This document shows, one piece after another, positions 1 to 64,000 of a stretch of 64,000 nucleotides of DNA. The translations under genes and the position numbers were made by a program. Positions within the stretch are counted from its first letter, which is position 1, and the number at the start of each line of letters is the position of its first letter. Source of the stretch: Streptomyces sp. TLI_235. Lineage in GTDB: Bacteria; Actinomycetota; Actinomycetes; Streptomycetales; Streptomycetaceae. The notes beneath the pieces were generated by a model. The model ran no database searches and was not told the DNA's origin. It was given only the letters and a program-made list of their open reading frames with translations. The DNA is taken from positions 4,154,001-4,218,000 of the forward strand of contig NSGV01000001.1 in the NCBI GenBank assembly GCA_002300355.1. The letters are read 5' to 3'.

Positions 1-501
1 GTGGAGGAGCTGGAGAGCGTCGGCCTGCAGCCCTTCGAGGTCGACCTGCGCGAGTACTTCGGCCGCCCCGAGGCGCTGGCCGAGGTGCTCTCCGGCGTGG
101 ACCTGGTCTACGTCCGCGGCGGCAGCGCCTTCGTGCTGCGCCGGGCCTTCGTGAGCAGCGGCGCCGACGACGTGATCCGCCGCCTGCTGGCCGAGGACGC
201 CTTCGTCTACGCCGGCTACAGCGCGGGCCCCTGCATGCTGGGGCCGACCCTGCGCGGCATCGACGGCGAGATCGACAACCCCGACCTCGTCCCCGACGGC
301 TACCAGGACACCGTGATGGACTGGGACTGCCTCGGCGTGCTGCCCTACGTGATCGCGCCGCACTACAAGTCCGACCACCCGGAATCCGCGGAGATCGACC
401 GCTCGATCGGCTACTTCACCGATCACCACATTCCTTTCATCGCCATTCGCGACGGACAGGCCATCGTCGTCGACGGCGAGTCCAGGACCGTCGTGGGCTG
501 A
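1..501 (+). CDS. Peptidase S51 (dipeptidase E-like) family protein, 5' end cut by window edge
   Basis: This is the C-terminal 166 residues of a peptidase-E-like serine hydrolase. The segment around residue 75 (YAGYSAGPCMLGP) matches the S51 nucleophile elbow GxSAG, with Ser as the nucleophile. It is preceded by the typical VYVRGGSAFVLRR strand-helix and followed by VIAPHYKSDHPE, which resembles the His-containing region of the family. Full-length members are about 210-230 residues, so roughly 50-60 N-terminal residues should lie left of the window. The GTG at position 1 is therefore probably not the true start. The gene sits 92 bp before a GNAT/radical SAM/glycosyltransferase operon on the same strand and could process or resist a peptide product, but that link is inference. 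Family assignment is fairly secure; substrate is unknown. Confidence 0.75.
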   Translation: MEELESVGLQPFEVDLREYFGRPEALAEVLSGVDLVYVRGGSAFVLRRAFVSSGADDVIRRLLAEDAFVYAGYSAGPCMLGPTLRGIDGEIDNPDLVPDGYQDTVMDWDCLGVLPYVIAPHYKSDHPESAEIDRSIGYFTDHHIPFIAIRDGQAIVVDGESRTVVG

Positions 502-593
502 AATCACCCAAAAGCCGTGCACCGGATTTCCGGCCCCTTTCCGGGAGATGCGCGCGGCAGCACTTCTCCCTGTTCTCCGGACCGGAGGGAAAT

Positions 594-1112
594 ATGACCG
601 CTGTCTGGGAACGCGCAGGTGATGCGGCCGAGGTCCACGCGCTGCTGCGAGCGTGCGACGCCCACCAGGCGGAGCGGTCGGGCACGGCTGCGCCCGACCG
701 CAGCCTGGCGACGACCGAGGCCCTGGTGCGCCTGGGCGCCGTTCACCTGCTGCGCAGCGACGGCCGGGCCGTCGCCATGTTCACCCTGACCACCGCGCCG
801 CGTCCCGAGCCGGCGACGGACGACTACCCGCCCGCGAGCAGCCCGGTGTACCTCAGCCGGCTCGCCGTGGCACCCGACCTGCTGGCCGACGGCACCCTGA
901 TGGGGGTGCGCTGCGTCCGCAAGGCCGTGCAGCTCGCCGGCGGGACGGGCGCGGACGCGCTGCGCGCGGAGGCGAATCCGGACCTTGTGAACACCCGCGC
1001 CATGCTGGCCGACCTCGGGTTCGAGCAGCACGGCCCCGTACACGCGGACGAGACGGGCCGACGGTACGTCCGTCTCCAGCGGACTCTTCGACCGGGGGAG
1101 AAACCTCGATGA
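594..1112 (+). CDS. GNAT-family N-acetyltransferase
   Basis: The 172-residue product has the GNAT layout. A central beta strand VYLSRLAVAPDLL leads into a GxL/M-rich acyl-CoA-binding loop and helix (residues about 95-125), then ANPDLVNTRAMLADLGFEQ, the usual C-terminal N...A..ml..lGF signature. It should transfer an acyl group from acyl-CoA to an amine, but the acceptor cannot be read from sequence. The ATG at 594 has a strong ribosome binding site (GGAGGG at 584-589). Its stop overlaps the radical SAM start by ATGA, so the genes are translationally coupled. In this context it may acylate a biosynthetic intermediate or give self-protection (inference). Confidence 0.75.
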   Translation: MTAVWERAGDAAEVHALLRACDAHQAERSGTAAPDRSLATTEALVRLGAVHLLRSDGRAVAMFTLTTAPRPEPATDDYPPASSPVYLSRLAVAPDLLADGTLMGVRCVRKAVQLAGGTGADALRAEANPDLVNTRAMLADLGFEQHGPVHADETGRRYVRLQRTLRPGEKPR

Positions 1113-2314
1113 CCACATACACCGTCCCCGCCGTGGTGGCCGAACTGCTCTCCGGCGACACGCCGGTGGTGCTCTTCGGCGCCGGCGACCTGGGCGTCAT
1201 GGCGCACTACGCGCTCACCCGGCTCGGCGTGCGGGTGACCTGCTTCTCCGACGGCCGCGCCGTCAAGCACGGGACCACCGTCCGCGGCCTGGAGGTCCGG
1301 GCGCCCGAGCAGCTGGCCGAACTCCCCGGCGACACCCATGTGTTCCTCTGCGGGAACTACCTGGAGTCGATGACCGACCGGCTCCGCGGGATGGGCTTCA
1401 CCCGCATCCACACCTGCGTGGACCTGCTCGACGGCTTCGACTTCACCGGCTCGGACACCGGGATGGAGCCGGTCTTCATCGAACGGAAGATCGCGCTGCA
1501 CAAGCGCGAGTGTCTCAAGGCCGAGGAGCGCGCCTCCGAGGCCCTGGTGCTGAAGTACCTCGACGTCGTGGTGACCGAGGCCTGCTCGATGAAGTGCCAG
1601 GACTGCTCCAACCTGATGCAGTACTACACCAAGCCGAAGCACAGCGACCTCGACCTGCTGGAGAGCGCGGTCGACCGGATCATGGACAGCATCGACGGGA
1701 TCTACGAGTTCCGGGTGCTCGGCGGCGAACCCTTCGTCAACCCCCGCGTGCACCGGGTGATCGACAAGCTCACCGGGTACGAGGGCGTCGAGAAGGTCGT
1801 GGTGTACACCAACGCCACGATCGTCCCGCGCGGCGAGAACCTCGAGTGCCTGAAGAACGACAAGGTCGTCGTCGACATCACCAACTACGGCACCCACTCG
1901 CGGAAGCACGACGAACTCATCGAGGTGCTCGACGCGCACGGCATCGCCAACCTCAGCAAGATCCCGGTGTGGACCGACTCGGGGCGGATCAAGTTCGTCG
2001 AGCGCAGCGCCGAGGAGCTCGACGACATGTTCCAGAACTGCTGCGTCAACGACGTCCTGACCCTGCTGAACGGCAAGCTGTACCGCTGCCCGTTCTCCGC
2101 CAACGGCACCAACCTCGGTGCCGTCCCTGAGACGTCGGCCGACGTCGTCGATCTGACCGGCGACCGCGCCGGCGCCGAACTGCGGGCCGACATCCGTCGC
2201 CTCTACGGGCGGTCGACGCACCTCACCGCCTGCTCCTTCTGCAACGGCCGCGACTACCGGACCCCGCGGATCGAGCCGGCGATCCAGACCCGCAGGCCGC
2301 TCCCGCTGGTATGA
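1109..2314 (+). CDS. Radical SAM protein with N-terminal Rossmann-like domain
   Basis: The 401-residue protein has two parts. Residues about 15-110 form a Rossmann-like fold starting VVLFGAGDLGVMAHY, resembling the sensor or nucleotide-binding domains often fused to sugar-modifying enzymes. From about residue 150 a radical SAM core begins, with the cluster motif CSMKCQDC (C159, C163, C166; CxxxCxxC) and a GGEPF segment typical of the SAM-binding strand. Extra cysteines near the C terminus (QNCC, YRCP, ACSFC) suggest auxiliary Fe-S ligation of SPASM/twitch type. It overlaps the upstream GNAT and the downstream glycosyltransferase by ATGA on both sides, so the three are one operon. The substrate could be a peptide or a sugar/nucleoside. 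The ORF is open further upstream, but the coupled ATG at 1109 is the natural start. Confidence 0.85.
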   Translation: MTTYTVPAVVAELLSGDTPVVLFGAGDLGVMAHYALTRLGVRVTCFSDGRAVKHGTTVRGLEVRAPEQLAELPGDTHVFLCGNYLESMTDRLRGMGFTRIHTCVDLLDGFDFTGSDTGMEPVFIERKIALHKRECLKAEERASEALVLKYLDVVVTEACSMKCQDCSNLMQYYTKPKHSDLDLLESAVDRIMDSIDGIYEFRVLGGEPFVNPRVHRVIDKLTGYEGVEKVVVYTNATIVPRGENLECLKNDKVVVDITNYGTHSRKHDELIEVLDAHGIANLSKIPVWTDSGRIKFVERSAEELDDMFQNCCVNDVLTLLNGKLYRCPFSANGTNLGAVPETSADVVDLTGDRAGAELRADIRRLYGRSTHLTACSFCNGRDYRTPRIEPAIQTRRPLPLV

Positions 2315-3648
2315 GGATCGCCGTCTTCCCGATCGACGCGATCGGGCACGTCAACCCGCTGCTCGCCGTCGTCACCGCGCTCGCCGCCCACGACGGGGTC
2401 ACCGAGGTGCGCAGCTTCGGCTCGCCCGTACTGGCCCCGTCGTTCACGGAGGCCGGGGCGCGGCACGTCCCGATCGAGCTCGGCGCCGACCCCCGGCCGG
2501 CGCCGCCCTCGCTCTCCGACCTGGCGTACAAGAGCTTCGTCCGGCCGACCTCCGTGATCGCCGAACACCTCGACCGGGCGAAGGAGTTCGCACCGCACGC
2601 GGTGCTGTACGACGTCTTCTCGGTGCACGGCGCGCTCGCGGCCCGTGCACTCGGCGTCCCCTCGGCGTCGCTGGTCACCTTCCCCGGCTACGGGGCGCTG
2701 GGCGAGGACTTCGTCGCCCACCACGGCGCCCCGCACCCCGAACTGGACGCGGCCAACGAGCACTACCGGCGGCTCACCGGCGCGGACCTGCTCGGCGAGG
2801 GACACCTCCCCGTGCTCTTCCCCTCGGACGACCTCTCGATCGTCACGGCGGTCGAGTCGCTCGCCCGCGAGCCCGACAGCACCACCCCGAACCTGCTGGC
2901 CCTGCTGGCGCGCTCCACCGGGGTCAGCGAGTACGTCGGCCCGTCCGTCGGCCGGGCCCGGTTCCGGCCGCCGCCGGCGGTACTCCCGCGGCAGCGCCGC
3001 ACCCCGCGGTTCGACCCGGACTTCCCCTACGGGCGGCTGACGAGGGCCAGGAAGGACGGCCGGAGCATCGTGCTGTTCTCCCTCGGCACCGTGCTCACCG
3101 ACTTCCGGTTCCACTCTCCGGTCGGCGGCGCCGCCACCGGCCGGGACTTCCTGCTGCGGATGCTCGGCCACCTGGTCACCGTCTTCGCCGACCGGCCGGA
3201 CGTGCTCGTGGTGGCGGCGACCGGCTCGGTCCTGGCCGAGGCGGACGAGCCCGACTGGCCGGACAACTTCGTGGTCCGGGCCTTCCTGCCGCAGCTGGAA
3301 CTCCTCGAGTCCCACGCGGACGTCTTCATCACCCACCACGGGATGAACTCCACCACCGAGAGCATCCTCGCGGGCGTTCCGATGGTGTCGCTGCCCGGCG
3401 CCGGCGACCAGATCACCAACGCGGAGATCGCCACCGCGAACGGGGCCGCCGTCGCGTACTGGGACCTCCGCGACCCGTTCGCCACCGTCACGGCCGAGAC
3501 GCTCGGGCGGGCCGTCGACGAGGCCCTGCACGACCCCGCACACCGGGCGGTCTGCAGCCGGCTGGCCGAGACCATGGCGGCCGCGGGCGGCCCCGCCCGG
3601 GCCGCCGGGCTCGTGGTCGCGCTCGGCGCACGGACGGCCGGCCGCTGA
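2311..3648 (+). CDS. GT1-family glycosyltransferase (MGT/OleD-like)
   Basis: The 445-residue protein begins MRIAVFPIDAIGHVNPLLAV, the usual N-terminal strand and GHxxP loop of GT-B macrolide-type UDP-glycosyltransferases. It carries the C-terminal donor-binding segment HHGMNSTTESILAGVPMVSLPGAGDQITNAE, close to the HxG...E...GvPmv..P...DQ..NA family motif. It should move a sugar from a nucleotide donor to a small-molecule acceptor in the cytoplasm. Translation is coupled to the radical SAM gene (ATGA at 2311). It is the last gene before a strong convergent hairpin. It is likely to be a tailoring or self-protection enzyme of the cluster (inference). Confidence 0.85.
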   Translation: MRIAVFPIDAIGHVNPLLAVVTALAAHDGVTEVRSFGSPVLAPSFTEAGARHVPIELGADPRPAPPSLSDLAYKSFVRPTSVIAEHLDRAKEFAPHAVLYDVFSVHGALAARALGVPSASLVTFPGYGALGEDFVAHHGAPHPELDAANEHYRRLTGADLLGEGHLPVLFPSDDLSIVTAVESLAREPDSTTPNLLALLARSTGVSEYVGPSVGRARFRPPPAVLPRQRRTPRFDPDFPYGRLTRARKDGRSIVLFSLGTVLTDFRFHSPVGGAATGRDFLLRMLGHLVTVFADRPDVLVVAATGSVLAEADEPDWPDNFVVRAFLPQLELLESHADVFITHHGMNSTTESILAGVPMVSLPGAGDQITNAEIATANGAAVAYWDLRDPFATVTAETLGRAVDEALHDPAHRAVCSRLAETMAAAGGPARAAGLVVALGARTAGR

Positions 3649-3656
3649 CCGCCGGC

Positions 3657-3690
3657 CGGCGGCGGGCCCGGACACCCGGACCCGCCGCCG
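3657..3690. terminator. Hairpin between convergent operons
   Basis: Arms 3657-3671 and 3676-3690 pair over 14 of 15 positions (one C/A mismatch) around a four-base ACAC loop. It lies between the plus-strand glycosyltransferase stop and the minus-strand condensation gene stop, so it could end both transcripts. No U tract follows, which is usual in this GC range. Confidence 0.6.
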
Positions 3691-3736
3691 ACCGTCCCGC
3701 ACACCGACCGCGCTCGCACACCGAGGAGGCGGCAGG

Positions 3737-5005
3737 TCAGGCCAGCGTCGTCAGGAACTCCGCCAGCCCCTCGACCACCCGGCGCCCGGCGGCCTCCGCG
3801 ACGAGGTCCTCCCGCCAGCGGGCGGCCACCGACCAGGCGCCGTCCGCCGACGGCTCCACCTCCACCAGCAGCCCCGCGCCGGCCCGGGGTGCGGCCACCC
3901 GCACCGGCCGGTAGCCGATCCCGTCCCCGCCGAACCGCCCGCCCGGCGTCGGCAACTGGAACGCCACCATCGCACTCCACAGCTCGTCCTGTGCCCCGCC
4001 GGGTCGCACCGCCCGGACGACCTCGTCGAACGGGGTACGGGCGTGCCGCAGCCCCTGGAACACCGCCCGCCCGGTCGCGCGGACGAACTCCGCCGGCTCC
4101 CGCCCGTCGGCCGCCATCGGCAGCACGATCGGATTGACGAAGCACCCCACCACGGAGTGGAAGGCCCGCTCGAAACGTCCGGACGAGATCGTGGCCAGGT
4201 GCAGCCGGTCCGCACCGAACGCGCGCTCCAGGCCGTGCGCCGTGCCGCAGAGCACCGCCGCCAGCGGGAGGGCCCGGGCCTCCCGGACGGCCGCCAGCAC
4301 CCCCTCGACCGCGGCGGGGTCCAGGACCACCTCGTGGTCCCGGCGCGGCGCCTGCTCCTGCGCGGCGGCCGGCAGCAGCCGCGGGCACTCCCCGCCCAGC
4401 ATGTCCCGCCAGAACGGCAGGTCGCGCTCCTTCCACGCCGCGACGTGCTGCGCCTCCCAGCGGGCGTAGTCGTGGAAGCCCGGCACGGGCGGGAGGTCCG
4501 GCTGCCGGCCCGCGGCCCGGGCCGCGTAGGCCGCGCCCAGGTCGTCCAGCAGCACCTGCTCCGACCGGCCGTCGAAGACGATGTGGTGCAGGCTCAGGCA
4601 GAGCAGCCACCGTTCGTCGTCCAGCCGGCCGAGGCGGGCCCGCAGCGGCGGTTCCTCCTCCAGGTCGAACGGCTGCCGCCACCAGTCGGCGCACAGGGCC
4701 GCGGCGGTCTCCGCCACCGGCCGGGAAGGGTCCGCGACGGGCGTCGCGACCAGCGGGGTGCGCACCGGGTCGAAGGGCAGCACCTCCTGCACGGGGCCCA
4801 GGTCGCCGTCCCAGCGGAACACGCTGCGCAGCCCGGGGTGCCGCCGGACAACGTCGTCGAAGGCCGCGGCGAGCGCGGCCGGGTCGACCGGCCCGGTCAG
4901 CAGGTAGGGCAGCACCACCTGGTTGTCGTCCTGCCCCGGGGCGAGGCCCTCGTCCAGCAGGAACCGCTGCTGGCTGTGCGACAGCGGGACGGGCCCGGTG
5001 CTCAT
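3737..5005 (-). CDS. Free-standing NRPS condensation-domain protein
   Basis: The 422-residue protein is a complete stand-alone condensation domain. LSHSQQRFLL at residues 8-17 is motif C1, and SLHHIVFDGRS near residue 140 is C3 (HHxxxDG) with an intact second His. A GCFVNPIVLP segment corresponds to the C5 region. It should join an amino acid or acyl group held on a carrier protein to an amine acceptor. It overlaps the adenylation gene start by four bases and is the last gene of a six-gene minus-strand operon that also supplies a lone carrier protein and an ATP-grasp ligase. The acceptor may be free or carrier-bound; sequence does not say which. Confidence 0.85.
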   Translation of the reverse strand: MSTGPVPLSHSQQRFLLDEGLAPGQDDNQVVLPYLLTGPVDPAALAAAFDDVVRRHPGLRSVFRWDGDLGPVQEVLPFDPVRTPLVATPVADPSRPVAETAAALCADWWRQPFDLEEEPPLRARLGRLDDERWLLCLSLHHIVFDGRSEQVLLDDLGAAYAARAAGRQPDLPPVPGFHDYARWEAQHVAAWKERDLPFWRDMLGGECPRLLPAAAQEQAPRRDHEVVLDPAAVEGVLAAVREARALPLAAVLCGTAHGLERAFGADRLHLATISSGRFERAFHSVVGCFVNPIVLPMAADGREPAEFVRATGRAVFQGLRHARTPFDEVVRAVRPGGAQDELWSAMVAFQLPTPGGRFGGDGIGYRPVRVAAPRAGAGLLVEVEPSADGAWSVAARWREDLVAEAAGRRVVEGLAEFLTTLA

Positions 5006-6477
5006 CGGCCCTCCAGCGCGGTACGGTCCAGCTTGCCGTTCTGATTGGTCGGCAGCCGGTCCACCCGGCGCCAGGTGACCGGAACCATGTAGTCCGGCAG
5101 CCGGGCCGCGACGTGCCCGCGCAGCTCGGCCGAGGCCGGCCCGTCGGCGTCCGCGGCGTACACCGCCACCAACTGTGCGTCGGCGACCAGGACGGCCGCC
5201 TCGCGGACCGCCGGGTGGCTGCGCACGGCGGCCTCGACCTCGTCCAGCTCCACCCGGTACCCGCGCAGCTTGACCTGCCGGTCGACCCGGCCGAGGTGCA
5301 CCAGCGCCCCGTGCTCCCGGCGGACCCGGTCCCCGGTGCGGTACCAGTCGTCCGGCCGGGGCGCGCCCCGCACCACCACGAACCCGCCGTCCTCACGGAA
5401 GAACCGGCCGGCGTTGGCCGCCGGGTCGACGTACCCGGGGAACCGCTGGACGCCGCGGACACAGAGTTCGCCCTCGTCGGCCGGCCGGCCGTCCGGGCCG
5501 ACCAGCACCGACTCCAGGTGCGGGTAGACGGCGCCGATGGGCACCGTGCCGTTGCCGGTCGGCAGCCAGTCGGCCGGGTCGTCCGGGAGGCGGTGGTTCG
5601 CGCAGACGCCCGCCAGCTCGGTCGGCCCGTAGTTGTTCTCGATCACGCCGTGCGGCGCGGCCGCCTTCCAGGCCGCCGCGGCCTCGAAGGTCAGCTGCTC
5701 GCCGCTGAACATGCTCCAGCGCAGGTCCGGCAGCGACCCGGGTTTCAGCGCCCTGGTACGGCGGGCCAGCGCGATCACCGAGGGGACGGTGTCCAGGTGG
5801 GTGATCGCGTGCTCGGCCAGGAACCGCACCGGGCTCAGCCAGGCCCGGAACCCGGCGACCACCAGCGTGGCGCCGGACGCCCAGGACGCCAGGATCTCGA
5901 ACACCGAGGCGTCGAAGGACAGGTCGGCGGCCTGCGCCACCCGCGCCCCCGGCCCGAGTTCGTACAGGTCGACCACGTGGCCGAGGTAGCCGGCGAGAGC
6001 GGCGTGCGTGACCGGCACGCCCTTCGGCCTGCCGGTCGACCCCGAGGTGTAGATCAGGTACGCCTCGCCCTCCGGCGGCCGGTCGCCGCCGGCCACCGGG
6101 CCGGCGGCGGGCAGGTCCGCAAGCCGGACCTGCCGGACGCCCGCGGCCTCGGCGGGCACCGGCTCGGCCGAGTCCGCCAGCAGCAGGGCGGGGCGGGCCT
6201 CCCGCACGATGTCGGCCACCCGGCTCTCCGGCCAGCGCGGGCTGATCGGCAGCACGGCCCCGCCGCTGCGGAGGATGCCGAGATAGGCCGTGTAGGTGTG
6301 CAGGGACTTGTCGAATCGCAGGCCCACTCGGCCCGGTTGCGGGCCGAGCCGGGCGGCGACCGCCGACGAGCCCTCCCACAGCTCCGCGTAGGAGACGTCC
6401 CGGCCGTCGATCCGCAGGGCCGGCAGGTCGGGGTGGCGGACCACCGCCTCCTCGACCGCGGTGACGATGTCGCGCAT
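5002..6477 (-). CDS. Free-standing NRPS adenylation enzyme
   Basis: The 491-residue amino-acid-activating enzyme starts at MRDIVTAVEEAV; the open frame extends upstream only as a shadow. Visible core motifs are LIYTSGSTGRPKGV (A3), FDASVFE (A4), NNYGPTE (A5), YRTGD (A7), GRVDRQVKLRGYRVEL (A8) and NQNGKLDRTAL with the A10 Lys. The Asp of FDAS, equivalent to GrsA Asp235, is present, which argues for an alpha-amino acid substrate. A by-eye specificity code (D-A-F-D-M-S-N-G-V-K) matches nothing I recognise. It probably loads the lone carrier protein at 9035-9271, since no carrier domain is fused to it. Four-base overlap with the condensation gene indicates coupling. Confidence 0.88.
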   Translation of the reverse strand: MRDIVTAVEEAVVRHPDLPALRIDGRDVSYAELWEGSSAVAARLGPQPGRVGLRFDKSLHTYTAYLGILRSGGAVLPISPRWPESRVADIVREARPALLLADSAEPVPAEAAGVRQVRLADLPAAGPVAGGDRPPEGEAYLIYTSGSTGRPKGVPVTHAALAGYLGHVVDLYELGPGARVAQAADLSFDASVFEILASWASGATLVVAGFRAWLSPVRFLAEHAITHLDTVPSVIALARRTRALKPGSLPDLRWSMFSGEQLTFEAAAAWKAAAPHGVIENNYGPTELAGVCANHRLPDDPADWLPTGNGTVPIGAVYPHLESVLVGPDGRPADEGELCVRGVQRFPGYVDPAANAGRFFREDGGFVVVRGAPRPDDWYRTGDRVRREHGALVHLGRVDRQVKLRGYRVELDEVEAAVRSHPAVREAAVLVADAQLVAVYAADADGPASAELRGHVAARLPDYMVPVTWRRVDRLPTNQNGKLDRTALEGR

Positions 6478-6497
6478 CGGTTCTCCGGTCCTTCCTC

Positions 6498-7721
6498 TCA
6501 GCTCACCAGGGCTTCGGTGCGGGCCTGCAGCCGGCGCACGCTCGGATAGCCGAGGCTGACCACCCGGGGCACCGCGACCAGCAGGGCCAGCACGCCCAGG
6601 CTCGCCGCCACCCCGACGGAGGCCGCGACCGCGCCCAGGGCGTAGCCGACCGGCCGCAGCGCGGACGAGCTCAGCCAGTCGTAGGACGACACCTTCGACA
6701 GCGCGTCGTCCGGGACGTGCTGCTGCATGGTGGTGAGCCACAGCGAGTCCGCCGCCGTCATGCCCGCGCCGGCCAGCGCCAGCGCCGCGGCCTGGACGGC
6801 GGCCGGTGCACCGGCGGCGACCAGCAGCAGTGCGGGCACCAGCAGCAGTTCGGCCAGGCGCGCGGCCAGCATGGGGCGCGCGGGCTGGAAGCGGAGCAGC
6901 ACCAGGTCGCCGAGGACGTCGCCGGCGCCCAGCGCGGCGACGACCACCGCCCAGCTCAGCGCCCCGGACTTCTCCTGCAGGGCCAGGATCGGACCGACCA
7001 CCATGAAGACGGCGACCGCGACATGGGTGGCCATGAAACCGGTGAGGCTGGTCCAGATCCACGGGGTGCCGCGCACCAGGCGGAAGCCCCTGGCCAGTTC
7101 ACCGAAGGTCGAGCCGTCCGAGCGCCGGGCGGTCTGCGGGAGTCGGATCCTGGTCGCGCAGAACGCGCCGACCAGGAAGGAGGCGCCGTCCAGGGCGAGC
7201 GCCCAGCCTGCGCCGACGGTCGAGATCAGCAGCCCGGCGACGAGCGGCCCGACCACCCCGGACACACTGCGGGTGAACGACAGCAGGCTGTTGGCCTGCT
7301 GCATCCGTTCGGCGGGCACGGTGAATCTGGTCAGCCCGGAGGAGGCCGGCAGGTGGAAGGCCTGGGCGGTGCCGAAGAGCACCTGCAGGACGATCAGCAG
7401 CACCAGGTTCACCCGGTCGAGCAGCACCATCGCCGCGACGCCGAACTGCACCGCGGCCCGCACCGTGTCCATGGCGGCCATCACGTGGTGGCGCGGCAGG
7501 CGGTCCGCCCACACGCCGCCGAGCAGCACGAAGACCACCAGCGGCACGGTGCTCGCGCCGAGCGCGATACCGGCGGTGGCGCCCGAGCCGGTCGCCTGGA
7601 GCAGTCCGACGGTCAGCGCGACCAGGCTCACCATGTTCCCCAGGACGGAGATGGAGAAGCCGGCGTACTGGTAGCGGAACTGACGGTGCGTGAACGGCTG
7701 GAAGGCCTGGGCCAGTTTCAT
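6498..7721 (-). CDS. MFS transporter (EntS-like, MFS_3 type)
   Basis: The 407-residue membrane protein has about 12 hydrophobic segments. An opening FTHRQFRYQYAGFSISVLGNMVSLVALTVGLL segment and a GGVWADRLPRHHVM loop 2 are typical of the enterobactin-exporter (EntS)/MFS_3 group. It sits inside the NRPS-like operon, 20 bp before the adenylation gene and 36 bp after the ATP-grasp gene, so it is the obvious exporter of the operon product (inference from context). Hydrophobic pattern and length are normal, with no sign of truncation. Confidence 0.83.
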   Translation of the reverse strand: MKLAQAFQPFTHRQFRYQYAGFSISVLGNMVSLVALTVGLLQATGSGATAGIALGASTVPLVVFVLLGGVWADRLPRHHVMAAMDTVRAAVQFGVAAMVLLDRVNLVLLIVLQVLFGTAQAFHLPASSGLTRFTVPAERMQQANSLLSFTRSVSGVVGPLVAGLLISTVGAGWALALDGASFLVGAFCATRIRLPQTARRSDGSTFGELARGFRLVRGTPWIWTSLTGFMATHVAVAVFMVVGPILALQEKSGALSWAVVVAALGAGDVLGDLVLLRFQPARPMLAARLAELLLVPALLLVAAGAPAAVQAAALALAGAGMTAADSLWLTTMQQHVPDDALSKVSSYDWLSSSALRPVGYALGAVAASVGVAASLGVLALLVAVPRVVSLGYPSVRRLQARTEALVS

Positions 7722-7757
7722 GGTTCCTCGGGACGTTCGAACGGGGGTGGGACCGGA

Positions 7758-9020
7758 CTACCGGCCTGCGGGGGCGAAGCCGGCCGCGAGGGCGCGCAGC
7801 ACCTCGCCCACGGCGGTGTCGAGCGACGGCCGGTCCTCGCCGCGCACCGTCACGTTGGCCATCCGGTACTGGGTGGCCGACTTGGGGTCGCCGGGCCGGG
7901 CCAGCTCGTCCACGGCGCGGACCCCGGGCAGGGCCCGCAGGTCGCGTGCGCGCAGGCCGGTGCGCACGTCGCCGTCCCGGTCCGCGAAGGTCGGGAACAG
8001 GCCGGCGGCCGCGCCGCGCATCGCCGAGAGGTCGGCCTCCGGCGGCTCGCCGAGCGCGACCTGCAGGGCGACGCGGACCGGATCGGGGCCATCCACGAGC
8101 CGGAAGAGCCGGGCGGTGTGCCCCGCCAGCCGGCCGTTCACCTCGATGAGCTCGAAGCCGTCCGGGGTCAGCTGCAGCTCGGTGTGGGTCACCCGGGGGC
8201 CGACGTCCAAGGCGTCGAGGATCCGGCCGGTGTACTCCGCGGCCTCGCGGCGGAGCCGGTCCGGGAGCCGGGACGGCAGGAGGTCGCCCTGCACGTTGAC
8301 GGCGTCGGCACCGTCCCGGCCGGCACCGCGCGCGACCGCGACCGGCAGCTTGTCCAGGACGCCCAGGTGGAGGCGGTTCCTGCCGAAGGTCACCGTCTCC
8401 ACCGAGACGAGACTGCCCAGCCAGCCCACGCCGGACGGGTGCGGCGCCGGCTCGATCCGGGTCTCCAGCATCAGGTCCGACCAGTCGGTGCGGACGCCGA
8501 GCTGCCGGCGCAGGTCCTCCTCGCCGTCGAGGAAGGCGATGCCCCGCCCTCCGGCGGCGCGGCGCGGCTTCAGCACGCAGGGGCCGCCGAGCGCGGCGAA
8601 CTCCCGTGCCAGGTCGGCCGGGCCGTCGACGGCCGCGGCCCGCACCGCGGTCAGGCCGGCCCGGTGCAGCAGCCGGCGCTGGACCAGTTTGTCCCAGGGC
8701 CGCTCCACCGTGGAGGCGGCGCCGGGGTGCAGCAGGCCGTGCAGCAGGTCCGCCGTGTCCAGCAGGTCGTCGTGGAAGGTGGTGGCGCCGCGCAGGCCCA
8801 ACGGGGCGAGGAACGCGGCGTGCCCGTCCTCGGGCACCGTGCGGCACTCGAAGAAGCGGCGGGCGACCGCCATGAAGTCCTCCAGCGCGGCCGTCCGCGG
8901 GTCCACCAGCAGGACCACCTCGCAGAGCCCCCGGGCCGCGACGTAGATCTCGCGGAGGTTGGCCGCGCCGTCAGGCGCATGACAGACCCCGATGCGGGGG
9001 AGGGCGACGGATTCGGACAT
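7758..9020 (-). CDS. ATP-grasp carboxylate-amine ligase
   Basis: The 420-residue protein has an ATP-grasp fold. The central lid/glycine-rich region (PCVLKPRRAAGGRGIAFL, around residue 150) and the metal-binding end ELQLTPDGFELIEVNGRLAGH, with the E...N of the Mg site, are intact. The C-terminal part resembles carnosine-synthase/L-amino-acid-ligase-like proteins (DUF-type ATP-grasp, BacD-like). It should make an amide from a carboxylate via an acyl phosphate, giving the operon a second, carrier-independent bond-forming step. It starts at ATG 9020, 14 bp after the carrier gene. Substrate is unknown. Confidence 0.82.
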   Translation of the reverse strand: MSESVALPRIGVCHAPDGAANLREIYVAARGLCEVVLLVDPRTAALEDFMAVARRFFECRTVPEDGHAAFLAPLGLRGATTFHDDLLDTADLLHGLLHPGAASTVERPWDKLVQRRLLHRAGLTAVRAAAVDGPADLAREFAALGGPCVLKPRRAAGGRGIAFLDGEEDLRRQLGVRTDWSDLMLETRIEPAPHPSGVGWLGSLVSVETVTFGRNRLHLGVLDKLPVAVARGAGRDGADAVNVQGDLLPSRLPDRLRREAAEYTGRILDALDVGPRVTHTELQLTPDGFELIEVNGRLAGHTARLFRLVDGPDPVRVALQVALGEPPEADLSAMRGAAAGLFPTFADRDGDVRTGLRARDLRALPGVRAVDELARPGDPKSATQYRMANVTVRGEDRPSLDTAVGEVLRALAAGFAPAGR

Positions 9021-9034
9021 GGGTCGGCCGCCCG

Positions 9035-9271
9035 CTACCGCGCGGTGGCGGAACGGGCGCCGTCGAGCAGGGTCGCCAGGCGGCCGTCGACGAAGAAGTC
9101 CTCCAGCGGGATCTCGATCTCCAGCCGCGCCTCGATCCGCTCGATCAGGGTGACGGCGAGCAGCGAGTTGCCGCCGAGGCCGAAGAAGTCGTCGTCCGGC
9201 GAGGGGGATTCGACGTCCAGCACGTCGCACCACTCCGCGCGCACCACATCGTCGACAACAGCGCTTTCCAT
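9035..9271 (-). CDS. Stand-alone peptidyl/acyl carrier protein
   Basis: This is a 78-residue acidic four-helix carrier protein. The phosphopantetheine site is FFGLGGNSLL with Ser36. A good ribosome binding site (AGAGAGGA) precedes the ATG. It lies 14 bp upstream of the ATP-grasp gene and 12 bp after the FemAB-like gene in the same operon, and is the likely partner of the free adenylation and condensation enzymes further along. The GGNS core is typical of peptidyl rather than fatty-acid carriers. Confidence 0.88.
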   Translation of the reverse strand: MESAVVDDVVRAEWCDVLDVESPSPDDDFFGLGGNSLLAVTLIERIEARLEIEIPLEDFFVDGRLATLLDGARSATAR

Positions 9272-9283
9272 GGCAGTCCTCTC

Positions 9284-10303
9284 TCAGGGTTTCGGGCCCA
9301 CGGCCCAGACGGGGGACAGCACCGCGCCCCGCCGGGTCTTGGGCGTCTCGGCGTCGAGCCCCAGGTCGACGGCGGTGAGGCCGTGCGCCAGGGCGTGGCG
9401 GACCGGGGCCTGGAACAGGCTCTCCGCGTACGCCTCGTGGCGGTGCTCGTGCTCGTCGACCAGGCCCGTCTCGTAGATCTCCAGGCGCGGGCCGACGACA
9501 CAGGCGAGGGTGACGGCGAGCAGGCCGTCCGGGCCGGACACCGCGAAGGCGATGCGCTCGCCCACCGGGTCGGCCGCCCACTGCGCCAGCCGCATACGGA
9601 TCAGGCGGACGGGGTCGGCCAGCCCGTGCCGCCGCTTGACCTGCCCGACGAGTTCGGCGGCCTCCGCGACCACCTCGGCGGCGGGCCGGACGGCGGTGGC
9701 CAGGCCGCAGTCCGCCGCCGCCCGCCGGTCCTTCAGCACGGTGCGCCGGCCGCTCGCGCCCAGCCCGGCCAGGTAGGCGGCGTCGTCGGCCGGGACGTGG
9801 ATCGTGGAGACCTGCGCGATCCGCTCGGCCCGCCAGCCGTCCTCCGCCGGGAACGCGCCCATCTCCTCGTCGCGGACGTACAGCGCGATCGGGACCAGGC
9901 CCTCCGCCAGGGCCGCCTCGCGTCCGGCGGCGACCAGCGCCCTCCGCACCGCGGCGGCCTCGGCCGGCGGCAGGCCGGCCGCGACGGCCGCGCCGGAGAC
10001 GAGGTCGGTGCAACCGCCGAGGAAGAGGTGGGCGTGAGCCGGCCCGTCGAACAGCTCGGGCACCAGGGCGGCCGGATCGACCGGGCCCGGTCCGGCGCCC
10101 GCCTTGGGCCGCTGGACGGGCAGCATGCCGAGGACGGTGCCGTCGCGGGTCGCCAGTACCACCCGGGAGTGCCATGCCGCGGCGGAGTACGGCCGGCCCA
10201 GCCGGTCCGGCAGCAGTGACACGGAGGAGGCGTTCCACGGCGAGTCCGAGAGATTCCGCGGAATTTCGTCCACCGCCACGAGGCGGGTTTCCACGGCGCT
10301 CAA
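9284..10303 (-). CDS. FemAB/BioF2-like GNAT-fold acyl(aminoacyl)transferase
   Basis: The 339-residue first gene of the NRPS-like operon starts with TTG at 10303; a GTG nine bases downstream is an alternative, and neither has a clear ribosome binding site. The second half (RIAQVSTIHVPADDAAYLAGLGASGRR... ERIAFAVSGPDGLLAVTLACVVGPRLEIYETGLVDE ... LFQAPVRHALAHGLTAVDLG) follows the pattern of BioF2-like GNAT (FemAB-related) domains, which transfer acyl or aminoacyl groups. In peptide antibiotic pathways such enzymes can add an amino acid from aminoacyl-tRNA, but whether this one does is inference. Being first in the operon, it follows a low-GC promoter region with a perfect palindrome. Confidence 0.65.
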   Translation of the reverse strand: MSAVETRLVAVDEIPRNLSDSPWNASSVSLLPDRLGRPYSAAAWHSRVVLATRDGTVLGMLPVQRPKAGAGPGPVDPAALVPELFDGPAHAHLFLGGCTDLVSGAAVAAGLPPAEAAAVRRALVAAGREAALAEGLVPIALYVRDEEMGAFPAEDGWRAERIAQVSTIHVPADDAAYLAGLGASGRRTVLKDRRAAADCGLATAVRPAAEVVAEAAELVGQVKRRHGLADPVRLIRMRLAQWAADPVGERIAFAVSGPDGLLAVTLACVVGPRLEIYETGLVDEHEHRHEAYAESLFQAPVRHALAHGLTAVDLGLDAETPKTRRGAVLSPVWAVGPKP

Positions 10304-10399
10304 ATCCAGGTACCGGCGGAACGCGTGCGCATGTTGCTCATTGTCACCAGGTCGCTGAGGAGGAGTGGATCAGGGGAGCATGCCCGTGGATGCTAGCAC

Positions 10400-10414
10400 G
10401 GTGTTCCGAACACC
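10400..10414. promoter_or_regulatory. 15-bp perfect palindrome upstream of the NRPS-like operon
   Basis: GGTGTTCCGAACACC is a perfect inverted repeat about the central base. It lies about 97 bp upstream of the first gene of the minus-strand operon, in a locally AT-richer stretch. Read on the minus strand, a TAGCAT -10-like hexamer follows it by four bases. A repressor bound here would cover the -35 region. Binding protein unknown; no regulator gene is visible within the cluster. Confidence 0.45.
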
Positions 10415-10472
10415 ATTCCTATTTAACGGAATTGACGGATCCACATATTGCCCGCGCTGCTCCGGCCGGATT

Positions 10473-10499
10473 CCGAATCGGACATCGGGTCCGATTCGG
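10473..10499. terminator. 10-bp inverted repeat downstream of the aldehyde dehydrogenase gene
   Basis: CCGAATCGGA (10473-10482) and TCCGATTCGG (10490-10499) form a perfect 10-bp stem with a seven-base loop, 64 bp past the minus-strand dehydrogenase stop. A terminator is the simplest reading. Each arm is itself near-palindromic (TCCGATTCGG), so a second operator for the operon at lower coordinates is also possible. Confidence 0.45.
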
Positions 10500-10562
10500 T
10501 GTCAGAGTGCGCGTTCCCGACGGACATCGCCGCCGGGAACGGAACGGCGGATCACGGGATGA

Positions 10563-11951
10563 TCAATTCAGTCGTACGGTCACGCACTTGGGGCGCTGGT
10601 ACTCGCCCAGTGCCAGGGTGCTCAGGTCGGTGCCGTGGCCGGACCCGCGCCGGCCGCCGTGCGGCAGCTCCGGAGTCTGGTCCAGGTGGCAGTTGACCCA
10701 CGCCTCGCCGCAGTCCAGCGCCGCCGCGAGCTCCAGCGCGGTGCCCGTGTCGGTGCTCCAGACGCTGCCGGCCAGGGCCTGCGGAAGGCCGTTGGCCAGC
10801 CGGACGGCGTGCTCGGTGTCCCGGGCCTGCTGGACGGTGAGCACCGGGCCGAAGACCTCCTCCCGGACCGCCGGGTCGTCGTCCGGCAGGTCCGCGAGGA
10901 CCGCCGCGGGACGCCAGTACCCGTCCTCCTCGCCGGCCCCCGGCTTGACCGCGCCGCAGGCCCGGATCCCCGCGGCGGAGGCGCCGAGGAGCCGGTCGTA
11001 GCGGGCCGCCTGGTCCGGGTTGTTCAGCGGACCGAAGTCGATCCCGGCGGTGAGCGAGGACATCGCCGCGGAGAGCCCCTCGACCGTGCGGGCGTAGTTC
11101 TCCGGCAGGGTGATGACCCGGGCGGGCGCCGCGCAGCTCTGCCCCGCGTTGTACGTCGAGGCGGCGGCCAGCGAGGCGTACGTGTGGGCGGGCGCGTCCG
11201 GCATCACCAGGACAGGGCAGTTGCCGCCCAGCTCCAGGCTGACCGGCCGGAGCCCGGCCCGTCGGGCCACGTCCAGGCCGCCCGCGGTGCTGCCGGTGAA
11301 GGCGACCGCGTCCACCGGGCTCTCCACGAGCAGTCGGCCGGTCTCCCGGTCCCCGGTCAGGGTGCTCAGCACGTGCTCGCCGAGGAGTGCGGCGGCGTCC
11401 GCGGCGAGCAGCAGCGCGGTGTCCGGGGTGGTCTCGGCGGGCTTGAGGAGCACCGAGTTGCCGACCGCCAGGGCCGGCCCGAACCGCCACGCCGCCATCA
11501 TCAGCGGGTAGTTCCACGGCACGATCGCGGCGACCACGCCGAGCGGCTCCCAGCGGACCCAGCTCTCGCGGTCGTCCATCCGCCGGCCCGCGGCGGGGAC
11601 GGCCTCGGTGCGCGCGGCACCCGCGTAGAACCGCACCACGTCGGCCGCGCCGACGATCTCCGCCTCGGCCTCCGCGAGCGGCTTGCCCGTGCCGGCCCGC
11701 TCGGCCAGGGCGTACTCCGAGCGGCGGTCCTCGATCCGGTCCGCCAGCCGCAGCAGGCGCCGCGAGCGTACGGCCGGGGTGAGGGCCGCCCAGCCGCGCT
11801 GAGCGGCCCGGGAGGCCTCGACGCGGGCGGCGACGTCCTGCTCGCGGGAGATCGGGAATCCCTCCCGGAGTCTTCCTGTTCGAGGATCGGTGAGGGCGCT
11901 CCGGGCGTCCCGGGCGGAATCGGCCTGACGGGTGTGCGAACTCGTCGACAT
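10563..11951 (-). CDS. Aldehyde dehydrogenase (betaine/aminoaldehyde-type)
   Basis: The 462-residue NAD(P)-dependent dehydrogenase starts at MSTSSHTRQADS; longer in-frame starts up to 12092 look non-coding. It shows PWNYPLMM and KPAETTP (cofactor strand), FTGSTAGG (Rossmann turn), LELGGN with the general-base Glu, and GQSC with the catalytic Cys. It oxidises an aldehyde to an acid. It is transcribed toward the NRPS-like operon but separated from it by 260 bp and a hairpin, and is divergent from the oxygenase operon. It could supply an amino- or carboxylic-acid building block for the cluster (inference). Length and motifs are complete. Confidence 0.85.
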   Translation of the reverse strand: MSTSSHTRQADSARDARSALTDPRTGRLREGFPISREQDVAARVEASRAAQRGWAALTPAVRSRRLLRLADRIEDRRSEYALAERAGTGKPLAEAEAEIVGAADVVRFYAGAARTEAVPAAGRRMDDRESWVRWEPLGVVAAIVPWNYPLMMAAWRFGPALAVGNSVLLKPAETTPDTALLLAADAAALLGEHVLSTLTGDRETGRLLVESPVDAVAFTGSTAGGLDVARRAGLRPVSLELGGNCPVLVMPDAPAHTYASLAAASTYNAGQSCAAPARVITLPENYARTVEGLSAAMSSLTAGIDFGPLNNPDQAARYDRLLGASAAGIRACGAVKPGAGEEDGYWRPAAVLADLPDDDPAVREEVFGPVLTVQQARDTEHAVRLANGLPQALAGSVWSTDTGTALELAAALDCGEAWVNCHLDQTPELPHGGRRGSGHGTDLSTLALGEYQRPKCVTVRLN

Positions 11952-12302
11952 GCGAGCAGAGCATAGGCCATTCGGGTGCTGACGGGCGGTGATTCGCAGC
12001 CGGCGGACTGCGCTCCCCGTGCGCGGATGTGACATACCGTCACCAAACGGTGATAGGCGGATCCATATCGGATGAACCGGTGCACCCAGCATCCGCCGGA
12101 CGAGTCAAGATCTAGGCAGTGGGCGATCTATGGGGTTAACTGGCGCTTGCGGGCTGCACCTCGGCTTGTGTGGTGCAGCTGACGTCTCACGTGCGGTCGT
12201 AATGATCATTTGCCGGCGAGCCCCGCGCAGTGTGCGCGAGCGGGTCGGCGCAGACCCGATTCCGGGATCGCGAATTCGTCGCCGGGCTCATGGGGGATAA
12301 CC
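11952..12302. promoter_or_regulatory. Divergent promoter region between dehydrogenase and oxygenase operons
   Basis: About 350 bp without a convincing gene. The stretch 12060-12215 is noticeably less GC-rich than its surroundings. It holds an inverted repeat GCTGCACC/GGTGCAGC (12153-12160 and 12172-12179, 11-base spacer) and a small TCACC-AAAC-GGTGA repeat at 12040-12053. It should carry the promoters for both flanking transcripts; no clear sigma-factor hexamers could be assigned. Confidence 0.5.
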
Positions 12303-13154
12303 GTGCTCGCTAGTTGTTTTTCCGAGGACGAGGCCGACGAGCACTGTCGCCTTCGACGCCGACTCCTCTCCGTCGATTCCGAGCTCCCGCCGCCGGCGGT
12401 GGGCTTTCCGGCCGCGGCCGACGGCTTCCTCGAGGCCGGCGCCGACCGGCTGCTGCACAACCTCCGGGAGTACGGCCTCGCCGTCGTGCACCTGGACGAA
12501 CCACTGACGCACGATCAGTTCGTTGCTCTGGGTGCCCTCCTGGGCGAGGCGATACCCGAGACCGACGACGCGGTGCAGCCCTACGTCGAGGACGGCATCG
12601 TCCTCAACCTGGTGGCCGACGCGGGCCGGACGCAGGACGTCTCGCTCCAGCCCTTCGCCACCGGACCGCTCTCGCTGCACAGCGAGGGCAGCGGCCGCAG
12701 CGCCGCCGACCAGCCCCGGTACATCGTCCTGATGTGCGAGGAACCCGGCAGCGGCGAGTCCGCCGCCACGGTCCTCGTCCCGATGGCCGCGGTCGCCGAC
12801 CGCCTCTCCGCCGAGGACGCCGTCCTGCTGGCCGCCACCCGCTACGAGGGCCGCCCGGGCGTGCCGACCGTGGCGCGCCGCGAGGACGGTCGCACGGTCT
12901 ACTCCTTCCGCGACTTCCAGCGCGATCCGCTGCACTGGGTGTGCGACGCCCCCGAGGCCCACCCCGACACGGTCAACCGCGCCATCCGCCGCCTGCTCGC
13001 CGGGATGTACGCGCCGCGGCAGGCCTACGGCGTCCCCTGGACCCGCGGGCTCCTCGTCGTCATCGACAACACCTGGTTCTTCCACGGCCGGACCGCGGGC
13101 GCCGTCGGGCCGGTCGGCCGGCCGCGCCACCTCAAGCGGCTCCGGATCCGCTGA
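12303..13154 (+). CDS. Fe(II)/2-oxoglutarate-dependent oxygenase (TauD/clavaminate synthase-like)
   Basis: The 283-residue protein has an HxE iron-binding pair (LHSEGSGR, H126 and E128), a distal His in NTWFFHGRT (H261), and a C-terminal Arg-rich RHLKRLRIR that can bind 2-oxoglutarate. The HxE rather than HxD motif and the YIVLMCEEP segment resemble the clavaminate synthase/VioC branch, which hydroxylates or desaturates amino acids, sometimes carrier-bound. I chose GTG 12303 because GGGGG lies 7-11 bases upstream; the frame is open back to ATG 12210, but that stretch looks like leader. It is the first gene of the seven-gene plus-strand operon. Confidence 0.82.
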   Translation: MLASCFSEDEADEHCRLRRRLLSVDSELPPPAVGFPAAADGFLEAGADRLLHNLREYGLAVVHLDEPLTHDQFVALGALLGEAIPETDDAVQPYVEDGIVLNLVADAGRTQDVSLQPFATGPLSLHSEGSGRSAADQPRYIVLMCEEPGSGESAATVLVPMAAVADRLSAEDAVLLAATRYEGRPGVPTVARREDGRTVYSFRDFQRDPLHWVCDAPEAHPDTVNRAIRRLLAGMYAPRQAYGVPWTRGLLVVIDNTWFFHGRTAGAVGPVGRPRHLKRLRIR

Positions 13155-13263
13155 CCCCCGCCTCCACCGCGTCCCCGCACGGGACCGTCCTTCCGCCGTG
13201 CGCCGACCCGGGTCCCGTCGCCGTGGCACTCCGCTCGCTCACCTGTCATGCCCTGGAGAAGTA

Positions 13264-14838
13264 ATGCAGCTGTTCGCCACCACGCCGCCGGCGCGCCGCA
13301 TCGACGTGCCCACCGAGGCGCGCCTGGCTGCCGCCGGTGCGTGGCAGACCCCGCACGACAGCGGTGCCTTCCTGTCGGGTGTGGACCAGCGGACCCTGGA
13401 GGTCTACCGCAGAGCGGTCGACCCCGGTGACCCGATCGAACTCCGCAACCTCTGGCTCGGCCGGGTGGAGACCGAACTCGGCGGCCCCACCACCCGGCAG
13501 TGGCAGGCCGACCTGTGGCGCGACTCCCGCGTCCGCCGCGAGGTCACCGAGGAGGAGGTGCTCGGCTCGCGGTCGACCGTCCGCTTCGTCAAGGAACTCT
13601 TCAACTGGTACTTCCGTGACGACCTCTACGGCGAACTCCGTGACGACGCGCGGACGATGCTCTCCGGCGGCTCGGTCGACGAACTCAACTGGGGTCTCCC
13701 GGAGGCACTCAAGGACTGCATCAGGTACGCCCTGCAGCGCGACTGGTACGGCTACTCCGACTCCTGCGGACGCATCCCCGCCCGGGAGGCCGTCGCCGCC
13801 TACGAGAGCGCCCGGATCGCCGGCACCACCTACACCGCCGCCAACGTCGCACTCACCATGGGCGGCACCTTCGCGGTGAGCACCCTGGCCGACTACGTGC
13901 TCGCCGGCCGCTCCTCCGACGCGGCCCCCGCCCTGTGCGCCACCCCCAACTACCCGCCGCTCGTCGAGGCGATCGCCCGCCGCGGCAACGTCCGACTGGT
14001 GCCGCTCGGCACCGAGGGCGGGGTGATGGAACTCGGCCCGCTGATCGACGCCCTGACCCCGCAGACACCGTTCGTCCTGCTGCAGACCGCCGCCAACCCC
14101 ACCGGCGCCGCCGTCGACGAGGAGGAACTGGCCCGGCTGATCCAGACCGCCTCGCCCACCACGATGATCGTGCTCGACGAGTGCCACGAGTGGCTCGGTG
14201 AGACCCGCACCGCCTCCGTCCTGCGCTCCGCTCCCAACGTCATCCGGGTGTCCAGCCTGTCGAAGAACTGGTCGGCACCGGGCATCAAGGTGGGCTGGAT
14301 CCTCGCCGACAGCTCGTTCATCGCCGACTACTACGAGTACGCCTCCACCAGCTTCGGCGGCCCGCCCTCCTTCTTCTACACGGTGGTCGAGGTCCTGGCG
14401 CGGATGGAGCGCTGGATGATCACCGGCCTGACCCGGCCCGGCGCCGACGAACTCCGCGAGTTCGAGTCCTCCTACGGCCTCACCCTGGACCGGCTCCGCG
14501 CCGCCTACGACACCTACTGCGCCGACCGCCGGGCCCGCGAGTCCTGCCTGCAGCTGCTGCGCGACGCGGCCGGCGCCGAACTCTGCCGGGTCGGCGACGT
14601 CGTGCGGCCCCGGTACTCGATCAACACCGCAGTCCGCTTCGACCGGTGGGACGACTCCTACCTGTGCTTCCGGGACCTGCTCCGCAGCACCGGCGTGTCC
14701 GTCTACCCGGGCATCCTCAACTTCTGCTTCTCCGGCGGCGTCGCGCGCATCACCACGGCCCGCGCCTGGGAGGACCTGGCGCCCGCCCTGCGGCGGATCG
14801 GCGCGGCCGTCGGCGAGCGGGAGGCCGCCGGTGTCTGA
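13264..14838 (+). CDS. PLP-dependent aminotransferase-fold enzyme (class I/II)
   Basis: The 524-residue fold-type I PLP enzyme has YGYSDSCGRIPAREAVAAY near residue 160, AANPTG near 280, VLDECHEW (the Asp that binds the pyridine N), and SLSKNW with the internal aldimine Lys at K334. It is about 100 residues longer than ordinary class I aminotransferases because of an N-terminal extension, as seen in aspartate beta-decarboxylase-like and some cyclising PLP enzymes. ATG 13264 follows GGAG by 7-8 bases. It may aminate, decarboxylate or cyclise the product of the neighbouring oxygenase (inference from the VioC/VioD-type pairing). Its stop overlaps the next gene by eight bases. Confidence 0.82.
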   Translation: MQLFATTPPARRIDVPTEARLAAAGAWQTPHDSGAFLSGVDQRTLEVYRRAVDPGDPIELRNLWLGRVETELGGPTTRQWQADLWRDSRVRREVTEEEVLGSRSTVRFVKELFNWYFRDDLYGELRDDARTMLSGGSVDELNWGLPEALKDCIRYALQRDWYGYSDSCGRIPAREAVAAYESARIAGTTYTAANVALTMGGTFAVSTLADYVLAGRSSDAAPALCATPNYPPLVEAIARRGNVRLVPLGTEGGVMELGPLIDALTPQTPFVLLQTAANPTGAAVDEEELARLIQTASPTTMIVLDECHEWLGETRTASVLRSAPNVIRVSSLSKNWSAPGIKVGWILADSSFIADYYEYASTSFGGPPSFFYTVVEVLARMERWMITGLTRPGADELREFESSYGLTLDRLRAAYDTYCADRRARESCLQLLRDAAGAELCRVGDVVRPRYSINTAVRFDRWDDSYLCFRDLLRSTGVSVYPGILNFCFSGGVARITTARAWEDLAPALRRIGAAVGEREAAGV

Positions 14839-15646
14839 GTTCCGCCTCGCCCCCGGCCGCAAGACCGTCATCGGCATGATCCACCTCAAGCCGCTGCCCG
14901 GCACCCCCTTCCACGAGGAGGGCGGCTTCAGGGAGATCCTCGACACCGCCGTGGCCTCCGCCGTCGCCCTGCGCGACGGCGGCGCGGACGGCTGCCTCGT
15001 CCAGACCGTCGACCGCGTCTACAGCACCGAGGACGAGTGCGACCCCGCGCGGGCCGTCGCCATGGGCCTCGTCGTCGACGCCGTCACCCGGGCCACCGGC
15101 GGCGGCGCCGACTTCCGGGTCGGCGTCCAGATCATGCGCAACGCGCTGAGCGCCTCGCTCGCCGTCGCCAAGGTGGCCGGCGGCTCCTTCATCCGGGCCG
15201 GCGCCCTGGTCGGCATGACCCTCTCCCCGCACGGCATGGTCCAGGCGGACCCGCTGCGCACCGCCGAGTACCGCCGCCGGATAGCCGCGGACGGCATCGG
15301 GGTGATCGCCGAGGTCGACTCGATGCACTTCCGCTGGTTCGGCGAACCCAAGCCGACCGGCGAGGTCGCCAGGGCCGCCCGCGGCATGGGCGCGGACGCG
15401 GTCTCCCTCGGCAGCCCCGACGAGGAGTACACCCTCGACGCCATCGCCTCCGTGCGCCGCTGCGCCCCCGGCCTGCCGGTACTGCTCGCCGGCCACACCG
15501 ACCACGCCAACGCCGCCAGGCTGCTGGCCGAGGCCGACGGCGCCTTCGTCGGCACCTGCCTCGAACAGGGCGGCTGGGGCGGCCGGATCGACACCGACCG
15601 GGTCAAGGCCTACATGGACATCGCCCGCTCCCTGGAGCGGCCGTGA
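14831..15646 (+). CDS. BtpA/SgcQ family TIM-barrel protein
   Basis: The 271-residue protein opens with the family signature (VIGMIHLKPLPGTPFHEEGG) and keeps the VGVQIMRNALSASLAVAKVAGGSFIRAGALVGM and SMHFRWFGEPKPTGEVARAA segments of BtpA proteins. BtpA was named for a photosystem I role in cyanobacteria and SgcQ for a sugar operon; biochemical function is poorly known, with a phosphate-binding TIM barrel expected. It starts with GTG inside the end of the aminotransferase gene and overlaps the SIS gene by GTGA. Its place beside a sugar-phosphate SIS protein inside a carrier-protein operon is unusual and points to a phosphosugar or nucleoside step (inference). Confidence 0.82.
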   Translation: MSEFRLAPGRKTVIGMIHLKPLPGTPFHEEGGFREILDTAVASAVALRDGGADGCLVQTVDRVYSTEDECDPARAVAMGLVVDAVTRATGGGADFRVGVQIMRNALSASLAVAKVAGGSFIRAGALVGMTLSPHGMVQADPLRTAEYRRRIAADGIGVIAEVDSMHFRWFGEPKPTGEVARAARGMGADAVSLGSPDEEYTLDAIASVRRCAPGLPVLLAGHTDHANAARLLAEADGAFVGTCLEQGGWGGRIDTDRVKAYMDIARSLERP

Positions 15647-16755
15647 CGACCACCGGCACCACGCACCGGGCCGCCGCGCCCATCGACGTCGCGGTCATGG
15701 CCCGGCAGACCCGGCGGCTCGCCGCCGACCTGCGCACGCTCACCGGACCGACCTGGGAGGAGACCGGCACCGCCCTCGCCGCGCTCGGCGGCACCCGCCC
15801 CACCAAGGTCTGCCTGATCGGTGACGGCGACTCCTACCACGCCGCGCGGGCCGCCGAGATGGCCTTCGAGACGCTCGGCGGCACCGACTGCGAACCGCTC
15901 TCCGCCCAGCGCTTCCTGGACTACCACGTCGACCTGCCCGCCCACACGGGCGGCGCACCGCTCGTGGTGGGCGTCTCCTCCTCCGGCCGCACCGAACGCG
16001 TCCTGCAGGGCGTGGCCCGGGCCCGTGCCCGGGGCCTCGCCACCATCGCCGTCACCGGGGCCGCCGACAGCCCGCTCGCCCGGGCCGCGGCCGCCGCCGT
16101 CACCGTCGCGCCGCCCGACCCGGAGCGCTCGCCCGGCATCCGCACCTACCAGGCCAGCCTGCTGGCCCTGCTGCTGCTCGCCGTCCGGCTCGGCGGCCCC
16201 CGCGGGTCCGGCCGGCCCGATCAGGTCGCCGAGATCGCCTCGCTCGCATCCGCCGTCGACGCCACCGAGCGGGCCCTGCAAGGACCCTGCGAGGACCTCG
16301 GCCGCGAACTCGCCGCGGGCCCGGTGATCGCCGTCCTGGGCAGCGGGCCCGGTGAGGGCACCGCCAAGTACTGCGCGGCGAAGCTCGTCGAGGGCGCCGG
16401 GGCGATGGCCTTCGGCCAGGACCTGGAGGAGTGGTGGCACGTCGAGCGGTTCGCCGCCCCGCTCGACATGCCGCTGCTCGTCCTCGCCCCGCCGGGCGGC
16501 GCCCACGACCGCGCCGTCGACCTCGCCGCCCGCGCCGCCGCGCTCGGCCGCCGGGTGGTCGCCGTCCTGCCCGAGGGCGCGCCCCCGCTCGAAGGCCCGA
16601 ACCTCCGTACCGTCCGCGTGCACGGCACCGTGCGCGAGGAGTTCTCCCCGCTGCTCTACCACCTGTTCGCCGGGCACCTGGCCACCGGGCTGGCCCGGCA
16701 CACCGGCCGCCTGCCCTTCCAGTCCCACCGGGCCGCCGGCCCGGCCGGCGACTGA
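15643..16755 (+). CDS. SIS-domain sugar-phosphate isomerase/deaminase-like protein
   Basis: The 370-residue protein has two SIS-like halves, as in the isomerase part of GlmS and in AgaS. The first is visible as KVCLIGDGDSYHAARAAEMAFETL and VVGVSSSGRTERVL (phosphosugar-binding Ser loop). The second is VIAVLGSGPGEGTAKYCAAKLVEGAGAMAFGQDLEEWWHVERF, whose final part matches the E-x-x-H-G/H active-site region of these enzymes. It likely aldose-ketose isomerises, aminates or deaminates a sugar phosphate. Start GTG 15643 is translationally coupled (GTGA) to the BtpA gene. Confidence 0.8.
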   Translation: MTTTGTTHRAAAPIDVAVMARQTRRLAADLRTLTGPTWEETGTALAALGGTRPTKVCLIGDGDSYHAARAAEMAFETLGGTDCEPLSAQRFLDYHVDLPAHTGGAPLVVGVSSSGRTERVLQGVARARARGLATIAVTGAADSPLARAAAAAVTVAPPDPERSPGIRTYQASLLALLLLAVRLGGPRGSGRPDQVAEIASLASAVDATERALQGPCEDLGRELAAGPVIAVLGSGPGEGTAKYCAAKLVEGAGAMAFGQDLEEWWHVERFAAPLDMPLLVLAPPGGAHDRAVDLAARAAALGRRVVAVLPEGAPPLEGPNLRTVRVHGTVREEFSPLLYHLFAGHLATGLARHTGRLPFQSHRAAGPAGD

Positions 16756-16822
16756 CACCCGACCGGGCGGCGGCGCCACGCCTCCGGCACGACCGAGACA
16801 CCACTCCAGAAAGACAAGACCC

Positions 16823-17245
16823 GTGGACATCTCCTTCGATCCCCAGCGGCACATCCGGAACATCTTCGACTCGCCTGAGGTCAAGCTCGTCGACTCCAAC
16901 GGCCAGGTCCTGCCCGGCATCCTCGGCACCGTCGGTGCCGGGGAGCTGATCGAGGGCGGAATCGCGATCGGCGCGGACCGCCTCATCATGGAGTGCGGCG
17001 CCAGGTTCGAGCTGCACACCCACCCCGGCGCGCACATCCTCTACGTGCTCGGCTCCCGCGGCTACATCCACATCGACGGCGTCGACTACGAGATGGGCCG
17101 GGGCGACACCGTCTTCGTCCCCGCCAACTACGCGCACGGGGTGAAGACCAACCTGCACGTGCCCGAGCCGCTGGAGATCCTCGCCTTCGGCGTCCCGCAC
17201 ATGCCGCTGGAGTCCGCCGAGCGCATGACGCTGGTGGAGGAGTGA
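16823..17245 (+). CDS. Cupin-domain protein
   Basis: The 140-residue single-domain cupin has ELHTHPGAHILYVLGSRGYIHIDG (motif 1: G..H.H....E-like position replaced by His/Leu context) followed by GDTVFVPANYAHGVKTN (motif 2: PxxxxH). His residues suitable for binding a divalent metal are present. Such small cupins can be dioxygenases, epimerases or isomerases; none can be singled out. GTG 16823 is the only good start. The 67-bp gap upstream is the largest early in the operon, and its stop overlaps the carrier gene by four bases (GTGA). Confidence 0.75.
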   Translation: MDISFDPQRHIRNIFDSPEVKLVDSNGQVLPGILGTVGAGELIEGGIAIGADRLIMECGARFELHTHPGAHILYVLGSRGYIHIDGVDYEMGRGDTVFVPANYAHGVKTNLHVPEPLEILAFGVPHMPLESAERMTLVEE

Positions 17246-17520
17246 CCGCCCCCGACCGGCCCGGCGCCGACGAGGCGCTGGCCGCCGTGCTCGCCACGGT
17301 GCGCAGCCAACTGCCGGACTCCGCCGACCCGTCGGCGGAGATCGACCCCGACGCGCCGCTCGACGGGCTCGGCTTCGACTCGCTCCGGACGGTCCGGCTG
17401 CTCGTCGAGGTCGAGGAGGCGCTGGGCGTCGAGTTCCCGCCCGACCTGGTCACCGCCGAGACCTTCCGCACCGCCCGGACACTCGCCGACGCCGTCCTCG
17501 ACGTCCGCACCGCCCGCTGA
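17242..17520 (+). CDS. Stand-alone acyl carrier protein
   Basis: The 92-residue carrier has the phosphopantetheine site GLGFDSLRTVRLLVEVEEALGVEFP, Ser47. The D-S-L core and the acidic helix II are of acyl rather than peptidyl type. Its coupling to the cupin gene by GTGA, and an AMP-ligase 44 bp downstream, suggest that the ligase loads it and that the oxygenase, PLP and cupin enzymes may act on tethered intermediates (inference). This is the second lone carrier protein in the cluster. Confidence 0.88.
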   Translation: MTAPDRPGADEALAAVLATVRSQLPDSADPSAEIDPDAPLDGLGFDSLRTVRLLVEVEEALGVEFPPDLVTAETFRTARTLADAVLDVRTAR

Positions 17521-17564
17521 CCAGGACCGCCGCCCGCCCGCCGGCCCCGAACGAGGAACACCCC

Positions 17565-19166
17565 ATGCCCGACGGCCACCCGGCCCACACCGACCCCGTC
17601 CACCGCTACGAGGGCCTCCCGTTCCGGGCCGGCACACCACGCCGTGCCACCGTCCTGGACCACCTGGACCACTGGGCGGCCACCCGGGGCGGCGACCCGT
17701 ATCTCACCGCCGTCGCCGCCGACGGCGGCACCACCGTGCTGACCTACCGGGAACTCGACCGGTACAGCCGACGGCTCGCCCACTGGGTGCTCACCGAGGC
17801 CGCGACCCCGGGCGAAGCGGTCGGGCTGATGCCCGTCAACGACGCCGAGTCCGTTGTCGCGGTCTACGCCCTGCTCAGGGCGGGCTGCCCGGCGCTGATG
17901 CTCAACCCGGCCGATCCGGCGGCCCGGCTGGCGCAGCAGACCGAGGCACTCGGTGTCCGGACGGTGCTGCACGGCGCGAACGCCGACGGCGGCGGCCTCC
18001 CCGGGGCCCGTCGGCTGCCCGACCCGCGCCGGCTGCCCGACCCGCCCGCGAAGGGCAGCCCGGAGCCGGCGGCCGGCCCCGGCGCGGACGCGCTGTACTT
18101 CGGCACCTCCGGATCCACCGCGGCGTCCAAGCTGGTCGCCCAGACCCACGCCAACGCGGTCGCCAACGCCGAGGCGCTCCGCCGCCTCCACGGCCTCGGC
18201 CCGGGGGACACCTTCCTCGGCTGCCTGCCGATCCACCACGTCAACGGCGTCCACTTCACGCTCTTCGGCACACTCGCCGCCGGCGCCCACGCCGTCCTCG
18301 CCGAACGCTTCAGCCCGTTCGGGTACCCGAAGCTGCTGACCGCGTACCGCCCGCGGGTGGCCAGTGTCGTGCCGAGCGTCCTGGACGCGCTGACCGAGAC
18401 CTGGCGCAGCCCCCGGCTGCCCGCGGAGTTCCGCTACTTCGTCTCCGCGGCGGCACCGCTCTCCGCGGAGACCGCCAGGGCCGTGCACGACCGGCTCGGC
18501 GCCCGCGTCCTGCAGGGGTACGGGCTGACCGAGACCACCAACTTCTCCACGACACTGCCGGCAGGCCTCTCCGACGACGCCTACCGGCGGCTCGTGCTCG
18601 ACACCGACATCCCGTCCGTCGGTGCCGCCGTGCACGGCAACGAGGTGGCCGTCCTGCTGCCCGACGGCAGCCCCGCCGCACCCGGACAAACCGGTGAGGT
18701 CTGCATGCGCGGCCACAACGTCATGGCCCGCTACGCCAACAACGAGGAGGCCACCGCCGAGGCCTTCCGGGACGGCTGGTTCCACTCCCAGGACCTGGGC
18801 CGCGCCGTCGTCGACGAGGAGACCGGCCGGACGGTGTTCGTCCTCACCGGACGGACCAAGAACACCGCCAAGGTCCGCGGCGAGACGGTGTCGCTGGAGG
18901 AGATGGAGCGTGTCCTGCGGGCACTGCCCGGGGTGCGCGACGCCGCCTGCGCCGCCCTCCCCGACCGGCTGCTCGGGGAGACGATCTCGGCGGCGGTCTG
19001 CGCGGAGCCCGATCTCACCGACCCGGCGCTGCGGGCGCACCTGCTCCGGCACTTCGCCGAGGCGGTCGTCCCGACCCGCATCCTGCGGGTCGACCGGGTG
19101 CCCCGCACGGCCACCGGCAAGATCCTCCGCCCCGAACTCAGGGAGCTGCTGTCCCGGCGGCCCTGA
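17565..19166 (+). CDS. Acyl-AMP ligase / acyl-CoA synthetase family protein
   Basis: The 533-residue ANL-superfamily enzyme has LYFGTSGSTAASKLVAQTH (P-loop-like A3), YGLTETTNFS (A5), FHSQDLGRAV (equivalent to A7), GRTKNTAKVRGETVSLEEME (hinge) and PRTATGKILRPEL with the catalytic Lys. It lacks the FDxS amino-acid signature of NRPS adenylation domains, so a carboxylic acid without an alpha-amine is likely. It probably activates an acyl unit for the adjacent carrier protein. It is the last gene of the operon, and its end overlaps the convergent NUDIX gene by 29 bp, so no terminator fits between them. Confidence 0.82.
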   Translation: MPDGHPAHTDPVHRYEGLPFRAGTPRRATVLDHLDHWAATRGGDPYLTAVAADGGTTVLTYRELDRYSRRLAHWVLTEAATPGEAVGLMPVNDAESVVAVYALLRAGCPALMLNPADPAARLAQQTEALGVRTVLHGANADGGGLPGARRLPDPRRLPDPPAKGSPEPAAGPGADALYFGTSGSTAASKLVAQTHANAVANAEALRRLHGLGPGDTFLGCLPIHHVNGVHFTLFGTLAAGAHAVLAERFSPFGYPKLLTAYRPRVASVVPSVLDALTETWRSPRLPAEFRYFVSAAAPLSAETARAVHDRLGARVLQGYGLTETTNFSTTLPAGLSDDAYRRLVLDTDIPSVGAAVHGNEVAVLLPDGSPAAPGQTGEVCMRGHNVMARYANNEEATAEAFRDGWFHSQDLGRAVVDEETGRTVFVLTGRTKNTAKVRGETVSLEEMERVLRALPGVRDAACAALPDRLLGETISAAVCAEPDLTDPALRAHLLRHFAEAVVPTRILRVDRVPRTATGKILRPELRELLSRRP

Positions 19167-20088
19167 CGGTGTGCGGCAGCCGCCCGCCGTACCAGATCTC
19201 CAGCAGACGGGCCGCCAGCGAGACGGCGGGCGGCAGCCGGAGCTCGCCCGAGGCGGCCCCGGCGCGGACCTCCGCACGGGAGAACCAGCGGGCCTCGGCG
19301 ATCTCCTCGCCGTCGACCGCGATCTCCGTCGACACGGCGCGGGCCAGGAAACCGAGCATCAGGCTGGACGGAAACGGCCAGGGCTGGCTGGCCACGAACT
19401 CGACCGCGCCGACCGCCACCCCCGTCTCCTCCGCGGCCTCGCGGACGACGGCGTGCTCGGCCGACTCGGCCGCCTCGACGAAGCCCGCCGGGATCGAGAA
19501 GCGGCCTGCCGGCCAGCCCGCCCGGCGGGTGAGCAGCGCCCGGTCCCGGTCGTCGGTGACCAGCATGATCACGGACGGATCGGTCCGCGGGTGGTGCTCC
19601 GCCGCACAGGCCGGACAGCGCCGCAGATGGCCCGCCCAGGCCGCCGTTGTCGGGCCGCCGCAGTTCGGGCAGAAGCGGTGCGTGCGGTGCCAGTGCTCCA
19701 GCGCCACGGCGTGCGCCAGCAGGCCCGCCTCGGCGGCCGGCAGCAGCCCGGCCGCGTCCCGGAGCCCGGCGCCGCGCACACCCGCGTCCGCCCGGTCGGG
19801 CAGCGCGTCGCGGCGCACCGCGAAGCGGCCCGCGCCCTGCTCGTCGGTGCCCAGGAAGTAGCGGTCGGCCTGGTCCGCGGCGAGGTCGCCGGGCGGCAGC
19901 GGGACGAGCCGCGCCCCGCCGTCCGGGAGGTCCCGCACCTCGGCGAGGCCGCCGCTGACCGCGAAGACCAGGGTGGCCGGGTGCCGCCACGCGGCGGCCA
20001 GCCACTGCTCGTCCAGGCGGTGCCGGGCCGCCCGGTCCGCGGGGTGCGCGAGCGGCAGGGGCGGTGCGGTGGTGCCGGTCCGGGTCAT
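19138..20088 (-). CDS. nudC: NUDIX hydrolase with zinc ribbon, NADH pyrophosphatase (NudC)-like
   Basis: The 316-residue protein has an N-terminal NudC-type domain, a zinc ribbon CPNCGG...CPAC, and a full NUDIX box GFVEAAESAEHAVVREAAEETGV (GX5EX7REUXEEXGU). The SQPWPFPSSLMLGF segment is the NudC family marker just after the box. It should hydrolyse NAD(H) or remove NAD caps from RNA. It begins a minus-strand unit next to gltX and overlaps the biosynthetic ligase at its 3' end by 29 bp, marking the right border of the cluster. Confidence 0.88.
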   Translation of the reverse strand: MTRTGTTAPPLPLAHPADRAARHRLDEQWLAAAWRHPATLVFAVSGGLAEVRDLPDGGARLVPLPPGDLAADQADRYFLGTDEQGAGRFAVRRDALPDRADAGVRGAGLRDAAGLLPAAEAGLLAHAVALEHWHRTHRFCPNCGGPTTAAWAGHLRRCPACAAEHHPRTDPSVIMLVTDDRDRALLTRRAGWPAGRFSIPAGFVEAAESAEHAVVREAAEETGVAVGAVEFVASQPWPFPSSLMLGFLARAVSTEIAVDGEEIAEARWFSRAEVRAGAASGELRLPPAVSLAARLLEIWYGGRLPHTVRAAGTAAP

Positions 20089-20121
20089 GGCTGTGCCGCT
20101 TCCGTCGTCCGTGCGGTGGGT

Positions 20122-20151
20122 TCCCCCGGGCCCGCGGGCGGGCCCGGGGGA
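20122..20151 (-). terminator. Terminator hairpin after gltX
   Basis: A perfect 13-bp stem (20122-20134 with 20139-20151) and a four-base loop, starting six bases past the gltX stop on the minus strand and upstream of the NUDIX gene. Very GC-rich, no U tract. Confidence 0.6.
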
Positions 20152-20156
20152 GTGGG

Positions 20157-21572
20157 TCAGGCGGCGGCCACGCGCTCCGCGGCGGCGTCCAGGCGGGCCA
20201 GCACGCGCTCGCGGCCGAGCAGCTCCATCGACTCGAACAGCGGCAGGCCGACGGTGCGGCCGGTGACGGCCACTCGGATCGGGGCCTGGGCCTTGCCGAG
20301 CTTCAGGCCGTGCTCCGAGCCGACCTTCTCCAGAACGGACTTGAGGTCCTCGGCCGCCCAGGGCGCCGAGGCGAGCGCCGTCCGGACGTCCCGCAGCAGC
20401 TCCTCGGCGCCCGCCTTCATCGCCTTGGCCCACGAGGCCTCGTCGGCGACCGGCTCGTCGAGGAAGAGGAAGTCCACCTGCGCGGTGATCTCCGAGAGCA
20501 CGGCGATCCGCGTCTGCGCGAGCGGCGCGACCCGGGCGAAGACGGCGGAGTCGAAGGCCTCCGGCCGCCACGGCGCGTGCGGGGCGGCCAGCCACGGCGC
20601 GCAGGCCTCGGTGAACCGCTCCGGGCTCAGCGCCCGGATGTAGTCGCCGTTGAACGCCGTCAGCTTCTTGATGTCGAAGAACGCCGAGGAGCTGTTGACG
20701 TTCTCCACGCGGAACAGCTGCTGCAGCTCCTCGAACGGCAGGATCTCCCGGTCGTCGCCCGGCGCCCAGCCCAGCAGCATCAGGTAGTTGACCATCGCCT
20801 CGGGCAGGAAGCCCTCGGCCAGGTAGTCCTCCAGCGCCACCTTGTCGCGGCGCTTGGAGAGCTTCTGCCGCTTCTCGTTCACGATCACCGGCAGGTGCGC
20901 CCAGACCGGCGGCTGCGCGCCGAGCGCCTCCCACAGCAGCTGCTGCTTGGGCGTGTTGGAGAGGTGCTCCTCGCCGCGGACCACCTGGGTGACGCCCTCG
21001 TCCAGGTCGTCGACCACGTTGGCGAGCAGGAAGACCGGGGTGCCGTCGCCGCGGGCGATGACGAAGTCCTCGATCGCGCTGTTCGGGAAGGCCGGCTCGC
21101 CGCGGATCAGGTCCACGACCACGGTCTCGCCCTCGTCCGGGGTGCGGAAGCGCATCGCCCGGCCCGGCTCCCAGCCGAGGCCGCGCTCGCGGCAGAAGCC
21201 GTCGTAGCCCAACTGCTGCGAGCCGGTGCGCTCCTGGACCTGCTCGCGGGTGCAGTCGCAGTAGTAGGCCCGGCCGGCCCCGTGCAGCTGACCGGCGGCC
21301 TCGCGGTGCCGGTCGGCGTTGTGCGACTGGAAGTAGGGGCCCTCGAAGGCTGGGTCGGACTCGTTGATGCCGATCGCGGAGAGGGCGTTGACGATCCCGT
21401 CGATCCACTCGGGCTTGTTGCGTACCGCATCGGTGTCTTCGATGCGCAGGACGAAGGTGCCGCCGGACTGTCGCGCCACAGCCCAGTTGTAGAGGGCGGA
21501 ACGAGCGCCGCCGACGTGGAACATGCCGGTCGGGGACGGTGCGAAACGGACGCGAACAGCGGGAGCAGACAT
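20157..21572 (-). CDS. gltX: Glutamyl-tRNA synthetase
   Basis: The 471-residue class I aminoacyl-tRNA synthetase charges tRNA-Glu (and tRNA-Gln where GatCAB is used). It has [21 protein letters not shown] near the N terminus (HIGH-like signature), a FVLRIEDTD segment that binds glutamate, and [14 protein letters not shown] (KMSKS-like). Length and order are normal for actinobacterial GltX. It ends in a strong hairpin. This is a core-genome anchor that helps place the cluster in the chromosomal core region rather than at a plasmid end. Confidence 0.97.
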
Positions 21573-21665
21573 GCCGCACAGCCTACCGAGCCCGGGCCCG
21601 TCCCCGCGCCGTGCGGACGCCGCGCCCGCGCCGCGCCGCGGGGCCGGGCACCCCCGCCGCCGCGG

Positions 21666-22613
21666 TCATCGCAGCAGCGGGACGACCCGGTCCGCGAACA
21701 GCTCCACCGTCCGCCAGTCCACCGGCGGGCGCGCCCCCAGGACGAAGTCCCGCACCCCCATGTCCAGGTAGGGCCGCAGCCGCTCCGCGCACTGCTCGGG
21801 GGTGCCGAAGACGAGGTACTCCGGCCAGACCGGGGAGTCCGGCGGCAGGATCCGCGCCAGCGCCTCGCGGCGGGCCGGCAGCTCCCGCTCGTCCTCGACG
21901 AGCAGGGCGCGGAAGGTCACGGACTTCCGGACGTCCCGCGGGTCGCGGCCGACGTCCGCGCAGTGCCGGGCGAGGACGTCCAGCTTGTGCCGGTACACCT
22001 CGGGGGTGGCGGCGAGCGTGTTCCAGATGTCCGCGTGCTCGGCGACGATGCGCAGCATCCGCCGCTCGCCCTCGCCGCCGATCACCAGCGGCAGCCGGCT
22101 CTGCAGCGGCTTCGGCTCGACGTGGGCGCCGGTCAGCCGGAAGTGCTTGCCGGTGAAGTCGGTGCCCTTCTCGGTCCACAGCCGCCGCATGATCTCGCAG
22201 GACTCGGTGAGCATGTCCAGGCGCTCCCCGGCGGACGGGAAGGGGATGCCGTACTGCTCGTAGCCGAGGTCGGCGCCGGCCGCGCCGACGCCGAACTCCA
22301 GTCGGCCGCCGGAGACGTGGTCCAGGGTGGCGGCGATGTTCGCGGCCATCGCGGGGTGGCGCCAGGTGACCGCGGAGACCAGCAGCGCGCACCGGATCCG
22401 GCTGGTCCGGGCGGCCAGCGCCGCCAGCACGGTGGTGCCCTCGAAGCAGGGGCCGTCCGGTCCGCCGATGGGCGGCCGCAGGTGGTCGAAGAGCGACACC
22501 CAGTCGTAGCCGAGCTCCTCCGCCCGCTGCCACAGCTCCAGCATGTCGTCGAAGGACGAGTACTGCTGGCCCGAGTGGACCCCGAAGCGGACGGTGTCAC
22601 CGTGTATCTGCAT
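21666..22613 (-). CDS. LLM-class F420-dependent oxidoreductase (luciferase-like)
   Basis: The 315-residue TIM-barrel luciferase-like protein has RFGVHSGQQYSSFDDMLELWQRAEELGYDWVSLFDH at the N terminus, SRIRCALLVSAVTWRHPAMAANIAATLDHVSGGRLEFGVG (the typical flavin/F420-binding strand and RxxxGxG), and a C-terminal VFGTPEQCAERLRPYLDMGVRDFVL. Actinobacterial members mostly use coenzyme F420; the substrate is unknown. I took the ATG at 22613, where the family N terminus begins. The frame is open further upstream, but the extra residues look non-coding. It lies 93 bp before gltX on the same strand. Confidence 0.85.
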   Translation of the reverse strand: MQIHGDTVRFGVHSGQQYSSFDDMLELWQRAEELGYDWVSLFDHLRPPIGGPDGPCFEGTTVLAALAARTSRIRCALLVSAVTWRHPAMAANIAATLDHVSGGRLEFGVGAAGADLGYEQYGIPFPSAGERLDMLTESCEIMRRLWTEKGTDFTGKHFRLTGAHVEPKPLQSRLPLVIGGEGERRMLRIVAEHADIWNTLAATPEVYRHKLDVLARHCADVGRDPRDVRKSVTFRALLVEDERELPARREALARILPPDSPVWPEYLVFGTPEQCAERLRPYLDMGVRDFVLGARPPVDWRTVELFADRVVPLLR

Positions 22614-22905
22614 GCCGAATTCCTGCTCTTCTCTCGGGTGCGGCGCGCGGCCGCAGGCCGCTCCGGAGGAGGTGGTTCCGGGGGCGGGCGGAGTCAGGTG
22701 GACGAGTGCCGCGGCGGCCCGCGTCCCGAGCCGATCGGGCGTCAGAAGCCGGGCGGGCGGCGGCCGGTTCAGCATAGAGGAGCCCCCCGGCGCCGCGCGG
22801 GCGTTCCGTGCGGGTACGGCCGGTACCGGGGCGCCCGGCGGTCGACGCGCCGGGGCGGCGCGGACGCCGTCCGGCCGCTCGCGGCCCGTCCACTAGGATG
22901 GCGGG
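22614..22905. promoter_or_regulatory. Divergent intergenic region between oxidoreductase gene and valS
   Basis: About 290 very GC-rich bases that must hold the valS promoter and that of the divergent oxidoreductase. I could not assign hexamers, a T-box or any other leader RNA. A GGCGGGG sequence just before the valS GTG may serve as ribosome binding site. Confidence 0.35.
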
Positions 22906-25539
<2,634 letters not shown>

Positions 25540-25559
25540 CCGGCCGCCCCGGCACCGAC

Positions 25560-25594
25560 GGAGGGCCGCACCCGCGCGACGGGTGCGGCCCTCC
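25560..25594. terminator. Bidirectional terminator between valS and the P-type ATPase gene
   Basis: A perfect 15-bp stem (25560-25574 with 25580-25594) around a five-base loop, centred between the two convergent stops (25539 and 25601). It should terminate both transcripts. Confidence 0.75.
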
Positions 25595-25600
25595 GCACGT

Positions 25601-28321
25601 TCATCGGGCGGCGGCGACCCGGGTGCGCCGGGCCAGCCACTTGCCGACCTCCCAGAGCAGCAGCAGCGCCAGGGCCGCCAGCAGGGCCCAGCCGAACTGC
25701 TGGACGCTGATCCGGGTGGTGCCGAGGATCCGGCGGAAGCCGTCCATCTGGGTGACCATCACGGCCAGCACGAACTCGCCGAGGGCCGCCCAGTTCATCT
25801 GCTTGCTGTCGAAGGTGCTGGTGGTGAACACCGAGGCGGTCTCGGAGCGGCACTCGAATGCCGCGACGATCAGGCAGAGCGAGAACGCGGTGAAGGCGAT
25901 CGAGCTGCCGGTCTGCACATCGCCGTAGTGCGACTGCCCGAGCTTGATCAGTGAGAGCAGCGCCACGGTGATGGCGAGTCCGCTCAGCCCCACCGTCACC
26001 ATGACCGGCCGGGTCAGCACCGACTCGCCGCGTGGCCGCGGCGTCCGCCGCATCAGGCCCGGGCTCTCCTGGTCGAAGCCGAGCGCGAAGCCGAACGGCG
26101 CGTTCACCACGAAGTGGATCCACAGCACCTGCGGCGGCGGGAAGGGCTCCCCGCTCGCGATGTTGAAGATCGTGGCGCCGAGGAAGGTCAGCACGAAGGC
26201 GACCAGCAGCAGGAGCACGAAGCGGATGTACTTGGTGAGGTTGTCGTAGAGCTTCCGGCCCTCCGCCACCGCGTAGACGATGGTGGCGAAGTTGTCGTCG
26301 GAGAGGATCATCCGGCTGGCGTTCTTGGCCACGTCGGTGCCGCTGCCCATGGCGATGCCGATGTCGGCGGCCTTGATCGCCGGTGCGTCGTTGACACCGT
26401 CGCCGGTCATCGCGACGACGTCGCCCTTCTTCTTCAGCGTGTTCGCCAGCAGCACCTTGTGCTCGGGCGCGACCCGGCCGACCACCCCGATCGAGTCGAT
26501 CCGCTCCAGCTGCTCCTGCTCGGACATCGCGGCGAAGTCGGCGCCGAGCAGCGCCTCGCCCTCGATCCCCAGCTGCCGGGCGATGGCCGCACCGGTGGTG
26601 ACGTCGTCGCCGGTCACCATGCGGACCCGGATGTGGGCGGCCTGCGCCTCGGCGACCGCGGCCTTGGACTCCTCGCGCGGCGGGTCCACCATGCCGACCA
26701 GGCTGGTCATCTGAAGACCGGTGACCAGGGCGAGCAGGTCGCCGTCCGGGTCGAAGTGCGCCGGGTCGATGTCGCGGACGGCGGCGGCCATCACCCGGCG
26801 GCCCTCGCCGCCCATCCGCTCGGCGGCCTCCTGGGCGTGCCGGGCGAGCTCGCCGTCCCAGGGGATGCTGGTGCCGTCCGAGAGCGCGGTGGCGGCGCGG
26901 TCCATCACGGCCGGGGCGGCGCCCTTGACGAAGCAGCGGACGACCGGCCGGCCCATCATGTCCACCGCCGAGTTGAAGGTGGCCATCAGCTTGTAGCCGG
27001 GGTCGAACGGCAGCGTCGCCAGCCGCGGGTAGCGCTCCCGGGTGGCCTCGATGTCCAGCCCCGCCTTGTGCCCGAGCACGAGCAGCGCGCCCTCGGTGGG
27101 GTCGCCCACCACCCGGCCGTCCACCAGCTTGGCGTCGCTGGCCACCAGGTAGGGCAGCACGGCGCCCTCGATGCCGGCCGAGGAGCCCACCGCGTGGTGG
27201 ATCCGGCCCTCCAGGCCGTACCCGGTGCCGGAGACGGTGTAGCGGTCGGTCGGGCTGAGCACCTCGACCGCCGTCATCTGGTTCATCGTCAGGGTGCCGG
27301 TCTTGTCGGAGTTGATCGCCGAGGTGAAGCCCAGGGTCTCGACCGAGGGCAGCTCCTTCACGATCGCGTGCCGCTTCGCCAGGTTGAGGCTGCCGACCGA
27401 GAGGATCACCTGGGAGACCGTGGGCAGCGCCTCCGGGATGGCCGCGATGGCCAGTGAGACCGCGCTGATGAACAGGGCGTCCCAGGCCTGGTCGCGGCTG
27501 CGGCCGAGGGCGAACATCACCACCATGGTCAGACCGGCCGCACCGGCGATCCACAGGGTGAGGGTGTTGAGCTCCCGGTCGAGCGGCGACTGCTCCTTCT
27601 CGGTGGCCGAGAGCAGGCCGGAGATCTTGCCGAGCTCCGTCCCGCTGCCGGTGCCGGTGACGACCAGCAGCCCGCTGCCGTGCGTCACCGGAGTGTTCAT
27701 GAAGGCCATGTTCGACTGCTCGCCGGGCGCGAGCCGCTCACCGGTCAGCGTTCCCGCGTCCTTGACCGCCGGGACGCTCTCGCCGGTGAGCGTCGACTCG
27801 TCGATCTGAAGCGCGCTGGCCTGGACGATCCGCCCGTCGGCCGGCACCTGGTCACCGGCCGCGATCAGCACGATGTCCCCGACCACCAGGTGCTCGGCGG
27901 GGATCTCCGACTCGGTGCCGTCCCGGCGCACCCGCGCGGTGGCCTTCATCATCGACTTCAGCGCGTTCATCGCGCTCTCGGCCTTGCCCTGCTGGCGCAG
28001 GCCGACCACGGCGTTCAGCAGCGTCAGCAGGATCAGCAGGATCGCGGTGCTCCACTGCTTGATCGCCAGCGAGACCACGGCGGCGGTCACCAGGATGATC
28101 TGCATGTAGCTGCGGTACTCGTCGAGGAACCGCAGCCAGGTCGGCTTCGGCTTCTCCTCGGGCAGTGCGTTGGGGCCGTCCGCGGCGAGCCGCTCGGCCG
28201 CCCGGGCCGCGGTCAGACCGGTGGCCGGGTCCACCGCGAACGCCGCCAGCACCTCCGCCGGGGGCCGCGTGTACCAGCTCGGCGCGGGCGCATCCGCCGC
28301 CGGATCCACCTGCTGGGTCAT
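25601..28321 (-). CDS. Cation-transporting P-type ATPase
   Basis: The 906-residue P2-like ATPase has an N-terminal cation-ATPase domain (LTAARAAERLAADGPNALPEEK), the actuator loop LTGESVPAVK, and the membrane motif IPEALP in place of the usual PEGLP. The phosphorylated Asp lies in NSDKTGTLTMNQ (D339). The hinge TGDGVNDAPAIKAADIGIAMG and a C-terminal block of transmembrane helices follow. It pumps a cation using ATP; Ca2+/Mn2+-type or H+-type specificity cannot be settled by eye. Its start overlaps the ppk2 stop by four bases, so the two are co-translated. Confidence 0.88.
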   Translation of the reverse strand: MTQQVDPAADAPAPSWYTRPPAEVLAAFAVDPATGLTAARAAERLAADGPNALPEEKPKPTWLRFLDEYRSYMQIILVTAAVVSLAIKQWSTAILLILLTLLNAVVGLRQQGKAESAMNALKSMMKATARVRRDGTESEIPAEHLVVGDIVLIAAGDQVPADGRIVQASALQIDESTLTGESVPAVKDAGTLTGERLAPGEQSNMAFMNTPVTHGSGLLVVTGTGSGTELGKISGLLSATEKEQSPLDRELNTLTLWIAGAAGLTMVVMFALGRSRDQAWDALFISAVSLAIAAIPEALPTVSQVILSVGSLNLAKRHAIVKELPSVETLGFTSAINSDKTGTLTMNQMTAVEVLSPTDRYTVSGTGYGLEGRIHHAVGSSAGIEGAVLPYLVASDAKLVDGRVVGDPTEGALLVLGHKAGLDIEATRERYPRLATLPFDPGYKLMATFNSAVDMMGRPVVRCFVKGAAPAVMDRAATALSDGTSIPWDGELARHAQEAAERMGGEGRRVMAAAVRDIDPAHFDPDGDLLALVTGLQMTSLVGMVDPPREESKAAVAEAQAAHIRVRMVTGDDVTTGAAIARQLGIEGEALLGADFAAMSEQEQLERIDSIGVVGRVAPEHKVLLANTLKKKGDVVAMTGDGVNDAPAIKAADIGIAMGSGTDVAKNASRMILSDDNFATIVYAVAEGRKLYDNLTKYIRFVLLLLVAFVLTFLGATIFNIASGEPFPPPQVLWIHFVVNAPFGFALGFDQESPGLMRRTPRPRGESVLTRPVMVTVGLSGLAITVALLSLIKLGQSHYGDVQTGSSIAFTAFSLCLIVAAFECRSETASVFTTSTFDSKQMNWAALGEFVLAVMVTQMDGFRRILGTTRISVQQFGWALLAALALLLLWEVGKWLARRTRVAAAR

Positions 28322-29289
28322 CGGTTCCCCTTCTTCCTCCGGCCCTTGCCCGTCCCGTGCTTCGCCTCGTACGGGTCGGCCTCGGCACCGGCCGGGGCCT
28401 CGGCCTCCAGGTCGCGCCGGACCTCCCGCAACTGCTCGCGGGCCTCGGCGCCGACCGTCGGGTACTGCGGGTCGATCCCGGCCAGGGTGTGCACCAGCAC
28501 CGCCGCCGCGCAGATCCGCGCGAACCACTTGCGGTCGGCCGGCACCACGTACCAGGGCGCCCACCTGGTGCTGGTGGCGGAGAGCATCTGGGAGAAGGCC
28601 CGCTGGTAGTCGTCCCAGTAGTGTCGTTCGCGGACGTCGGCCGCGGAGAACTTCCAGTTCTTCTCGGGCAGGTCGATCCGCTTGAGGAAGCGGATCCGCT
28701 GCTCCTCCTTCGAGAGGTTGAGGAAGATCTTGACCACCTTGAAGCCGTTGTCGGTGAGGTGGCGCTCCCAGCGGTTGATCTCCCGGTAGCGGCGATCCCA
28801 GACCTCCTGCCCGCGGGAGGCCTTCGGCAGCCGCTGCCGTTCCAGGTTCTCCGGGTGCACCCGCACCACGAGGACCTCCTCGTAGTGCGAGCGGTTGAAG
28901 ATCCCGATCTCGCCGCGGCCGGGCAGCCGGCAGGCGTACCGCCACAGGTAGTCGTGGTCGAGCTCCTCGGCGGAGGGCACCTTGAAGCTGCTCACCTTGA
29001 CGCCCTGCGGGTTCACCCCGCTCATGACGTGGCGGATGGTGCCGTCCTTGCCGCCGGCGTCGAGTGCCTGGAGGCAGAGCAGCACGCCGTAGGTGTCCTG
29101 GGCGGCGAGGCGGTCCTGGTACTCGGCGAGCAGTTCCACGCCGGTGCGCAGCAGTTCGGCGCCGTCCCGCTTCTTCAGCCGGGCCCGGTAGCGCGGGTCG
29201 AAGTCGCGGGCGAGGTCGACGTGCGATCCCGGCTTCACCCGCAGCGGCGCAATGAACCGCGCGATTGTCTCGGTCCGGTCGTCCGCCAT
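28318..29289 (-). CDS. ppk2: Polyphosphate kinase 2 family protein
   Basis: The 323-residue PPK2 enzyme has CLQALDAGGKDGTIRHVMSGVNPQGV (Walker A with the family GGKDG), FNRSHYEEVLVVRVHP (the second conserved block with Arg/Ser), and a lid-like NLSKEEQRIRFLKRIDLPEKNWKFSAADVRER. It transfers phosphate between polyphosphate and nucleotides. A basic C-terminal tail (GKGRRKKGNR) is visible. It is upstream of, and overlapping, a P-type ATPase gene. That hints that ATP formed from polyphosphate, or cation balance with polyphosphate, is linked to that pump (inference). Confidence 0.92.
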   Translation of the reverse strand: MADDRTETIARFIAPLRVKPGSHVDLARDFDPRYRARLKKRDGAELLRTGVELLAEYQDRLAAQDTYGVLLCLQALDAGGKDGTIRHVMSGVNPQGVKVSSFKVPSAEELDHDYLWRYACRLPGRGEIGIFNRSHYEEVLVVRVHPENLERQRLPKASRGQEVWDRRYREINRWERHLTDNGFKVVKIFLNLSKEEQRIRFLKRIDLPEKNWKFSAADVRERHYWDDYQRAFSQMLSATSTRWAPWYVVPADRKWFARICAAAVLVHTLAGIDPQYPTVGAEAREQLREVRRDLEAEAPAGAEADPYEAKHGTGKGRRKKGNR

Positions 29290-29309
29290 GCCCGGGACCC
29301 TTTCGCCGG

Positions 29310-29330
29310 CCCGCCTCGGGCGGAGGCGGG
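29310..29330. terminator. Short hairpin between the LCP remnant and ppk2
   Basis: Perfect 8-bp arms (29310-29317 and 29323-29330) with a five-base loop, 67 bp past the stop of the broken LCP gene and upstream of ppk2. Probable weak terminator. Confidence 0.35.
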
Positions 29331-29396
29331 AGTCACCTGCCACGCTCCGCCCGGGGCCCGGGTGCGGCAATCGGGGTACGGCCGTTCGGGCCGGGG

Positions 29397-29880
29397 TCAG
29401 GAGGTGCCGTGGGCGGGCGACTTCCGGGCCGCGGCGGGGATCGGCGAGTCCTCGCGCAGGGCCTGCCAGAGCTGCCGGTCCTGGGGCTCCGCGGGGACGA
29501 CCCGGTTGGGGTCGATGCGGTCGTAGGCGACCGGCAGCATCAGGGTGTCGGTGGCGTCGGTGTGCAGGCCGCGCATGCTCCGGGCGAAGGTGGCGAGACC
29601 GGTCAGCGAACCGAGGTCGGAGTCGGTGGTCAGGGGCCTTGGTGGAGGCGTCGGCGATCTCGTAGAGCCGGGCCGGGTCGTCGAGGTCGTTGCGCCGCTG
29701 GAGCTGGGTGACGACCGCGAGGACGAACTGCTGCTGCAGGCCGATCCGGCCGAGGTCGCTGCCGTCGCCCACGCCGTGCCGGGTGCGGACGAAGGTGAGG
29801 GCCTGGGTGCCGTCGAGGGTGTGCGTGCCCGGCTCCAGCCGCAGGCCGCTGTAGCCGTCCTGGATGGCCCGGCCGCCGCC
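29397..29880 (-). pseudogene. Broken LytR-CpsA-Psr (LCP) family gene
   Basis: Two reading frames together spell the C-terminal half of an LCP-domain phosphotransferase. The upstream one reads AIQDGYSGLRLEPGTHTLDG...FVRTRHGVGDGSDLGRIGLQQQF...ARLYEIADASTKA. The next, in another frame, continues LTTDSDLGSLTGLATFARSMRGL...TLMLPVAYDRIDPNRVVPAEPQDRQLW. They join at a C/G run near 29633-29638 if one base is restored. The N-terminal half (membrane anchor and first catalytic motifs) is absent: the homologous part begins abruptly near 29880 and nothing recognisable lies in 29880-30062. LCP enzymes attach polymers to peptidoglycan; this copy should be inactive. Confidence 0.8.
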
Positions 29881-30062
29881 CCGCCGTGCGGGGGCCGGGC
29901 CGAGATCGACATGATCTTCGTCCGCGAGGACCGGATCGCCGGACCGTACGGTGCGAGGCGATCGACGCACCTGCCGACTGCCATGGCCTGCAGGCCTGTT
30001 CCGACCACCGGATGCTGGTCGGTGCGGTGACCGTCCGCCCGTGACACGGCGGCCGGCGGCCG

Positions 30063-31559
30063 TCATCCCGCGTCGGGAGCAGTGCCCTGCCGGGCGGCGC
30101 GGTGCAGCAGCAGGGCGGCCGCCAGGCCGCCGGCGAGGACTGCTGCGGCGCCGACCAGCTGAGCGGTGCGGGAGGCCTCGGTGAAGGCGTCCAGGACGGC
30201 GGCCCGGTCGGCCTCGGTGCGGGCGGCGGCGAGGGCGGCGGGGACGGAGGCCGCGGCCGGCAGGACGGCGGTCAGCCGGGCGTTCATCACCGCGCCCAGC
30301 GCGGCGACGCCGAGGCTGCTGCCTACCTCGGCCATGGCGCCGTCGATGCCGGCGCCGGCGCCCGCCCGGTCCTGCGGGATCGCGCCCACCACCGCCTCCA
30401 CGATGGCCGGGTTGGCGATCGCGCAGCCGGTGCCCATCAGCACCAGTCCGCCGAGCAGCGGCCCGTAGCCGTCGGAGGCGAACGCGGCGACGGTGAAGCC
30501 GGCCGCGAGCACCGCCATGCCGAGGGCGATGGAGCGCGGCGTGCCGAGGCGGACGATCAGCCGGGCGGTGAGGCCGCTGAAGTTGAGGGCGACCACGGCG
30601 AGGGCGAACGGGGCCATCCGCAGCCCGGCCTCCAGCGGCGGGTAGCCGTGCACGAACTGCAGCTGCTGGGTGAGCAGGAAGAGCACCCCGGTGCTGCCGA
30701 AGGTGATCAGTACGACGCCGGTGACGGCGCCGACGAACCGCCGGTTCCGGAAGAAGGCCGGATCGAGCATCGGGTGGGCCGTCCGCCGCTCCCACAGGGT
30801 GAAGGCGGCGAGCAGCAGCAGGCCGGCCGGGGCCGACAGCAGCACGTGCGCCGAACGCCAGCCGTGCTCGGGCCCCGAGACCACGGCGTAGACCGCGGCG
30901 GTCATGCCGGCCGTGGAGAGCAGCACGCCGGGCAGGTCGGGCGGCCCGCCGCCGGGCGCCCGGGATTCGGGGACGAGCGCCCGGGCGGCCACCAGGCCGA
31001 GAAGGACCACCGGGACGTTGACCAGGAAGACCGCGCCCCAGGCGAAGTGGGCCAGCAGCAGGCCGCCGACCGGCGGGCCGGCCGCGAAGCCGAGCGCGCT
31101 GACGGCGCTCCAGGCGGCGATCGCCCTGGTGCGTTCCCCGGCGTCGAAGATCTGCAGCACCACGGCGAGCGTGGTGGTCGTCAGCAGGGCGCCGCCGATC
31201 CCCATGCCGGCCCGGGCGGCGATCAGCTGCCCGGTGGTGGTGGAGAGCCCGGCGGCGAGCGAGCCGAGGCCGAACAGGGCGAGCCCGGTGAGCAGCAGCC
31301 TCCGCCGGCCGTACCGGTCGGCGGCGCTGCCGGCGGCGAGCAGCAGCCCGGCCTGGACGAGCGAGTAGGCGTTGACGATCCACTGGATGTCGGCGGTGTC
31401 CGCGCCGAGCTCCCGGCCGAGGGTCGGGACGGCCACGTTCAGCACGGTGTTGTCGAGCACCACGACGAGCTGGGCGAGGCAGATCACCGCGAGGGCCGGC
31501 CACCGGCCGGGCAGCCGGTCCTCGCGGGCGGACTCCACCGGTGCGGTGGCGGCCGTCAC
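30063..31559 (-). CDS. MFS transporter (EmrB/QacA, 14-TM type), candidate siderophore exporter
   Basis: The 498-residue DHA2-type transporter opens WPALAVICLAQLVVVLDNTVLNVAVPTLGREL, the D-x-T/V-x-V-N motif of the family, followed by GSAADRYGRRRLLL (loop 2-3 motif A) and about 14 hydrophobic segments. It starts with GTG at 31559, overlapping the desD stop by GTGA, so it is translated with the desferrioxamine genes. Exporters of this class are plausible for desferrioxamine release (inference from coupling). The C-terminal hydrophilic tail is short. Confidence 0.85.
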   Translation of the reverse strand: MTAATAPVESAREDRLPGRWPALAVICLAQLVVVLDNTVLNVAVPTLGRELGADTADIQWIVNAYSLVQAGLLLAAGSAADRYGRRRLLLTGLALFGLGSLAAGLSTTTGQLIAARAGMGIGGALLTTTTLAVVLQIFDAGERTRAIAAWSAVSALGFAAGPPVGGLLLAHFAWGAVFLVNVPVVLLGLVAARALVPESRAPGGGPPDLPGVLLSTAGMTAAVYAVVSGPEHGWRSAHVLLSAPAGLLLLAAFTLWERRTAHPMLDPAFFRNRRFVGAVTGVVLITFGSTGVLFLLTQQLQFVHGYPPLEAGLRMAPFALAVVALNFSGLTARLIVRLGTPRSIALGMAVLAAGFTVAAFASDGYGPLLGGLVLMGTGCAIANPAIVEAVVGAIPQDRAGAGAGIDGAMAEVGSSLGVAALGAVMNARLTAVLPAAASVPAALAAARTEADRAAVLDAFTEASRTAQLVGAAAVLAGGLAAALLLHRAARQGTAPDAG

Positions 31560-33343
31560 CGGGGCACGGGGGCGAAGCGGGCGATCGGGTTGGCCAGGGT
31601 GCCGACCAGCTGGAGCGCCGCGGACGGGTCGGCCAGGTCGACCATCTGCCGGTTGTTCCGCAGCTGCAGCCGGTTCAGGCAGGACAGCGCGAACTCGGGG
31701 GCGAACAGGTCGTACTGCTCGAACCGCTCCGCGAGGTGCGGCACCGAGTCGCGGTAGTCGGCGACGCACGCGGCGACCGTCCGCCAGAAGCCGTCCTCGT
31801 CGAGGACGCCCTCCTCGGCGAGGATCGCGGCGAGGTAGCGGAAGAAGCAGTCGAAGACGTCCGTGAAGATCGACAGCAGCTTCACGTCGTCCGGCACCTC
31901 GGCCCGGACGCGCCGGACGGCGGGCGGCAGCACCGCGCTGCCGTCCATGACGACGATCTCCTCCGCGATGTCCTTGAACACCGCCCGCCGGACGGCGCCG
32001 CCGTCCAGGACCAGGATGGTGTTCTCGCCGTGCGGCATGAACGCCAGGTCGTAGGCGTAGAAGCTGTGCAGCAGCGGGGTCAGGTAGGCGTCCAGGTAGC
32101 GGCGCAGCCACACCTCGGGGGCGAGGCCGGACCGCGCGACCAGGGCGGCGGCCAGCGAGCGGCCGGTGCGGTCGGTGTGCAGCAGGGCGGCCATCGTCAT
32201 CAGCCGCTCGCCGGGGGCGAGCGTGGGGACGGGGCTCTCCCGCCAGAGCGCGGCGAGCATCTTGCGGTAGGGCGAGTACCGGTCGGTGGCCGCCTCGTAC
32301 TGGCGGTGCCGGTAGCCGATGGCGGCGTGCTCGCGGATGATCGTCAGGCCGGTGCCGCGCAGCACCTCGTCGTCCGCGATCAGCTCGGCCAGCCAGTCGT
32401 TGATCGCCGGGGTGGCCTCCATGTAGGCCGCCGAGAGGCCGCGCATGAAGCCCATGTTGAGCACCGAGATGGCCGTCTTGACGTAGTGCCGGGACGGGTC
32501 GGTGGTGTTGAAGAAGGTGCGGATGGACTGCTGCGCGAGGTACTCGTCGTCGCCCTCGCCGAGGCAGACCAGCCGCTGCCGGGCGACCTCGCCGGCGAAG
32601 GTGACCGACAGCTTGTTCCACCACTGCCAGGGGTGCACCGGCAGCAGGTGGTAGTCCGCGAGGGCGAGGCCGCGGCCGGCCATCGCGGCGGCGAACCGGG
32701 CCAGGGTGGCCGGGGCGAGTTCCTGGCGGATCAGCGTGTCGTAGTCGGTGTCCGCGCAGGAGGTGAAGACCGAGTGGTCGCGGTGCGCGGCCAGCCAGAC
32801 CAGCCGCACCGGGGAGGCGGCCTCCGGGGCGTACCGGTGGAACTCGTGGACCCCGAAGCCGATCCGGCCGTTGTTGGCGACGAAGCCGGGGTGGCCCTCG
32901 GTCATGCCGGTCTCGACGGTCTGGAAGTCCGCCTCGGCGAGCTCCTCGGCGCCGAGGGCGGGCCGGCCGAGCTTGTACGCGGTGCCGGCCAGGGTGGAGG
33001 AGATCTCCTCCAGGTAGACCGGCAGCACCTCGTCGGTCAGGCCGAGGGCGGTGCGCAGCTCGATGCAGAAGTCCAGTGCGTCGACCGGGAGTTCCTCGTC
33101 CCCCCGGTGCCGGGTGACCGACTCGGCGGGGATCTGCCAGTGGTCGAGGGCGCGCAGCCGGGCGGCGAACCGGTACTCCACCGAGCCGTCGTCGCTGCGG
33201 ACGGCGTACCGGCCGTCGGGCAGCGGCTCGGGGGTGAGCAGCCGCTCGTGGGCGAACTCGGCGAGGGCCTTGCGGACGAGCTGCCGGTTGGCCTGCGCCC
33301 AGGCGTCCGGCGTCAGGTGGGCGACGGCGTCGGCGGGCATCAT
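31556..33343 (-). CDS. desD: Desferrioxamine synthetase DesD (IucA/IucC, NIS synthetase)
   Basis: The 595-residue NRPS-independent siderophore synthetase has HPGFVANNGRIGFGVHEFHRYAPE (ATP-binding N-terminal IucA/IucC block), DYHLLPVHPWQWWNKL, RTFFNTTDPSRHYVKTAISVLNMGFMRGLSAAYM and YDLAFMPHGENTILVLDGG (C-terminal FhuF-like block). DesD condenses and cyclises N-hydroxy-N-succinyl/acetyl-cadaverine units into ferrioxamines E and B. Two adjacent ATGs exist (33343 and 33340); the first overlaps desC by four bases. Position last in desABCD agrees with Streptomyces loci. Confidence 0.95.
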   Translation of the reverse strand: MMPADAVAHLTPDAWAQANRQLVRKALAEFAHERLLTPEPLPDGRYAVRSDDGSVEYRFAARLRALDHWQIPAESVTRHRGDEELPVDALDFCIELRTALGLTDEVLPVYLEEISSTLAGTAYKLGRPALGAEELAEADFQTVETGMTEGHPGFVANNGRIGFGVHEFHRYAPEAASPVRLVWLAAHRDHSVFTSCADTDYDTLIRQELAPATLARFAAAMAGRGLALADYHLLPVHPWQWWNKLSVTFAGEVARQRLVCLGEGDDEYLAQQSIRTFFNTTDPSRHYVKTAISVLNMGFMRGLSAAYMEATPAINDWLAELIADDEVLRGTGLTIIREHAAIGYRHRQYEAATDRYSPYRKMLAALWRESPVPTLAPGERLMTMAALLHTDRTGRSLAAALVARSGLAPEVWLRRYLDAYLTPLLHSFYAYDLAFMPHGENTILVLDGGAVRRAVFKDIAEEIVVMDGSAVLPPAVRRVRAEVPDDVKLLSIFTDVFDCFFRYLAAILAEEGVLDEDGFWRTVAACVADYRDSVPHLAERFEQYDLFAPEFALSCLNRLQLRNNRQMVDLADPSAALQLVGTLANPIARFAPVPR

Positions 33344-33903
33344 GCGGCGGCTCCTGCGAGGGCGTTCTCGAACCCGGCGCGGGTGCAGACGCTGAGCAGC
33401 GCCTCCTTCTCCGGCTTGGTGATCGGGCCGACCACCTCGAAGCCGACCGCGGCGTTCAGGGCGTGGACGGCGGTGTTGCGGACGTCGGGCTCGACGACGA
33501 CACGGCGGGCGGCCGGGTCGTCGAGGACGAAGGCCATCACGGTGGTGATGACGGCCCGGGTGAAGCCGTGCACCGGGGTGTCCGCGGGCGCGCACAGGAA
33601 GTGCATGCCGACGTCACCCGGCTCGGCGTCGTACAGGCCGACGAGCTCCAGCCGCGCCGGGTCGTAGCGCTCGACCAGGAAGGCCGGGCTGCCGTCGACC
33701 AGGCCGATGTACGCGTCGTGGTACGGGTGTTCGGTGATCCGCCGGTACTCCTCGCGGACGGTGTCCACGGTGGCGTCCTGCATCATCCAGAACGAGGCCT
33801 TGGGGTGGGTGACCCAGGCGTGCAGCAGGGCGGCGTCGGCGTCCGGGTCGAGCGGGCGGACGGTGAACTCGCCGAGGGCGTCGGTGCGGGTGAAGAGCGT
33901 CAT
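33340..33903 (-). CDS. desC: DesC acyltransferase (GNAT, IucB/RhbD-like)
   Basis: The 187-residue siderophore acyltransferase transfers succinyl or acetyl from CoA onto N-hydroxycadaverine. It has [41 protein letters not shown], typical of the IucB/DesC N terminus, then [45 protein letters not shown] (GNAT core), and ends [17 protein letters not shown]. It overlaps desB and desD by four bases each. A second DesC-like GNAT is at 44078-44674. Confidence 0.94.
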
Positions 33904-35192
33904 GCGAGGGCGCCCTCCGGCGCGCCGAACTCCTGGAAGGCGATGGACTTCTCGATCGGGTAGACCTCGCGGCCGGCCAGCTCGCGGACGATCCACGAGT
34001 TGCGGTACGGGCCCATGCCGAGGTCGGGGGAGGTGATGCTGTGGGTGTGGGTGCCGCCGTTCTGCAGGAAGACCCCGCGCCCGGTGGTGTCGATGCTGTA
34101 GTTGCGGGCGACGTCGAAGCGGCCGCGGCCGTCCCAGCGGATCCGGTCCCGGATCGGCTCCAGGAAGGCCGGCGGGGTGTACTTGTAGCCGGTCGCCAGC
34201 ACCAGGCCCTCGGTGGTGAGGCTGAAGTCCCGCTGCTGCTCGCCGTGGTGCAGGCCCAGCGTGTAGGTGCCCAGCGTCTCGTCGTACGAGGCGCTGCGCA
34301 GCGCGGAGTTGGTGAGCAGCCTGGTCGGGACGGGCCCCTTGACGCTCTTCTGGTACAGCAGGTCGTAGATGCCGTTGATGAGGTCCGCGTCGATGCCCTT
34401 GAACAGGCCCTTCTGCTCGGACTCCAGCCGGTAGCGGGTCTCCTCCGGGAGGCCGTGGAAGTAGTCCACGTACTCGGGGGAGGTCATCTCCAGGGTGAGT
34501 TTGGTGTACTCCAGCGGGAAGAACCGCGGCGAGCGGGTCACCCAGTCGAGGTGGTAGCCGTGCACGTCGGTCTCGGCGAGCAGGTCGTAGTAGATCTCGG
34601 CGGCGCTCTGGCCGCTGCCGACGACGGTGATGCTGCGCTTCCTCTGGAGGGCCTGCTTGGCGTCCAGGTAGCCGGAGTTGTGCACCAGGTCGCCGCCGAT
34701 GCCCCGGCAGGTCTCCGGGATGTACGGCGGGGTGCCGGTGCCGAGCACCAGGTGCCGGGCGCGGTGCCGGACCTCGCCCCCGGCGGTGGCGGAGACCACC
34801 GTGTACACGCCGTCGGCCTCGTCGTACTCGACCCGGCTCACGGTGTGCCCGAACCGGACGCTGCGCAGCTTGGCGGCGGCCCAGCGGCAGTACTCGTTGT
34901 ACTCGCTGCGCACCGGGTAGAACATCTCCCGGATGTAGAACGGGTACAGCCGGCCGGACTCCTTCAGGTAGTTGAGGAAGGAGTAGGGCGAGGTCGGGTC
35001 GGCGAGCGTCACCAGGTCGGCCATGAACGGCGTCTGCAGCGTGGCGAAGTCGAGCAGCATCCCGGGGTGCCAGTCGAAGTCGGACTTGCTCTCCAGGAAC
35101 ACGCCGTCGAGGCCGTCGATCGGCTCGGTGAGGCAGGCGAGGCCCAGGTTGTAGGGGCCCAGCCCGATCGCGACGAAGTCGTGGGTGGACAT
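33900..35192 (-). CDS. desB: Cadaverine N-monooxygenase DesB
   Basis: The 430-residue flavin N-hydroxylating monooxygenase is of the lysine/ornithine N-oxygenase family and acts here on cadaverine. It shows the FAD-binding [31 protein letters not shown], the NADPH-binding [16 protein letters not shown], and the C-terminal [12 protein letters not shown] (D-x3-L-A-T-G-Y motif). It is 32 bp downstream of desA on the same strand and overlaps desC. Length normal, all motifs intact. Confidence 0.95.
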
Positions 35193-35224
35193 GCTTCTCC
35201 CGTGGTGCGGAGGGGCGGGCAGGA

Positions 35225-36787
35225 TCAGACCGCGGCGGGGCAGAGTTCGGCGGCGGCGGCCGTCCGGTCGTTGACGTACCGGCCGGCGTGCTCCGCGAGG
35301 AGGTCGAGGACGTGCGCGATGTCGTCCAGCGTGGTCTCCGGGTTGAGCAGGGTGAACTTGAGGTAGTGGGCGCCGTCGACCCTGGTGCCGGCGACGACGG
35401 CCTCGCCGGAGGCGGCGAGTGCCTCGCGGGCGTACAGGTTGGCCTCGTCGGCGAGTTCGCGGGGCGGGCCGGCGGGCGGCAGCCAGCGGAAGACGACGGT
35501 GGACAGCTGCGACTTGGTGACGACCTCGAAGCGCGGGTCCTCGGTGAGCATCTCCCAGGCCGCGGCGGCCCGGTCGACGACCTCGTCGAAGAGCAGGCCG
35601 ATCGCGTCGGCGCCCATGATGCGCAGGGTCAGCCAGAGCTTGAGGGCGTCGAAGCGGCGGGTGGTCTGGATGCTCTTGTCGACCTGGTTGGGGATCCGCC
35701 GCTCGGCCATCCGGGCCGGGTTGAGGTAGTCCGCGTAGTAGGTGGCGTGCCGCAGCACGGTGCTGTCGCGGACCAGCACGGCCGAGGAACTCACCGGCTG
35801 GAAGAAGGACTTGTGGTAGTCGACGGTGACGGAGTCGGCCCGCTCGATGCCGTCCAGCAGGTGCCGGCGGGTGGGGGAGGCGAGCAGGCCGCAGCCGTAG
35901 GCGGCGTCCACGTGCATCCAGGTGCCCGCGGCGGCGCAGAGGCCGGCGATCTCGGGCAGCGGGTCGATGGAGCCGAAGTCGGTGGTGCCGGCGGTGGCGA
36001 CGACGGCCATCACGGTCAGGCCCTCGGCCGTGCAGCGGGCGAGTTCCCGGGCGAGCGCCTCGGGCTTCATCCGGCGGCCGCGGTCGGTCTCCACGGAGAT
36101 CACGGCGTCCATGCCGAGGCCGAGCAGCTTGGCGGACTTCTTGACGCTGAAGTGGCTGGCCTCGGAGGCGATGATCCGCAGCTTCGGCAGCAGCTCGTGC
36201 TTGGCCGGCGGGGTGTGGGCGGCGGCCGCGAGGGCGGCGCAGGCCTCCTCGCGGGCGAGCAGCAGGGCCTGGAAGTTGGACTGGGTGCCGCCGCTGGTGA
36301 AGACACCGTCGGCGTCCGGGCCGAGGCCGATCCGCTCGGTCGTCCAGTCGATCAGGCGGCGCTCGATGAGGGTGCCGCCGGCGCTCTGGTCCCAGGTGTC
36401 CAGCGAGGAGTTGACGGCGGTGAGGACGGCCTCGCCGAGCAGGGCGGGGATCACCACCGGGCAGTTGAGGTGGGCGAGGTACCGCGGGTGGTGGAAGTAC
36501 ACGGCGTCGCGGAGGTAGACGTCCTCCAGCTCGGCGAGCGCCTCGGCCGGGTCGCCGAGCGGGCGCTCGAGGTCGATGCCGGATATCTCCGGGGCCAGCC
36601 GGTCCGGGGTCGTCCCGGTGAACGGGCGGGTGGTGGCGGCGATCTTCGCGGCGACGGTGTCGACACCGGCCCGCAGCGACTCGCGGTAGGCCTCCAGCGT
36701 GCGCTCGTTGAACAGGTGTGATCTGGCGTCATCCAGGGTGGCGGTACTGCCTGCCGACGGCTCGACGGTGTGGCCCCGGAAACTCAT
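35225..36787 (-). CDS. desA: Lysine decarboxylase DesA (PLP-dependent, group II)
   Basis: The 520-residue fold-type I PLP decarboxylase makes cadaverine from lysine, the first step to desferrioxamine. It has [20 protein letters not shown] (phosphate-binding region), [12 protein letters not shown] (Asp that binds the pyridine nitrogen) and [18 protein letters not shown] with the HK lysine. The ATG at 36787 is 38 bp from an iron box (36825-36843), so the desABCD operon should be repressed by an iron-loaded DmdR/IdeR regulator. Sequence and order match the Streptomyces des cluster. Confidence 0.95.
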
Positions 36788-36824
36788 GGTCAGTCCTCAA
36801 CGGTTGCGGACGGGGTGGCGTGAC

Positions 36825-36843
36825 TTAGGTTAGCCTATCCTAA
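36825..36843. promoter_or_regulatory. Iron box (DmdR1/IdeR operator) upstream of desA
   Basis: TTAGGTTAGCCTATCCTAA is a 19-bp near-palindrome matching the actinobacterial iron-box consensus TTAGGTTAGGCTNACCTAA at nearly every position. It lies 38 bp upstream of the desA ATG, where it would overlap the promoter. Confidence 0.9.
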
Positions 36844-36857
36844 GTTCTACTCATGCG

Positions 36858-36895
36858 CGACGGCCCGCCCCCGGGTCTCGGGGAACGGGCCGTCG
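36858..36895. terminator. Hairpin between desF and the desA promoter
   Basis: CGACGGCCCG (36858-36867) pairs perfectly with CGGGCCGTCG (36886-36895); CCCC/GGGG inside can extend the stem. It lies 39 bp past the desF stop and before the desA iron box, so it separates desEF transcripts from the desABCD promoter. Confidence 0.6.
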
Positions 36896-36933
36896 GTGCT
36901 GTTCTATTGACGGTGCGTCGGGCTGTGCCGGGG

Positions 36934-37809
36934 TCAGTCCTCTTCGGGTACCGCGCCGGACGCCGCCTCCAGGCGTAGCTGCTCCTCGGAGGCACCGCGC
37001 CGCCAGTAACCGGCGAAGGTCACCGAGGCCTTGTCCATGCCGCGCTCGCCGACCAGGTGCCGGCGCAGTGCCCGGATGCTCCCGGACTCGCCGGCGATCC
37101 AGGCGTACGGGGTGCCCCCCGGCAGGTCGGCCGCCCGGACGGCGTCCAGCAGCGGGGTCGCCCCGCTCTCCCGGACCAGCCAGGTGATCTCCACCTCGGG
37201 CCCGGCCGTCAGGTCCTGGATGTCCGCGGCGTGCGGGACCTCGATCCACACCCGGGTCCGGGTGGTCGGCGGCAGCCAGTCCAGGATCCCGCCGGCGGCG
37301 GGCAGCGCCGTCTCGTCCGCGGCGACCAGAACCCAGTCGGTGCCGGTCGGCGGCCGGAAGCAGACACTGCGGTTGTCCTCGACCGCCGGGCCGAGCAGGA
37401 CCACCCGGTCGCCCGGCGCGGCCTTCGCCGCCCACGAGGCCGCCGGGCCCGCGGCACCGGGCGAGTCGGGTCCGTGCAGCCCGTGCAGCACGAAGTCGAC
37501 GTCCAGTTCGTCCGGGCTGCGGCGCTGCTCGCGGATCGTGTACGAGCGCATCACCGCCCGGACGTCCTCGTCCAGCGCCCGCCAGGCGCCGAACCAGTCC
37601 TCGCCCGCCTCGATCGGCAGCACCGGGGCGCCCTGCCCGGGGTGCGGCAGGAAGAGCGAGAAGCTCTGGTCCCGGCCGCCCGAGGCGAAGCCCGTCAACC
37701 GCCCGCCGCCGAAGGTGACCCGCAGCATCGTGGGCCCCAGCCGGAGGGTGCGGACCACCTCGGCCTCGAAGAACCCGTACTGCGCCGCTGTCCCGGAAGC
37801 GCTGGCCAT
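36934..37809 (-). CDS. desF: Siderophore-interacting protein (flavin ferric-siderophore reductase), DesF-like
   Basis: The 291-residue cytoplasmic FAD reductase is of the SIP/ViuB family. It has MRSYTIREQRRSPDELDVDFVLHG (RxYTxR FAD-binding motif), AAPGDRVVLLGP, VLVAADETALPAAGGILDWLPP (NAD(P)H-binding) and the C-terminal SVTFAGYWRRGASEEQ tail. It frees iron from imported ferrioxamine by reduction. It follows desE by 7 bp, as in the desEF arrangement known in Streptomyces, and ends in a hairpin. Confidence 0.92.
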   Translation of the reverse strand: MASASGTAAQYGFFEAEVVRTLRLGPTMLRVTFGGGRLTGFASGGRDQSFSLFLPHPGQGAPVLPIEAGEDWFGAWRALDEDVRAVMRSYTIREQRRSPDELDVDFVLHGLHGPDSPGAAGPAASWAAKAAPGDRVVLLGPAVEDNRSVCFRPPTGTDWVLVAADETALPAAGGILDWLPPTTRTRVWIEVPHAADIQDLTAGPEVEITWLVRESGATPLLDAVRAADLPGGTPYAWIAGESGSIRALRRHLVGERGMDKASVTFAGYWRRGASEEQLRLEAASGAVPEED

Positions 37810-37816
37810 GGCGGCG

Positions 37817-38869
37817 TCAGCTCACCTTCTTGGCGTTGCGGATGGCCTTGGCGAGGTTCTCCAGCAGCGGCGCGGCACCCGCGTACGAGAAGCGCGGCAC
37901 GGCGTCCCAGCCGACGACCTGACCGGCCTTGACGGCGGGCAGCCGGCCCCAGGCCGGCTTGGCGCCCAGGTCCTTGGGCTGCAGCGCGGTCGAGCGGTTG
38001 TCCAGCAGGAGCAGGTCGGCGGGGAACTTGCCCGCGTTCTCCCAGCTGAGCGCCTCGAAGTAGTCGCCGGCCTCCAGCTTGGTCGGCACCACGATGTCGA
38101 CGCCGAGCTCGGCGAAGTACATCAGGTCGGTGGAGACCTTCGGGTTGGACACGTAGAACACGTCGGCGCTGCCCGAACAGGCCATCACCTTGATACCGCC
38201 GCTTGCCTTGGCGGCCTGCCGCAGCTCCTCGGCGGCCTTCTCGAAGCGGGCCTTGGCGTCGGCGACCTTCTGCGCCTTCAGGTCCGCGCCGAGCGACTCG
38301 GCGAGCGCGGCGTACCGCTCGATCGGCTTGGTCATCGGGACGCGGGCGGTGGTGATCGCGACGCTCGGGGCGAGCTGCAGGATCTTGTCCTTGCTCTCGT
38401 CCGGCACGTACCAGAGCGAGTCCGGGTCGTACATGTGCGTCACCAACAGCTCGGGGCGCAGGGCCGCGTACTTCTCGACGCTGAACTCGCCCCAGACGTT
38501 GCCGAGGATCTCGACCTTGTCGACCTTCAGGTCGCCGGCCGTCGGGTCCGCCTTGCCGTCGGCGGTCTTGGTCTCGCCGAAGACGCCGACGATCTGCTGG
38601 TCGAGGCCGAAGTCCACCAGGGCGGCCGCGGTGCCGGTGTACGCCACGACCCGCGCCGGCGCGGACCTGGCGGTGACCTCCTTCTTGCGGTCGTCGGTGA
38701 ACGACCACGGGCCGGCGCCGGTGGGCTTCGCGGAGGAGCCCGACGCGCCGTCGGATCCCGAACCGCCGCCGCTGCCGCAGGCGGCGAGCACGGCACCGAG
38801 CGCGGTGGCGCCACCGGCGGCCAGCAGGCCGCGACGGGAGAGGGAGACGGCAGTTCTGGAACGCGGCAT
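37817..38869 (-). CDS. desE: Ferric-siderophore ABC substrate-binding lipoprotein, DesE-like
   Basis: The 350-residue FecB/FhuD-type binding protein has a twin-arginine-like signal SRRGLLAAG and a lipobox LAAC (Cys31), so it is exported and lipid-anchored. The mature part shows the two-lobe class III pattern (VVAYTGTAAALVDFGLDQQIVGVFGETK ... LGNVWGEFSVEKYAALRPELLVTHM ... DLLLLDNRS). It should capture ferrioxamine outside the membrane. An iron box lies 69 bp upstream, shared with the divergent permease operon. Confidence 0.92.
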   Translation of the reverse strand: MPRSRTAVSLSRRGLLAAGGATALGAVLAACGSGGGSGSDGASGSSAKPTGAGPWSFTDDRKKEVTARSAPARVVAYTGTAAALVDFGLDQQIVGVFGETKTADGKADPTAGDLKVDKVEILGNVWGEFSVEKYAALRPELLVTHMYDPDSLWYVPDESKDKILQLAPSVAITTARVPMTKPIERYAALAESLGADLKAQKVADAKARFEKAAEELRQAAKASGGIKVMACSGSADVFYVSNPKVSTDLMYFAELGVDIVVPTKLEAGDYFEALSWENAGKFPADLLLLDNRSTALQPKDLGAKPAWGRLPAVKAGQVVGWDAVPRFSYAGAAPLLENLAKAIRNAKKVS

Positions 38870-38937
38870 GACGGTGTCTCTCTCGGTTCGAAGGTGTGCG
38901 CCGCAGGCAGGGACTGGCAGCGGGCCCGCGGCGGGAA

Positions 38938-38956
38938 TTAGGTTAACCTAACCTAA
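38938..38956. promoter_or_regulatory. Bidirectional iron box between desE and the FecCD operon
   Basis: TTAGGTTAACCTAACCTAA matches the DmdR/IdeR iron-box consensus almost perfectly. Placed between the divergent starts (38869 minus and 39015 plus), one operator can repress both the binding protein/reductase unit and the permease-ATPase unit when iron is sufficient. Confidence 0.93.
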
Positions 38957-39014
38957 GTCTTTGTCCAGAGGGGGTCCCGGAATCCGGTCTCCCGCCAGCG
39001 CCGGAGCACCACCC

Positions 39015-40079
39015 GTGTCTCTCACCAAGCCGCAACAGGCCCAAGGGGGTTCGGCCGAACCCGCCGACCTCCGACGACGCCCGCCCGGCGCCCGCACCGC
39101 GCTGCGCGCCGCCGGACTCCTCGCCGCCCTGCTCGTCCTGTTCGCCGTCCTCGCCCTCAGCATCGGCGTCGGCGCCAAGCAGCTCTCCCTCGGCGAGGTC
39201 TGGCACGGCCTCGTCGACAGCCACTCCGACTCCTACACCGTCGTCCACGAGATGCGACTGCCCCGCACCCTGCTCGGCCTCCTCGTCGGCACCGCCCTCG
39301 GCCTCGCCGGCGGCGTCATGCAGGCCCTGACCCGCAATCCGCTCGCCGACCCCGGCCTGCTCGGCATCAACGCCGGCGCCTCCGCCGCCGTCGTCTCCGC
39401 CGGCACCTTCCTCGGCGTCGCCACCTTCGACGGCTACGTCTGGTTCGCCCTCGCCGGCACCGCCGCCGTGTCCGTCCTCGTCTACGCCGTCGGGGGCGGC
39501 CGCGGCGCCACCCCCGCCCGGCTCGCCCTCGCCGGATCCGCCCTCAACGCCACCCTCTTCAGCTACGTCAGCGCCGTCATGCTGCTCGACACCGGCGCCC
39601 TGGAGAAGATGCGCTTCTGGACGGTCGGCTCGCTCGCCGGCGCCCAGCACGGCACCGTGCTCAAGGTGCTGCCCTTCATCGCCGTCGGCCTGGTGCTCGC
39701 CCTCGCCCTCGCCCGGCCGCTCAACGTCATGGCGCTCGGCGACGACTCCGCCCGCGCCCTCGGCGCCCGGCCCGCACTGATCCGCGCCGCCGCCATCACC
39801 GCCGTCACCCTGCTCTGCGGCGCCGCCACCGCCGCCTGCGGGCCGATCGTCTTCGTCGGCCTGATGGTGCCGCACTTCGTCCGCGCCCTCACCGGCCCCG
39901 ACCTGCGCTGGCTCTTCCCCTACTGCGCCGTCCTCGCGCCCGTGCTGCTTCTCGGCGCCGACGTCCTCGGCCGCGTCCTCGGCCGCCCCGGCGAACTGCA
40001 GGTCGGCATCGTCACCGCCGTGCTCGGCGGCCCCTTCTTCCTGTACTTCGCACACCGCGGAAAGGTGGTCCGGGCATGA
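39015..40079 (+). CDS. FecCD-family iron-siderophore permease (first subunit)
   Basis: The 354-residue membrane protein has about nine to ten hydrophobic segments and family motifs EMRLPRTLLGLLVGTALGLAGGVMQALTRNPLADPGLLGINAGAS and CGPIVFVGLMVPHFVRAL, the latter including the coupling region to the ATPase. I prefer GTG 39015 (GGAG upstream) over the TTG at 38961, because the TTG would sit only four bases from the iron box where the promoter must be. It pairs with the next permease by ATGA overlap. Confidence 0.9.
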   Translation: MSLTKPQQAQGGSAEPADLRRRPPGARTALRAAGLLAALLVLFAVLALSIGVGAKQLSLGEVWHGLVDSHSDSYTVVHEMRLPRTLLGLLVGTALGLAGGVMQALTRNPLADPGLLGINAGASAAVVSAGTFLGVATFDGYVWFALAGTAAVSVLVYAVGGGRGATPARLALAGSALNATLFSYVSAVMLLDTGALEKMRFWTVGSLAGAQHGTVLKVLPFIAVGLVLALALARPLNVMALGDDSARALGARPALIRAAAITAVTLLCGAATAACGPIVFVGLMVPHFVRALTGPDLRWLFPYCAVLAPVLLLGADVLGRVLGRPGELQVGIVTAVLGGPFFLYFAHRGKVVRA

Positions 40080-41104
40080 GCACCCTCCGAATCGGCGCCG
40101 CGGTCTCCGTCCGCTACCGGCCCCGCCCCCTGCTGGTCGGCACCGCCGCCCTGCTGATCGCCCTCGCCGTCGGCGTCCTCGCCCTCGGCAGCGGCGACTA
40201 CCCGATGAGCCCCGCCGACGTGCTGCGCACCCTCACCGGCGGCGGAAGCCCCGCCGAGGACTTCATCGTCAACGAGCTGCGGCTGCCCCGGGTCGTCACC
40301 GCCCTGCTGGTCGGCGCCGCCCTCGCCCTCGCCGGCGCGCTCTTCCAGTCCCTCGTCCGCAACCCGCTCGGCAGCCCCGACATCCTCGGCTTCACCCAGG
40401 GCGCCGGCGCCGGCGCCCTGCTCGTCGTCCTCGCCGGCGGCAGCAGCCTCGCCCTGGCCGGCGGCGCGATCGCCGGCGGCATCGCCACCGGCGCCGCCAT
40501 CTACGCCCTCGCCTGGCGGCAGGGCCTCCACGGCAGCCGACTCGTCCTCGTCGGCATCGGCACCGCCGCCGTCCTCACCGGCGTCAACGGCTACCTGCTG
40601 ACCCGCACCCAGCTCATGGACGCCGCCCGCGCCATGCTCTGGCTCACCGGCAGCCTCGACGGCCGCGGCTGGCGCGACGCCGTCCCGCTGCTGATCGCCC
40701 TCGCGGTCATCGGCCCCGCCGTGCTCCTGGGCGCCGGCCGCGCCCTGCGGATGCTGGAGATGGGCGACGACGCCGCCAGCGGCCTCGGCATCCGGGTCGA
40801 ACGCGTCCGGCTCGCCCTGCTCGCCACCGCCGTCCTGCTCGCCTCGCTCGCCGCGGCCGCCGCCGGCCCGGTCAACTTCGTCGCGCTCACCGCACCGCAG
40901 CTGGCCAGGCGGCTCACCCGCGCCCCCGGCCCCAACCTGCTCGCCGCGATGTGCACCGGCGCCGCCCTGCTCGTCACCGCCGACTTCATCGCCCAGCGCG
41001 CCCTCACCGGCCACCAGCTGCCGGTCGGCGTGGTCACCGGCGTCCTCGGCGGCGGCTACCTGGTCTGGCTCCTCGCCACCGAGCGCAGGGCGGGCCGGAT
41101 GTGA
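40076..41104 (+). CDS. FecCD-family iron-siderophore permease (second subunit)
   Basis: The 342-residue permease partner has RLPRVVTALLVGAALALAGALFQSLVRNPLGSPDILGFTQGAGAGALL and GPVNFVALTAPQLARRL, typical of the second FecCD subunit. It forms the membrane channel with the preceding gene. Start ATG 40076 overlaps the upstream stop (ATGA). Composition and length are normal. Confidence 0.9.
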   Translation: MSTLRIGAAVSVRYRPRPLLVGTAALLIALAVGVLALGSGDYPMSPADVLRTLTGGGSPAEDFIVNELRLPRVVTALLVGAALALAGALFQSLVRNPLGSPDILGFTQGAGAGALLVVLAGGSSLALAGGAIAGGIATGAAIYALAWRQGLHGSRLVLVGIGTAAVLTGVNGYLLTRTQLMDAARAMLWLTGSLDGRGWRDAVPLLIALAVIGPAVLLGAGRALRMLEMGDDAASGLGIRVERVRLALLATAVLLASLAAAAAGPVNFVALTAPQLARRLTRAPGPNLLAAMCTGAALLVTADFIAQRALTGHQLPVGVVTGVLGGGYLVWLLATERRAGRM

Positions 41105-41120
41105 GCACCAGGCCCGACCC

Positions 41121-41174
41121 CCGCACCAGACCCACGCCCCGCACCAGACCCACGCCCCGCACCAGACCCACGCC
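41121..41174 (+). repeat. Three perfect 18-bp tandem repeats
   Basis: The unit CCGCACCAGACCCACGCC occurs three times in a row with no mismatch, preceded by a degenerate part-copy. Eighteen bases keeps the reading frame. If GTG 41101 is used, the repeats encode PRTRPT-type units in front of the ABC ATPase. Confidence 0.9.
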
Positions 41175-41193
41175 CCGGAACGGAGAACCGACC

Positions 41194-42018
41194 ATGGAAA
41201 CCGGCGGACCGCGCCTCGCCGGCGCCGAGCTGACCCTCGCCTACGAGAAGCGCACCATCGCCGAAGGGCTGAGCGTCACCATCCCCGACCGGTCGTTCAC
41301 CGTCGTCGTCGGCCCCAACGCCTGCGGCAAGTCCACCCTGCTGCGCGCCCTCTCCCGCACCCTCAAGCCCTCCGCCGGCTCCGTGCTGCTCGACGGCCAG
41401 GACATCACCGGCATCCCGGCCCGCAAGGTCGCCCGCACCCTCGGCCTGCTCCCGCAGTCCTCCGTCGCCCCCGACGGCATCACCGCCGCCGAACTCGTCG
41501 CCCGCGGCCGCTACCCCCACCAGGGCCTGCTCCGCCAGTGGTCCCCCGAGGACGAGCGGGTGGTCGCCGAATCGATGGCCGCCACCGGCGTCGACACGCT
41601 CGCCGACCGGCTCGTCGACGAACTCTCCGGCGGCCAGCGCCAACGCGTCTGGATCGCCATGGCACTCGCCCAGGAGACCCCGCTGCTCCTGCTCGACGAA
41701 CCCACCACCTACCTCGACATCGCCCACCAGATCGAGGTCCTCGACCTCTGCGCCCGGCTCCACGAGGAGCAGGGCCGCACCCTCGTCGCCGTCCTGCACG
41801 ACCTCAACCACGCCGCCCGCTACGCCACCCACCTCATCGCCATGCGCGACGGAAAGGTGGTCGCCTCCGGGCCGCCCGCCGAGATCGTCACCGCCGAACT
41901 CGTCGAACAGGTCTTCCGGCTGCCCTGCCGCGTCATCGACGACCCGGAGACCGGCACCCCGCTGGTCGTCCCCGCCGCCCGGCGCGGGGCCGTCCACCAC
42001 GAAGGGAACCGGGCATGA
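41194..42018 (+). CDS. Iron-siderophore ABC transporter ATP-binding protein (FepC-like)
   Basis: The 274-residue ATPase shows Walker A GPNACGKSTLL, the Q loop LLPQSS, signature LSGGQRQRVWIAMAL, Walker B LLLLDEPTTYLD and the H-loop HDLN. It powers the two FecCD permeases. ATG 41194 has CGGAGAA eight bases upstream and begins just before the first ABC strand. The alternative GTG 41101 overlaps the permease stop (GTGA) and would add a Pro/Arg/Thr repeat tail of 31 residues. The family rarely has such a tail, so I treat it as less likely but open. Confidence 0.9.
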   Translation: METGGPRLAGAELTLAYEKRTIAEGLSVTIPDRSFTVVVGPNACGKSTLLRALSRTLKPSAGSVLLDGQDITGIPARKVARTLGLLPQSSVAPDGITAAELVARGRYPHQGLLRQWSPEDERVVAESMAATGVDTLADRLVDELSGGQRQRVWIAMALAQETPLLLLDEPTTYLDIAHQIEVLDLCARLHEEQGRTLVAVLHDLNHAARYATHLIAMRDGKVVASGPPAEIVTAELVEQVFRLPCRVIDDPETGTPLVVPAARRGAVHHEGNRA

Positions 42019-44078
42019 CCGCACGCACCTACCGCGACGCCCACGGCATCCCGCACCTGCGCGCCGACGACCCGCTCGAACTCGCCCACCTCCAGGGCCG
42101 CAACGCCGCCGCCGACCGCGCCTGGCAGATCGAGGTCGAACGGCACCGCGCCCACGGCACCTCGGCCGGCTTCCTCGGCGCCGACGCCCTCGGCTGGGAC
42201 GTCTTCGCCCGGCAGGCCCGGCTCGCCGACACCGCCCGCCGCTGCTACGACGCCCTCGCCCCGGAGACCGCCGAGTGGGTCCGCGCCTACGTCGACGGCG
42301 TCAACACCGGACTCGCCGAAACCGGCCACCGCGCACCCGAGTTCGCCACCGCCGGCACCACCCCCGGCCACTGGGAGCCGTGGACCCCGCTCGCCGTCTG
42401 GCTGTCCCACCACATCCTGTTCGCCGGCTTCCCCACCAAGCTCTGGCGCGACCGGGTCGCCCGCGCCCTCGGCGAGGAGCACACCGAACTCTTCGCCACC
42501 GACGGCCCCGGCACCTCCGGCAGCAACGGCTGGCTGATCGCCGGCGAGCGCACCGCGAGCGGCGCCCCCCTGATAGCCGGCGACCCGCACCGCTTCATCG
42601 AGGACCCGGGCATCTACCAGCAGATCCGGCTGGCCTGCCCCGAGTACGACGTCATCGGCCTCGCCGTCCCCGGTGTCCCCGGCATCGGCCACTTCGGCCA
42701 CACCGGCGGCGTCGCCTGGGCCATCACCAACGCGATGGCCGACTACCAGGACCTCTACCGGGAACGCCTGCGCCGCACCGACGGCCCCGACGGCCCCCGC
42801 GTCGAGGCACTCGGCCCGGACGGCTGGCAGCCCGCCACCGCACACCGCGAGACCGTCGAGGTCGCCGGCGCCGACCCCGTCGAGATCGAGATCGTCGAGA
42901 CCGACCGCGGCCCGGTGATCGTCGGCGGCACCGACGGCGACGCCGAGACCCTCAGCCTCCGCCACCCGCCCCGGGCCGACGCCGAACTCGGCTTCGACGC
43001 CCTGCCCGCCCTGCTGCGCGCCCGCACCGTCGCCGACGTCGACCGGGCCTTCGACCGCTGGGTCGAACCGGTCAACGTCGTCCAGGCCGCCGACACCGAC
43101 GGCGGCCTGCTGCACCGCGTCGCCGGCGCCGTCCCGCTGCGCCCCCGGGCCAACAGCCTGCGGCCCGTCCCCGCCTGGGACGCCGAGCACACCTGGCGCG
43201 GCCGCCGCCCGATGCCGCGCGCCGAGGTGCACGGGGCCGCCGTGATGGCCAATCAGCGCGGCCTCGCCGCCCCGCTCGGCGTGGAGTTCGCCCCGCCGCA
43301 CCGCGCCGACCGGATCGCCGACCTGCTCGCCGCCCCGGTCTCCTGGACACCGGCCGACATGGCGGTCGTCCACATGGACACCCACGTCGCCTCCGCCGCC
43401 CCGCTGCTCGACCTGCTGGCCGGCCTCGACGGCCTGAGCCAGGCCGCCGAGAAGCTCCGCGACCGGCTGCTCGCCTGGGACCGCCGGATGGCCGCCGACT
43501 CCGTCGACGCCGCCCGGTACGCCGCGCTGCGCTCGGCGGTCGTCCGCCGGTTCGCCGCCGAACCGGCACTCGCCGGCCTCGCCGGACCATCCCCGTACCC
43601 GGAGCTGTTCCTGCCCTGGCTCGCCCTGCTGCCGCGGGTCGCCTTCGCGCTGGAGACCCTGCTGACGGACGACCGCCTGCCCGGAGTGGACCGGGCGGAG
43701 CTGGTGCGAGCCGCCGTGGAGGAGACGGCCGGGGCGGACAGCGGCGAGACCTGGGGTGCCACGCACCGCCTGGCACCCTGGCGGGCCCTGCCCGGCGCGG
43801 ACGGCGGACCCGACGAGGACTGGCCGGGGCTGGGCGGCGACCACGACTGCGTGCTCTCCACCTCCAGCGTCCCCGGCTTCACCGACCGCAGCGCCCGCGG
43901 CTCGGCCGCCCGGTACGTCTGGGACCTCGCCGACCGCGACGACAGCCGCTGGGTGGTGCCGTTCGGCGCCTCCGGGCTGCCCGGCCACCCGCACCGCCGC
44001 GACCAGCTGCCGCTCTGGCTGAGCGGCGGGCTCGTTCCCGTCACCACCGACTGGACCCGCCTCACCGAGGAGCCGTGA
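42015..44078 (+). CDS. Penicillin acylase family protein in siderophore operon
   Basis: The 687-residue Ntn-hydrolase is expected to mature by self-cleavage before the nucleophile in TSGSNGWLIAG (S170), giving alpha and beta chains. It lacks an obvious signal peptide, so it is probably cytoplasmic. It is coupled by ATGA to the siderophore ATPase and by TGATG to a DesC-like acyltransferase. A penicillin-amidase gene and an acyltransferase gene beside des clusters have been described in actinobacteria (named desG/desH, from memory) and linked to acylated or aryl-substituted desferrioxamines. Here they may add or remove acyl groups from ferrioxamine (inference). Confidence 0.85.
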   Translation: MTARTYRDAHGIPHLRADDPLELAHLQGRNAAADRAWQIEVERHRAHGTSAGFLGADALGWDVFARQARLADTARRCYDALAPETAEWVRAYVDGVNTGLAETGHRAPEFATAGTTPGHWEPWTPLAVWLSHHILFAGFPTKLWRDRVARALGEEHTELFATDGPGTSGSNGWLIAGERTASGAPLIAGDPHRFIEDPGIYQQIRLACPEYDVIGLAVPGVPGIGHFGHTGGVAWAITNAMADYQDLYRERLRRTDGPDGPRVEALGPDGWQPATAHRETVEVAGADPVEIEIVETDRGPVIVGGTDGDAETLSLRHPPRADAELGFDALPALLRARTVADVDRAFDRWVEPVNVVQAADTDGGLLHRVAGAVPLRPRANSLRPVPAWDAEHTWRGRRPMPRAEVHGAAVMANQRGLAAPLGVEFAPPHRADRIADLLAAPVSWTPADMAVVHMDTHVASAAPLLDLLAGLDGLSQAAEKLRDRLLAWDRRMAADSVDAARYAALRSAVVRRFAAEPALAGLAGPSPYPELFLPWLALLPRVAFALETLLTDDRLPGVDRAELVRAAVEETAGADSGETWGATHRLAPWRALPGADGGPDEDWPGLGGDHDCVLSTSSVPGFTDRSARGSAARYVWDLADRDDSRWVVPFGASGLPGHPHRRDQLPLWLSGGLVPVTTDWTRLTEEP

Positions 44079-44674
44079 TGACCGCCGACACCCCCGCCCG
44101 GGCCGCCCTGCCCGCGGGCCGCCCGGCGCTGTACGAGGAGAAGCTGCCCGCCTCAGGAGCCGTCCGGATCGTCGAGCTCGACCCGGAGGCCGACGCCGAC
44201 CTCGTCCACCGCTGGGTCACCGAGCCGCGGGCCCGCTACTGGGGCATGCTCGACGCCGACCGCGAACAGGTCCGGGAGACCTACGGGTTCGTCGACTCGC
44301 TGAGCACCCACCACGCCTTCCTGGCGCTCCGCGACGGCCGGCCTGCCGCGCTCTTCCAGAGCTACGAGCCCGAGCACGACCCGGTCGGCGAGTGCTACCA
44401 GGTACGGCCCGGCGACCACGGGATGCACCTGTTGATCGGCCCCGCCGACGGGCCCCCGCAGCACGGCGTCAGCCGGGCCCTGGTCGGCGTGTTCGTCCGC
44501 TTCCTGCTCGCCGACCCGGGCCGCCGCCGGATCGTCGCCGAGCCGGACGCCCGCAACGACCGGGCGATCGCGCTGCTGCGGCGCTGCGGCTTCGACCTCG
44601 GCCCGGAGATCGACAAACCGGAGAAGCGGGCCCGACTGGTCTTCCTCACCCGGGAATCCGCCGAACGGTGCTGA
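44078..44674 (+). CDS. DesC/IucB-like GNAT acyltransferase, last gene of uptake operon
   Basis: The 198-residue GNAT resembles DesC along its length: VRIVELDPEADADLVHRWVTEPRARYWGMLDADREQVRETY, then GDHGMHLLIGPADGPPQHGVSRALVGVFVRFLLADPGRRRIVAEPDARN, and FDLGPEIDKPEKRARLVFL. It probably acylates a hydroxylamine or free amine of a siderophore or its precursor. Its start overlaps the acylase stop by one base (TGATG). The operon ends here, only 7 bp from the convergent oxidoreductase, with no clear hairpin. Confidence 0.85.
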   Translation: MTADTPARAALPAGRPALYEEKLPASGAVRIVELDPEADADLVHRWVTEPRARYWGMLDADREQVRETYGFVDSLSTHHAFLALRDGRPAALFQSYEPEHDPVGECYQVRPGDHGMHLLIGPADGPPQHGVSRALVGVFVRFLLADPGRRRIVAEPDARNDRAIALLRRCGFDLGPEIDKPEKRARLVFLTRESAERC

Positions 44675-44681
44675 CCCGTCC

Positions 44682-45612
44682 TCAGACGGTCAGCGCGATC
44701 TTGCCCCGGGTGCCGCGCGACTCGATCAGTTCGTGCGCCCTGGCGGCCTCCTCCAGCGGCAGCACGTGCTGAACGTGGGGCCGCAGCCGGCCCTGGTCGG
44801 CCAGTTCGGCCAGCGCCGCCAGGCCCACGTGGTCGGGCTCGACGGTCAGCCCGGTGAAGCGCCGGCCAGCCGCCGCGGCCGCGGCGGCCAGCTCGGCGCT
44901 GCCCCGCTCTACCAGGGTGATCAGCAGGCCGTCCTCGGCCAGCACCGGCAGCGAGCGCTGCCCGTATCCGCCGCCGATGCCGTCCAGGACGACGTCGATC
45001 CCGCTCAGCCCGGCCGCGAAGTCGCCTGCCGCGTAGTCGATGACGTGGTCGGCGCCCAGCGAGCGGACGAAGTCGTGCTTGGCGGCGCTCGCCGTGGCCA
45101 GCACCTCCGCGCCGCGGGCCTTGGCGATCTGCACCGCGAGGTGGCCGACGCCGCCGCCCGCGCCGTGGACCAGCACCCGCTGCCCCTCCCGCAGCCCGGC
45201 CGTGTCGATCAGCGCCTGCCAGGTGGTGAGGCCGGCCAGCGGCAGGGCGGCGGCCCGCACGTGGTCGAGGCCGGCCGGCTTGCGGACGAAGTGCCGCGAG
45301 GGCGCGGCCACGTACTCGGCGTAGGCGCCGGCCGGCCGCGGGAACAGCGGCATGCCGAACACCTCGTCGCCGACCTCGAACCGGGTGACGCCCGGGACGG
45401 CCTCCTCGACGACGCCCGAGACGTCCCAGCCGAGGACGAACGGGGGCCCGCCGAGCAGCGGCAGCGCACCGGCCCGGACATAGGCGTCGACCGGGTTGAC
45501 CGAGGCCGCGTGCCCGGACGAGCACGTCGCCGGCGAGCGGGACGGGGCGGTCGGTCTCGGTCGGGACGAGGACGTCGGGGGTGCCGAAGGACTTCCGGGT
45601 GATGGCGCGCAA
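44682..45612 (-). pseudogene. Zinc-free quinone/MDR-type oxidoreductase with a one-base frameshift
   Basis: The N-terminal 33 or so codons from TTG 45612 (RAITRKSFGTPDVLVPTETDRPVPLAGDVLVRARG; ribosome binding site GAGGAG) are in one frame. The rest (ASVNPVDAYVRAGALPLLGG...GHGAGGGVGHLAVQIAKARG-type NADP loop...LEEAARAHELIESRGTRGKIALTV) is in another. A single missing base near 45512 would restore a normal NADP-dependent MDR-family enzyme of about 310 residues. Either the gene is inactive or this is a sequencing error. It is divergent from an AraC regulator that is also frameshifted. Confidence 0.8.
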
Positions 45613-45681
45613 GGGGTGCTCCTCGGGACTGCGGGACGGTTCCCGCCGAACGGTTCGGTGTCCACGCTAGGAGCCGGAGAA

Positions 45682-45727
45682 GAGACGATGAATGGTCGAT
45701 CCGCTCGATTCGATGTCTTATCGTCTC
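45682..45727. promoter_or_regulatory. Spaced inverted repeat in the oxidoreductase/AraC divergent region
   Basis: GAGACGAT (45682-45689) and ATCGTCTC (45720-45727) form a perfect 8-bp inverted repeat separated by 30 bases, in an AT-richer patch 33-78 bp before the AraC-type GTG. Spacing suits looping or dimer binding by an autoregulating AraC protein (inference). Confidence 0.35.
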
Positions 45728-45759
45728 GTCCGTGCGGACGGTCGGGATAGTCTCGCCGG

Positions 45760-46687
45760 GTGGACATCCTGACCGACGCCGTCGCCTCCGTCCGGACCGG
45801 CAACCCCGTCTCCGCCCGCACCGACTGCCGGGCGCCCTGGGGCCTGCGCTTCGCCGAGCAGTCCGGCGCCGGATTCCACGTGGTGCTCTCCGGCACCTGC
45901 TGGCTGATCGAACCCGGCGGCGCGACCACCCGGCTCGGCCCCGGCGACATCATCTTCGTGCGCAGCGGCCGCGAGCACGTCCTCGCCGACGACCCCGGCT
46001 CCCCGGTCGTCGACTACCGGATCGACCGCAGCTGGCCGGTCTCGCCGGTGCGGCGCCCCGCCCAACCCGGCACCGGCCCGGTCACCTCGCTGCTCTGCGG
46101 CTCCTACCACCTCGACCAGGAACGCCCGCACCCGCTGGTCGCCACCCTGCCCCCGCTGATCCACCTGCCGGCCCGGCGCGGCCGCCACACCGCGCTCACC
46201 GCGGCCATCGACCTGCTGGCCGCCGAACTGGAGCAGCCCGGCCCCGGCTCGGACGGCATCGTCGCCCAGCTCATCGACCTGCTGCTGCTCTACATCCTGC
46301 GGGCCTGGCCCGACGAACAGCCGGACGCCGCCGCGGCCGGCTGGGCCGCCGCACTGCGCGACCCGGCGATCGCCCCGGCGCTGAAGGCGATCCATGCCGC
46401 ACCCGGCGACGCCTGGACGGTCGAGAGCCTCGGCGACAGCGTCGGCCTCTCCCGGGGCCGCCTTCGCCCGCCGCTTCACCGGCCTGGTCGGCGAGCCCCC
46501 GCTGGCCTACCTCACCCGCTGGCGGATGACCACCGCGACCGGCCTGCTGCGGCACTCCGACACCCCGATATCGGTGGTCGGCGACCAGGTCGGCTACAGC
46601 TCCGAGTTCGCCTTCGCCAAGGCCTTCAAGCGCGCGTACGGGCTGCCGCCGGGCCAGTACCGGCGCCGCGCCCGCGAGGCCGCCTGA
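45760..46687 (+). pseudogene. AraC-family transcriptional regulator with a one-base frameshift
   Basis: From GTG 45760 a cupin sensor domain (AGFHVVLSGTCWLIEPGGATTRLGPGDIIFVRSGREHVL) and the first helix-turn-helix (WTVESLGDSVGLSR) are in frame. The second half (AAFARRFTGLVGEPPLAYLTRWRMTTATGLL...SVVGDQVGYSSEFAFAKAFKRAYGLPPGQYRRR) is in the +1 frame, after a run of four G at 46456-46459. Removing one G gives a normal regulator of about 308 residues. Without correction the first frame runs on through the next gene. It probably controlled the divergent oxidoreductase. Confidence 0.82.
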
Positions 46688-46779
46688 CCCGGGACGGGAC
46701 GGCCGCCGGCACGGTCGGCCAACACGCCGAGGCCCGCGGACGGGGCGCGTACGGCCGGTCCGCGACGGATACTGACGCC

Positions 46780-47007
46780 ATGCGCCAGAACCCAGAGAAC
46801 CCGGAGTTCCCCGAGGACTACGACGAGGAGTCGCCGGCCGTCATGGAGGCGGAGGACGAGGAGCGGGAGGTGGCCGAGCGCCAGGGCGACGAACTGGAGC
46901 AACTGCGCGAGCGGCGGGCCCTCGGCGCGGACGAGGCCGACGACGGCGACGCCGTCGAGCAGGCCCTGGTCGCCTCCCTCGACGACGAGGACGACTACCG
47001 GGACTGA
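46780..47007 (+). CDS. Small acidic hypothetical protein
   Basis: The 75-residue, strongly acidic protein (MRQNPENPEFPEDYDEESPA...DDEDDYRD) is rich in Glu and Asp, with a possible short coiled coil at residues 25-48 (EEREVAERQGDELEQLRERRAL). It has no membrane segment or known motif that I recognise. It has its own ATG after an intergenic gap, although the AraC frame reads into it because of the frameshift upstream. Codon use is like its neighbours. Function unknown. Confidence 0.6.
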   Translation: MRQNPENPEFPEDYDEESPAVMEAEDEEREVAERQGDELEQLRERRALGADEADDGDAVEQALVASLDDEDDYRD

Positions 47008-47065
47008 CCCCGGCGCTGCGCGTAGGGGGCGCCACTCAGAGGTGCCCCCGGCGCCCCTTGGCCGC

Positions 47066-49441
47066 TTACAGCGCCCGCTGCCGCTGGAGCCAGGTGAAGG
47101 CGAGCCAGCCCGGCAGGACCGGCAGCAGGAAGACCAGCAGACGGAAGAGCATCACCGCGGCGAAGGCGCTGCCCTGGTCCATGCCGCCGGTGTGCGCCAG
47201 GCCCTCGGTCAGCAGGCCCTCCACCACGCCCGCGCCGCCCGGCGTGGGTGCGGCGGAGCCGGCCGCGTTGCCGGCCAGGAACACCACGGCGACCGCGCTG
47301 AAGGACGGCCGGGCGCCGACCGCCATCGCGCAGCAGTACAGGCAGGCCACGAAGGCCGTCGACACCAGCAGTTGGCCGGCGATGCCGGCCGCCAGCTTGC
47401 CCGGCTGCTGCAGCAGGTCGAGCAGCCGTGGCAGCACCTCGGCCCGTAGCGGCCGCAGCAGGCCGGCTATCCGCCGCCGAAGCCAGGGCACCGCGAGCGC
47501 GGACAGCAGGACCGCCGCGACCAGGCCCAGTCCGGCCGCGAGCCAGGCCGGGCTGGGCAGCTCGGTCTGCGGCCCGAGGCCCACCAGGGTGGTGAAGAAG
47601 GCGAGTTGCAGCATGTGCAGCGCCAGTCCGACCAGCTGGGAGGCGCCCACGCTGGAGAGCGCCTGTGCGGTCGGGATCCCGCTGGCCTGCAGGAACCGGG
47701 TGTTCAGCGCGATGCCGCCCACTCCGCCGGGCGACACCAACTTGACGAAGGAGCCCGCCACTTGGGCGGCCGAAGCGCGGCGCGCGTCGAGTCTCTCCGG
47801 GACGAAGCCGACGAAGCCGAGGGTGGCCGCGCCGTAGCTCGCGACCGCGGCCAGCACGGCCGCCGCGAGCCAGAGCGGGTCGGCGTCCGCCACCGCCCGG
47901 AAGGAGTCCAGTCCGGAGCCGAACACCGCCTGCAGCAGCAGGTATCCGCCAGCCATCCCGGCCGCCACGGTCGCGAGCGTGCGCGGCCGCAGCCGCTCCA
48001 GCCGGACGGGCTCCGCCGGCGCCTGCGGGCGCAGCCGGAGCACCTCCGCGCGTATCGCGGCGGCCAGTTCGGGCTGGCCCGCCAGCGCCTCGCGGGTCGC
48101 CCGGCCGAGGGCGATCGGCTGCAGCAGCTGCAGCGCGGCGCCGATCGCGGCCGGCCCGAGCACCGCGGCGCCAGCGGCCACCGCGCGCTCGGGGCCGGCG
48201 CTCAGGGCCAGCACGGTGAGCATCCCGGCCACGTCCAGTCGCAGCAGCAGCTCGCCGGCCGCGATCTCGCCGTGCGCGAGTTCGGTGAGCTGCACCTCGC
48301 CGCCGGGGCCGAGCCGGACGGTGTCGGGGCCGAGGGTGCGGTGGGCGATGCTGCGCCGGTGCAGCAGCCGCAGCTGCCGCCAGGCGTCCCGCAGCACCTC
48401 GTCGGTGACCTCCGCCGCGGGGACTTCGCCGAGCGGCCGGCCGGGCAGGTGCCGGTACGCCACCAGGGCCGCGTCCGGGCCGAGTTCGGCGGCGGCCAAG
48501 GGCTCCGGGGTGCGCACCCCGGCCGCGACGGCGGCGTGCGCGACCAGGGTCTGGTGTTCCAGGCCGGCGCGCAGTGAGCGCAGGCCGAGCGGCAGCGGCG
48601 CGGTGCGCAGCCGCAGCAGCTGCCACACGTGCTGCGGCAGGCCGAGTGCGGCGGCGCGCCGGTCGAGCAGCCGGACGTCCAGGTCGGGGCGGTCCTGGTG
48701 CTGGGTCACCAGGTAGCGGCAGGGGCCGGCCACCCGGACCGTGTTCGGGCGGGTCCCGGCGTTGCGCAGGGTCACCCACAGCTGCAGCTCGGACGGCTCC
48801 CGGGTGGGTTCGCCGACGGCCCAGGACACCAGGTGGGCGGTGGTCCAGCCGACCAGCAGGGCGAGCACCACGGACAGCGGGGTGGCGTAGCCGGTGAGCA
48901 GTCCGGAGAGCCCGGCGGCGGTGAGGGTGGCGGCCAGCGAGGCACGCCAGCGCGGCAGCCCCCCGGTGCCGACCGCGGTCATGAAGGCGAGCACCGGGGC
49001 CAGGTGTCCGTACACCGGGTCGGTGCGGCCGGGGCCACCGGGGGAGGGGTGGGTGAGCGCGGTCAGGCCGCCCACCGCGAGGTCGAGGAGGAGCGAGAAG
49101 GCGTACGCCAGGACGGCGGCCAGCACGCCGTCGGCGACCTGCCGGCCGGCCCGGCGCAGCACCCGGCCGACCGCGAAGGCCAGCGGTACGAGCAGCAGCG
49201 CGGCGGCGCTGCAGGCGGCCAGCAGCCGCACCGGCGGCTGCGGCAGCAGCCCGGTGCCCTCGGCGACGTCGGCGTCCAGGCCGCCGGCGGTGCCCTGGGC
49301 GTACTGGGCGAGCAGCAGGAGCAGGCCGATCGCGGCGAGCCCGATCAGGGCGCGGATCAGCGCCGCGGGGTGTCGCACCCGGCGGTGACGCGGTGTCGCG
49401 GGCGCGGTCCGCAGCTCTCCTGCGGGGTTCAGCGTGGCCAC
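47066..49441 (-). CDS. Large membrane protein: kinase-like segment plus UPF0104/LPG_synthase_TM domain
   Basis: The protein is 791 residues from GTG 49441 (GGGAG eight bases upstream). Residues 25-200 hold about five or six membrane segments. Residues about 230-430 resemble a degenerate protein-kinase-like fold: GLEHQTLVAHAAVAAGVRTPEPLAAAEL, LVAYRHLPGRPLG, and HRTLGPDTVRLGPGGEVQLTEL in place of HRDxxxxN...DFG. Residues 460-780 are an UPF0104/AglD-like block of eight or so helices, with GGIALNTRFLQASGIPTAQALSSVGAS and AAPTPGGAGVVEGLL, related to lysylphosphatidylglycerol synthase/flippase domains. The catalytic Asp residues look lost, so it is likely a pseudokinase coupled to a lipid flippase. 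Role unknown. Confidence 0.75.
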   Translation of the reverse strand: MATLNPAGELRTAPATPRHRRVRHPAALIRALIGLAAIGLLLLLAQYAQGTAGGLDADVAEGTGLLPQPPVRLLAACSAAALLLVPLAFAVGRVLRRAGRQVADGVLAAVLAYAFSLLLDLAVGGLTALTHPSPGGPGRTDPVYGHLAPVLAFMTAVGTGGLPRWRASLAATLTAAGLSGLLTGYATPLSVVLALLVGWTTAHLVSWAVGEPTREPSELQLWVTLRNAGTRPNTVRVAGPCRYLVTQHQDRPDLDVRLLDRRAAALGLPQHVWQLLRLRTAPLPLGLRSLRAGLEHQTLVAHAAVAAGVRTPEPLAAAELGPDAALVAYRHLPGRPLGEVPAAEVTDEVLRDAWRQLRLLHRRSIAHRTLGPDTVRLGPGGEVQLTELAHGEIAAGELLLRLDVAGMLTVLALSAGPERAVAAGAAVLGPAAIGAALQLLQPIALGRATREALAGQPELAAAIRAEVLRLRPQAPAEPVRLERLRPRTLATVAAGMAGGYLLLQAVFGSGLDSFRAVADADPLWLAAAVLAAVASYGAATLGFVGFVPERLDARRASAAQVAGSFVKLVSPGGVGGIALNTRFLQASGIPTAQALSSVGASQLVGLALHMLQLAFFTTLVGLGPQTELPSPAWLAAGLGLVAAVLLSALAVPWLRRRIAGLLRPLRAEVLPRLLDLLQQPGKLAAGIAGQLLVSTAFVACLYCCAMAVGARPSFSAVAVVFLAGNAAGSAAPTPGGAGVVEGLLTEGLAHTGGMDQGSAFAAVMLFRLLVFLLPVLPGWLAFTWLQRQRAL

Positions 49442-49652
49442 GCGGCATGCTCCCACATCCCCCGGACGGCGGAGTGCCGACCGCGGCACACAGCAGGGGT
49501 GCCGGGAGGGCGGCGGGCCCGGGCGGGTACGGAGCCGCCAGTACAGAAAGGAATGAAGACGCTAAAATCCGGACATAACACCTCGTGCGGCCGGTGTTCC
49601 CCGAGCCCCGCGGCCCCCGCGGGCGGCCCGGCTGCCGATAGGGAGGCCGACC

Positions 49653-49931
49653 ATGGCCAAGCAGACCACCGGCAAGATGACCAAGCTCCGCCGCGGCACC
49701 CAGGACCTGCTCGAACGCCGCGGCATGGCCAGCAATCCGGGCCCGCTCGCCCCGCAGCTGCACACCGACAACCCGACCGCCGCCCGCATCGGGCCCTACT
49801 TCGGGGACGCGATGTTCAGCCACGGCGGACGCCGGGCCTCCACCACCGCGGGGCCGATGGCCGGAGTCGCCCACCACGTCGAACTGCCCGGCCACCGCCA
49901 CCGCGGCGCCGAGAAGCACTCCGCCCACTGA
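49653..49931 (+). CDS. Small basic hypothetical protein
   Basis: The 92-residue protein (MAKQTTGKMTKLRRGTQDLLERRG...) has a Lys/Arg-rich N terminus and a His/Gly-rich C terminus (HVELPGHRHRGAEKH). It has no membrane segment or family motif I recognise. A strong ribosome binding site GGGAGG precedes the ATG, and a perfect hairpin follows the stop, so it appears to be a genuine stand-alone gene. Function unknown. Confidence 0.65.
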   Translation: MAKQTTGKMTKLRRGTQDLLERRGMASNPGPLAPQLHTDNPTAARIGPYFGDAMFSHGGRRASTTAGPMAGVAHHVELPGHRHRGAEKHSAH

Positions 49932-49942
49932 GCCCGACCCGC

Positions 49943-49971
49943 GCCGCGCCCCGCCGCCGGCGGGGCGCGGC
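49943..49971 (+). terminator. Hairpin after the 92-residue protein gene
   Basis: Fourteen consecutive base pairs (49943-49956 with 49958-49971) around a minimal loop, 12 bases past the stop codon. Terminator by position. Confidence 0.6.
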
Positions 49972-50044
49972 CGCACGCCGATGCGGAAGAGTGGGCCCGC
50001 AGCCGCCGCCCGGCGGCCGCCCCCCCGACGCGGAGGAGCACCGC

Positions 50045-50539
50045 ATGTCCGACAGCCCCCTGCTGCAGACCCGCGAGGAGTGGCTCGCCTCGCTGCCCCG
50101 GGTGTACGCCGCCGCCGGCTGCCTGATCACCGACCCGCAGGGCCGGGTGCTGATCGTCAAGGCCGGCTACCGCGAACACTGGCAGTTCGTCGGCGGCACC
50201 GTCGACCTCGGCGAGAACCCGCAGCAGTGCGCCTCCCGCGAACTGCGCGAGGAGACCGGCATCGAGAAGCAGGCCGGCGACCTGCTGGCCGTCGCCTGGA
50301 CCAACCCCTCCGGCGAACTCGACCACCCCGCCTGCCACTTCCTCTTCGACCTGGGGACCCTCCCGGCCGACACCCCGATCACGCTGCCCGCCGGCGAACT
50401 CGACGACCACCGCTGGGCCGAGGTCGACGAGGCACTCGACCTGCTCGGCCCGGCCCGCTCGCTGCGCCTGAGCGCCGGCCTCGCCGCCCGCGCCGACGGC
50501 CGCACCCGGATCGTCACCAGCCCGGTCAGCGGCTTCTGA
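50045..50539 (+). CDS. NUDIX hydrolase
   Basis: The 164-residue protein has a complete NUDIX box GGTVDLGENPQQCASRELREETGI (residues about 56-79) on an otherwise typical fold (AAGCLITDPQGRVLIVKAGYREHWQFV). It hydrolyses a nucleoside diphosphate linked to some group; the substrate is not predictable. GGAGGAG upstream supports ATG 50045. It stands convergent to a GNAT gene 28 bp away. Confidence 0.85.
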   Translation: MSDSPLLQTREEWLASLPRVYAAAGCLITDPQGRVLIVKAGYREHWQFVGGTVDLGENPQQCASRELREETGIEKQAGDLLAVAWTNPSGELDHPACHFLFDLGTLPADTPITLPAGELDDHRWAEVDEALDLLGPARSLRLSAGLAARADGRTRIVTSPVSGF

Positions 50540-50566
50540 ACATCCGGCCGACCACCCGGCGCGGCC

Positions 50567-51013
50567 TCAGAGGACGAGCTTGAAGCCGTCGTGGCTGCGC
50601 TCGAAGCCGAGCGAGGCGTAGAAGCGGTGGGCCTCGGTCCGGCGCTTGTTGCTGGTCAACTGGACGAGACCGCAGCCCTGTTCACGGGCCCGGTCGATCG
50701 CCTGGGCCAGCAGCAGCCGGCCCAGCCCGCCGCCGCGCCGGTCCGCCCGGACCCGGACGGCCTCGATCAGCGCCCGCTCGGCACCACCCCGGCCGAGGCC
50801 CGGGACACGGGTCAGCTGCAGGCACCCGAGCACCGTCCCGTCGCCCTCGTCCAGCACCAGCAGCTCATTGCGCGGGTCCGCCTCGATCGCGGCGAAGGCC
50901 GCCTCGTACGCTGCACCGACCTCCACCGTCGCGGGATCGGTGACGGCCGACTCGTCGGTGAGCAGGGCGAGCACGGCGGGCAGGTCACGGCGGGCGGCGG
51001 TACGGACGATCAC
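50567..51013 (-). CDS. GNAT-family acetyltransferase
   Basis: The 148-residue compact GNAT (VIVRTAARRDLPAVLALL ... RALIEAVRVRADRRGGGLGRLLLAQAIDRAREQGCGLVQLTSNKRRTEAHRFYASLGFERSHDGFKL) has an intact acetyl-CoA loop RRGGGLGRLL and the FYxxLGF signature. The start is GTG 51013, only 16 bp from the divergent ATG at 51030, so one of the two promoters must lie inside the other gene. Substrate unknown. Confidence 0.82.
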   Translation of the reverse strand: MIVRTAARRDLPAVLALLTDESAVTDPATVEVGAAYEAAFAAIEADPRNELLVLDEGDGTVLGCLQLTRVPGLGRGGAERALIEAVRVRADRRGGGLGRLLLAQAIDRAREQGCGLVQLTSNKRRTEAHRFYASLGFERSHDGFKLVL

Positions 51014-51029
51014 ACGGGGAGTGTCGCAG

Positions 51030-51599
51030 ATGGAGATCCTTGAGTACCCGGAGGCCGAGGTGCCGGCGCCGCTGCGGGCCCAGGTGTGGGCGCTGCAGGA
51101 GCAGGCCTGGCCGACCGGCGGCGCCGACCCGGGCACCAGCCACGACCCGGCGCTGGACCCGCGGAGCGTGCTGCTCGTCGACGGCTCCGCCGTGGTCGCC
51201 GCCCTCGACCTGCTCGGCAAGGAACTCGAGCACGGGGGAGAGGTCTTCGCCGCCCGCGGCTTCTCCGCCGTGGTCACCGACCCGGGCCGCCGCGGCCGCG
51301 GCCACGGCCTGGCGCTGGTCACGGCCGCCCGCGCCCGGATCTCCGCACTCGGCGCCGACCTCGGCCTGTTCACCTGCGACCGGCCGCTGATCGGCTTCTA
51401 CGAGCGGGCCGGCTGGGAGGTGCTGCCCGGCGCCGTCCTGATCGGCGGCACGCCCGAGGAGCCCTTCCCCAGCGACCGGCCGGGCTTCGACAAGGCGGTG
51501 CTCGCCGGGTTCTTCTCCGCGCCCGTCCGTGCCCGCCGGCACGGCTTCGACCGCGCCCGGATCGCGCTCCACCCGGGCACGGTCGATCGGCTCTGGTAG
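51030..51599 (+). CDS. GNAT-family acetyltransferase
   Basis: The 189-residue GNAT has VVTDPGRRGRGHGLALVTAARARISALGADLGLFTCDRPLIGFYERAGWEVLPGAVL; the acetyl-CoA loop is RRGRGHGLAL and FYERAGW is the C-terminal signature. ATG 51030 is divergent from another GNAT with a 16-bp gap. Similar proteins are often annotated aminoglycoside or general acyl acceptor types, but nothing here is specific. Ends 15 bp before the convergent phosphatase. Confidence 0.8.
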   Translation: MEILEYPEAEVPAPLRAQVWALQEQAWPTGGADPGTSHDPALDPRSVLLVDGSAVVAALDLLGKELEHGGEVFAARGFSAVVTDPGRRGRGHGLALVTAARARISALGADLGLFTCDRPLIGFYERAGWEVLPGAVLIGGTPEEPFPSDRPGFDKAVLAGFFSAPVRARRHGFDRARIALHPGTVDRLW

Positions 51600-51614
51600 C
51601 CCGTCGCGGGGCCG

Positions 51615-52310
51615 TCAGCCCAGCAGCCGCGCCCGGACCGCCGCCGTGTCGGCCGGCGGCAGGTACCCGGCCGGCTCGAACTCGGCGATCGTCTCCAGCA
51701 GCGCCGCCTCGGCGGTGGTGCCCGCCCCGTCCAGCACCGCCTCGATCTCCGCGTTCTCGTCGGGGCGGCCCAGCATCGCCCAGAGCGGGCGCAGGTTGTC
51801 CGCGCTCAGCAGGTAGTCGTCGACGATCGAGTCGGCCGTCACCCCGGCCACCGCGAGCAGCACGAGGGCGGCCAGGCCGGTGCGGTCGCGGCCCGCCCCG
51901 CAGTGCACCACCACCCCGCCCGGGCCGGCCTGGCCGACCGCGGCCACCACCCGCGCCACCGCCCGCTGGCAGTGGTCCAGGTACGGCCGGAAGGACAGCG
52001 GGGTGCCGTCCAGCCCGCCGAACCGGGCCCACCAGTCGGGCCCGGCCAGCTCGTCCAGCGGCACCCGCACCAGCTCCACGCCCTCCGGGCGCCGCAGCAG
52101 CGGCCGGTACTCCTCCTCGTTGCGGAGGTCGACCACGGTGCGGATGCCGTACGCCTGCAGCGCGGCCCAGCCCTCGGCGGTCAGCCGGTCCAGGTTGTCG
52201 GCGCGGACGACGGCCCCCCACCGCGTCCGCCGGCCGTCCCGGGTGGGCAGCCCGCCGAGCTCGCGCACATTCAGGCAGCCGTCCCACACCAGGCGCCGAT
52301 CGTCCGTCAT
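51615..52310 (-). CDS. Tyrosine-protein phosphatase (dual-specificity-like, PFA-DSP group)
   Basis: The 231-residue cysteine phosphatase has the P-loop HCGAGRDRTG (C137, R143; CX5R) preceded by GPGGVVV. The N-terminal NVRELGGLPTRDGRRTRWGAVVRADNL is characteristic of the bacterial Y_phosphatase3 group. It removes phosphate from phosphotyrosine or phosphoinositide-like substrates. A start at ATG 52310 fits the family N terminus. It is monocistronic. Confidence 0.88.
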   Translation of the reverse strand: MTDDRRLVWDGCLNVRELGGLPTRDGRRTRWGAVVRADNLDRLTAEGWAALQAYGIRTVVDLRNEEEYRPLLRRPEGVELVRVPLDELAGPDWWARFGGLDGTPLSFRPYLDHCQRAVARVVAAVGQAGPGGVVVHCGAGRDRTGLAALVLLAVAGVTADSIVDDYLLSADNLRPLWAMLGRPDENAEIEAVLDGAGTTAEAALLETIAEFEPAGYLPPADTAAVRARLLG

Positions 52311-52429
52311 GTCCCGTTCCCCCCAAGCCGTCGCGGGGGCCTCGTCGAATCCCCCGGAGAACAGACTCCCGGCGGTACGCCGATGGTTCCCCGCGCACCC
52401 CTGCGCGGCGCCCCGCCGGGCGCGCCCGG

Positions 52430-53119
52430 TCAGGCGCCGAAGGCCCAGAGGTCGCGGCCCGCGGTGTCGCGGCAGCGGACGGCGCCGAAGCGGGTGTCGC
52501 CGACCGAGAGGAAGCCGGTGGCCGCGCCGCGGAGCACCTCGCGGGCGACCGCGTCCCCGTCCGACCAGTCGCCGTACAGCCGCAGGACCCGGTCGGACAG
52601 TTCGGTGCGGCGGATCGGGGCCACGTCGGCCAGCCGCAGTGCCGCGTTCACGTCGACGAGCTCGTCGGGCGCGAGGTAGCGCCCGTTGTCGCCGGAGGCC
52701 GCCTCCAGGCGGCGGAGCAGCTCGGGCAGCCCGTAGTGGCGGACGGCCGCCACGGTGTCCTGGACGGCGACGGCCCACCGCGGGCCCGGGGCTATCTGCC
52801 ACCACACGTCGCCGCCGACCGGCAGCAGCGAGCCGATCCCGGCCCGCCAGGACTCCAGACCGGTGACGGCGTTCGGGTTCGGCCGCAGCGCCCGCCCGGG
52901 CCGCCCGTCCGACCAGGAGGACTTGCGGGTGAGCCCGAGGTTCACCGTGTAGCGGACGATTCGGTCGTCGGCCGCGCCGAGCTCGACGCCGAGCAGCGCC
53001 CAGTGCTCCTCGTCCGGCAGGGCGAAGGTGTGCCGCCATCCGGTGAAGCCCATGGCGCGCAGGGCGGGCGCGAGGTGGTCGCGCATGCCCTCCGCGAAGA
53101 GCGTCCGGGCAGTGGTCAT
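52430..53119 (-). CDS. DUF4304-like hypothetical protein
   Basis: The 229-residue soluble protein (MTTARTLFAEGMRDHLAPALRAMGFTGWRHTFALPDEEHWALLGVELG...) has the pattern of DUF4304 proteins: a short N-terminal helix, then a GF-x-R/G-F strand and a WWQIAPG segment. No catalytic motif is evident. It stands alone between the phosphatase and the divergent sigma factor. Function unknown. Confidence 0.65.
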   Translation of the reverse strand: MTTARTLFAEGMRDHLAPALRAMGFTGWRHTFALPDEEHWALLGVELGAADDRIVRYTVNLGLTRKSSWSDGRPGRALRPNPNAVTGLESWRAGIGSLLPVGGDVWWQIAPGPRWAVAVQDTVAAVRHYGLPELLRRLEAASGDNGRYLAPDELVDVNAALRLADVAPIRRTELSDRVLRLYGDWSDGDAVAREVLRGAATGFLSVGDTRFGAVRCRDTAGRDLWAFGA

Positions 53120-53314
53120 CACGGTGTCCTGGGGGTAGGGGACCGGCGGCGGCCGCGAGGGGTGGCGCGCCCCTGTCCAACGTATGCCCCGGTCACCTCT
53201 GTCGGCCGCGGACGAATGACAGCTGCTGCCAGGACATTGGTCCCGTCGGCCGTGGTCCTCGGACCCGGCCGGCGGAGATCGCCCCGTCGGCCCCCCGGCA
53301 CACCCGGATGGCCC

Positions 53315-54052
53315 ATGATGGGGCGGGTGCACAGTGCAGATCACCACGGGCCGGGCGTCGGCGACCCGGCGGTCCACACCACCAGCCCGGACCACCCGCC
53401 CGGCCGGCAGGCGGACCTCACCGCGACCGTCGAGGCCGCCCGGAACGGCGACGAGCAGGCGTTCCGGCTGCTGTTCAGAGCCGTCCAGCCCGGTCTGCTG
53501 CGCTACCTGAGGGTCCTGGTCGGCGGCAGACCCGAGGACGCCGAGGACATCGCCTCCGAGACCTGGCTGCAGATCGCCCGCGACCTCCCCGGCTTCCGGG
53601 GCGACTCGGACGGCTTCCGCGGCTGGTGCGCCACCATCGCCCGCAACCGCGCCATGGACCACCTGCGCCGCCAGCGCCGCCGCCCGGTCGCCGACCTGCC
53701 CGTCGAGCACCTGTACGACCTCGCCGCCGCCGAGGACACCGCGCGCAGCGCCATCGCCGCCGTCACCACCGCCGACGCGCTCGCCCTGATCTCCCGGCTG
53801 CCCCGCGACCAGGCCGAGGCCGTCCTGCTGCGGGTCCTGCTCCAGCTCGACGCGGAGACTGCCGCCCAGGTGCTCGGCAAGCGCTCCGGCAGCGTCCGGA
53901 TGGCCGCCCACCGCGGGCTGAAAAGGCTGGCCAAGCTGCTCGAACAGACCGGCGGACCCGCCGCCGGCCTGCCCCGGCAGCAGTCCGCCGAAAAAAATTC
54001 CGCGCAGGGTGTGACACCCGCGCGGACCGCGACGCTGAAGGACATGAGATGA
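53315..54052 (+). CDS. ECF-type RNA polymerase sigma factor
   Basis: The 245-residue extracytoplasmic-function sigma factor has region 2 in FRLLFRAVQPGLLRYLRVLVGGRPEDAEDIASETWLQIARDLPGF with FRGWCATIARNRAMDHLRR, and region 4 in LPRDQAEAVLLRVLLQLDAETAAQVLGKRSGSVRMAAHRGLKRL. The N-terminal 30 residues are low complexity. ATGs at 53315 and 53318 and GTG 53327 are all possible starts. It is translationally coupled (ATGA) to a membrane protein that may be its anti-sigma factor. A C-terminal tail of about 40 residues (QQSAEKNSAQ...) follows region 4. Confidence 0.88.
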   Translation: MMGRVHSADHHGPGVGDPAVHTTSPDHPPGRQADLTATVEAARNGDEQAFRLLFRAVQPGLLRYLRVLVGGRPEDAEDIASETWLQIARDLPGFRGDSDGFRGWCATIARNRAMDHLRRQRRRPVADLPVEHLYDLAAAEDTARSAIAAVTTADALALISRLPRDQAEAVLLRVLLQLDAETAAQVLGKRSGSVRMAAHRGLKRLAKLLEQTGGPAAGLPRQQSAEKNSAQGVTPARTATLKDMR

Positions 54053-54900
54053 GCAAGAACCGATCCCGCCGGATCGACCGGGACACCGCCGAGCAGCTGC
54101 TCGGCGGCGCCGTGGTCGGCTCGGAGGCCGGTCCGGCCTCCCTCACCGGTCACGCGGCCCTCGCCGGGCTGCTCGCCGCCGCGGCAGCCCCACCGGCCGA
54201 CGGCGCACTGCCCGGAGAGGACCAGGCCGTGGCCGCCTTCCGGGAGGCTCGTCGCACACCTGCACCGCACCCCGGGAGAGCGAGCATGGCGGACAACGCG
54301 CGAAGGAGGACCTTCACGCTGAAGGCACTCGTCGCGGCGTTCGCCGTGACCGCCGTCGGCGGCGTCGCCGTCGCCGCGGGCACCGGCAACCTGCCGCAGG
54401 CACTCGGCGGCAGCCCGTCCCACGGGCACGGTCCCACCGCCGCGGCGACCGCACCGTCCGACGGGGCCTCGGCCACCCGCACCGGCCGCGGCACGACGAG
54501 CGCGGACCCCGCCTCCCCGAGCACCGCCGCCCGGACGGACGGCGCCACCTCCCCGTCGGCCGGCCGCCCGTCCTCACCGGCCTCCGCCCTGCCCGAGGTC
54601 GCCGCGCTCTGCCAGGTCTGGGCGGAGCGCTCGGCCGCCGGTGAGAAGCAGCGCGAGCTGCTGGCCGAGCCCCGGATGGCACCGCTGCTCGCGGCGGCCG
54701 GCGGTGCGGCCAAGGTGGAGCGGTTCTGCAAGTCCGTCCGGGGCGCCACGGCGAGCCCGTCCACCACGCCCGGTACGGACCCCGGCGACGGGGACCAGAC
54801 GCCCAGCCCCACCCCGACCAAGGCCGAGCGGACACCGACCCGCACCGCCCCCAGGTCCCTCCCCGCCGGCACCGACCCGATCGGCGCCGCGATGAGGTGA
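54049..54900 (+). CDS. Single-pass membrane protein coupled to the ECF sigma factor (anti-sigma candidate)
   Basis: The 283-residue protein has a cytoplasmic N-terminal part of about 90 residues with a helix (RDTAEQLLGGA) that could bind sigma. A single hydrophobic segment (LKALVAAFAVTAVGGVAVAAG) follows, then a Ser/Thr/Pro/Ala-rich extracytoplasmic stretch and a small folded tail with two Cys (CQVW...RFCKSV). No ZAS or RskA domain is recognised. It overlaps the sigma gene (ATGA), the usual order for sigma/anti-sigma pairs; that role is inference. It is followed by the hairpin array. Confidence 0.7.
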   Translation: MSKNRSRRIDRDTAEQLLGGAVVGSEAGPASLTGHAALAGLLAAAAAPPADGALPGEDQAVAAFREARRTPAPHPGRASMADNARRRTFTLKALVAAFAVTAVGGVAVAAGTGNLPQALGGSPSHGHGPTAAATAPSDGASATRTGRGTTSADPASPSTAARTDGATSPSAGRPSSPASALPEVAALCQVWAERSAAGEKQRELLAEPRMAPLLAAAGGAAKVERFCKSVRGATASPSTTPGTDPGDGDQTPSPTPTKAERTPTRTAPRSLPAGTDPIGAAMR

Positions 54901-54910
54901 CACCCCAGCT

Positions 54911-55159
54911 CCGGACGGCCGGCGGGCACACCCCCCCCGGATCCGTCGGCCGTCCGGTGACCCGCACCACCCCGAAGACTCCGGGGGGTCGGTGGGCTCC
55001 CCCGTGCCCACCGCCTCCCCGGGACCCGCTCCGGACGGGCGCAGGAACTCCCCCGGGTCCTTGCGCCCGTCCGGATCCGCCCGTCCCGATCCGTCCCTCG
55101 GCGGGCGCCACGGAGCCCCGGGCGGGCGGTGGATTCCCCCGTGTCCACCGCCCGCCCGG
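54911..55159. repeat. Array of four GC-rich inverted repeats with C5-containing loops
   Basis: Four successive hairpins fill the 284-bp gap between genes. Hairpin 1 is 54911-54921/54947-54957 (11 bp). Hairpin 2 is 54990-54997/55006-55013 (8 bp, extendable by G/C runs). Hairpin 3 is 55030-55045/55060-55075 (16 bp with one G-U). Hairpin 4 is 55118-55132/55145-55159 (15 bp perfect). Loops 2-4 contain TCCCCCG. Different arm sequences with a shared loop motif suggest conserved folding rather than recent duplication. Confidence 0.8.
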
Positions 55160-55184
55160 CCCGGGGCCACGACAGGAGTTCCCC

Positions 55185-55640
55185 ATGACCGACGAAACCC
55201 TGCGGATCCCCCGCGTGACGGCGCCGCCGACCGGCGCCCCGGTGTTCGTCGACGCCAGCGGCCGCCGCCGGCGCCTCGTCCGCCGGGCCGGCTGGCTGCT
55301 CACCGTGCCCGCCGCCGGCTACCTCGGTCTGCTGGCGTCCAGCATGGTCGGCGGCCCGACCCTGGACGCGCCGTTCCTGCCCGCGCTGCCCGCACACACC
55401 GCGGACCCGGCAGCCACCGCGCCCGCCGCACCGCCTGCCGCGGCCACCGCCGCCCCCGCGACCGCGGTCCGCACCGCCGGGACGGCGACCGTCCCCCGCG
55501 AAGCGGTCACGCCTCCGGCCGCCCGTCCGACCACCGCCCCACCCGCCACCGCAGGCCCCACCGCCACACCGGGCCCCACCGCGACCGGCCACGGCCGGCC
55601 GACCGCCCAGCCCAGCCGCAAGCCCACCAAGACCCCGTGA
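55185..55640 (+). CDS. Single-pass Ala/Pro/Thr-rich membrane protein
   Basis: The 151-residue protein has a cytoplasmic N terminus with the basic patch RRRRLVRR, one membrane segment (AGWLLTVPAAGYLGLLASSMVGG, residues about 35-57), and a long low-complexity outside tail of Ala, Pro and Thr. It has no catalytic domain. AGGAG before the ATG and a 10-bp gap to the deacetylase/glycosyltransferase gene indicate an operon, so it may be an accessory to polysaccharide synthesis or export (inference). Confidence 0.7.
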   Translation: MTDETLRIPRVTAPPTGAPVFVDASGRRRRLVRRAGWLLTVPAAGYLGLLASSMVGGPTLDAPFLPALPAHTADPAATAPAAPPAAATAAPATAVRTAGTATVPREAVTPPAARPTTAPPATAGPTATPGPTATGHGRPTAQPSRKPTKTP

Positions 55641-55650
55641 GCGCCGCCCC

Positions 55651-57825
55651 GTGACCACCGCCACCCACCCGCGCAGGGGCGGCCGCCGCGGCCGCCGCGC
55701 CGCCGTCCGGCAGACACCGCTGCGCACCCACTGGCTGCTGCTGACCGTGCTCGTCCTCACCCTGGCCGCCGCCCTGCTGCTGCAGGGCTACACCCGGCAC
55801 ATGTACGGGCACGCCGCGGACGGCGCCGCACCCGACCGCGGCAGCGCCGCAGCCGTCCCCGAGGCCGTCCGCACCGGAGGCCCGGTGATCGCCGCGGCCG
55901 AGGAGGGCGCACCCCGCACCGCCCGCCCGGCCGCCGGCACGATCGCCCTCACCTTCGACGACGGCCCCGACCCGCGCTGGACCCCGCAGATCCTCGACGT
56001 GCTCCGCCGCCACGGCGTGCACGCCACCTTCTTCACCGTCGGCACCCAGGTCGCCGCCGAGCCCGCCCTCGCCCGGCGGATCGTCGCCGAGGGCCACCAG
56101 ATCGGCGTGCACACCTTCACCCACGCCGACCTCTCGACCGCCGCCCCGTGGCGCCGCACGCTGGAACTCCGCGAGGCCCAGCTCACCCTCGCCGGTGCCA
56201 CCGGCGTCACCAGCACCCTCTTCCGGCCGCCGTACTCCGCCGGCAACGACGCGCTCACCGACACCGGCTGGGACGCCGTCCGACAGGCCGGCCGCGAGGG
56301 CTACCTGACCGTGCTGACCAGCCAGGACACCGAGGACTGGCGCCGCCCCGGCGTCGCGTCGATCGTCGCCGCCGGCACCCCGCAGGGCCGCGACGGCCAG
56401 ATCGTGCTGATGCACGACGCCGGCGGCGACCGCAGCCAGACCGTCGCCGCCCTCGACGCCCTGCTGCCCCGGCTGCAGGCGGCCGGCTGGCGCTTCGAGA
56501 CCGTCTCGCACGCCGTCGGCCTGGCCGACCCCGTCCGTCCGGCCGGCACCACCGAGCACTGGCAGGGGCTCGCCCTGATCGCGGTGCTCGGCGCGAGCGC
56601 CTGGGTGCTCGACCTGCTGGAGTGGCTGCTCTGGGCGGCCGGCGCGATCGGTGTGCTGCGGGCCGTCGCCCTGCTCGTCGCGGCCCGCCGGCACAAGCGG
56701 CTGCGCGCCCGCGGCTGGGGCCCGCCGATCACCGAACCGGTATCGGTGATCGTCCCCGCCTACAACGAGAGCGCCGGCATCGAGGCCGCCGTCCGCTCAC
56801 TGCTCGCCTCCGACCACCCGGTCGAGGTGATCGTCGTCGACGACGGCTCCACCGACGGCACCGCCGACCTCGTCGAATCCCTGAACCTCCCGTACGTCCG
56901 GGTCTTCCGCCAGCCCAACTCCGGCAAGCCCGCCGCCCTCAACCTCGGTCTGCGCTACGCCCGCGCCGAGCTCGTCGTCATGGTCGACGGCGACACCGTC
57001 TTCGAGCCGGACGCCGTGCGGATGCTCGTCCAGCCCTTCGCCGACCGCCGGGTCGGCGCGGTCTCCGGCAACGCCAAGGTGGTCAACCGCGGCGGCCTGC
57101 TCGGCCGCTGGCAGCACATCGAGTACGTGGTCGGCTTCAACCTCGACCGCCGTCTCTTCGACCTCGCCGAGTGCATGCCCACCGTGCCCGGCGCGGTCGG
57201 CGCCTTCCGCCGCTCCGCGCTGCTGCGGATCGGCGGCGTCGGCGAGGCCACCCTCGCCGAGGACACCGACCTCACCATGGCGCTGTGCCGGGCCGGCTGG
57301 CGGGTCGTCTACGAGGAGCGCGCCAAGGCCTGGACGGAGGCCCCCGCCTCGCTCGGCGCCCTGTGGCGGCAGCGCTACCGCTGGTGCTACGGCACCCTGC
57401 AGGCCATGTGGAAGCACCGCGGCGCGCTGCGCCAGCGCGGCCAGGCCGGCAAGCTCGGCCGCCGCGGCCTGCTCTACCTGCTGATGTTCCAGGTACTGCT
57501 GCCGCTGCTGGCCCCGGTGGTCGACGTCTTCGCGCTCTACGGGCTGGTCTTCCTCGACCCCGTCCGGATCGTCGGCCTCTGGCTGGCCTTCCTGCTGATG
57601 CAGGCCGCCATGGGGGCGTACGCGTTCCGGCTGGACGGCGAGAGGCTCGGCCCGCTCTGGACGCTGCCCCTGCAGCAGTTCGTGTACCGGCAGCTGATGT
57701 ACCTGGTGGTGATCCAGTCGGTCTGCACCGCACTGGCCGGATCCCGGCTGCGCTGGCAGCGGATGCAGCGCTACGGAAGCCTCTCCGTCCCGCCGCCCGC
57801 CCCCGGGGCCGCACCGGGCCGCTAG
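55651..57825 (+). CDS. Bifunctional polysaccharide deacetylase / family 2 glycosyltransferase
   Basis: The 724-residue membrane enzyme has a TM helix near residues 30-50, then a NodB deacetylase domain (IALTFDDGPDPRWTPQ, HTFTHADLS, LFRPPY, MHDAGG) facing outside. A further membrane segment (LIAVLGASAWVLDLLEWLLWAAGAIGVL) follows, then a GT2 domain with VIVPAYNE, VVDDGSTDG, VMVDGDTVF, AEDTDLTMAL (ED acceptor motif) and QRYRWCYG (QxxRW). C-terminal helices end it. The same polypeptide should make and export an amino-sugar polymer (PNAG- or HAS-like) and deacetylate it. The GTG start at 55651 follows the previous stop closely. Confidence 0.9.
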   Translation: MTTATHPRRGGRRGRRAAVRQTPLRTHWLLLTVLVLTLAAALLLQGYTRHMYGHAADGAAPDRGSAAAVPEAVRTGGPVIAAAEEGAPRTARPAAGTIALTFDDGPDPRWTPQILDVLRRHGVHATFFTVGTQVAAEPALARRIVAEGHQIGVHTFTHADLSTAAPWRRTLELREAQLTLAGATGVTSTLFRPPYSAGNDALTDTGWDAVRQAGREGYLTVLTSQDTEDWRRPGVASIVAAGTPQGRDGQIVLMHDAGGDRSQTVAALDALLPRLQAAGWRFETVSHAVGLADPVRPAGTTEHWQGLALIAVLGASAWVLDLLEWLLWAAGAIGVLRAVALLVAARRHKRLRARGWGPPITEPVSVIVPAYNESAGIEAAVRSLLASDHPVEVIVVDDGSTDGTADLVESLNLPYVRVFRQPNSGKPAALNLGLRYARAELVVMVDGDTVFEPDAVRMLVQPFADRRVGAVSGNAKVVNRGGLLGRWQHIEYVVGFNLDRRLFDLAECMPTVPGAVGAFRRSALLRIGGVGEATLAEDTDLTMALCRAGWRVVYEERAKAWTEAPASLGALWRQRYRWCYGTLQAMWKHRGALRQRGQAGKLGRRGLLYLLMFQVLLPLLAPVVDVFALYGLVFLDPVRIVGLWLAFLLMQAAMGAYAFRLDGERLGPLWTLPLQQFVYRQLMYLVVIQSVCTALAGSRLRWQRMQRYGSLSVPPPAPGAAPGR

Positions 57826-57888
57826 GGTGCACAGGTGCACGAGGCGGGCGCCGAGGCCCGGACCACCGAAGCGAGAGGAGCCGGACAG

Positions 57889-59451
57889 GTGATCGGACGC
57901 GCGCTGAACGGCCGCTACGAACTGACCGAGATACTCGGCGTCGGCGGCATGGCCACCGTCTACCGCGCCGTGGACCACCAGCTCGGCCGCGCGGTCGCGG
58001 TCAAGGTGCTCAACGGCGGCCTCGCCGACGACCCCCGCTTCGCCGAGCGCTTCGGCCGCGAGGCCCAGCTCGCCGCCATGCTCGTCCACCCGCGGATCGT
58101 CATGGTCTTCGACTCGGGCGTCGACCAGGGCTCCCCGTACATCGTCATGGAGCTCGTCCAGGGCCGGACGCTCGGCCGGCTGCTCGCCGAGCATCGCACC
58201 CTGCCGGTCGAGCGCGCGGTCGGCATCGCCGCCGCGGTCTGCGAGGCCCTGGAGGTCGCGCACGGCGCCGGCCTGGTGCACCGCGACGTCAAGCCCGGCA
58301 ACGTCATGATCTCCGACGACGGCGGCGTGAAGGTCGTGGACTTCGGCATCGCCCGCGCCAACGCCTCCGCCGGCCAGCAGCTCACCCAGAGCGCCTCCGT
58401 CCTCGGCACCGCCTCCTACCTCTCGCCCGAGCAGGCCACCGCCGCCCCGCTGGACGGCCGCTCCGACCTGTACGCGGTCGGCTGCGTGCTCGCCGAGATG
58501 CTGACCGGCACACCCCCGTTCACCGGCGACACCCCCGTCGCCATCGCCTTCAAGCACGTCTCCGAGCAGCCCGCCCCCGTGTCGCTGCACCGCCCGGAGA
58601 TCCCGCCCGCGCTGGACGTCGCCGTCATGCGGCTGCTGGCCAAGAACCCCGAGGACCGCCCGGCGACCGCCGGCGCCGCCCGCGCCGAGCTGCTGGCCGC
58701 CGTCCCGGTCGCCGCCGCCCAGGACCGCACCAGCGAACTGCTCGGCGCCGCCACCCAGCTCCTCCCGCCGGTGGCCGCCCCGCCGGGCGGCTTCCCGTCA
58801 CCGCCGCCCTTCCCCGCCGCGCACCCGCAGCAGCCGTACGCCGCCCAGCCGTACCCCGAGCAGCCGTACGTCGAGCAGCACCGCACGTCACTGCTGCCAC
58901 CGCTGGACATGCCGCCGCCCGCCGCACCGGCCTGGGAGGACGAGGCGCCGCCCGAGCGCCGAAACCCGTGGCTGCTGGCGGGCGCCGGCGCGGCCGTGCT
59001 GGCGGGCGTGGCCGCGGTGGCGGCGTTCGCCTTCAGCGGCGGCCCGGCCGGTGAGGGCACCGCGGCCGCCGCCACCCCCAGCACTACGGTCTCCGCGGCC
59101 CCCGCGAGCCCCACCCCCTCGGCCACCCCGTCACCGAGCGCCACCGGCTCGGCCTCGCCCTCCGCCGGCCGGCTCACCCCGGTGGGGGCCCTCGCAGCCC
59201 TGCGGTCCGACATCGCCGACACCGATTTCGTCAAGGAGAAGGACCGCAAGGAGGCGCTGCTGCGCACCCTCGACGCCGCCTCCGACGCGATGGGCGCGGA
59301 GGACTGGTCGGGCGCCGAGGACAAGCTGAAATCGGCCCAGCGGACGCTCCGCGACCTCGGCAAACGACACGCCCTGCCGCCCGCGACCACCGTCTCCTGG
59401 CAGACCAGGCTCGCCGCGATCACCGCCTCCGCGCACGCCAAGGCGGACTGA
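57889..59451 (+). CDS. Membrane-anchored Ser/Thr protein kinase (PknB/Hanks-type)
   Basis: The protein is 520 residues. The kinase domain runs from YELTEILGVGGMATVYRA (glycine loop) through VAVKVLNGG (Lys), VHRDVKPGNVM (catalytic HRD), VVDFGIARA (DFG) and LSPEQAT to RPAT. A Pro-rich linker, one TM helix (WLLAGAGAAVLAGVAAVAAFAF) and an outside Ser/Thr/Pro-rich then helical domain follow; no PASTA repeats. GTG 57889 has AGAGGAG 9-15 bases upstream. GTG 57835, ten bases after the preceding stop, is an alternative adding 18 residues. It is probably co-transcribed with the polysaccharide enzyme and could regulate it (inference). Confidence 0.9.
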   Translation: MIGRALNGRYELTEILGVGGMATVYRAVDHQLGRAVAVKVLNGGLADDPRFAERFGREAQLAAMLVHPRIVMVFDSGVDQGSPYIVMELVQGRTLGRLLAEHRTLPVERAVGIAAAVCEALEVAHGAGLVHRDVKPGNVMISDDGGVKVVDFGIARANASAGQQLTQSASVLGTASYLSPEQATAAPLDGRSDLYAVGCVLAEMLTGTPPFTGDTPVAIAFKHVSEQPAPVSLHRPEIPPALDVAVMRLLAKNPEDRPATAGAARAELLAAVPVAAAQDRTSELLGAATQLLPPVAAPPGGFPSPPPFPAAHPQQPYAAQPYPEQPYVEQHRTSLLPPLDMPPPAAPAWEDEAPPERRNPWLLAGAGAAVLAGVAAVAAFAFSGGPAGEGTAAAATPSTTVSAAPASPTPSATPSPSATGSASPSAGRLTPVGALAALRSDIADTDFVKEKDRKEALLRTLDAASDAMGAEDWSGAEDKLKSAQRTLRDLGKRHALPPATTVSWQTRLAAITASAHAKAD

Positions 59452-59481
59452 CCGGCGGCTCGGTGCGGCCTCGGTGCGGCC

Positions 59482-60015
59482 TCACTCGGGGCCCGATCGC
59501 CCCTCGGGCGTGTGGCCGAGCCGGCGCCCCACCAGGTTGCGGGTCCGCCGGCTGACCGAGGTGGCGCCCGCGGTCAGGAAGATCAGCGTGTAGAGGATCT
59601 GCAGCATCACCACGCCCCGGGCCTCCTGGCTGACCGGGGTGATGTCGCCGTAGCCGACCGTCGCCATGGTGATCACGGTGAAGTAGAGGGCGTCCAGCCG
59701 GGTCTGCACGCTGCCGTGGAACGCCCCCGGGGACTTGGCCAGCGACAGGTAGGTGGTCGCGAAGAGGATCAGGGCCCCCGAGATCAGCAGCATGATCGCG
59801 AGAGCCGGGTGGCCGGGCCGCTCGGTGAGCTCCTTCCAGATCTCGTGCAGCAGTGCCGCGGCCAGGCCCACCAGTGCCACGGCGAAGACCGTCCAGCTGA
59901 CCGCAGGGTGCTCCGGACCGAAGACACCGATCGGCACCAGGAACCACGCGGTCAGCATCAGCGTCGGCCCGCCGATCATGGTCAGCGGGCCCCACAGGTT
60001 CGGACGCCGCCTCAT
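59482..60015 (-). CDS. Potassium channel-like protein (two-helix pore domain)
   Basis: The 177-residue membrane protein has a KcsA-type pore. RLDALYFTVITMATVGYGDITP contains the selectivity filter TVGYGD (residues 119-124) between helices ILFATTYLSLA and VVMLQILYTLIFLTAG. Two extra N-terminal hydrophobic segments make four in all. No ligand domain is present. It probably conducts K+ as a tetramer. Its start overlaps the stop of a larger membrane protein gene by four bases, so the two are co-expressed. Confidence 0.88.
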   Translation of the reverse strand: MRRRPNLWGPLTMIGGPTLMLTAWFLVPIGVFGPEHPAVSWTVFAVALVGLAAALLHEIWKELTERPGHPALAIMLLISGALILFATTYLSLAKSPGAFHGSVQTRLDALYFTVITMATVGYGDITPVSQEARGVVMLQILYTLIFLTAGATSVSRRTRNLVGRRLGHTPEGRSGPE

Positions 60016-61280
60016 GGCCGCACCTCCCACATCCGTCCCGCCGGGGCGGTGCCCGGCTCGTCCAGCAGCTCGACCACGGCGAGGACGGCCAGCAGCGCGA
60101 CGTCCAACCACACCGCCACCAGGGCCGTCGGACGGTCCCACAGCAGCAGCACGAGGACGGACGCGCCGACCGCCGCCCAGCACAGCCAGGCCTTGAACCG
60201 GTGCACGAAGCGGCCGACCGGGCCGAGCCGCAGCCCCATCCGCTCCGCAGCCGTCCGGACACCGCCCAGCCCGGCCTCCCACAGCCCGCGCACCGCACCC
60301 GCCGAGCGCCCCCGCCCCGACAGCCAGGCGCCCAGCGCGACCAGCACCCCGAGCACGACCACCAGCCGGACGGCGTCCCGCAGGTAGCGCACCAGGGTGT
60401 CGTAGACCGCGGCGGCGGCGTCCTGGTCGACGCCCGCGGGCAGCCGGTCCAGGTAGACCGCCCGGAAGCCGGTCAGCCCGAAGCCGAACAGCCCGGCCGC
60501 GCCCGCCACCGCCAGCGCGGCAGCCACCGCGGCCCGCCGCCGGCGCACCGCGAGCAGCACCCCGCCCGCGGCGCAGGCGGCCGCGAGCACCGCCACCCAG
60601 TACCCCGCGAGCGACAGCAGTCGCAGCAGCGTCCGCACGCGTTCCACCTGCTCGGACCTGACCAGCACGTACGAGGTGTGGATCTCCGGGATGCGCGAGG
60701 CGATCGCCACGCCGTCGGCGGCCAGGGCCTGCTTGGCCCGGTCGATCACCGGCGCGAGGTCGAGGGTGACGGTGCCGCCGCGGATCTCGACGGCGCCGCC
60801 GCCCGCACCGGTCACCGCCCGGTCGACGGCGGCGTGCGCGCTCCGGTTGAGCTCGTCCCAGACCGCCGGGAAGGCGTCGCTGCTCACCAGCCGCTGCACG
60901 CCGTCGTGGACGAGTCCGGTGACCCCGCTGTCCAGGGCGGAGCCGAGCCGCTGCAGCAGTGCGTCGAGCAGGGGTGCACCGCCGGGGGCGAGGTCGGAGA
61001 CCAGGGAGTCGACCGGCAGCCGCTGGACGACGGCCTCGGTCACCCGGTTCGTGACGGCGGCCTGCACCGCCGGGTCGTCGGCGAGCGGCGCCATGGTCGC
61101 GACGTACCGGTCGGTGTCGGTGATCTCCGCCTTCGTCCAGGCGGCGAGCACGGCCAGGGGGGTGAGCAGCGCGGCCAGCACGATCAGCAGGGCGGCGGTG
61201 GCGGAGCGCAGCGGGCGCCGCCCGGGCGCCGGACGGGGCGCGGGGCCGTCCGGCCCGTCGTCCGGCGTGCTGCTGGCCAT
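60012..61280 (-). CDS. Multi-pass membrane protein with long extracytoplasmic loop
   Basis: The 422-residue protein has an N-terminal helix (ATAALLIVLAALLTPLAVLAAWT), an external loop of about 150 residues starting KAEITDTDRYVATMAPLADDPAVQAAV, then four or five C-terminal membrane helices. I see no catalytic motif, but the D-T-D-R-Y-V segment is common in actinobacterial proteins of this layout. ATG 61280 has GGAGG six bases upstream, better than the GTG at 61292. It is coupled to the channel gene and might modulate it (inference). Confidence 0.7.
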   Translation of the reverse strand: MASSTPDDGPDGPAPRPAPGRRPLRSATAALLIVLAALLTPLAVLAAWTKAEITDTDRYVATMAPLADDPAVQAAVTNRVTEAVVQRLPVDSLVSDLAPGGAPLLDALLQRLGSALDSGVTGLVHDGVQRLVSSDAFPAVWDELNRSAHAAVDRAVTGAGGGAVEIRGGTVTLDLAPVIDRAKQALAADGVAIASRIPEIHTSYVLVRSEQVERVRTLLRLLSLAGYWVAVLAAACAAGGVLLAVRRRRAAVAAALAVAGAAGLFGFGLTGFRAVYLDRLPAGVDQDAAAAVYDTLVRYLRDAVRLVVVLGVLVALGAWLSGRGRSAGAVRGLWEAGLGGVRTAAERMGLRLGPVGRFVHRFKAWLCWAAVGASVLVLLLWDRPTALVAVWLDVALLAVLAVVELLDEPGTAPAGRMWEVRP

Positions 61281-61353
61281 CGGTGCCTCCACAAGGGGCT
61301 GCGTCCGTCCCAGCAGACACCGGCTCCGGCGGTCGGGCCAGTCGGCGAGAACG

Positions 61354-61395
61354 CCGGAGCCGCCGGTACGTCGGGTGACGTACCGGCGGCTCCGG
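61354..61395 (-). terminator. Terminator hairpin after tatA
   Basis: A perfect 19-bp stem (61354-61372 with 61377-61395) and a GGGT loop, beginning eight bases past the tatA stop on the minus strand. The longest perfect hairpin noticed in the window. Confidence 0.75.
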
Positions 61396-61402
61396 GGTGG
61401 TC

Positions 61403-61681
61403 TCAGGCGTTGGTGGCCGACTTGTTGGTCTCGGCCGACGTGGTGACGGTGGTCGGGCTCACCGCGGGACGCGGCTGGTCCGCCGGGGTCGAGGAGGCGG
61501 TGGTGTTCTGGCCCTCGGCCGGGGCGTCGTCCTCGCGGAGCGCCTTGGTCTCGGCCTTCAGGATGCGCATGGACTTGCCGAGCCCACGGGCCATCTCGGG
61601 CAGCTTCTTCGAGCCGAACAGCAGGACGAGCACTGCCACCATCACGAGGATGTGCCAGGGCTCGAGACCGTTACGGAACAT
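61403..61681 (-). CDS. tatA: Twin-arginine translocase subunit TatA/TatE
   Basis: The 92-residue protein has a single N-terminal membrane helix ([13 protein letters not shown]), the [23 protein letters not shown] amphipathic helix with the family FGxxKLP motif, and a disordered Thr/Ser/Ala-rich tail. TatA oligomers form the pore for folded Tat substrates. No tatB or tatC lies nearby; they are usually elsewhere in actinobacteria. It is flanked by two terminators, so it is monocistronic. Confidence 0.92.
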
Positions 61682-61746
61682 CCCTGACCACCGGTCCTTC
61701 CGAGGAGTTTCTCGTCGCTTCTTGGGCGCCGGACGAGTGTGCCCGA

Positions 61747-61771
61747 CTCCGGCCAGTATGCCTGGCCGGAG
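61747..61771 (-). terminator. Hairpin after the MFS gene
   Basis: CTCCGGCCAG (61747-61756) pairs perfectly with CTGGCCGGAG (61762-61771) around a five-base loop, 34 bp past the transporter stop and upstream of tatA. Confidence 0.55.
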
Positions 61772-61804
61772 CGACGGACGTATACACCGGTCCGGAAACC
61801 ACGG

Positions 61805-63379
61805 TCAAAATGCAGGTGATTCCTGGGTAGTGGTCTGGACCATTTCGGGCGCAGCCCCACCGGTGGGACCGGCCGGCAGGTGCTTCATCAGACGGTGGGC
61901 GACCAGCGCGGCACCGATCAGGAAGACCGCACCGGCCACCGCGGCGAGGTGCATGCCGTCCGCGAAGGCGCTCCGGGCGACCGCGAGCAGCTCCGCGCCC
62001 GTCCGGCCGCCGAGCTGGGCGGCGGCGGTGACGGCTCCGCCGAGCGTGTCGTGCGCGGCCCGGGCGGCGTCCCCGGCGACCCCGGCGGGCAGTCCGTCCT
62101 CCAGTCGTGCCTTGTAGACCGCGGTGCCGGCCGTGCCGAGCACCGCGATGCCCAGCGAACCGCCCAGCTCGGACGCGGTCTCCGAGGCGGCCGAGGCAGC
62201 GCCGGCCTGCTCCGGCGGCGCGGCCGAGACGACCATCTCGGTGGTGAGCGTCATGGTGCCGACCGAGCCGGCCGCGATCACGCCGGCCGCGGTGAGCGGC
62301 AGCCAGAGCGGCGAGTCGGGCCGCACCAGGACCATCAGGGCGTAGCCGCCGGCGCCGGTCAGGAAGCCGGCCGTCATCAGGACGGCCGGGCGGACCCGGC
62401 CGGCCAGCGCGCCCACCGAGCCGGCCGCCGCCGCGACACCGACCGAGGGCAGCAGCGCCCAGAGGGAGGCGGTCAGCGGGCTCATCCCCTTCACCAGCTG
62501 CAGGTACTGCGAGGTGTAGAGGGTGAAGCCCATCATCGCGAACATCGCCACGGTGTTGACCGTGATCGCCCCGGTGAAGGTGCGGATCCGGAACAGCGCG
62601 GGGTCGATCAGCGGGTGCTCGGCGGTGCGCAGCCGGCGGACGAGGGCGACCACGGCCAGCGCCCCGGCGGCCAGCGCGGCGAGAGGCGCGACGGCCCAGC
62701 CGTCCACGGCGAGGGTCTTGACGCCGTACACCGCGGGCAGCACGGCGGCGATCGACAGGGCGGCGCCGGGGAGGTCGAAGCGGCCCTGCCGCGGTGCGCG
62801 GTACTCCGGCATGAGCACCGGCGCGGTCAGAAGGACGAGCAGCATCACCGGGACGGCGGCCAGGAAGGCCGAGCCCCACCAGAAGTGGTCCAGCAGCAGC
62901 CCGCCGGCCACCGGGCCGAGGGTGGCGCCGCCCATCAGCGCGCCGGTCCAGATCCCGAGCGCGGCCTGGCGCTGCTTGGGGTCGTGGAACATGTTGCGGA
63001 TCAGCGCCAGCGTGGACGGCATGACGGTGGCCCCGGCCACCCCCAGCACCGCCCGGGCGGCGATCAGCCCGCCGGGCCCGTCGGCCCGGGCGGCCAGCAG
63101 CGAGGCCGCCGCGAACCCGGCCGCCCCCAGCATCAGCAGCCGCCGCCGGCCGATCCGGTCGCCCAGGGCGCCCATCGGGATCAGCATCCCGGCCAGCAGG
63201 AACGAGTAGATGTCCATGATCCACAGCTGCTGGGTGCCGCTCGGCCGCAGGTCGGTGGAGATGAACGGAACGGCGAAGAAGAGCACGCCCATGTCCATGG
63301 TCAGGACGAGAGTCGGCAGCAGGAGGACGGCGAGTCCGGTCCATTCGCGTCGGCCGGCGCGGCCGTGGGTTGCGGTCAT
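61805..63379 (-). CDS. MFS drug-resistance transporter (EmrB/QacA type)
   Basis: The 524-residue DHA2-type exporter has about 14 TM helices. It opens LAVLLLPTLVLTMDMGVLFFAVPFIS, then GALGDRIGRRRLLMLGA (motif A) and ARAVLGVAGATVMPSTLALIRNMF (motif C region with a proline). It exports hydrophobic toxins by proton antiport. It is divergent from a TetR regulator with an inverted repeat between them, the classic efflux pump/repressor arrangement. Confidence 0.88.
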   Translation of the reverse strand: MTATHGRAGRREWTGLAVLLLPTLVLTMDMGVLFFAVPFISTDLRPSGTQQLWIMDIYSFLLAGMLIPMGALGDRIGRRRLLMLGAAGFAAASLLAARADGPGGLIAARAVLGVAGATVMPSTLALIRNMFHDPKQRQAALGIWTGALMGGATLGPVAGGLLLDHFWWGSAFLAAVPVMLLVLLTAPVLMPEYRAPRQGRFDLPGAALSIAAVLPAVYGVKTLAVDGWAVAPLAALAAGALAVVALVRRLRTAEHPLIDPALFRIRTFTGAITVNTVAMFAMMGFTLYTSQYLQLVKGMSPLTASLWALLPSVGVAAAAGSVGALAGRVRPAVLMTAGFLTGAGGYALMVLVRPDSPLWLPLTAAGVIAAGSVGTMTLTTEMVVSAAPPEQAGAASAASETASELGGSLGIAVLGTAGTAVYKARLEDGLPAGVAGDAARAAHDTLGGAVTAAAQLGGRTGAELLAVARSAFADGMHLAAVAGAVFLIGAALVAHRLMKHLPAGPTGGAAPEMVQTTTQESPAF

Positions 63380-63404
63380 GGCACTGACTGTACGAGCGTA
63401 TGAA

Positions 63405-63425
63405 ACGCTTGTCTAGTACAAGCGT
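63405..63425. promoter_or_regulatory. TetR-type operator between the efflux gene and its regulator
   Basis: ACGCTTGT (63405-63412) and ACAAGCGT (63418-63425) are perfect 8-bp inverted arms with a five-base spacer, 26 bp from the exporter ATG and 65 bp from the regulator ATG. A partly overlapping AGCGT/ACGCT repeat precedes it. Position and symmetry fit repression of both genes. Confidence 0.7.
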
Positions 63426-63489
63426 CTAAATCGACCGTGTCAGTCGTCCGTGCGAGACGTTCGTCCAGATCGGCGGTAGCATCGGGCGC

Positions 63490-64000
63490 ATGGGAAATCG
63501 CGAGGACCTGCTGGCCGGCGCCAAGCGCTGCCTCCTGGAGAAGGGCTACGGGCGCACCACCGCCCGGGACATCGCCTCCGCCGCGGGCGTCAGCCTGGCC
63601 GCCATCGGCTACCACTACGGCTCCAAGGACGCCCTGCTCACCCAGGCGATGCTGGAGGCGATGGGGGAGTGGGGCGACGAGCTCGGCCGGGTGCTCAGCG
63701 CGCTCGGCGGGGAGACGGACCCTCAGGAACGCTTCGTCGCCGCCTGGGACAAGGTCCTGGAGAGCTTCGCCGAGCACCGCGGCCTGTGGGCGGTGCAGAT
63801 CGAGATCCTTGCCCGGATGGAGCAGTCGCCCGAACTGCGCGAGGTGCTCGGCGGCGCGCAGAAGGAGGCCCGGCTCGGGCTGTCAGCGATGTTCCAGGGC
63901 GTGCCGGAGGTGCCCGACACCCCGGAGGAGCTGGCCCGCGGCGCCTTCTACCAGGCGCTGCTCGCCGGGCTCGCCACCCAGTGGCTGGTCGCGCCCGACA
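63490..64000 (+). CDS. TetR-family transcriptional regulator, 3' end cut by window edge
   Basis: The first 170 residues are visible from ATG 63490. The N-terminal HTH reads LAGAKRCLLEKGYGRTTARDIASAAGVSLAAIGYHYGSKDALLTQAM, the TetR signature with the recognition helix SLAAIGYHYGSK. The ligand-binding domain then begins and continues beyond position 64000. It should repress the divergent MFS exporter by binding the 63405-63425 site, with release by a drug ligand (family knowledge). Confidence 0.88.
   Translation, partial: MGNREDLLAGAKRCLLEKGYGRTTARDIASAAGVSLAAIGYHYGSKDALLTQAMLEAMGEWGDELGRVLSALGGETDPQERFVAAWDKVLESFAEHRGLWAVQIEILARMEQSPELREVLGGAQKEARLGLSAMFQGVPEVPDTPEELARGAFYQALLAGLATQWLVAPD

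Follow-up and report, generated by a model that had tools for sequence, protein, structure and literature searches.

The window (the whole stretch of Streptomyces sp. TLI_235 DNA analyzed, 64,000 nucleotides) encodes a BtpA protein of a distinct branch which, in every locus where that branch was found, is partnered by a SIS protein, mostly inside a recurring core of biosynthesis genes, and which thereby provides a defined system in which to seek the reaction of BtpA. The core recurs in 17 loci, a family of biosynthesis clusters in actinomycetes that has apparently not been described before. We put at about even (roughly 0.5) the chance that BtpA and SIS are two enzymes of one dedicated unit, which converts a common phosphosugar to an unusual sugar from which a natural product is built. 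To our knowledge no reaction has been established for BtpA/SgcQ proteins; the literature searched yielded none, nor a function for the biosynthetic branch, a paper on BtpA in biosynthetic clusters, or one on this gene combination.

Seven plus-strand genes at 12303-19166 had been proposed to form an operon, and the set is confirmed both by Pfam matches and by its recurrence in the 17 loci, which makes it more than a chance assembly. They encode a TauD/TfdA-type 2OG-Fe(II) oxygenase (TauD, 12303-13154; PF02668, 59.8 bits); a fold-type-I PLP enzyme of the class I/II aminotransferase fold with an N-terminal extension (13264-14838; PF00155, 71.2 bits, the match starting at residue 145); BtpA (14831-15646); a GlmS-isomerase-like SIS protein (15643-16755; PF01380, 62.2); a cupin (16823-17245; PF07883, 45.1); an acyl carrier protein (ACP, 17242-17520; PF00550, 47.0); and an AMP-forming acid ligase (17565-19166; PF00501, 209.6), which presumably loads the ACP. 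The PLP and BtpA genes overlap by 8 bases, the GTGA coupling of BtpA to SIS is indeed present as a shared GTGA, and the cupin/ACP junction has the same form. A crude codon-position frame picker agreed for TauD, PLP, BtpA and ligase, four of the seven; for SIS, cupin and ACP it preferred minus-strand frames, and these three gene calls therefore rest on family matches and homologues.

Presence across the 17 loci (window included) was called by a script's identity and coverage thresholds within the stretch fetched for each, 11-84 kb per locus. The PLP enzyme, TauD and an F420-type LLM oxidoreductase (21666-22718, minus strand, with 22775 a possible alternative start; TIGR03560) are found in 17/17; BtpA, SIS, the AMP ligase and a GNAT protein in 16/17, G634 being scored as lacking the ligase only through the thresholds, as a partial match is present there; and an aldose epimerase in 15/17. 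The ACP appears as a separate match in 13 loci, while R. opacus has ligase and ACP as one fusion, and the cupin is found in 11. The loci are partly non-independent: BtpA is identical in Nonomuraea gerenzanensis and G628, and nearly so in G565 and G569. L001, L002, L011-L015, L048 and L049 are repeats of other loci, and L161 and L163 were taken to be L039 and L005 and were not counted.

The seven genes belong to a larger cluster, some 28 kb long. N. gerenzanensis and S. triticagri show that divergent and flanking genes, beyond those in the earlier note, are also members. On the plus strand lie a peptidase S51-like gene cut by the window edge (its 3' part at 1-501, its start 146 bases left of the window; 3/17 loci), with homologues in S. 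triticagri (78% identity) and Actinocorallia (62%, on which a PF03575 match was found); a GNAT acetyltransferase-like gene (594-1112, labeled by reading the translation; a homologue in 16/17), homologous to S. triticagri L003:15414-15908; a radical SAM protein (1103-2314; PF04055 slightly under the cut-off, PF13353 over it) and a GT1/MGT-type glycosyltransferase (2311-3648), each in 7/17. The minus strand carries a stand-alone condensation domain (3737-5005; PF00668, 153.9 bits), a stand-alone adenylation domain (5002-6477; TIGR01733, 306.1 bits, slightly under the cut-off of 317.4), an MFS transporter (6498-7721), an ATP-grasp-like ligase (7758-9020; weak ATP-grasp matches under the cut-off, and a PDB sequence search without a meaningful match), a peptidyl carrier protein (9035-9271), a GNAT/FemAB-like transferase (9284-10303; PF13480, 17.8 bits, under the cut-off of 22) and an aldehyde dehydrogenase (10563-12092; PF00171, 353.2 bits). 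The transporter occurs in 7/17 loci, the dehydrogenase in 10/17 and each of the others in 6/17. Membership of a second glutamyl-tRNA synthetase gene, gltX2 (20157-21572, minus strand), is uncertain, and a 616-residue protein encoded left of the window had no family match, being peptidase-like by reading only.

The window BtpA reaches the gathering cut-off of PF03437 (138.9 bits against 30, residues 10-265), whereas it scores below those of the TIGR00259 subfamily model (134.3 against 153.4) and of NF045918, the photosystem I biogenesis BtpA equivalog (111.8 against 400). In the phylogenetic tree the biosynthetic branch is split from ten canonical proteins with SH-aLRT 100 and a long separating branch, and after removal of identical sequences seven positions (59, 63, 102, 174, 197, 222 and 245) hold one residue common to 28/28 canonical proteins and to 0/8 branch members. 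By sequence the window BtpA thus falls in a branch that is distant from canonical BtpA/SgcQ and conserves different residues. This bears on the concern that a sugar-catabolic operon unrelated to the carrier protein lies by chance beside a biosynthetic cluster. Canonical BtpA genes do have genes for sugar kinases and transporters as neighbors, and in G710 the pair adjoins genes that look inositol-catabolic when their translations are read by eye. No such locus appeared in the neighborhood comparison, however: the arrangement recurs in 16 loci, and among the cluster proteins of the window the family searches identified neither a sugar kinase nor a system for sugar uptake. Together with the separate branch, this already contradicts the catabolic explanation and leaves it very improbable.

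The association of BtpA with SIS was upheld, a SIS gene being present in 25/25 of the BtpA-branch loci found and adjacent in 21. Pairwise distances of the two proteins correlate (r 0.89, n=25), as do those of BtpA and the PLP enzyme (r 0.89, n=16); in each case 0/2000 permutations were as high, with shared ancestry not removed. In R. opacus the SIS gene lies some 20 kb away from an intact BtpA gene. The S. violaceusniger match to SIS is split over two frames, so that this copy may be broken.

Sixteen of the 25 loci have the pair within the biosynthetic core (PLP enzyme and oxygenase, joined in nearly every case by the ligase). In the other nine, the 11-37 kb read around each contain no gene matching the PLP enzyme, TauD, the ligase or the ACP, and no gene family besides BtpA and SIS is present in more than three of them. 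The pair is thus not tied to this product, which counts against our main reading, as do the distant SIS of R. opacus, the possibly broken one of S. violaceusniger and the single-contig genome G040, where the other core genes are present and the pair is absent (SIS being looked for at the locus only). The earlier proposal is partly supported: a phosphosugar substrate for BtpA and SIS is plausible from the folds, whereas the coupling of such a sugar to an acid on the carrier protein, by BtpA or otherwise, stays conjectural, the pair standing in the nine loci without a matching ligase or ACP.

In its strong form the earlier proposal would have SIS prepare a phosphosugar and BtpA form a carbon-carbon bond between it and a unit that is carrier-bound or PLP-derived. 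The window BtpA gene shares bases with both of its neighbors, the PLP gene and the SIS gene, the matches of its barrel include aldolases and condensing enzymes, and there is the BtpA/PLP correlation; yet relatedness alone can yield that correlation, and with the nine loci on one hand and G040, which has TauD, PLP enzyme and ligase without the pair, on the other, we regard this as doubtful. The pair might instead have a supporting role and contribute nothing to the product skeleton, such as removal or repair of a harmful phosphosugar or supply of a primary precursor, and be kept beside the cluster. This would fit the want of a common partner in the pair-only loci, one of which is on a plasmid, the absence of the pair from G040, the intermixing of cluster and pair-only members in the BtpA tree, and the role of the Streptomyces SIS enzyme NagS in a phosphosugar toxicity pathway, as described in the part of PMC12680351 consulted. 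It is at odds with the presence of the pair in 16/17 PLP loci, mostly amid core genes, and with distances that track those of the PLP enzyme and the LLM oxidoreductase, and we consider it unlikely, if not strongly so.

The predicted model of BtpA (pLDDT 81.4, pTM 0.85) is a TIM barrel of the phosphate-binding type; a PDB sequence search with the protein gave no meaningful match. Its structural matches include thiamine-phosphate synthase (1xi3, Z 19.6), the 3-hexulose-6-phosphate synthase / 6-phospho-3-hexuloisomerase pair (HPS-PHI; 9lj9, Z 19.4), MJ1099 (4rc1) and KDPGal aldolase (2v82), the last two at Z 18.7, and all top matches are ties, so that no single reaction is picked out. All 25 SIS proteins have Glu at the position of GlmS Glu489 and Ser at that of Ser350, which we take to be the catalytic Glu and the phosphate-site Ser of GlmS. 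Against the GlmS equivalog the window SIS scores 49.7 bits (cut-off 418), with a match confined to the isomerase part of that model, and it is far under the cut-off of the HxlB model (26.5 against 160).

The earlier note had missed that the oxygenase and PLP enzyme are, by alignment, the two halves of PseP, an 815-residue protein (PDB 8k3h, 8k3i) for which we found no published function in the literature searched. The window TauD corresponds to the N-terminal part of PseP (E 3.1e-55), and the PLP enzyme, from its residue 39 onward, to the C-terminal part (E 1.6e-166, 8k3h), so that the match covers most of the N-terminal extension of the PLP enzyme. A predicted model of the PLP enzyme, made with three sequences, was useless (pLDDT 40.6).

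The gene set, its recurrence, the pairing, the separate BtpA branch and the folds are observed; the reactions, substrates and product that follow are proposals built on them. Under the main reading, a two-enzyme unit making a sugar building block, SIS would most likely carry out an isomerization, given its double SIS with the Glu and phosphate-site Ser of GlmS; the alternative would be a dehydration, as in NagS. BtpA, a barrel with changed conserved residues, would most likely catalyze a neighboring carbon-skeleton or epimerization step, the barrel half acting beside the SIS half in a division of labor that may be likened to HPS-PHI. The aldose epimerase and LLM oxidoreductase could act afterwards on the sugar-derived intermediate, TauD and the PLP enzyme might separately build an amino-acid-like unit, as in PseP, the ligase and ACP would hold an acid, and the variable modules (NRPS domains, ATP-grasp-like, FemAB-like and synthetase-like genes) may add amino acids.

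Aminoacyl-tRNA-synthetase-type genes were found at 6/17 PLP loci, with probes that omitted GlnRS and single-chain GlyRS and included a partial HisRS. Genomes of 8-9 Mb carry about 20-25 such genes, and at this density, by a rough estimate, chance would place one in some 2-3 of 17 loci when each spans 50 kb; on its own the count is therefore weak, no more than slightly suggestive of an aminoacylated product or of a synthetase inhibitor. As a control, six canonical-BtpA loci (L041, L042, L044-L047; 97.6 kb) had no synthetase gene. Extra synthetase copies were shown only for GluRS (window; gltX2 is 43% identical to the other copy of the strain, which lies at 2.68 Mb) and CysRS (Actinocorallia). 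A second resistance gene was sought in valS (22906-25539) and rejected, as valS is a single copy at E <= 1e-100 and 80-91% identical to that of Streptomycetaceae relatives.

It is conceivable, if rather unlikely as a whole, that the 17 clusters make one compound family: a shared sugar-derived core from BtpA, SIS, LLM, aldose epimerase, TauD and PLP enzyme, its sugar made by BtpA of the biosynthetic branch, would carry a different amino acid in each lineage, attached by NRPS parts, ATP-grasp/FemAB-like enzymes or degenerate synthetase-like ligases; the compounds would mimic aminoacyl-adenylates and inhibit the matching synthetase, and an intact extra GluRS, CysRS or IleRS would be a self-resistance copy. 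We lowered our estimate for this joint reading because the window type of GluRS also occurs in genomes without BtpA and without the cluster. Were the aminoacylated-product reading true, the clusters would also define translation inhibitors of a new family, with clues to the targets contained in the clusters themselves. For a protein family that usually lies beside sugar-use genes, a distinct branch that is a core part of biosynthesis clusters offers a testable setting for its chemistry.

Clusters for aminoacyl-tRNA-synthetase inhibitors, such as that of albomycin, are like the present ones in the synthetase-type genes beside the six loci; no compound is known here, and no paper linking such inhibitors to this system was found in the literature searched. 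SB-219383 is a TyrRS inhibitor with a sugar-like part. It was considered as a possible relative and set aside; the portion of PMC7916415 consulted mentions it in passing. Canonical BtpA/SgcQ proteins (SgcQ of E. coli, photosystem I BtpA) share Pfam PF03437 and a similar length with the window BtpA; their neighbors are annotated sugar kinase and transporter genes at L041 and L042, the PTS-type sgc operon and, with translations read by eye, ABC-type genes at L044-L047, with a kinase in L046. The window SIS resembles the GlmS isomerase domain in its double SIS and the two conserved positions, but has no glutaminase domain, and the Lys604 position is not conserved. HPS-PHI (9lj9) likewise combines a phosphate-binding barrel with a SIS partner (2.7 Å over 204 aligned residues of the BtpA model, among the tied matches), whereas the SIS partner in the window is of the double-SIS GlmS type. 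PseP has oxygenase and PLP enzyme fused in one chain, while the window encodes them as two genes. NagS, described in the part of PMC12680351 consulted as a Streptomyces GlcNAc-6-phosphate dehydratase related to MurQ, is, by that description rather than by alignment with the window SIS, similarly a streptomycete SIS protein with a phosphosugar as its substrate.

The window, G000:C1:4154001-4218000 of a 9.25 Mb source genome, holds the seven genes described in the earlier note, in the order given there, as judged by family matches and homologues. All lie on the forward strand. The TauD-type oxygenase (12303-13154), PLP enzyme (13264-14838), BtpA (14831-15646) and AMP-forming ligase (17565-19166) were assigned by Pfam family matches, and the SIS protein (15643-16755), cupin (16823-17245) and ACP (17242-17520) by family matches together with homologues. 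The PLP and BtpA genes overlap by 8 bases, and GTGA overlaps join BtpA to SIS and cupin to ACP. A crude codon-position frame picker chose four of the seven operon frames; for SIS, cupin and ACP it favoured frames on the minus strand, so these three gene calls rest on the family matches and homologues.

The cluster extends beyond the operon on both sides. Family searches placed ALDH, FemAB-like, PCP, ATP-grasp-like, MFS, adenylation and condensation genes on the minus strand at 3737-12092; to the left of this block, within the window, are GT1, rSAM, GNAT (594-1112) and S51-like genes, and further left, outside it, an aldose epimerase, an adenylation-PCP protein and a 616-residue protein for which family searches matched no known family. 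An F420-type oxidoreductase, LLM (21666-22718; TIGR03560, 239.4 vs 231.4 bits), lies to the right of the operon. We count these flanking genes as cluster members because homologous clusters hold them: Nonomuraea gerenzanensis and genome G628 have all the named cluster genes save S51, while the LLM gene of S. triticagri has PCP, MFS, adenylation and condensation genes immediately after it.

Seventeen loci, the window included, encode a homologue of the PLP enzyme. PLP, TauD and LLM are each found in all 17; BtpA, SIS, ligase and GNAT each in 16; aldose epimerase in 15; ACP in 13 (in R. opacus it is fused to the ligase); cupin in 11 and ALDH in 10. The rSAM, GT1, MFS and 616-residue families occur in seven loci each, the adenylation-PCP, condensation, adenylation, PCP, ATP-grasp-like and FemAB-like genes in six each, and S51 in three. 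One locus, L169 (G904, C1:610000-629900), has two PLP enzymes of this family, with a third elsewhere in the genome, which also encodes two BtpA proteins of the window type. Two further elements were seen near the window cluster. Integrase-, excisionase-, primase- and FtsK-like genes (L006, some 19.8 to 8.4 kb beyond the left edge of the window; read from translations) resemble an integrative and conjugative element and end a few kb short of the cluster, and histamine N-monooxygenase-like and diaminobutyrate-decarboxylase-like genes at 33900-36787, both below model cut-offs, apparently form a separate siderophore-type cluster.

On sequence grounds, the window BtpA is placed in a branch separate from canonical BtpA/SgcQ. 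Seven positions (59, 63, 102, 174, 197, 222 and 245) are invariant in 28/28 canonical sequences, and the canonical residue occurs at them in 0/8 branch members; in a 35-row tree the branch is split off at SH-aLRT 100 by 2.0 changes per column, with a tool warning that long branches meet there. At E <= 1e-20 the only BtpA match among 150 relatives was the source genome itself, and 28 of the 394 genomes of the class gave a BtpA match at E <= 1e-10, with identity falling from 67% (G319) to 34% and lower. The branch is present in 15 of 341 genomes of the family of G319 (E <= 1e-40), a count that includes G777 and G515, already among the collected records. Canonical BtpA has sugar kinase and ABC genes as neighbours in two annotated loci, a PTS neighbourhood in E. 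coli, and ABC-type neighbours in four further loci (labels read from translations), in which a search for a homologue of the window SIS found none.

We assembled 25 loci with a branch BtpA, 16 with PLP and TauD and nine without, and the BtpA proteins of the two kinds are intermingled inside the branch in the 35-row tree. An SIS homologue is found in all 25, adjoining BtpA in 21 and separated from it by 4-7 kb in three (G614, G980 and G1043); on the R. opacus plasmid (L051) it lies near 25981-27400, is 38% identical, and has disrupted BtpA fragments next to it, the intact BtpA being about 20 kb distant. The S. violaceusniger SIS match is spread over two frames. Distances between BtpA proteins correlate with those between SIS proteins (r 0.89, 25 loci) and between PLP enzymes (r 0.89, 16 loci), with 0/2000 permutations as high in either case; BtpA is identical between N. 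gerenzanensis and G628, and with G628 left out r is 0.86-0.89 across the 15 remaining PLP loci. At equal thresholds no core or cluster gene of this set was found in the nine pair-only loci, except a gltX match in G319. In G710 (L152) the BtpA-SIS pair adjoins same-strand genes that resemble an inositol-catabolic operon, as read from translations, and on Streptosporangium plasmid NZ_CP109431.1 (L039) it lies amid many 7-deazaguanine and nucleotide-metabolism genes. The single-contig genome G040 has PLP, TauD, LLM, aldose epimerase, ligase and GNAT, with neither BtpA nor SIS in the 54 kb of sequence read; a genome-wide search at E <= 1e-5 gave no BtpA match either. This argues against a need for BtpA in the ligase and PLP reactions themselves, and favours BtpA and SIS acting as a single unit.

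The gene at 20157-21572 encodes a second GluRS, which shares 43% identity with the copy at 2.68 Mb. GluRS of this type (77-82% identity) was found in five of the other 29 genomes searched, in G319 about 10 kb from the pair-only BtpA-SIS. Two observations speak against a link between this GluRS and the cluster: the other four carriers, G001, G007, G009 and G161, gave no BtpA match in the searches covering them, and in G007 this is the sole GluRS match. Its neighbours in two genomes, radical SAM and carbamoyltransferase-like genes (L083 in G161; L043 in G319), suggest another cluster type carrying this GluRS. Other synthetase-type genes are an additional full CysRS together with a CysRS-like gene in the Actinocorallia locus, an IleRS adjoining LLM on the R. 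opacus plasmid (plasmid sequence searched), a GluRS-like gene next to GNAT in G904, two GluRS-like genes and an AsnRS-like gene in G843, and two CysRS-like genes in G040. Such genes occur in 6/17 PLP loci and 1/9 pair-only loci, and none was seen in 97.6 kb of canonical BtpA surroundings; taken alone, this count is weak evidence. Some of them, in which the usual signature is absent by eye, might be ligases working without tRNA; others look intact.

The oxygenase and the PLP enzyme very likely act together, as both match a single protein, PseP (PDB 8k3h): the former over residues 4-281 (E 3.1e-55, its single PDB match at E <= 0.001), the latter, from its residue 39, over residues 335-813 (E 1.6e-166, by far its best PDB match). 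Against NCBIfam, a general aminotransferase model ranked first for the PLP enzyme, GntC second and VioD lower, all far below cut-off.

The locus did not prove to be a known sugar-catabolic one unrelated to the carrier protein, the outcome that the earlier note had set against its own proposal, and the best reading is that BtpA and SIS form a pair devoted to processing a phosphosugar for a natural product. That this sugar is then joined to a carrier-bound acid, as that note proposed, is possible and unproved. The BtpA model, built from four sequences (pLDDT 81.4, pTM 0.85; stretch 128-138 weak), supports a phosphorylated substrate, and its fold matches single out no reaction: Foldseek ranked tryptophan synthase alpha first, and VIA-align gave tied Z scores for thiamine-phosphate synthase 1xi3 (19.6), HPS-PHI 9lj9 (19.4), and MJ1099 4rc1 and KDPGal aldolase 2v82 (both 18.7), with tryptophan synthase at 17.7. 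In the SIS alignment, the positions of Glu489 and Ser350 of GlmS are Glu and Ser in 25/25 proteins, whereas that of Lys604 is not conserved; these residues have functional roles in GlmS. SIS proteins can carry out other chemistry, given that NagS of Streptomyces is described as an SIS protein with GlcNAc-6-phosphate dehydratase activity (PMC12680351).
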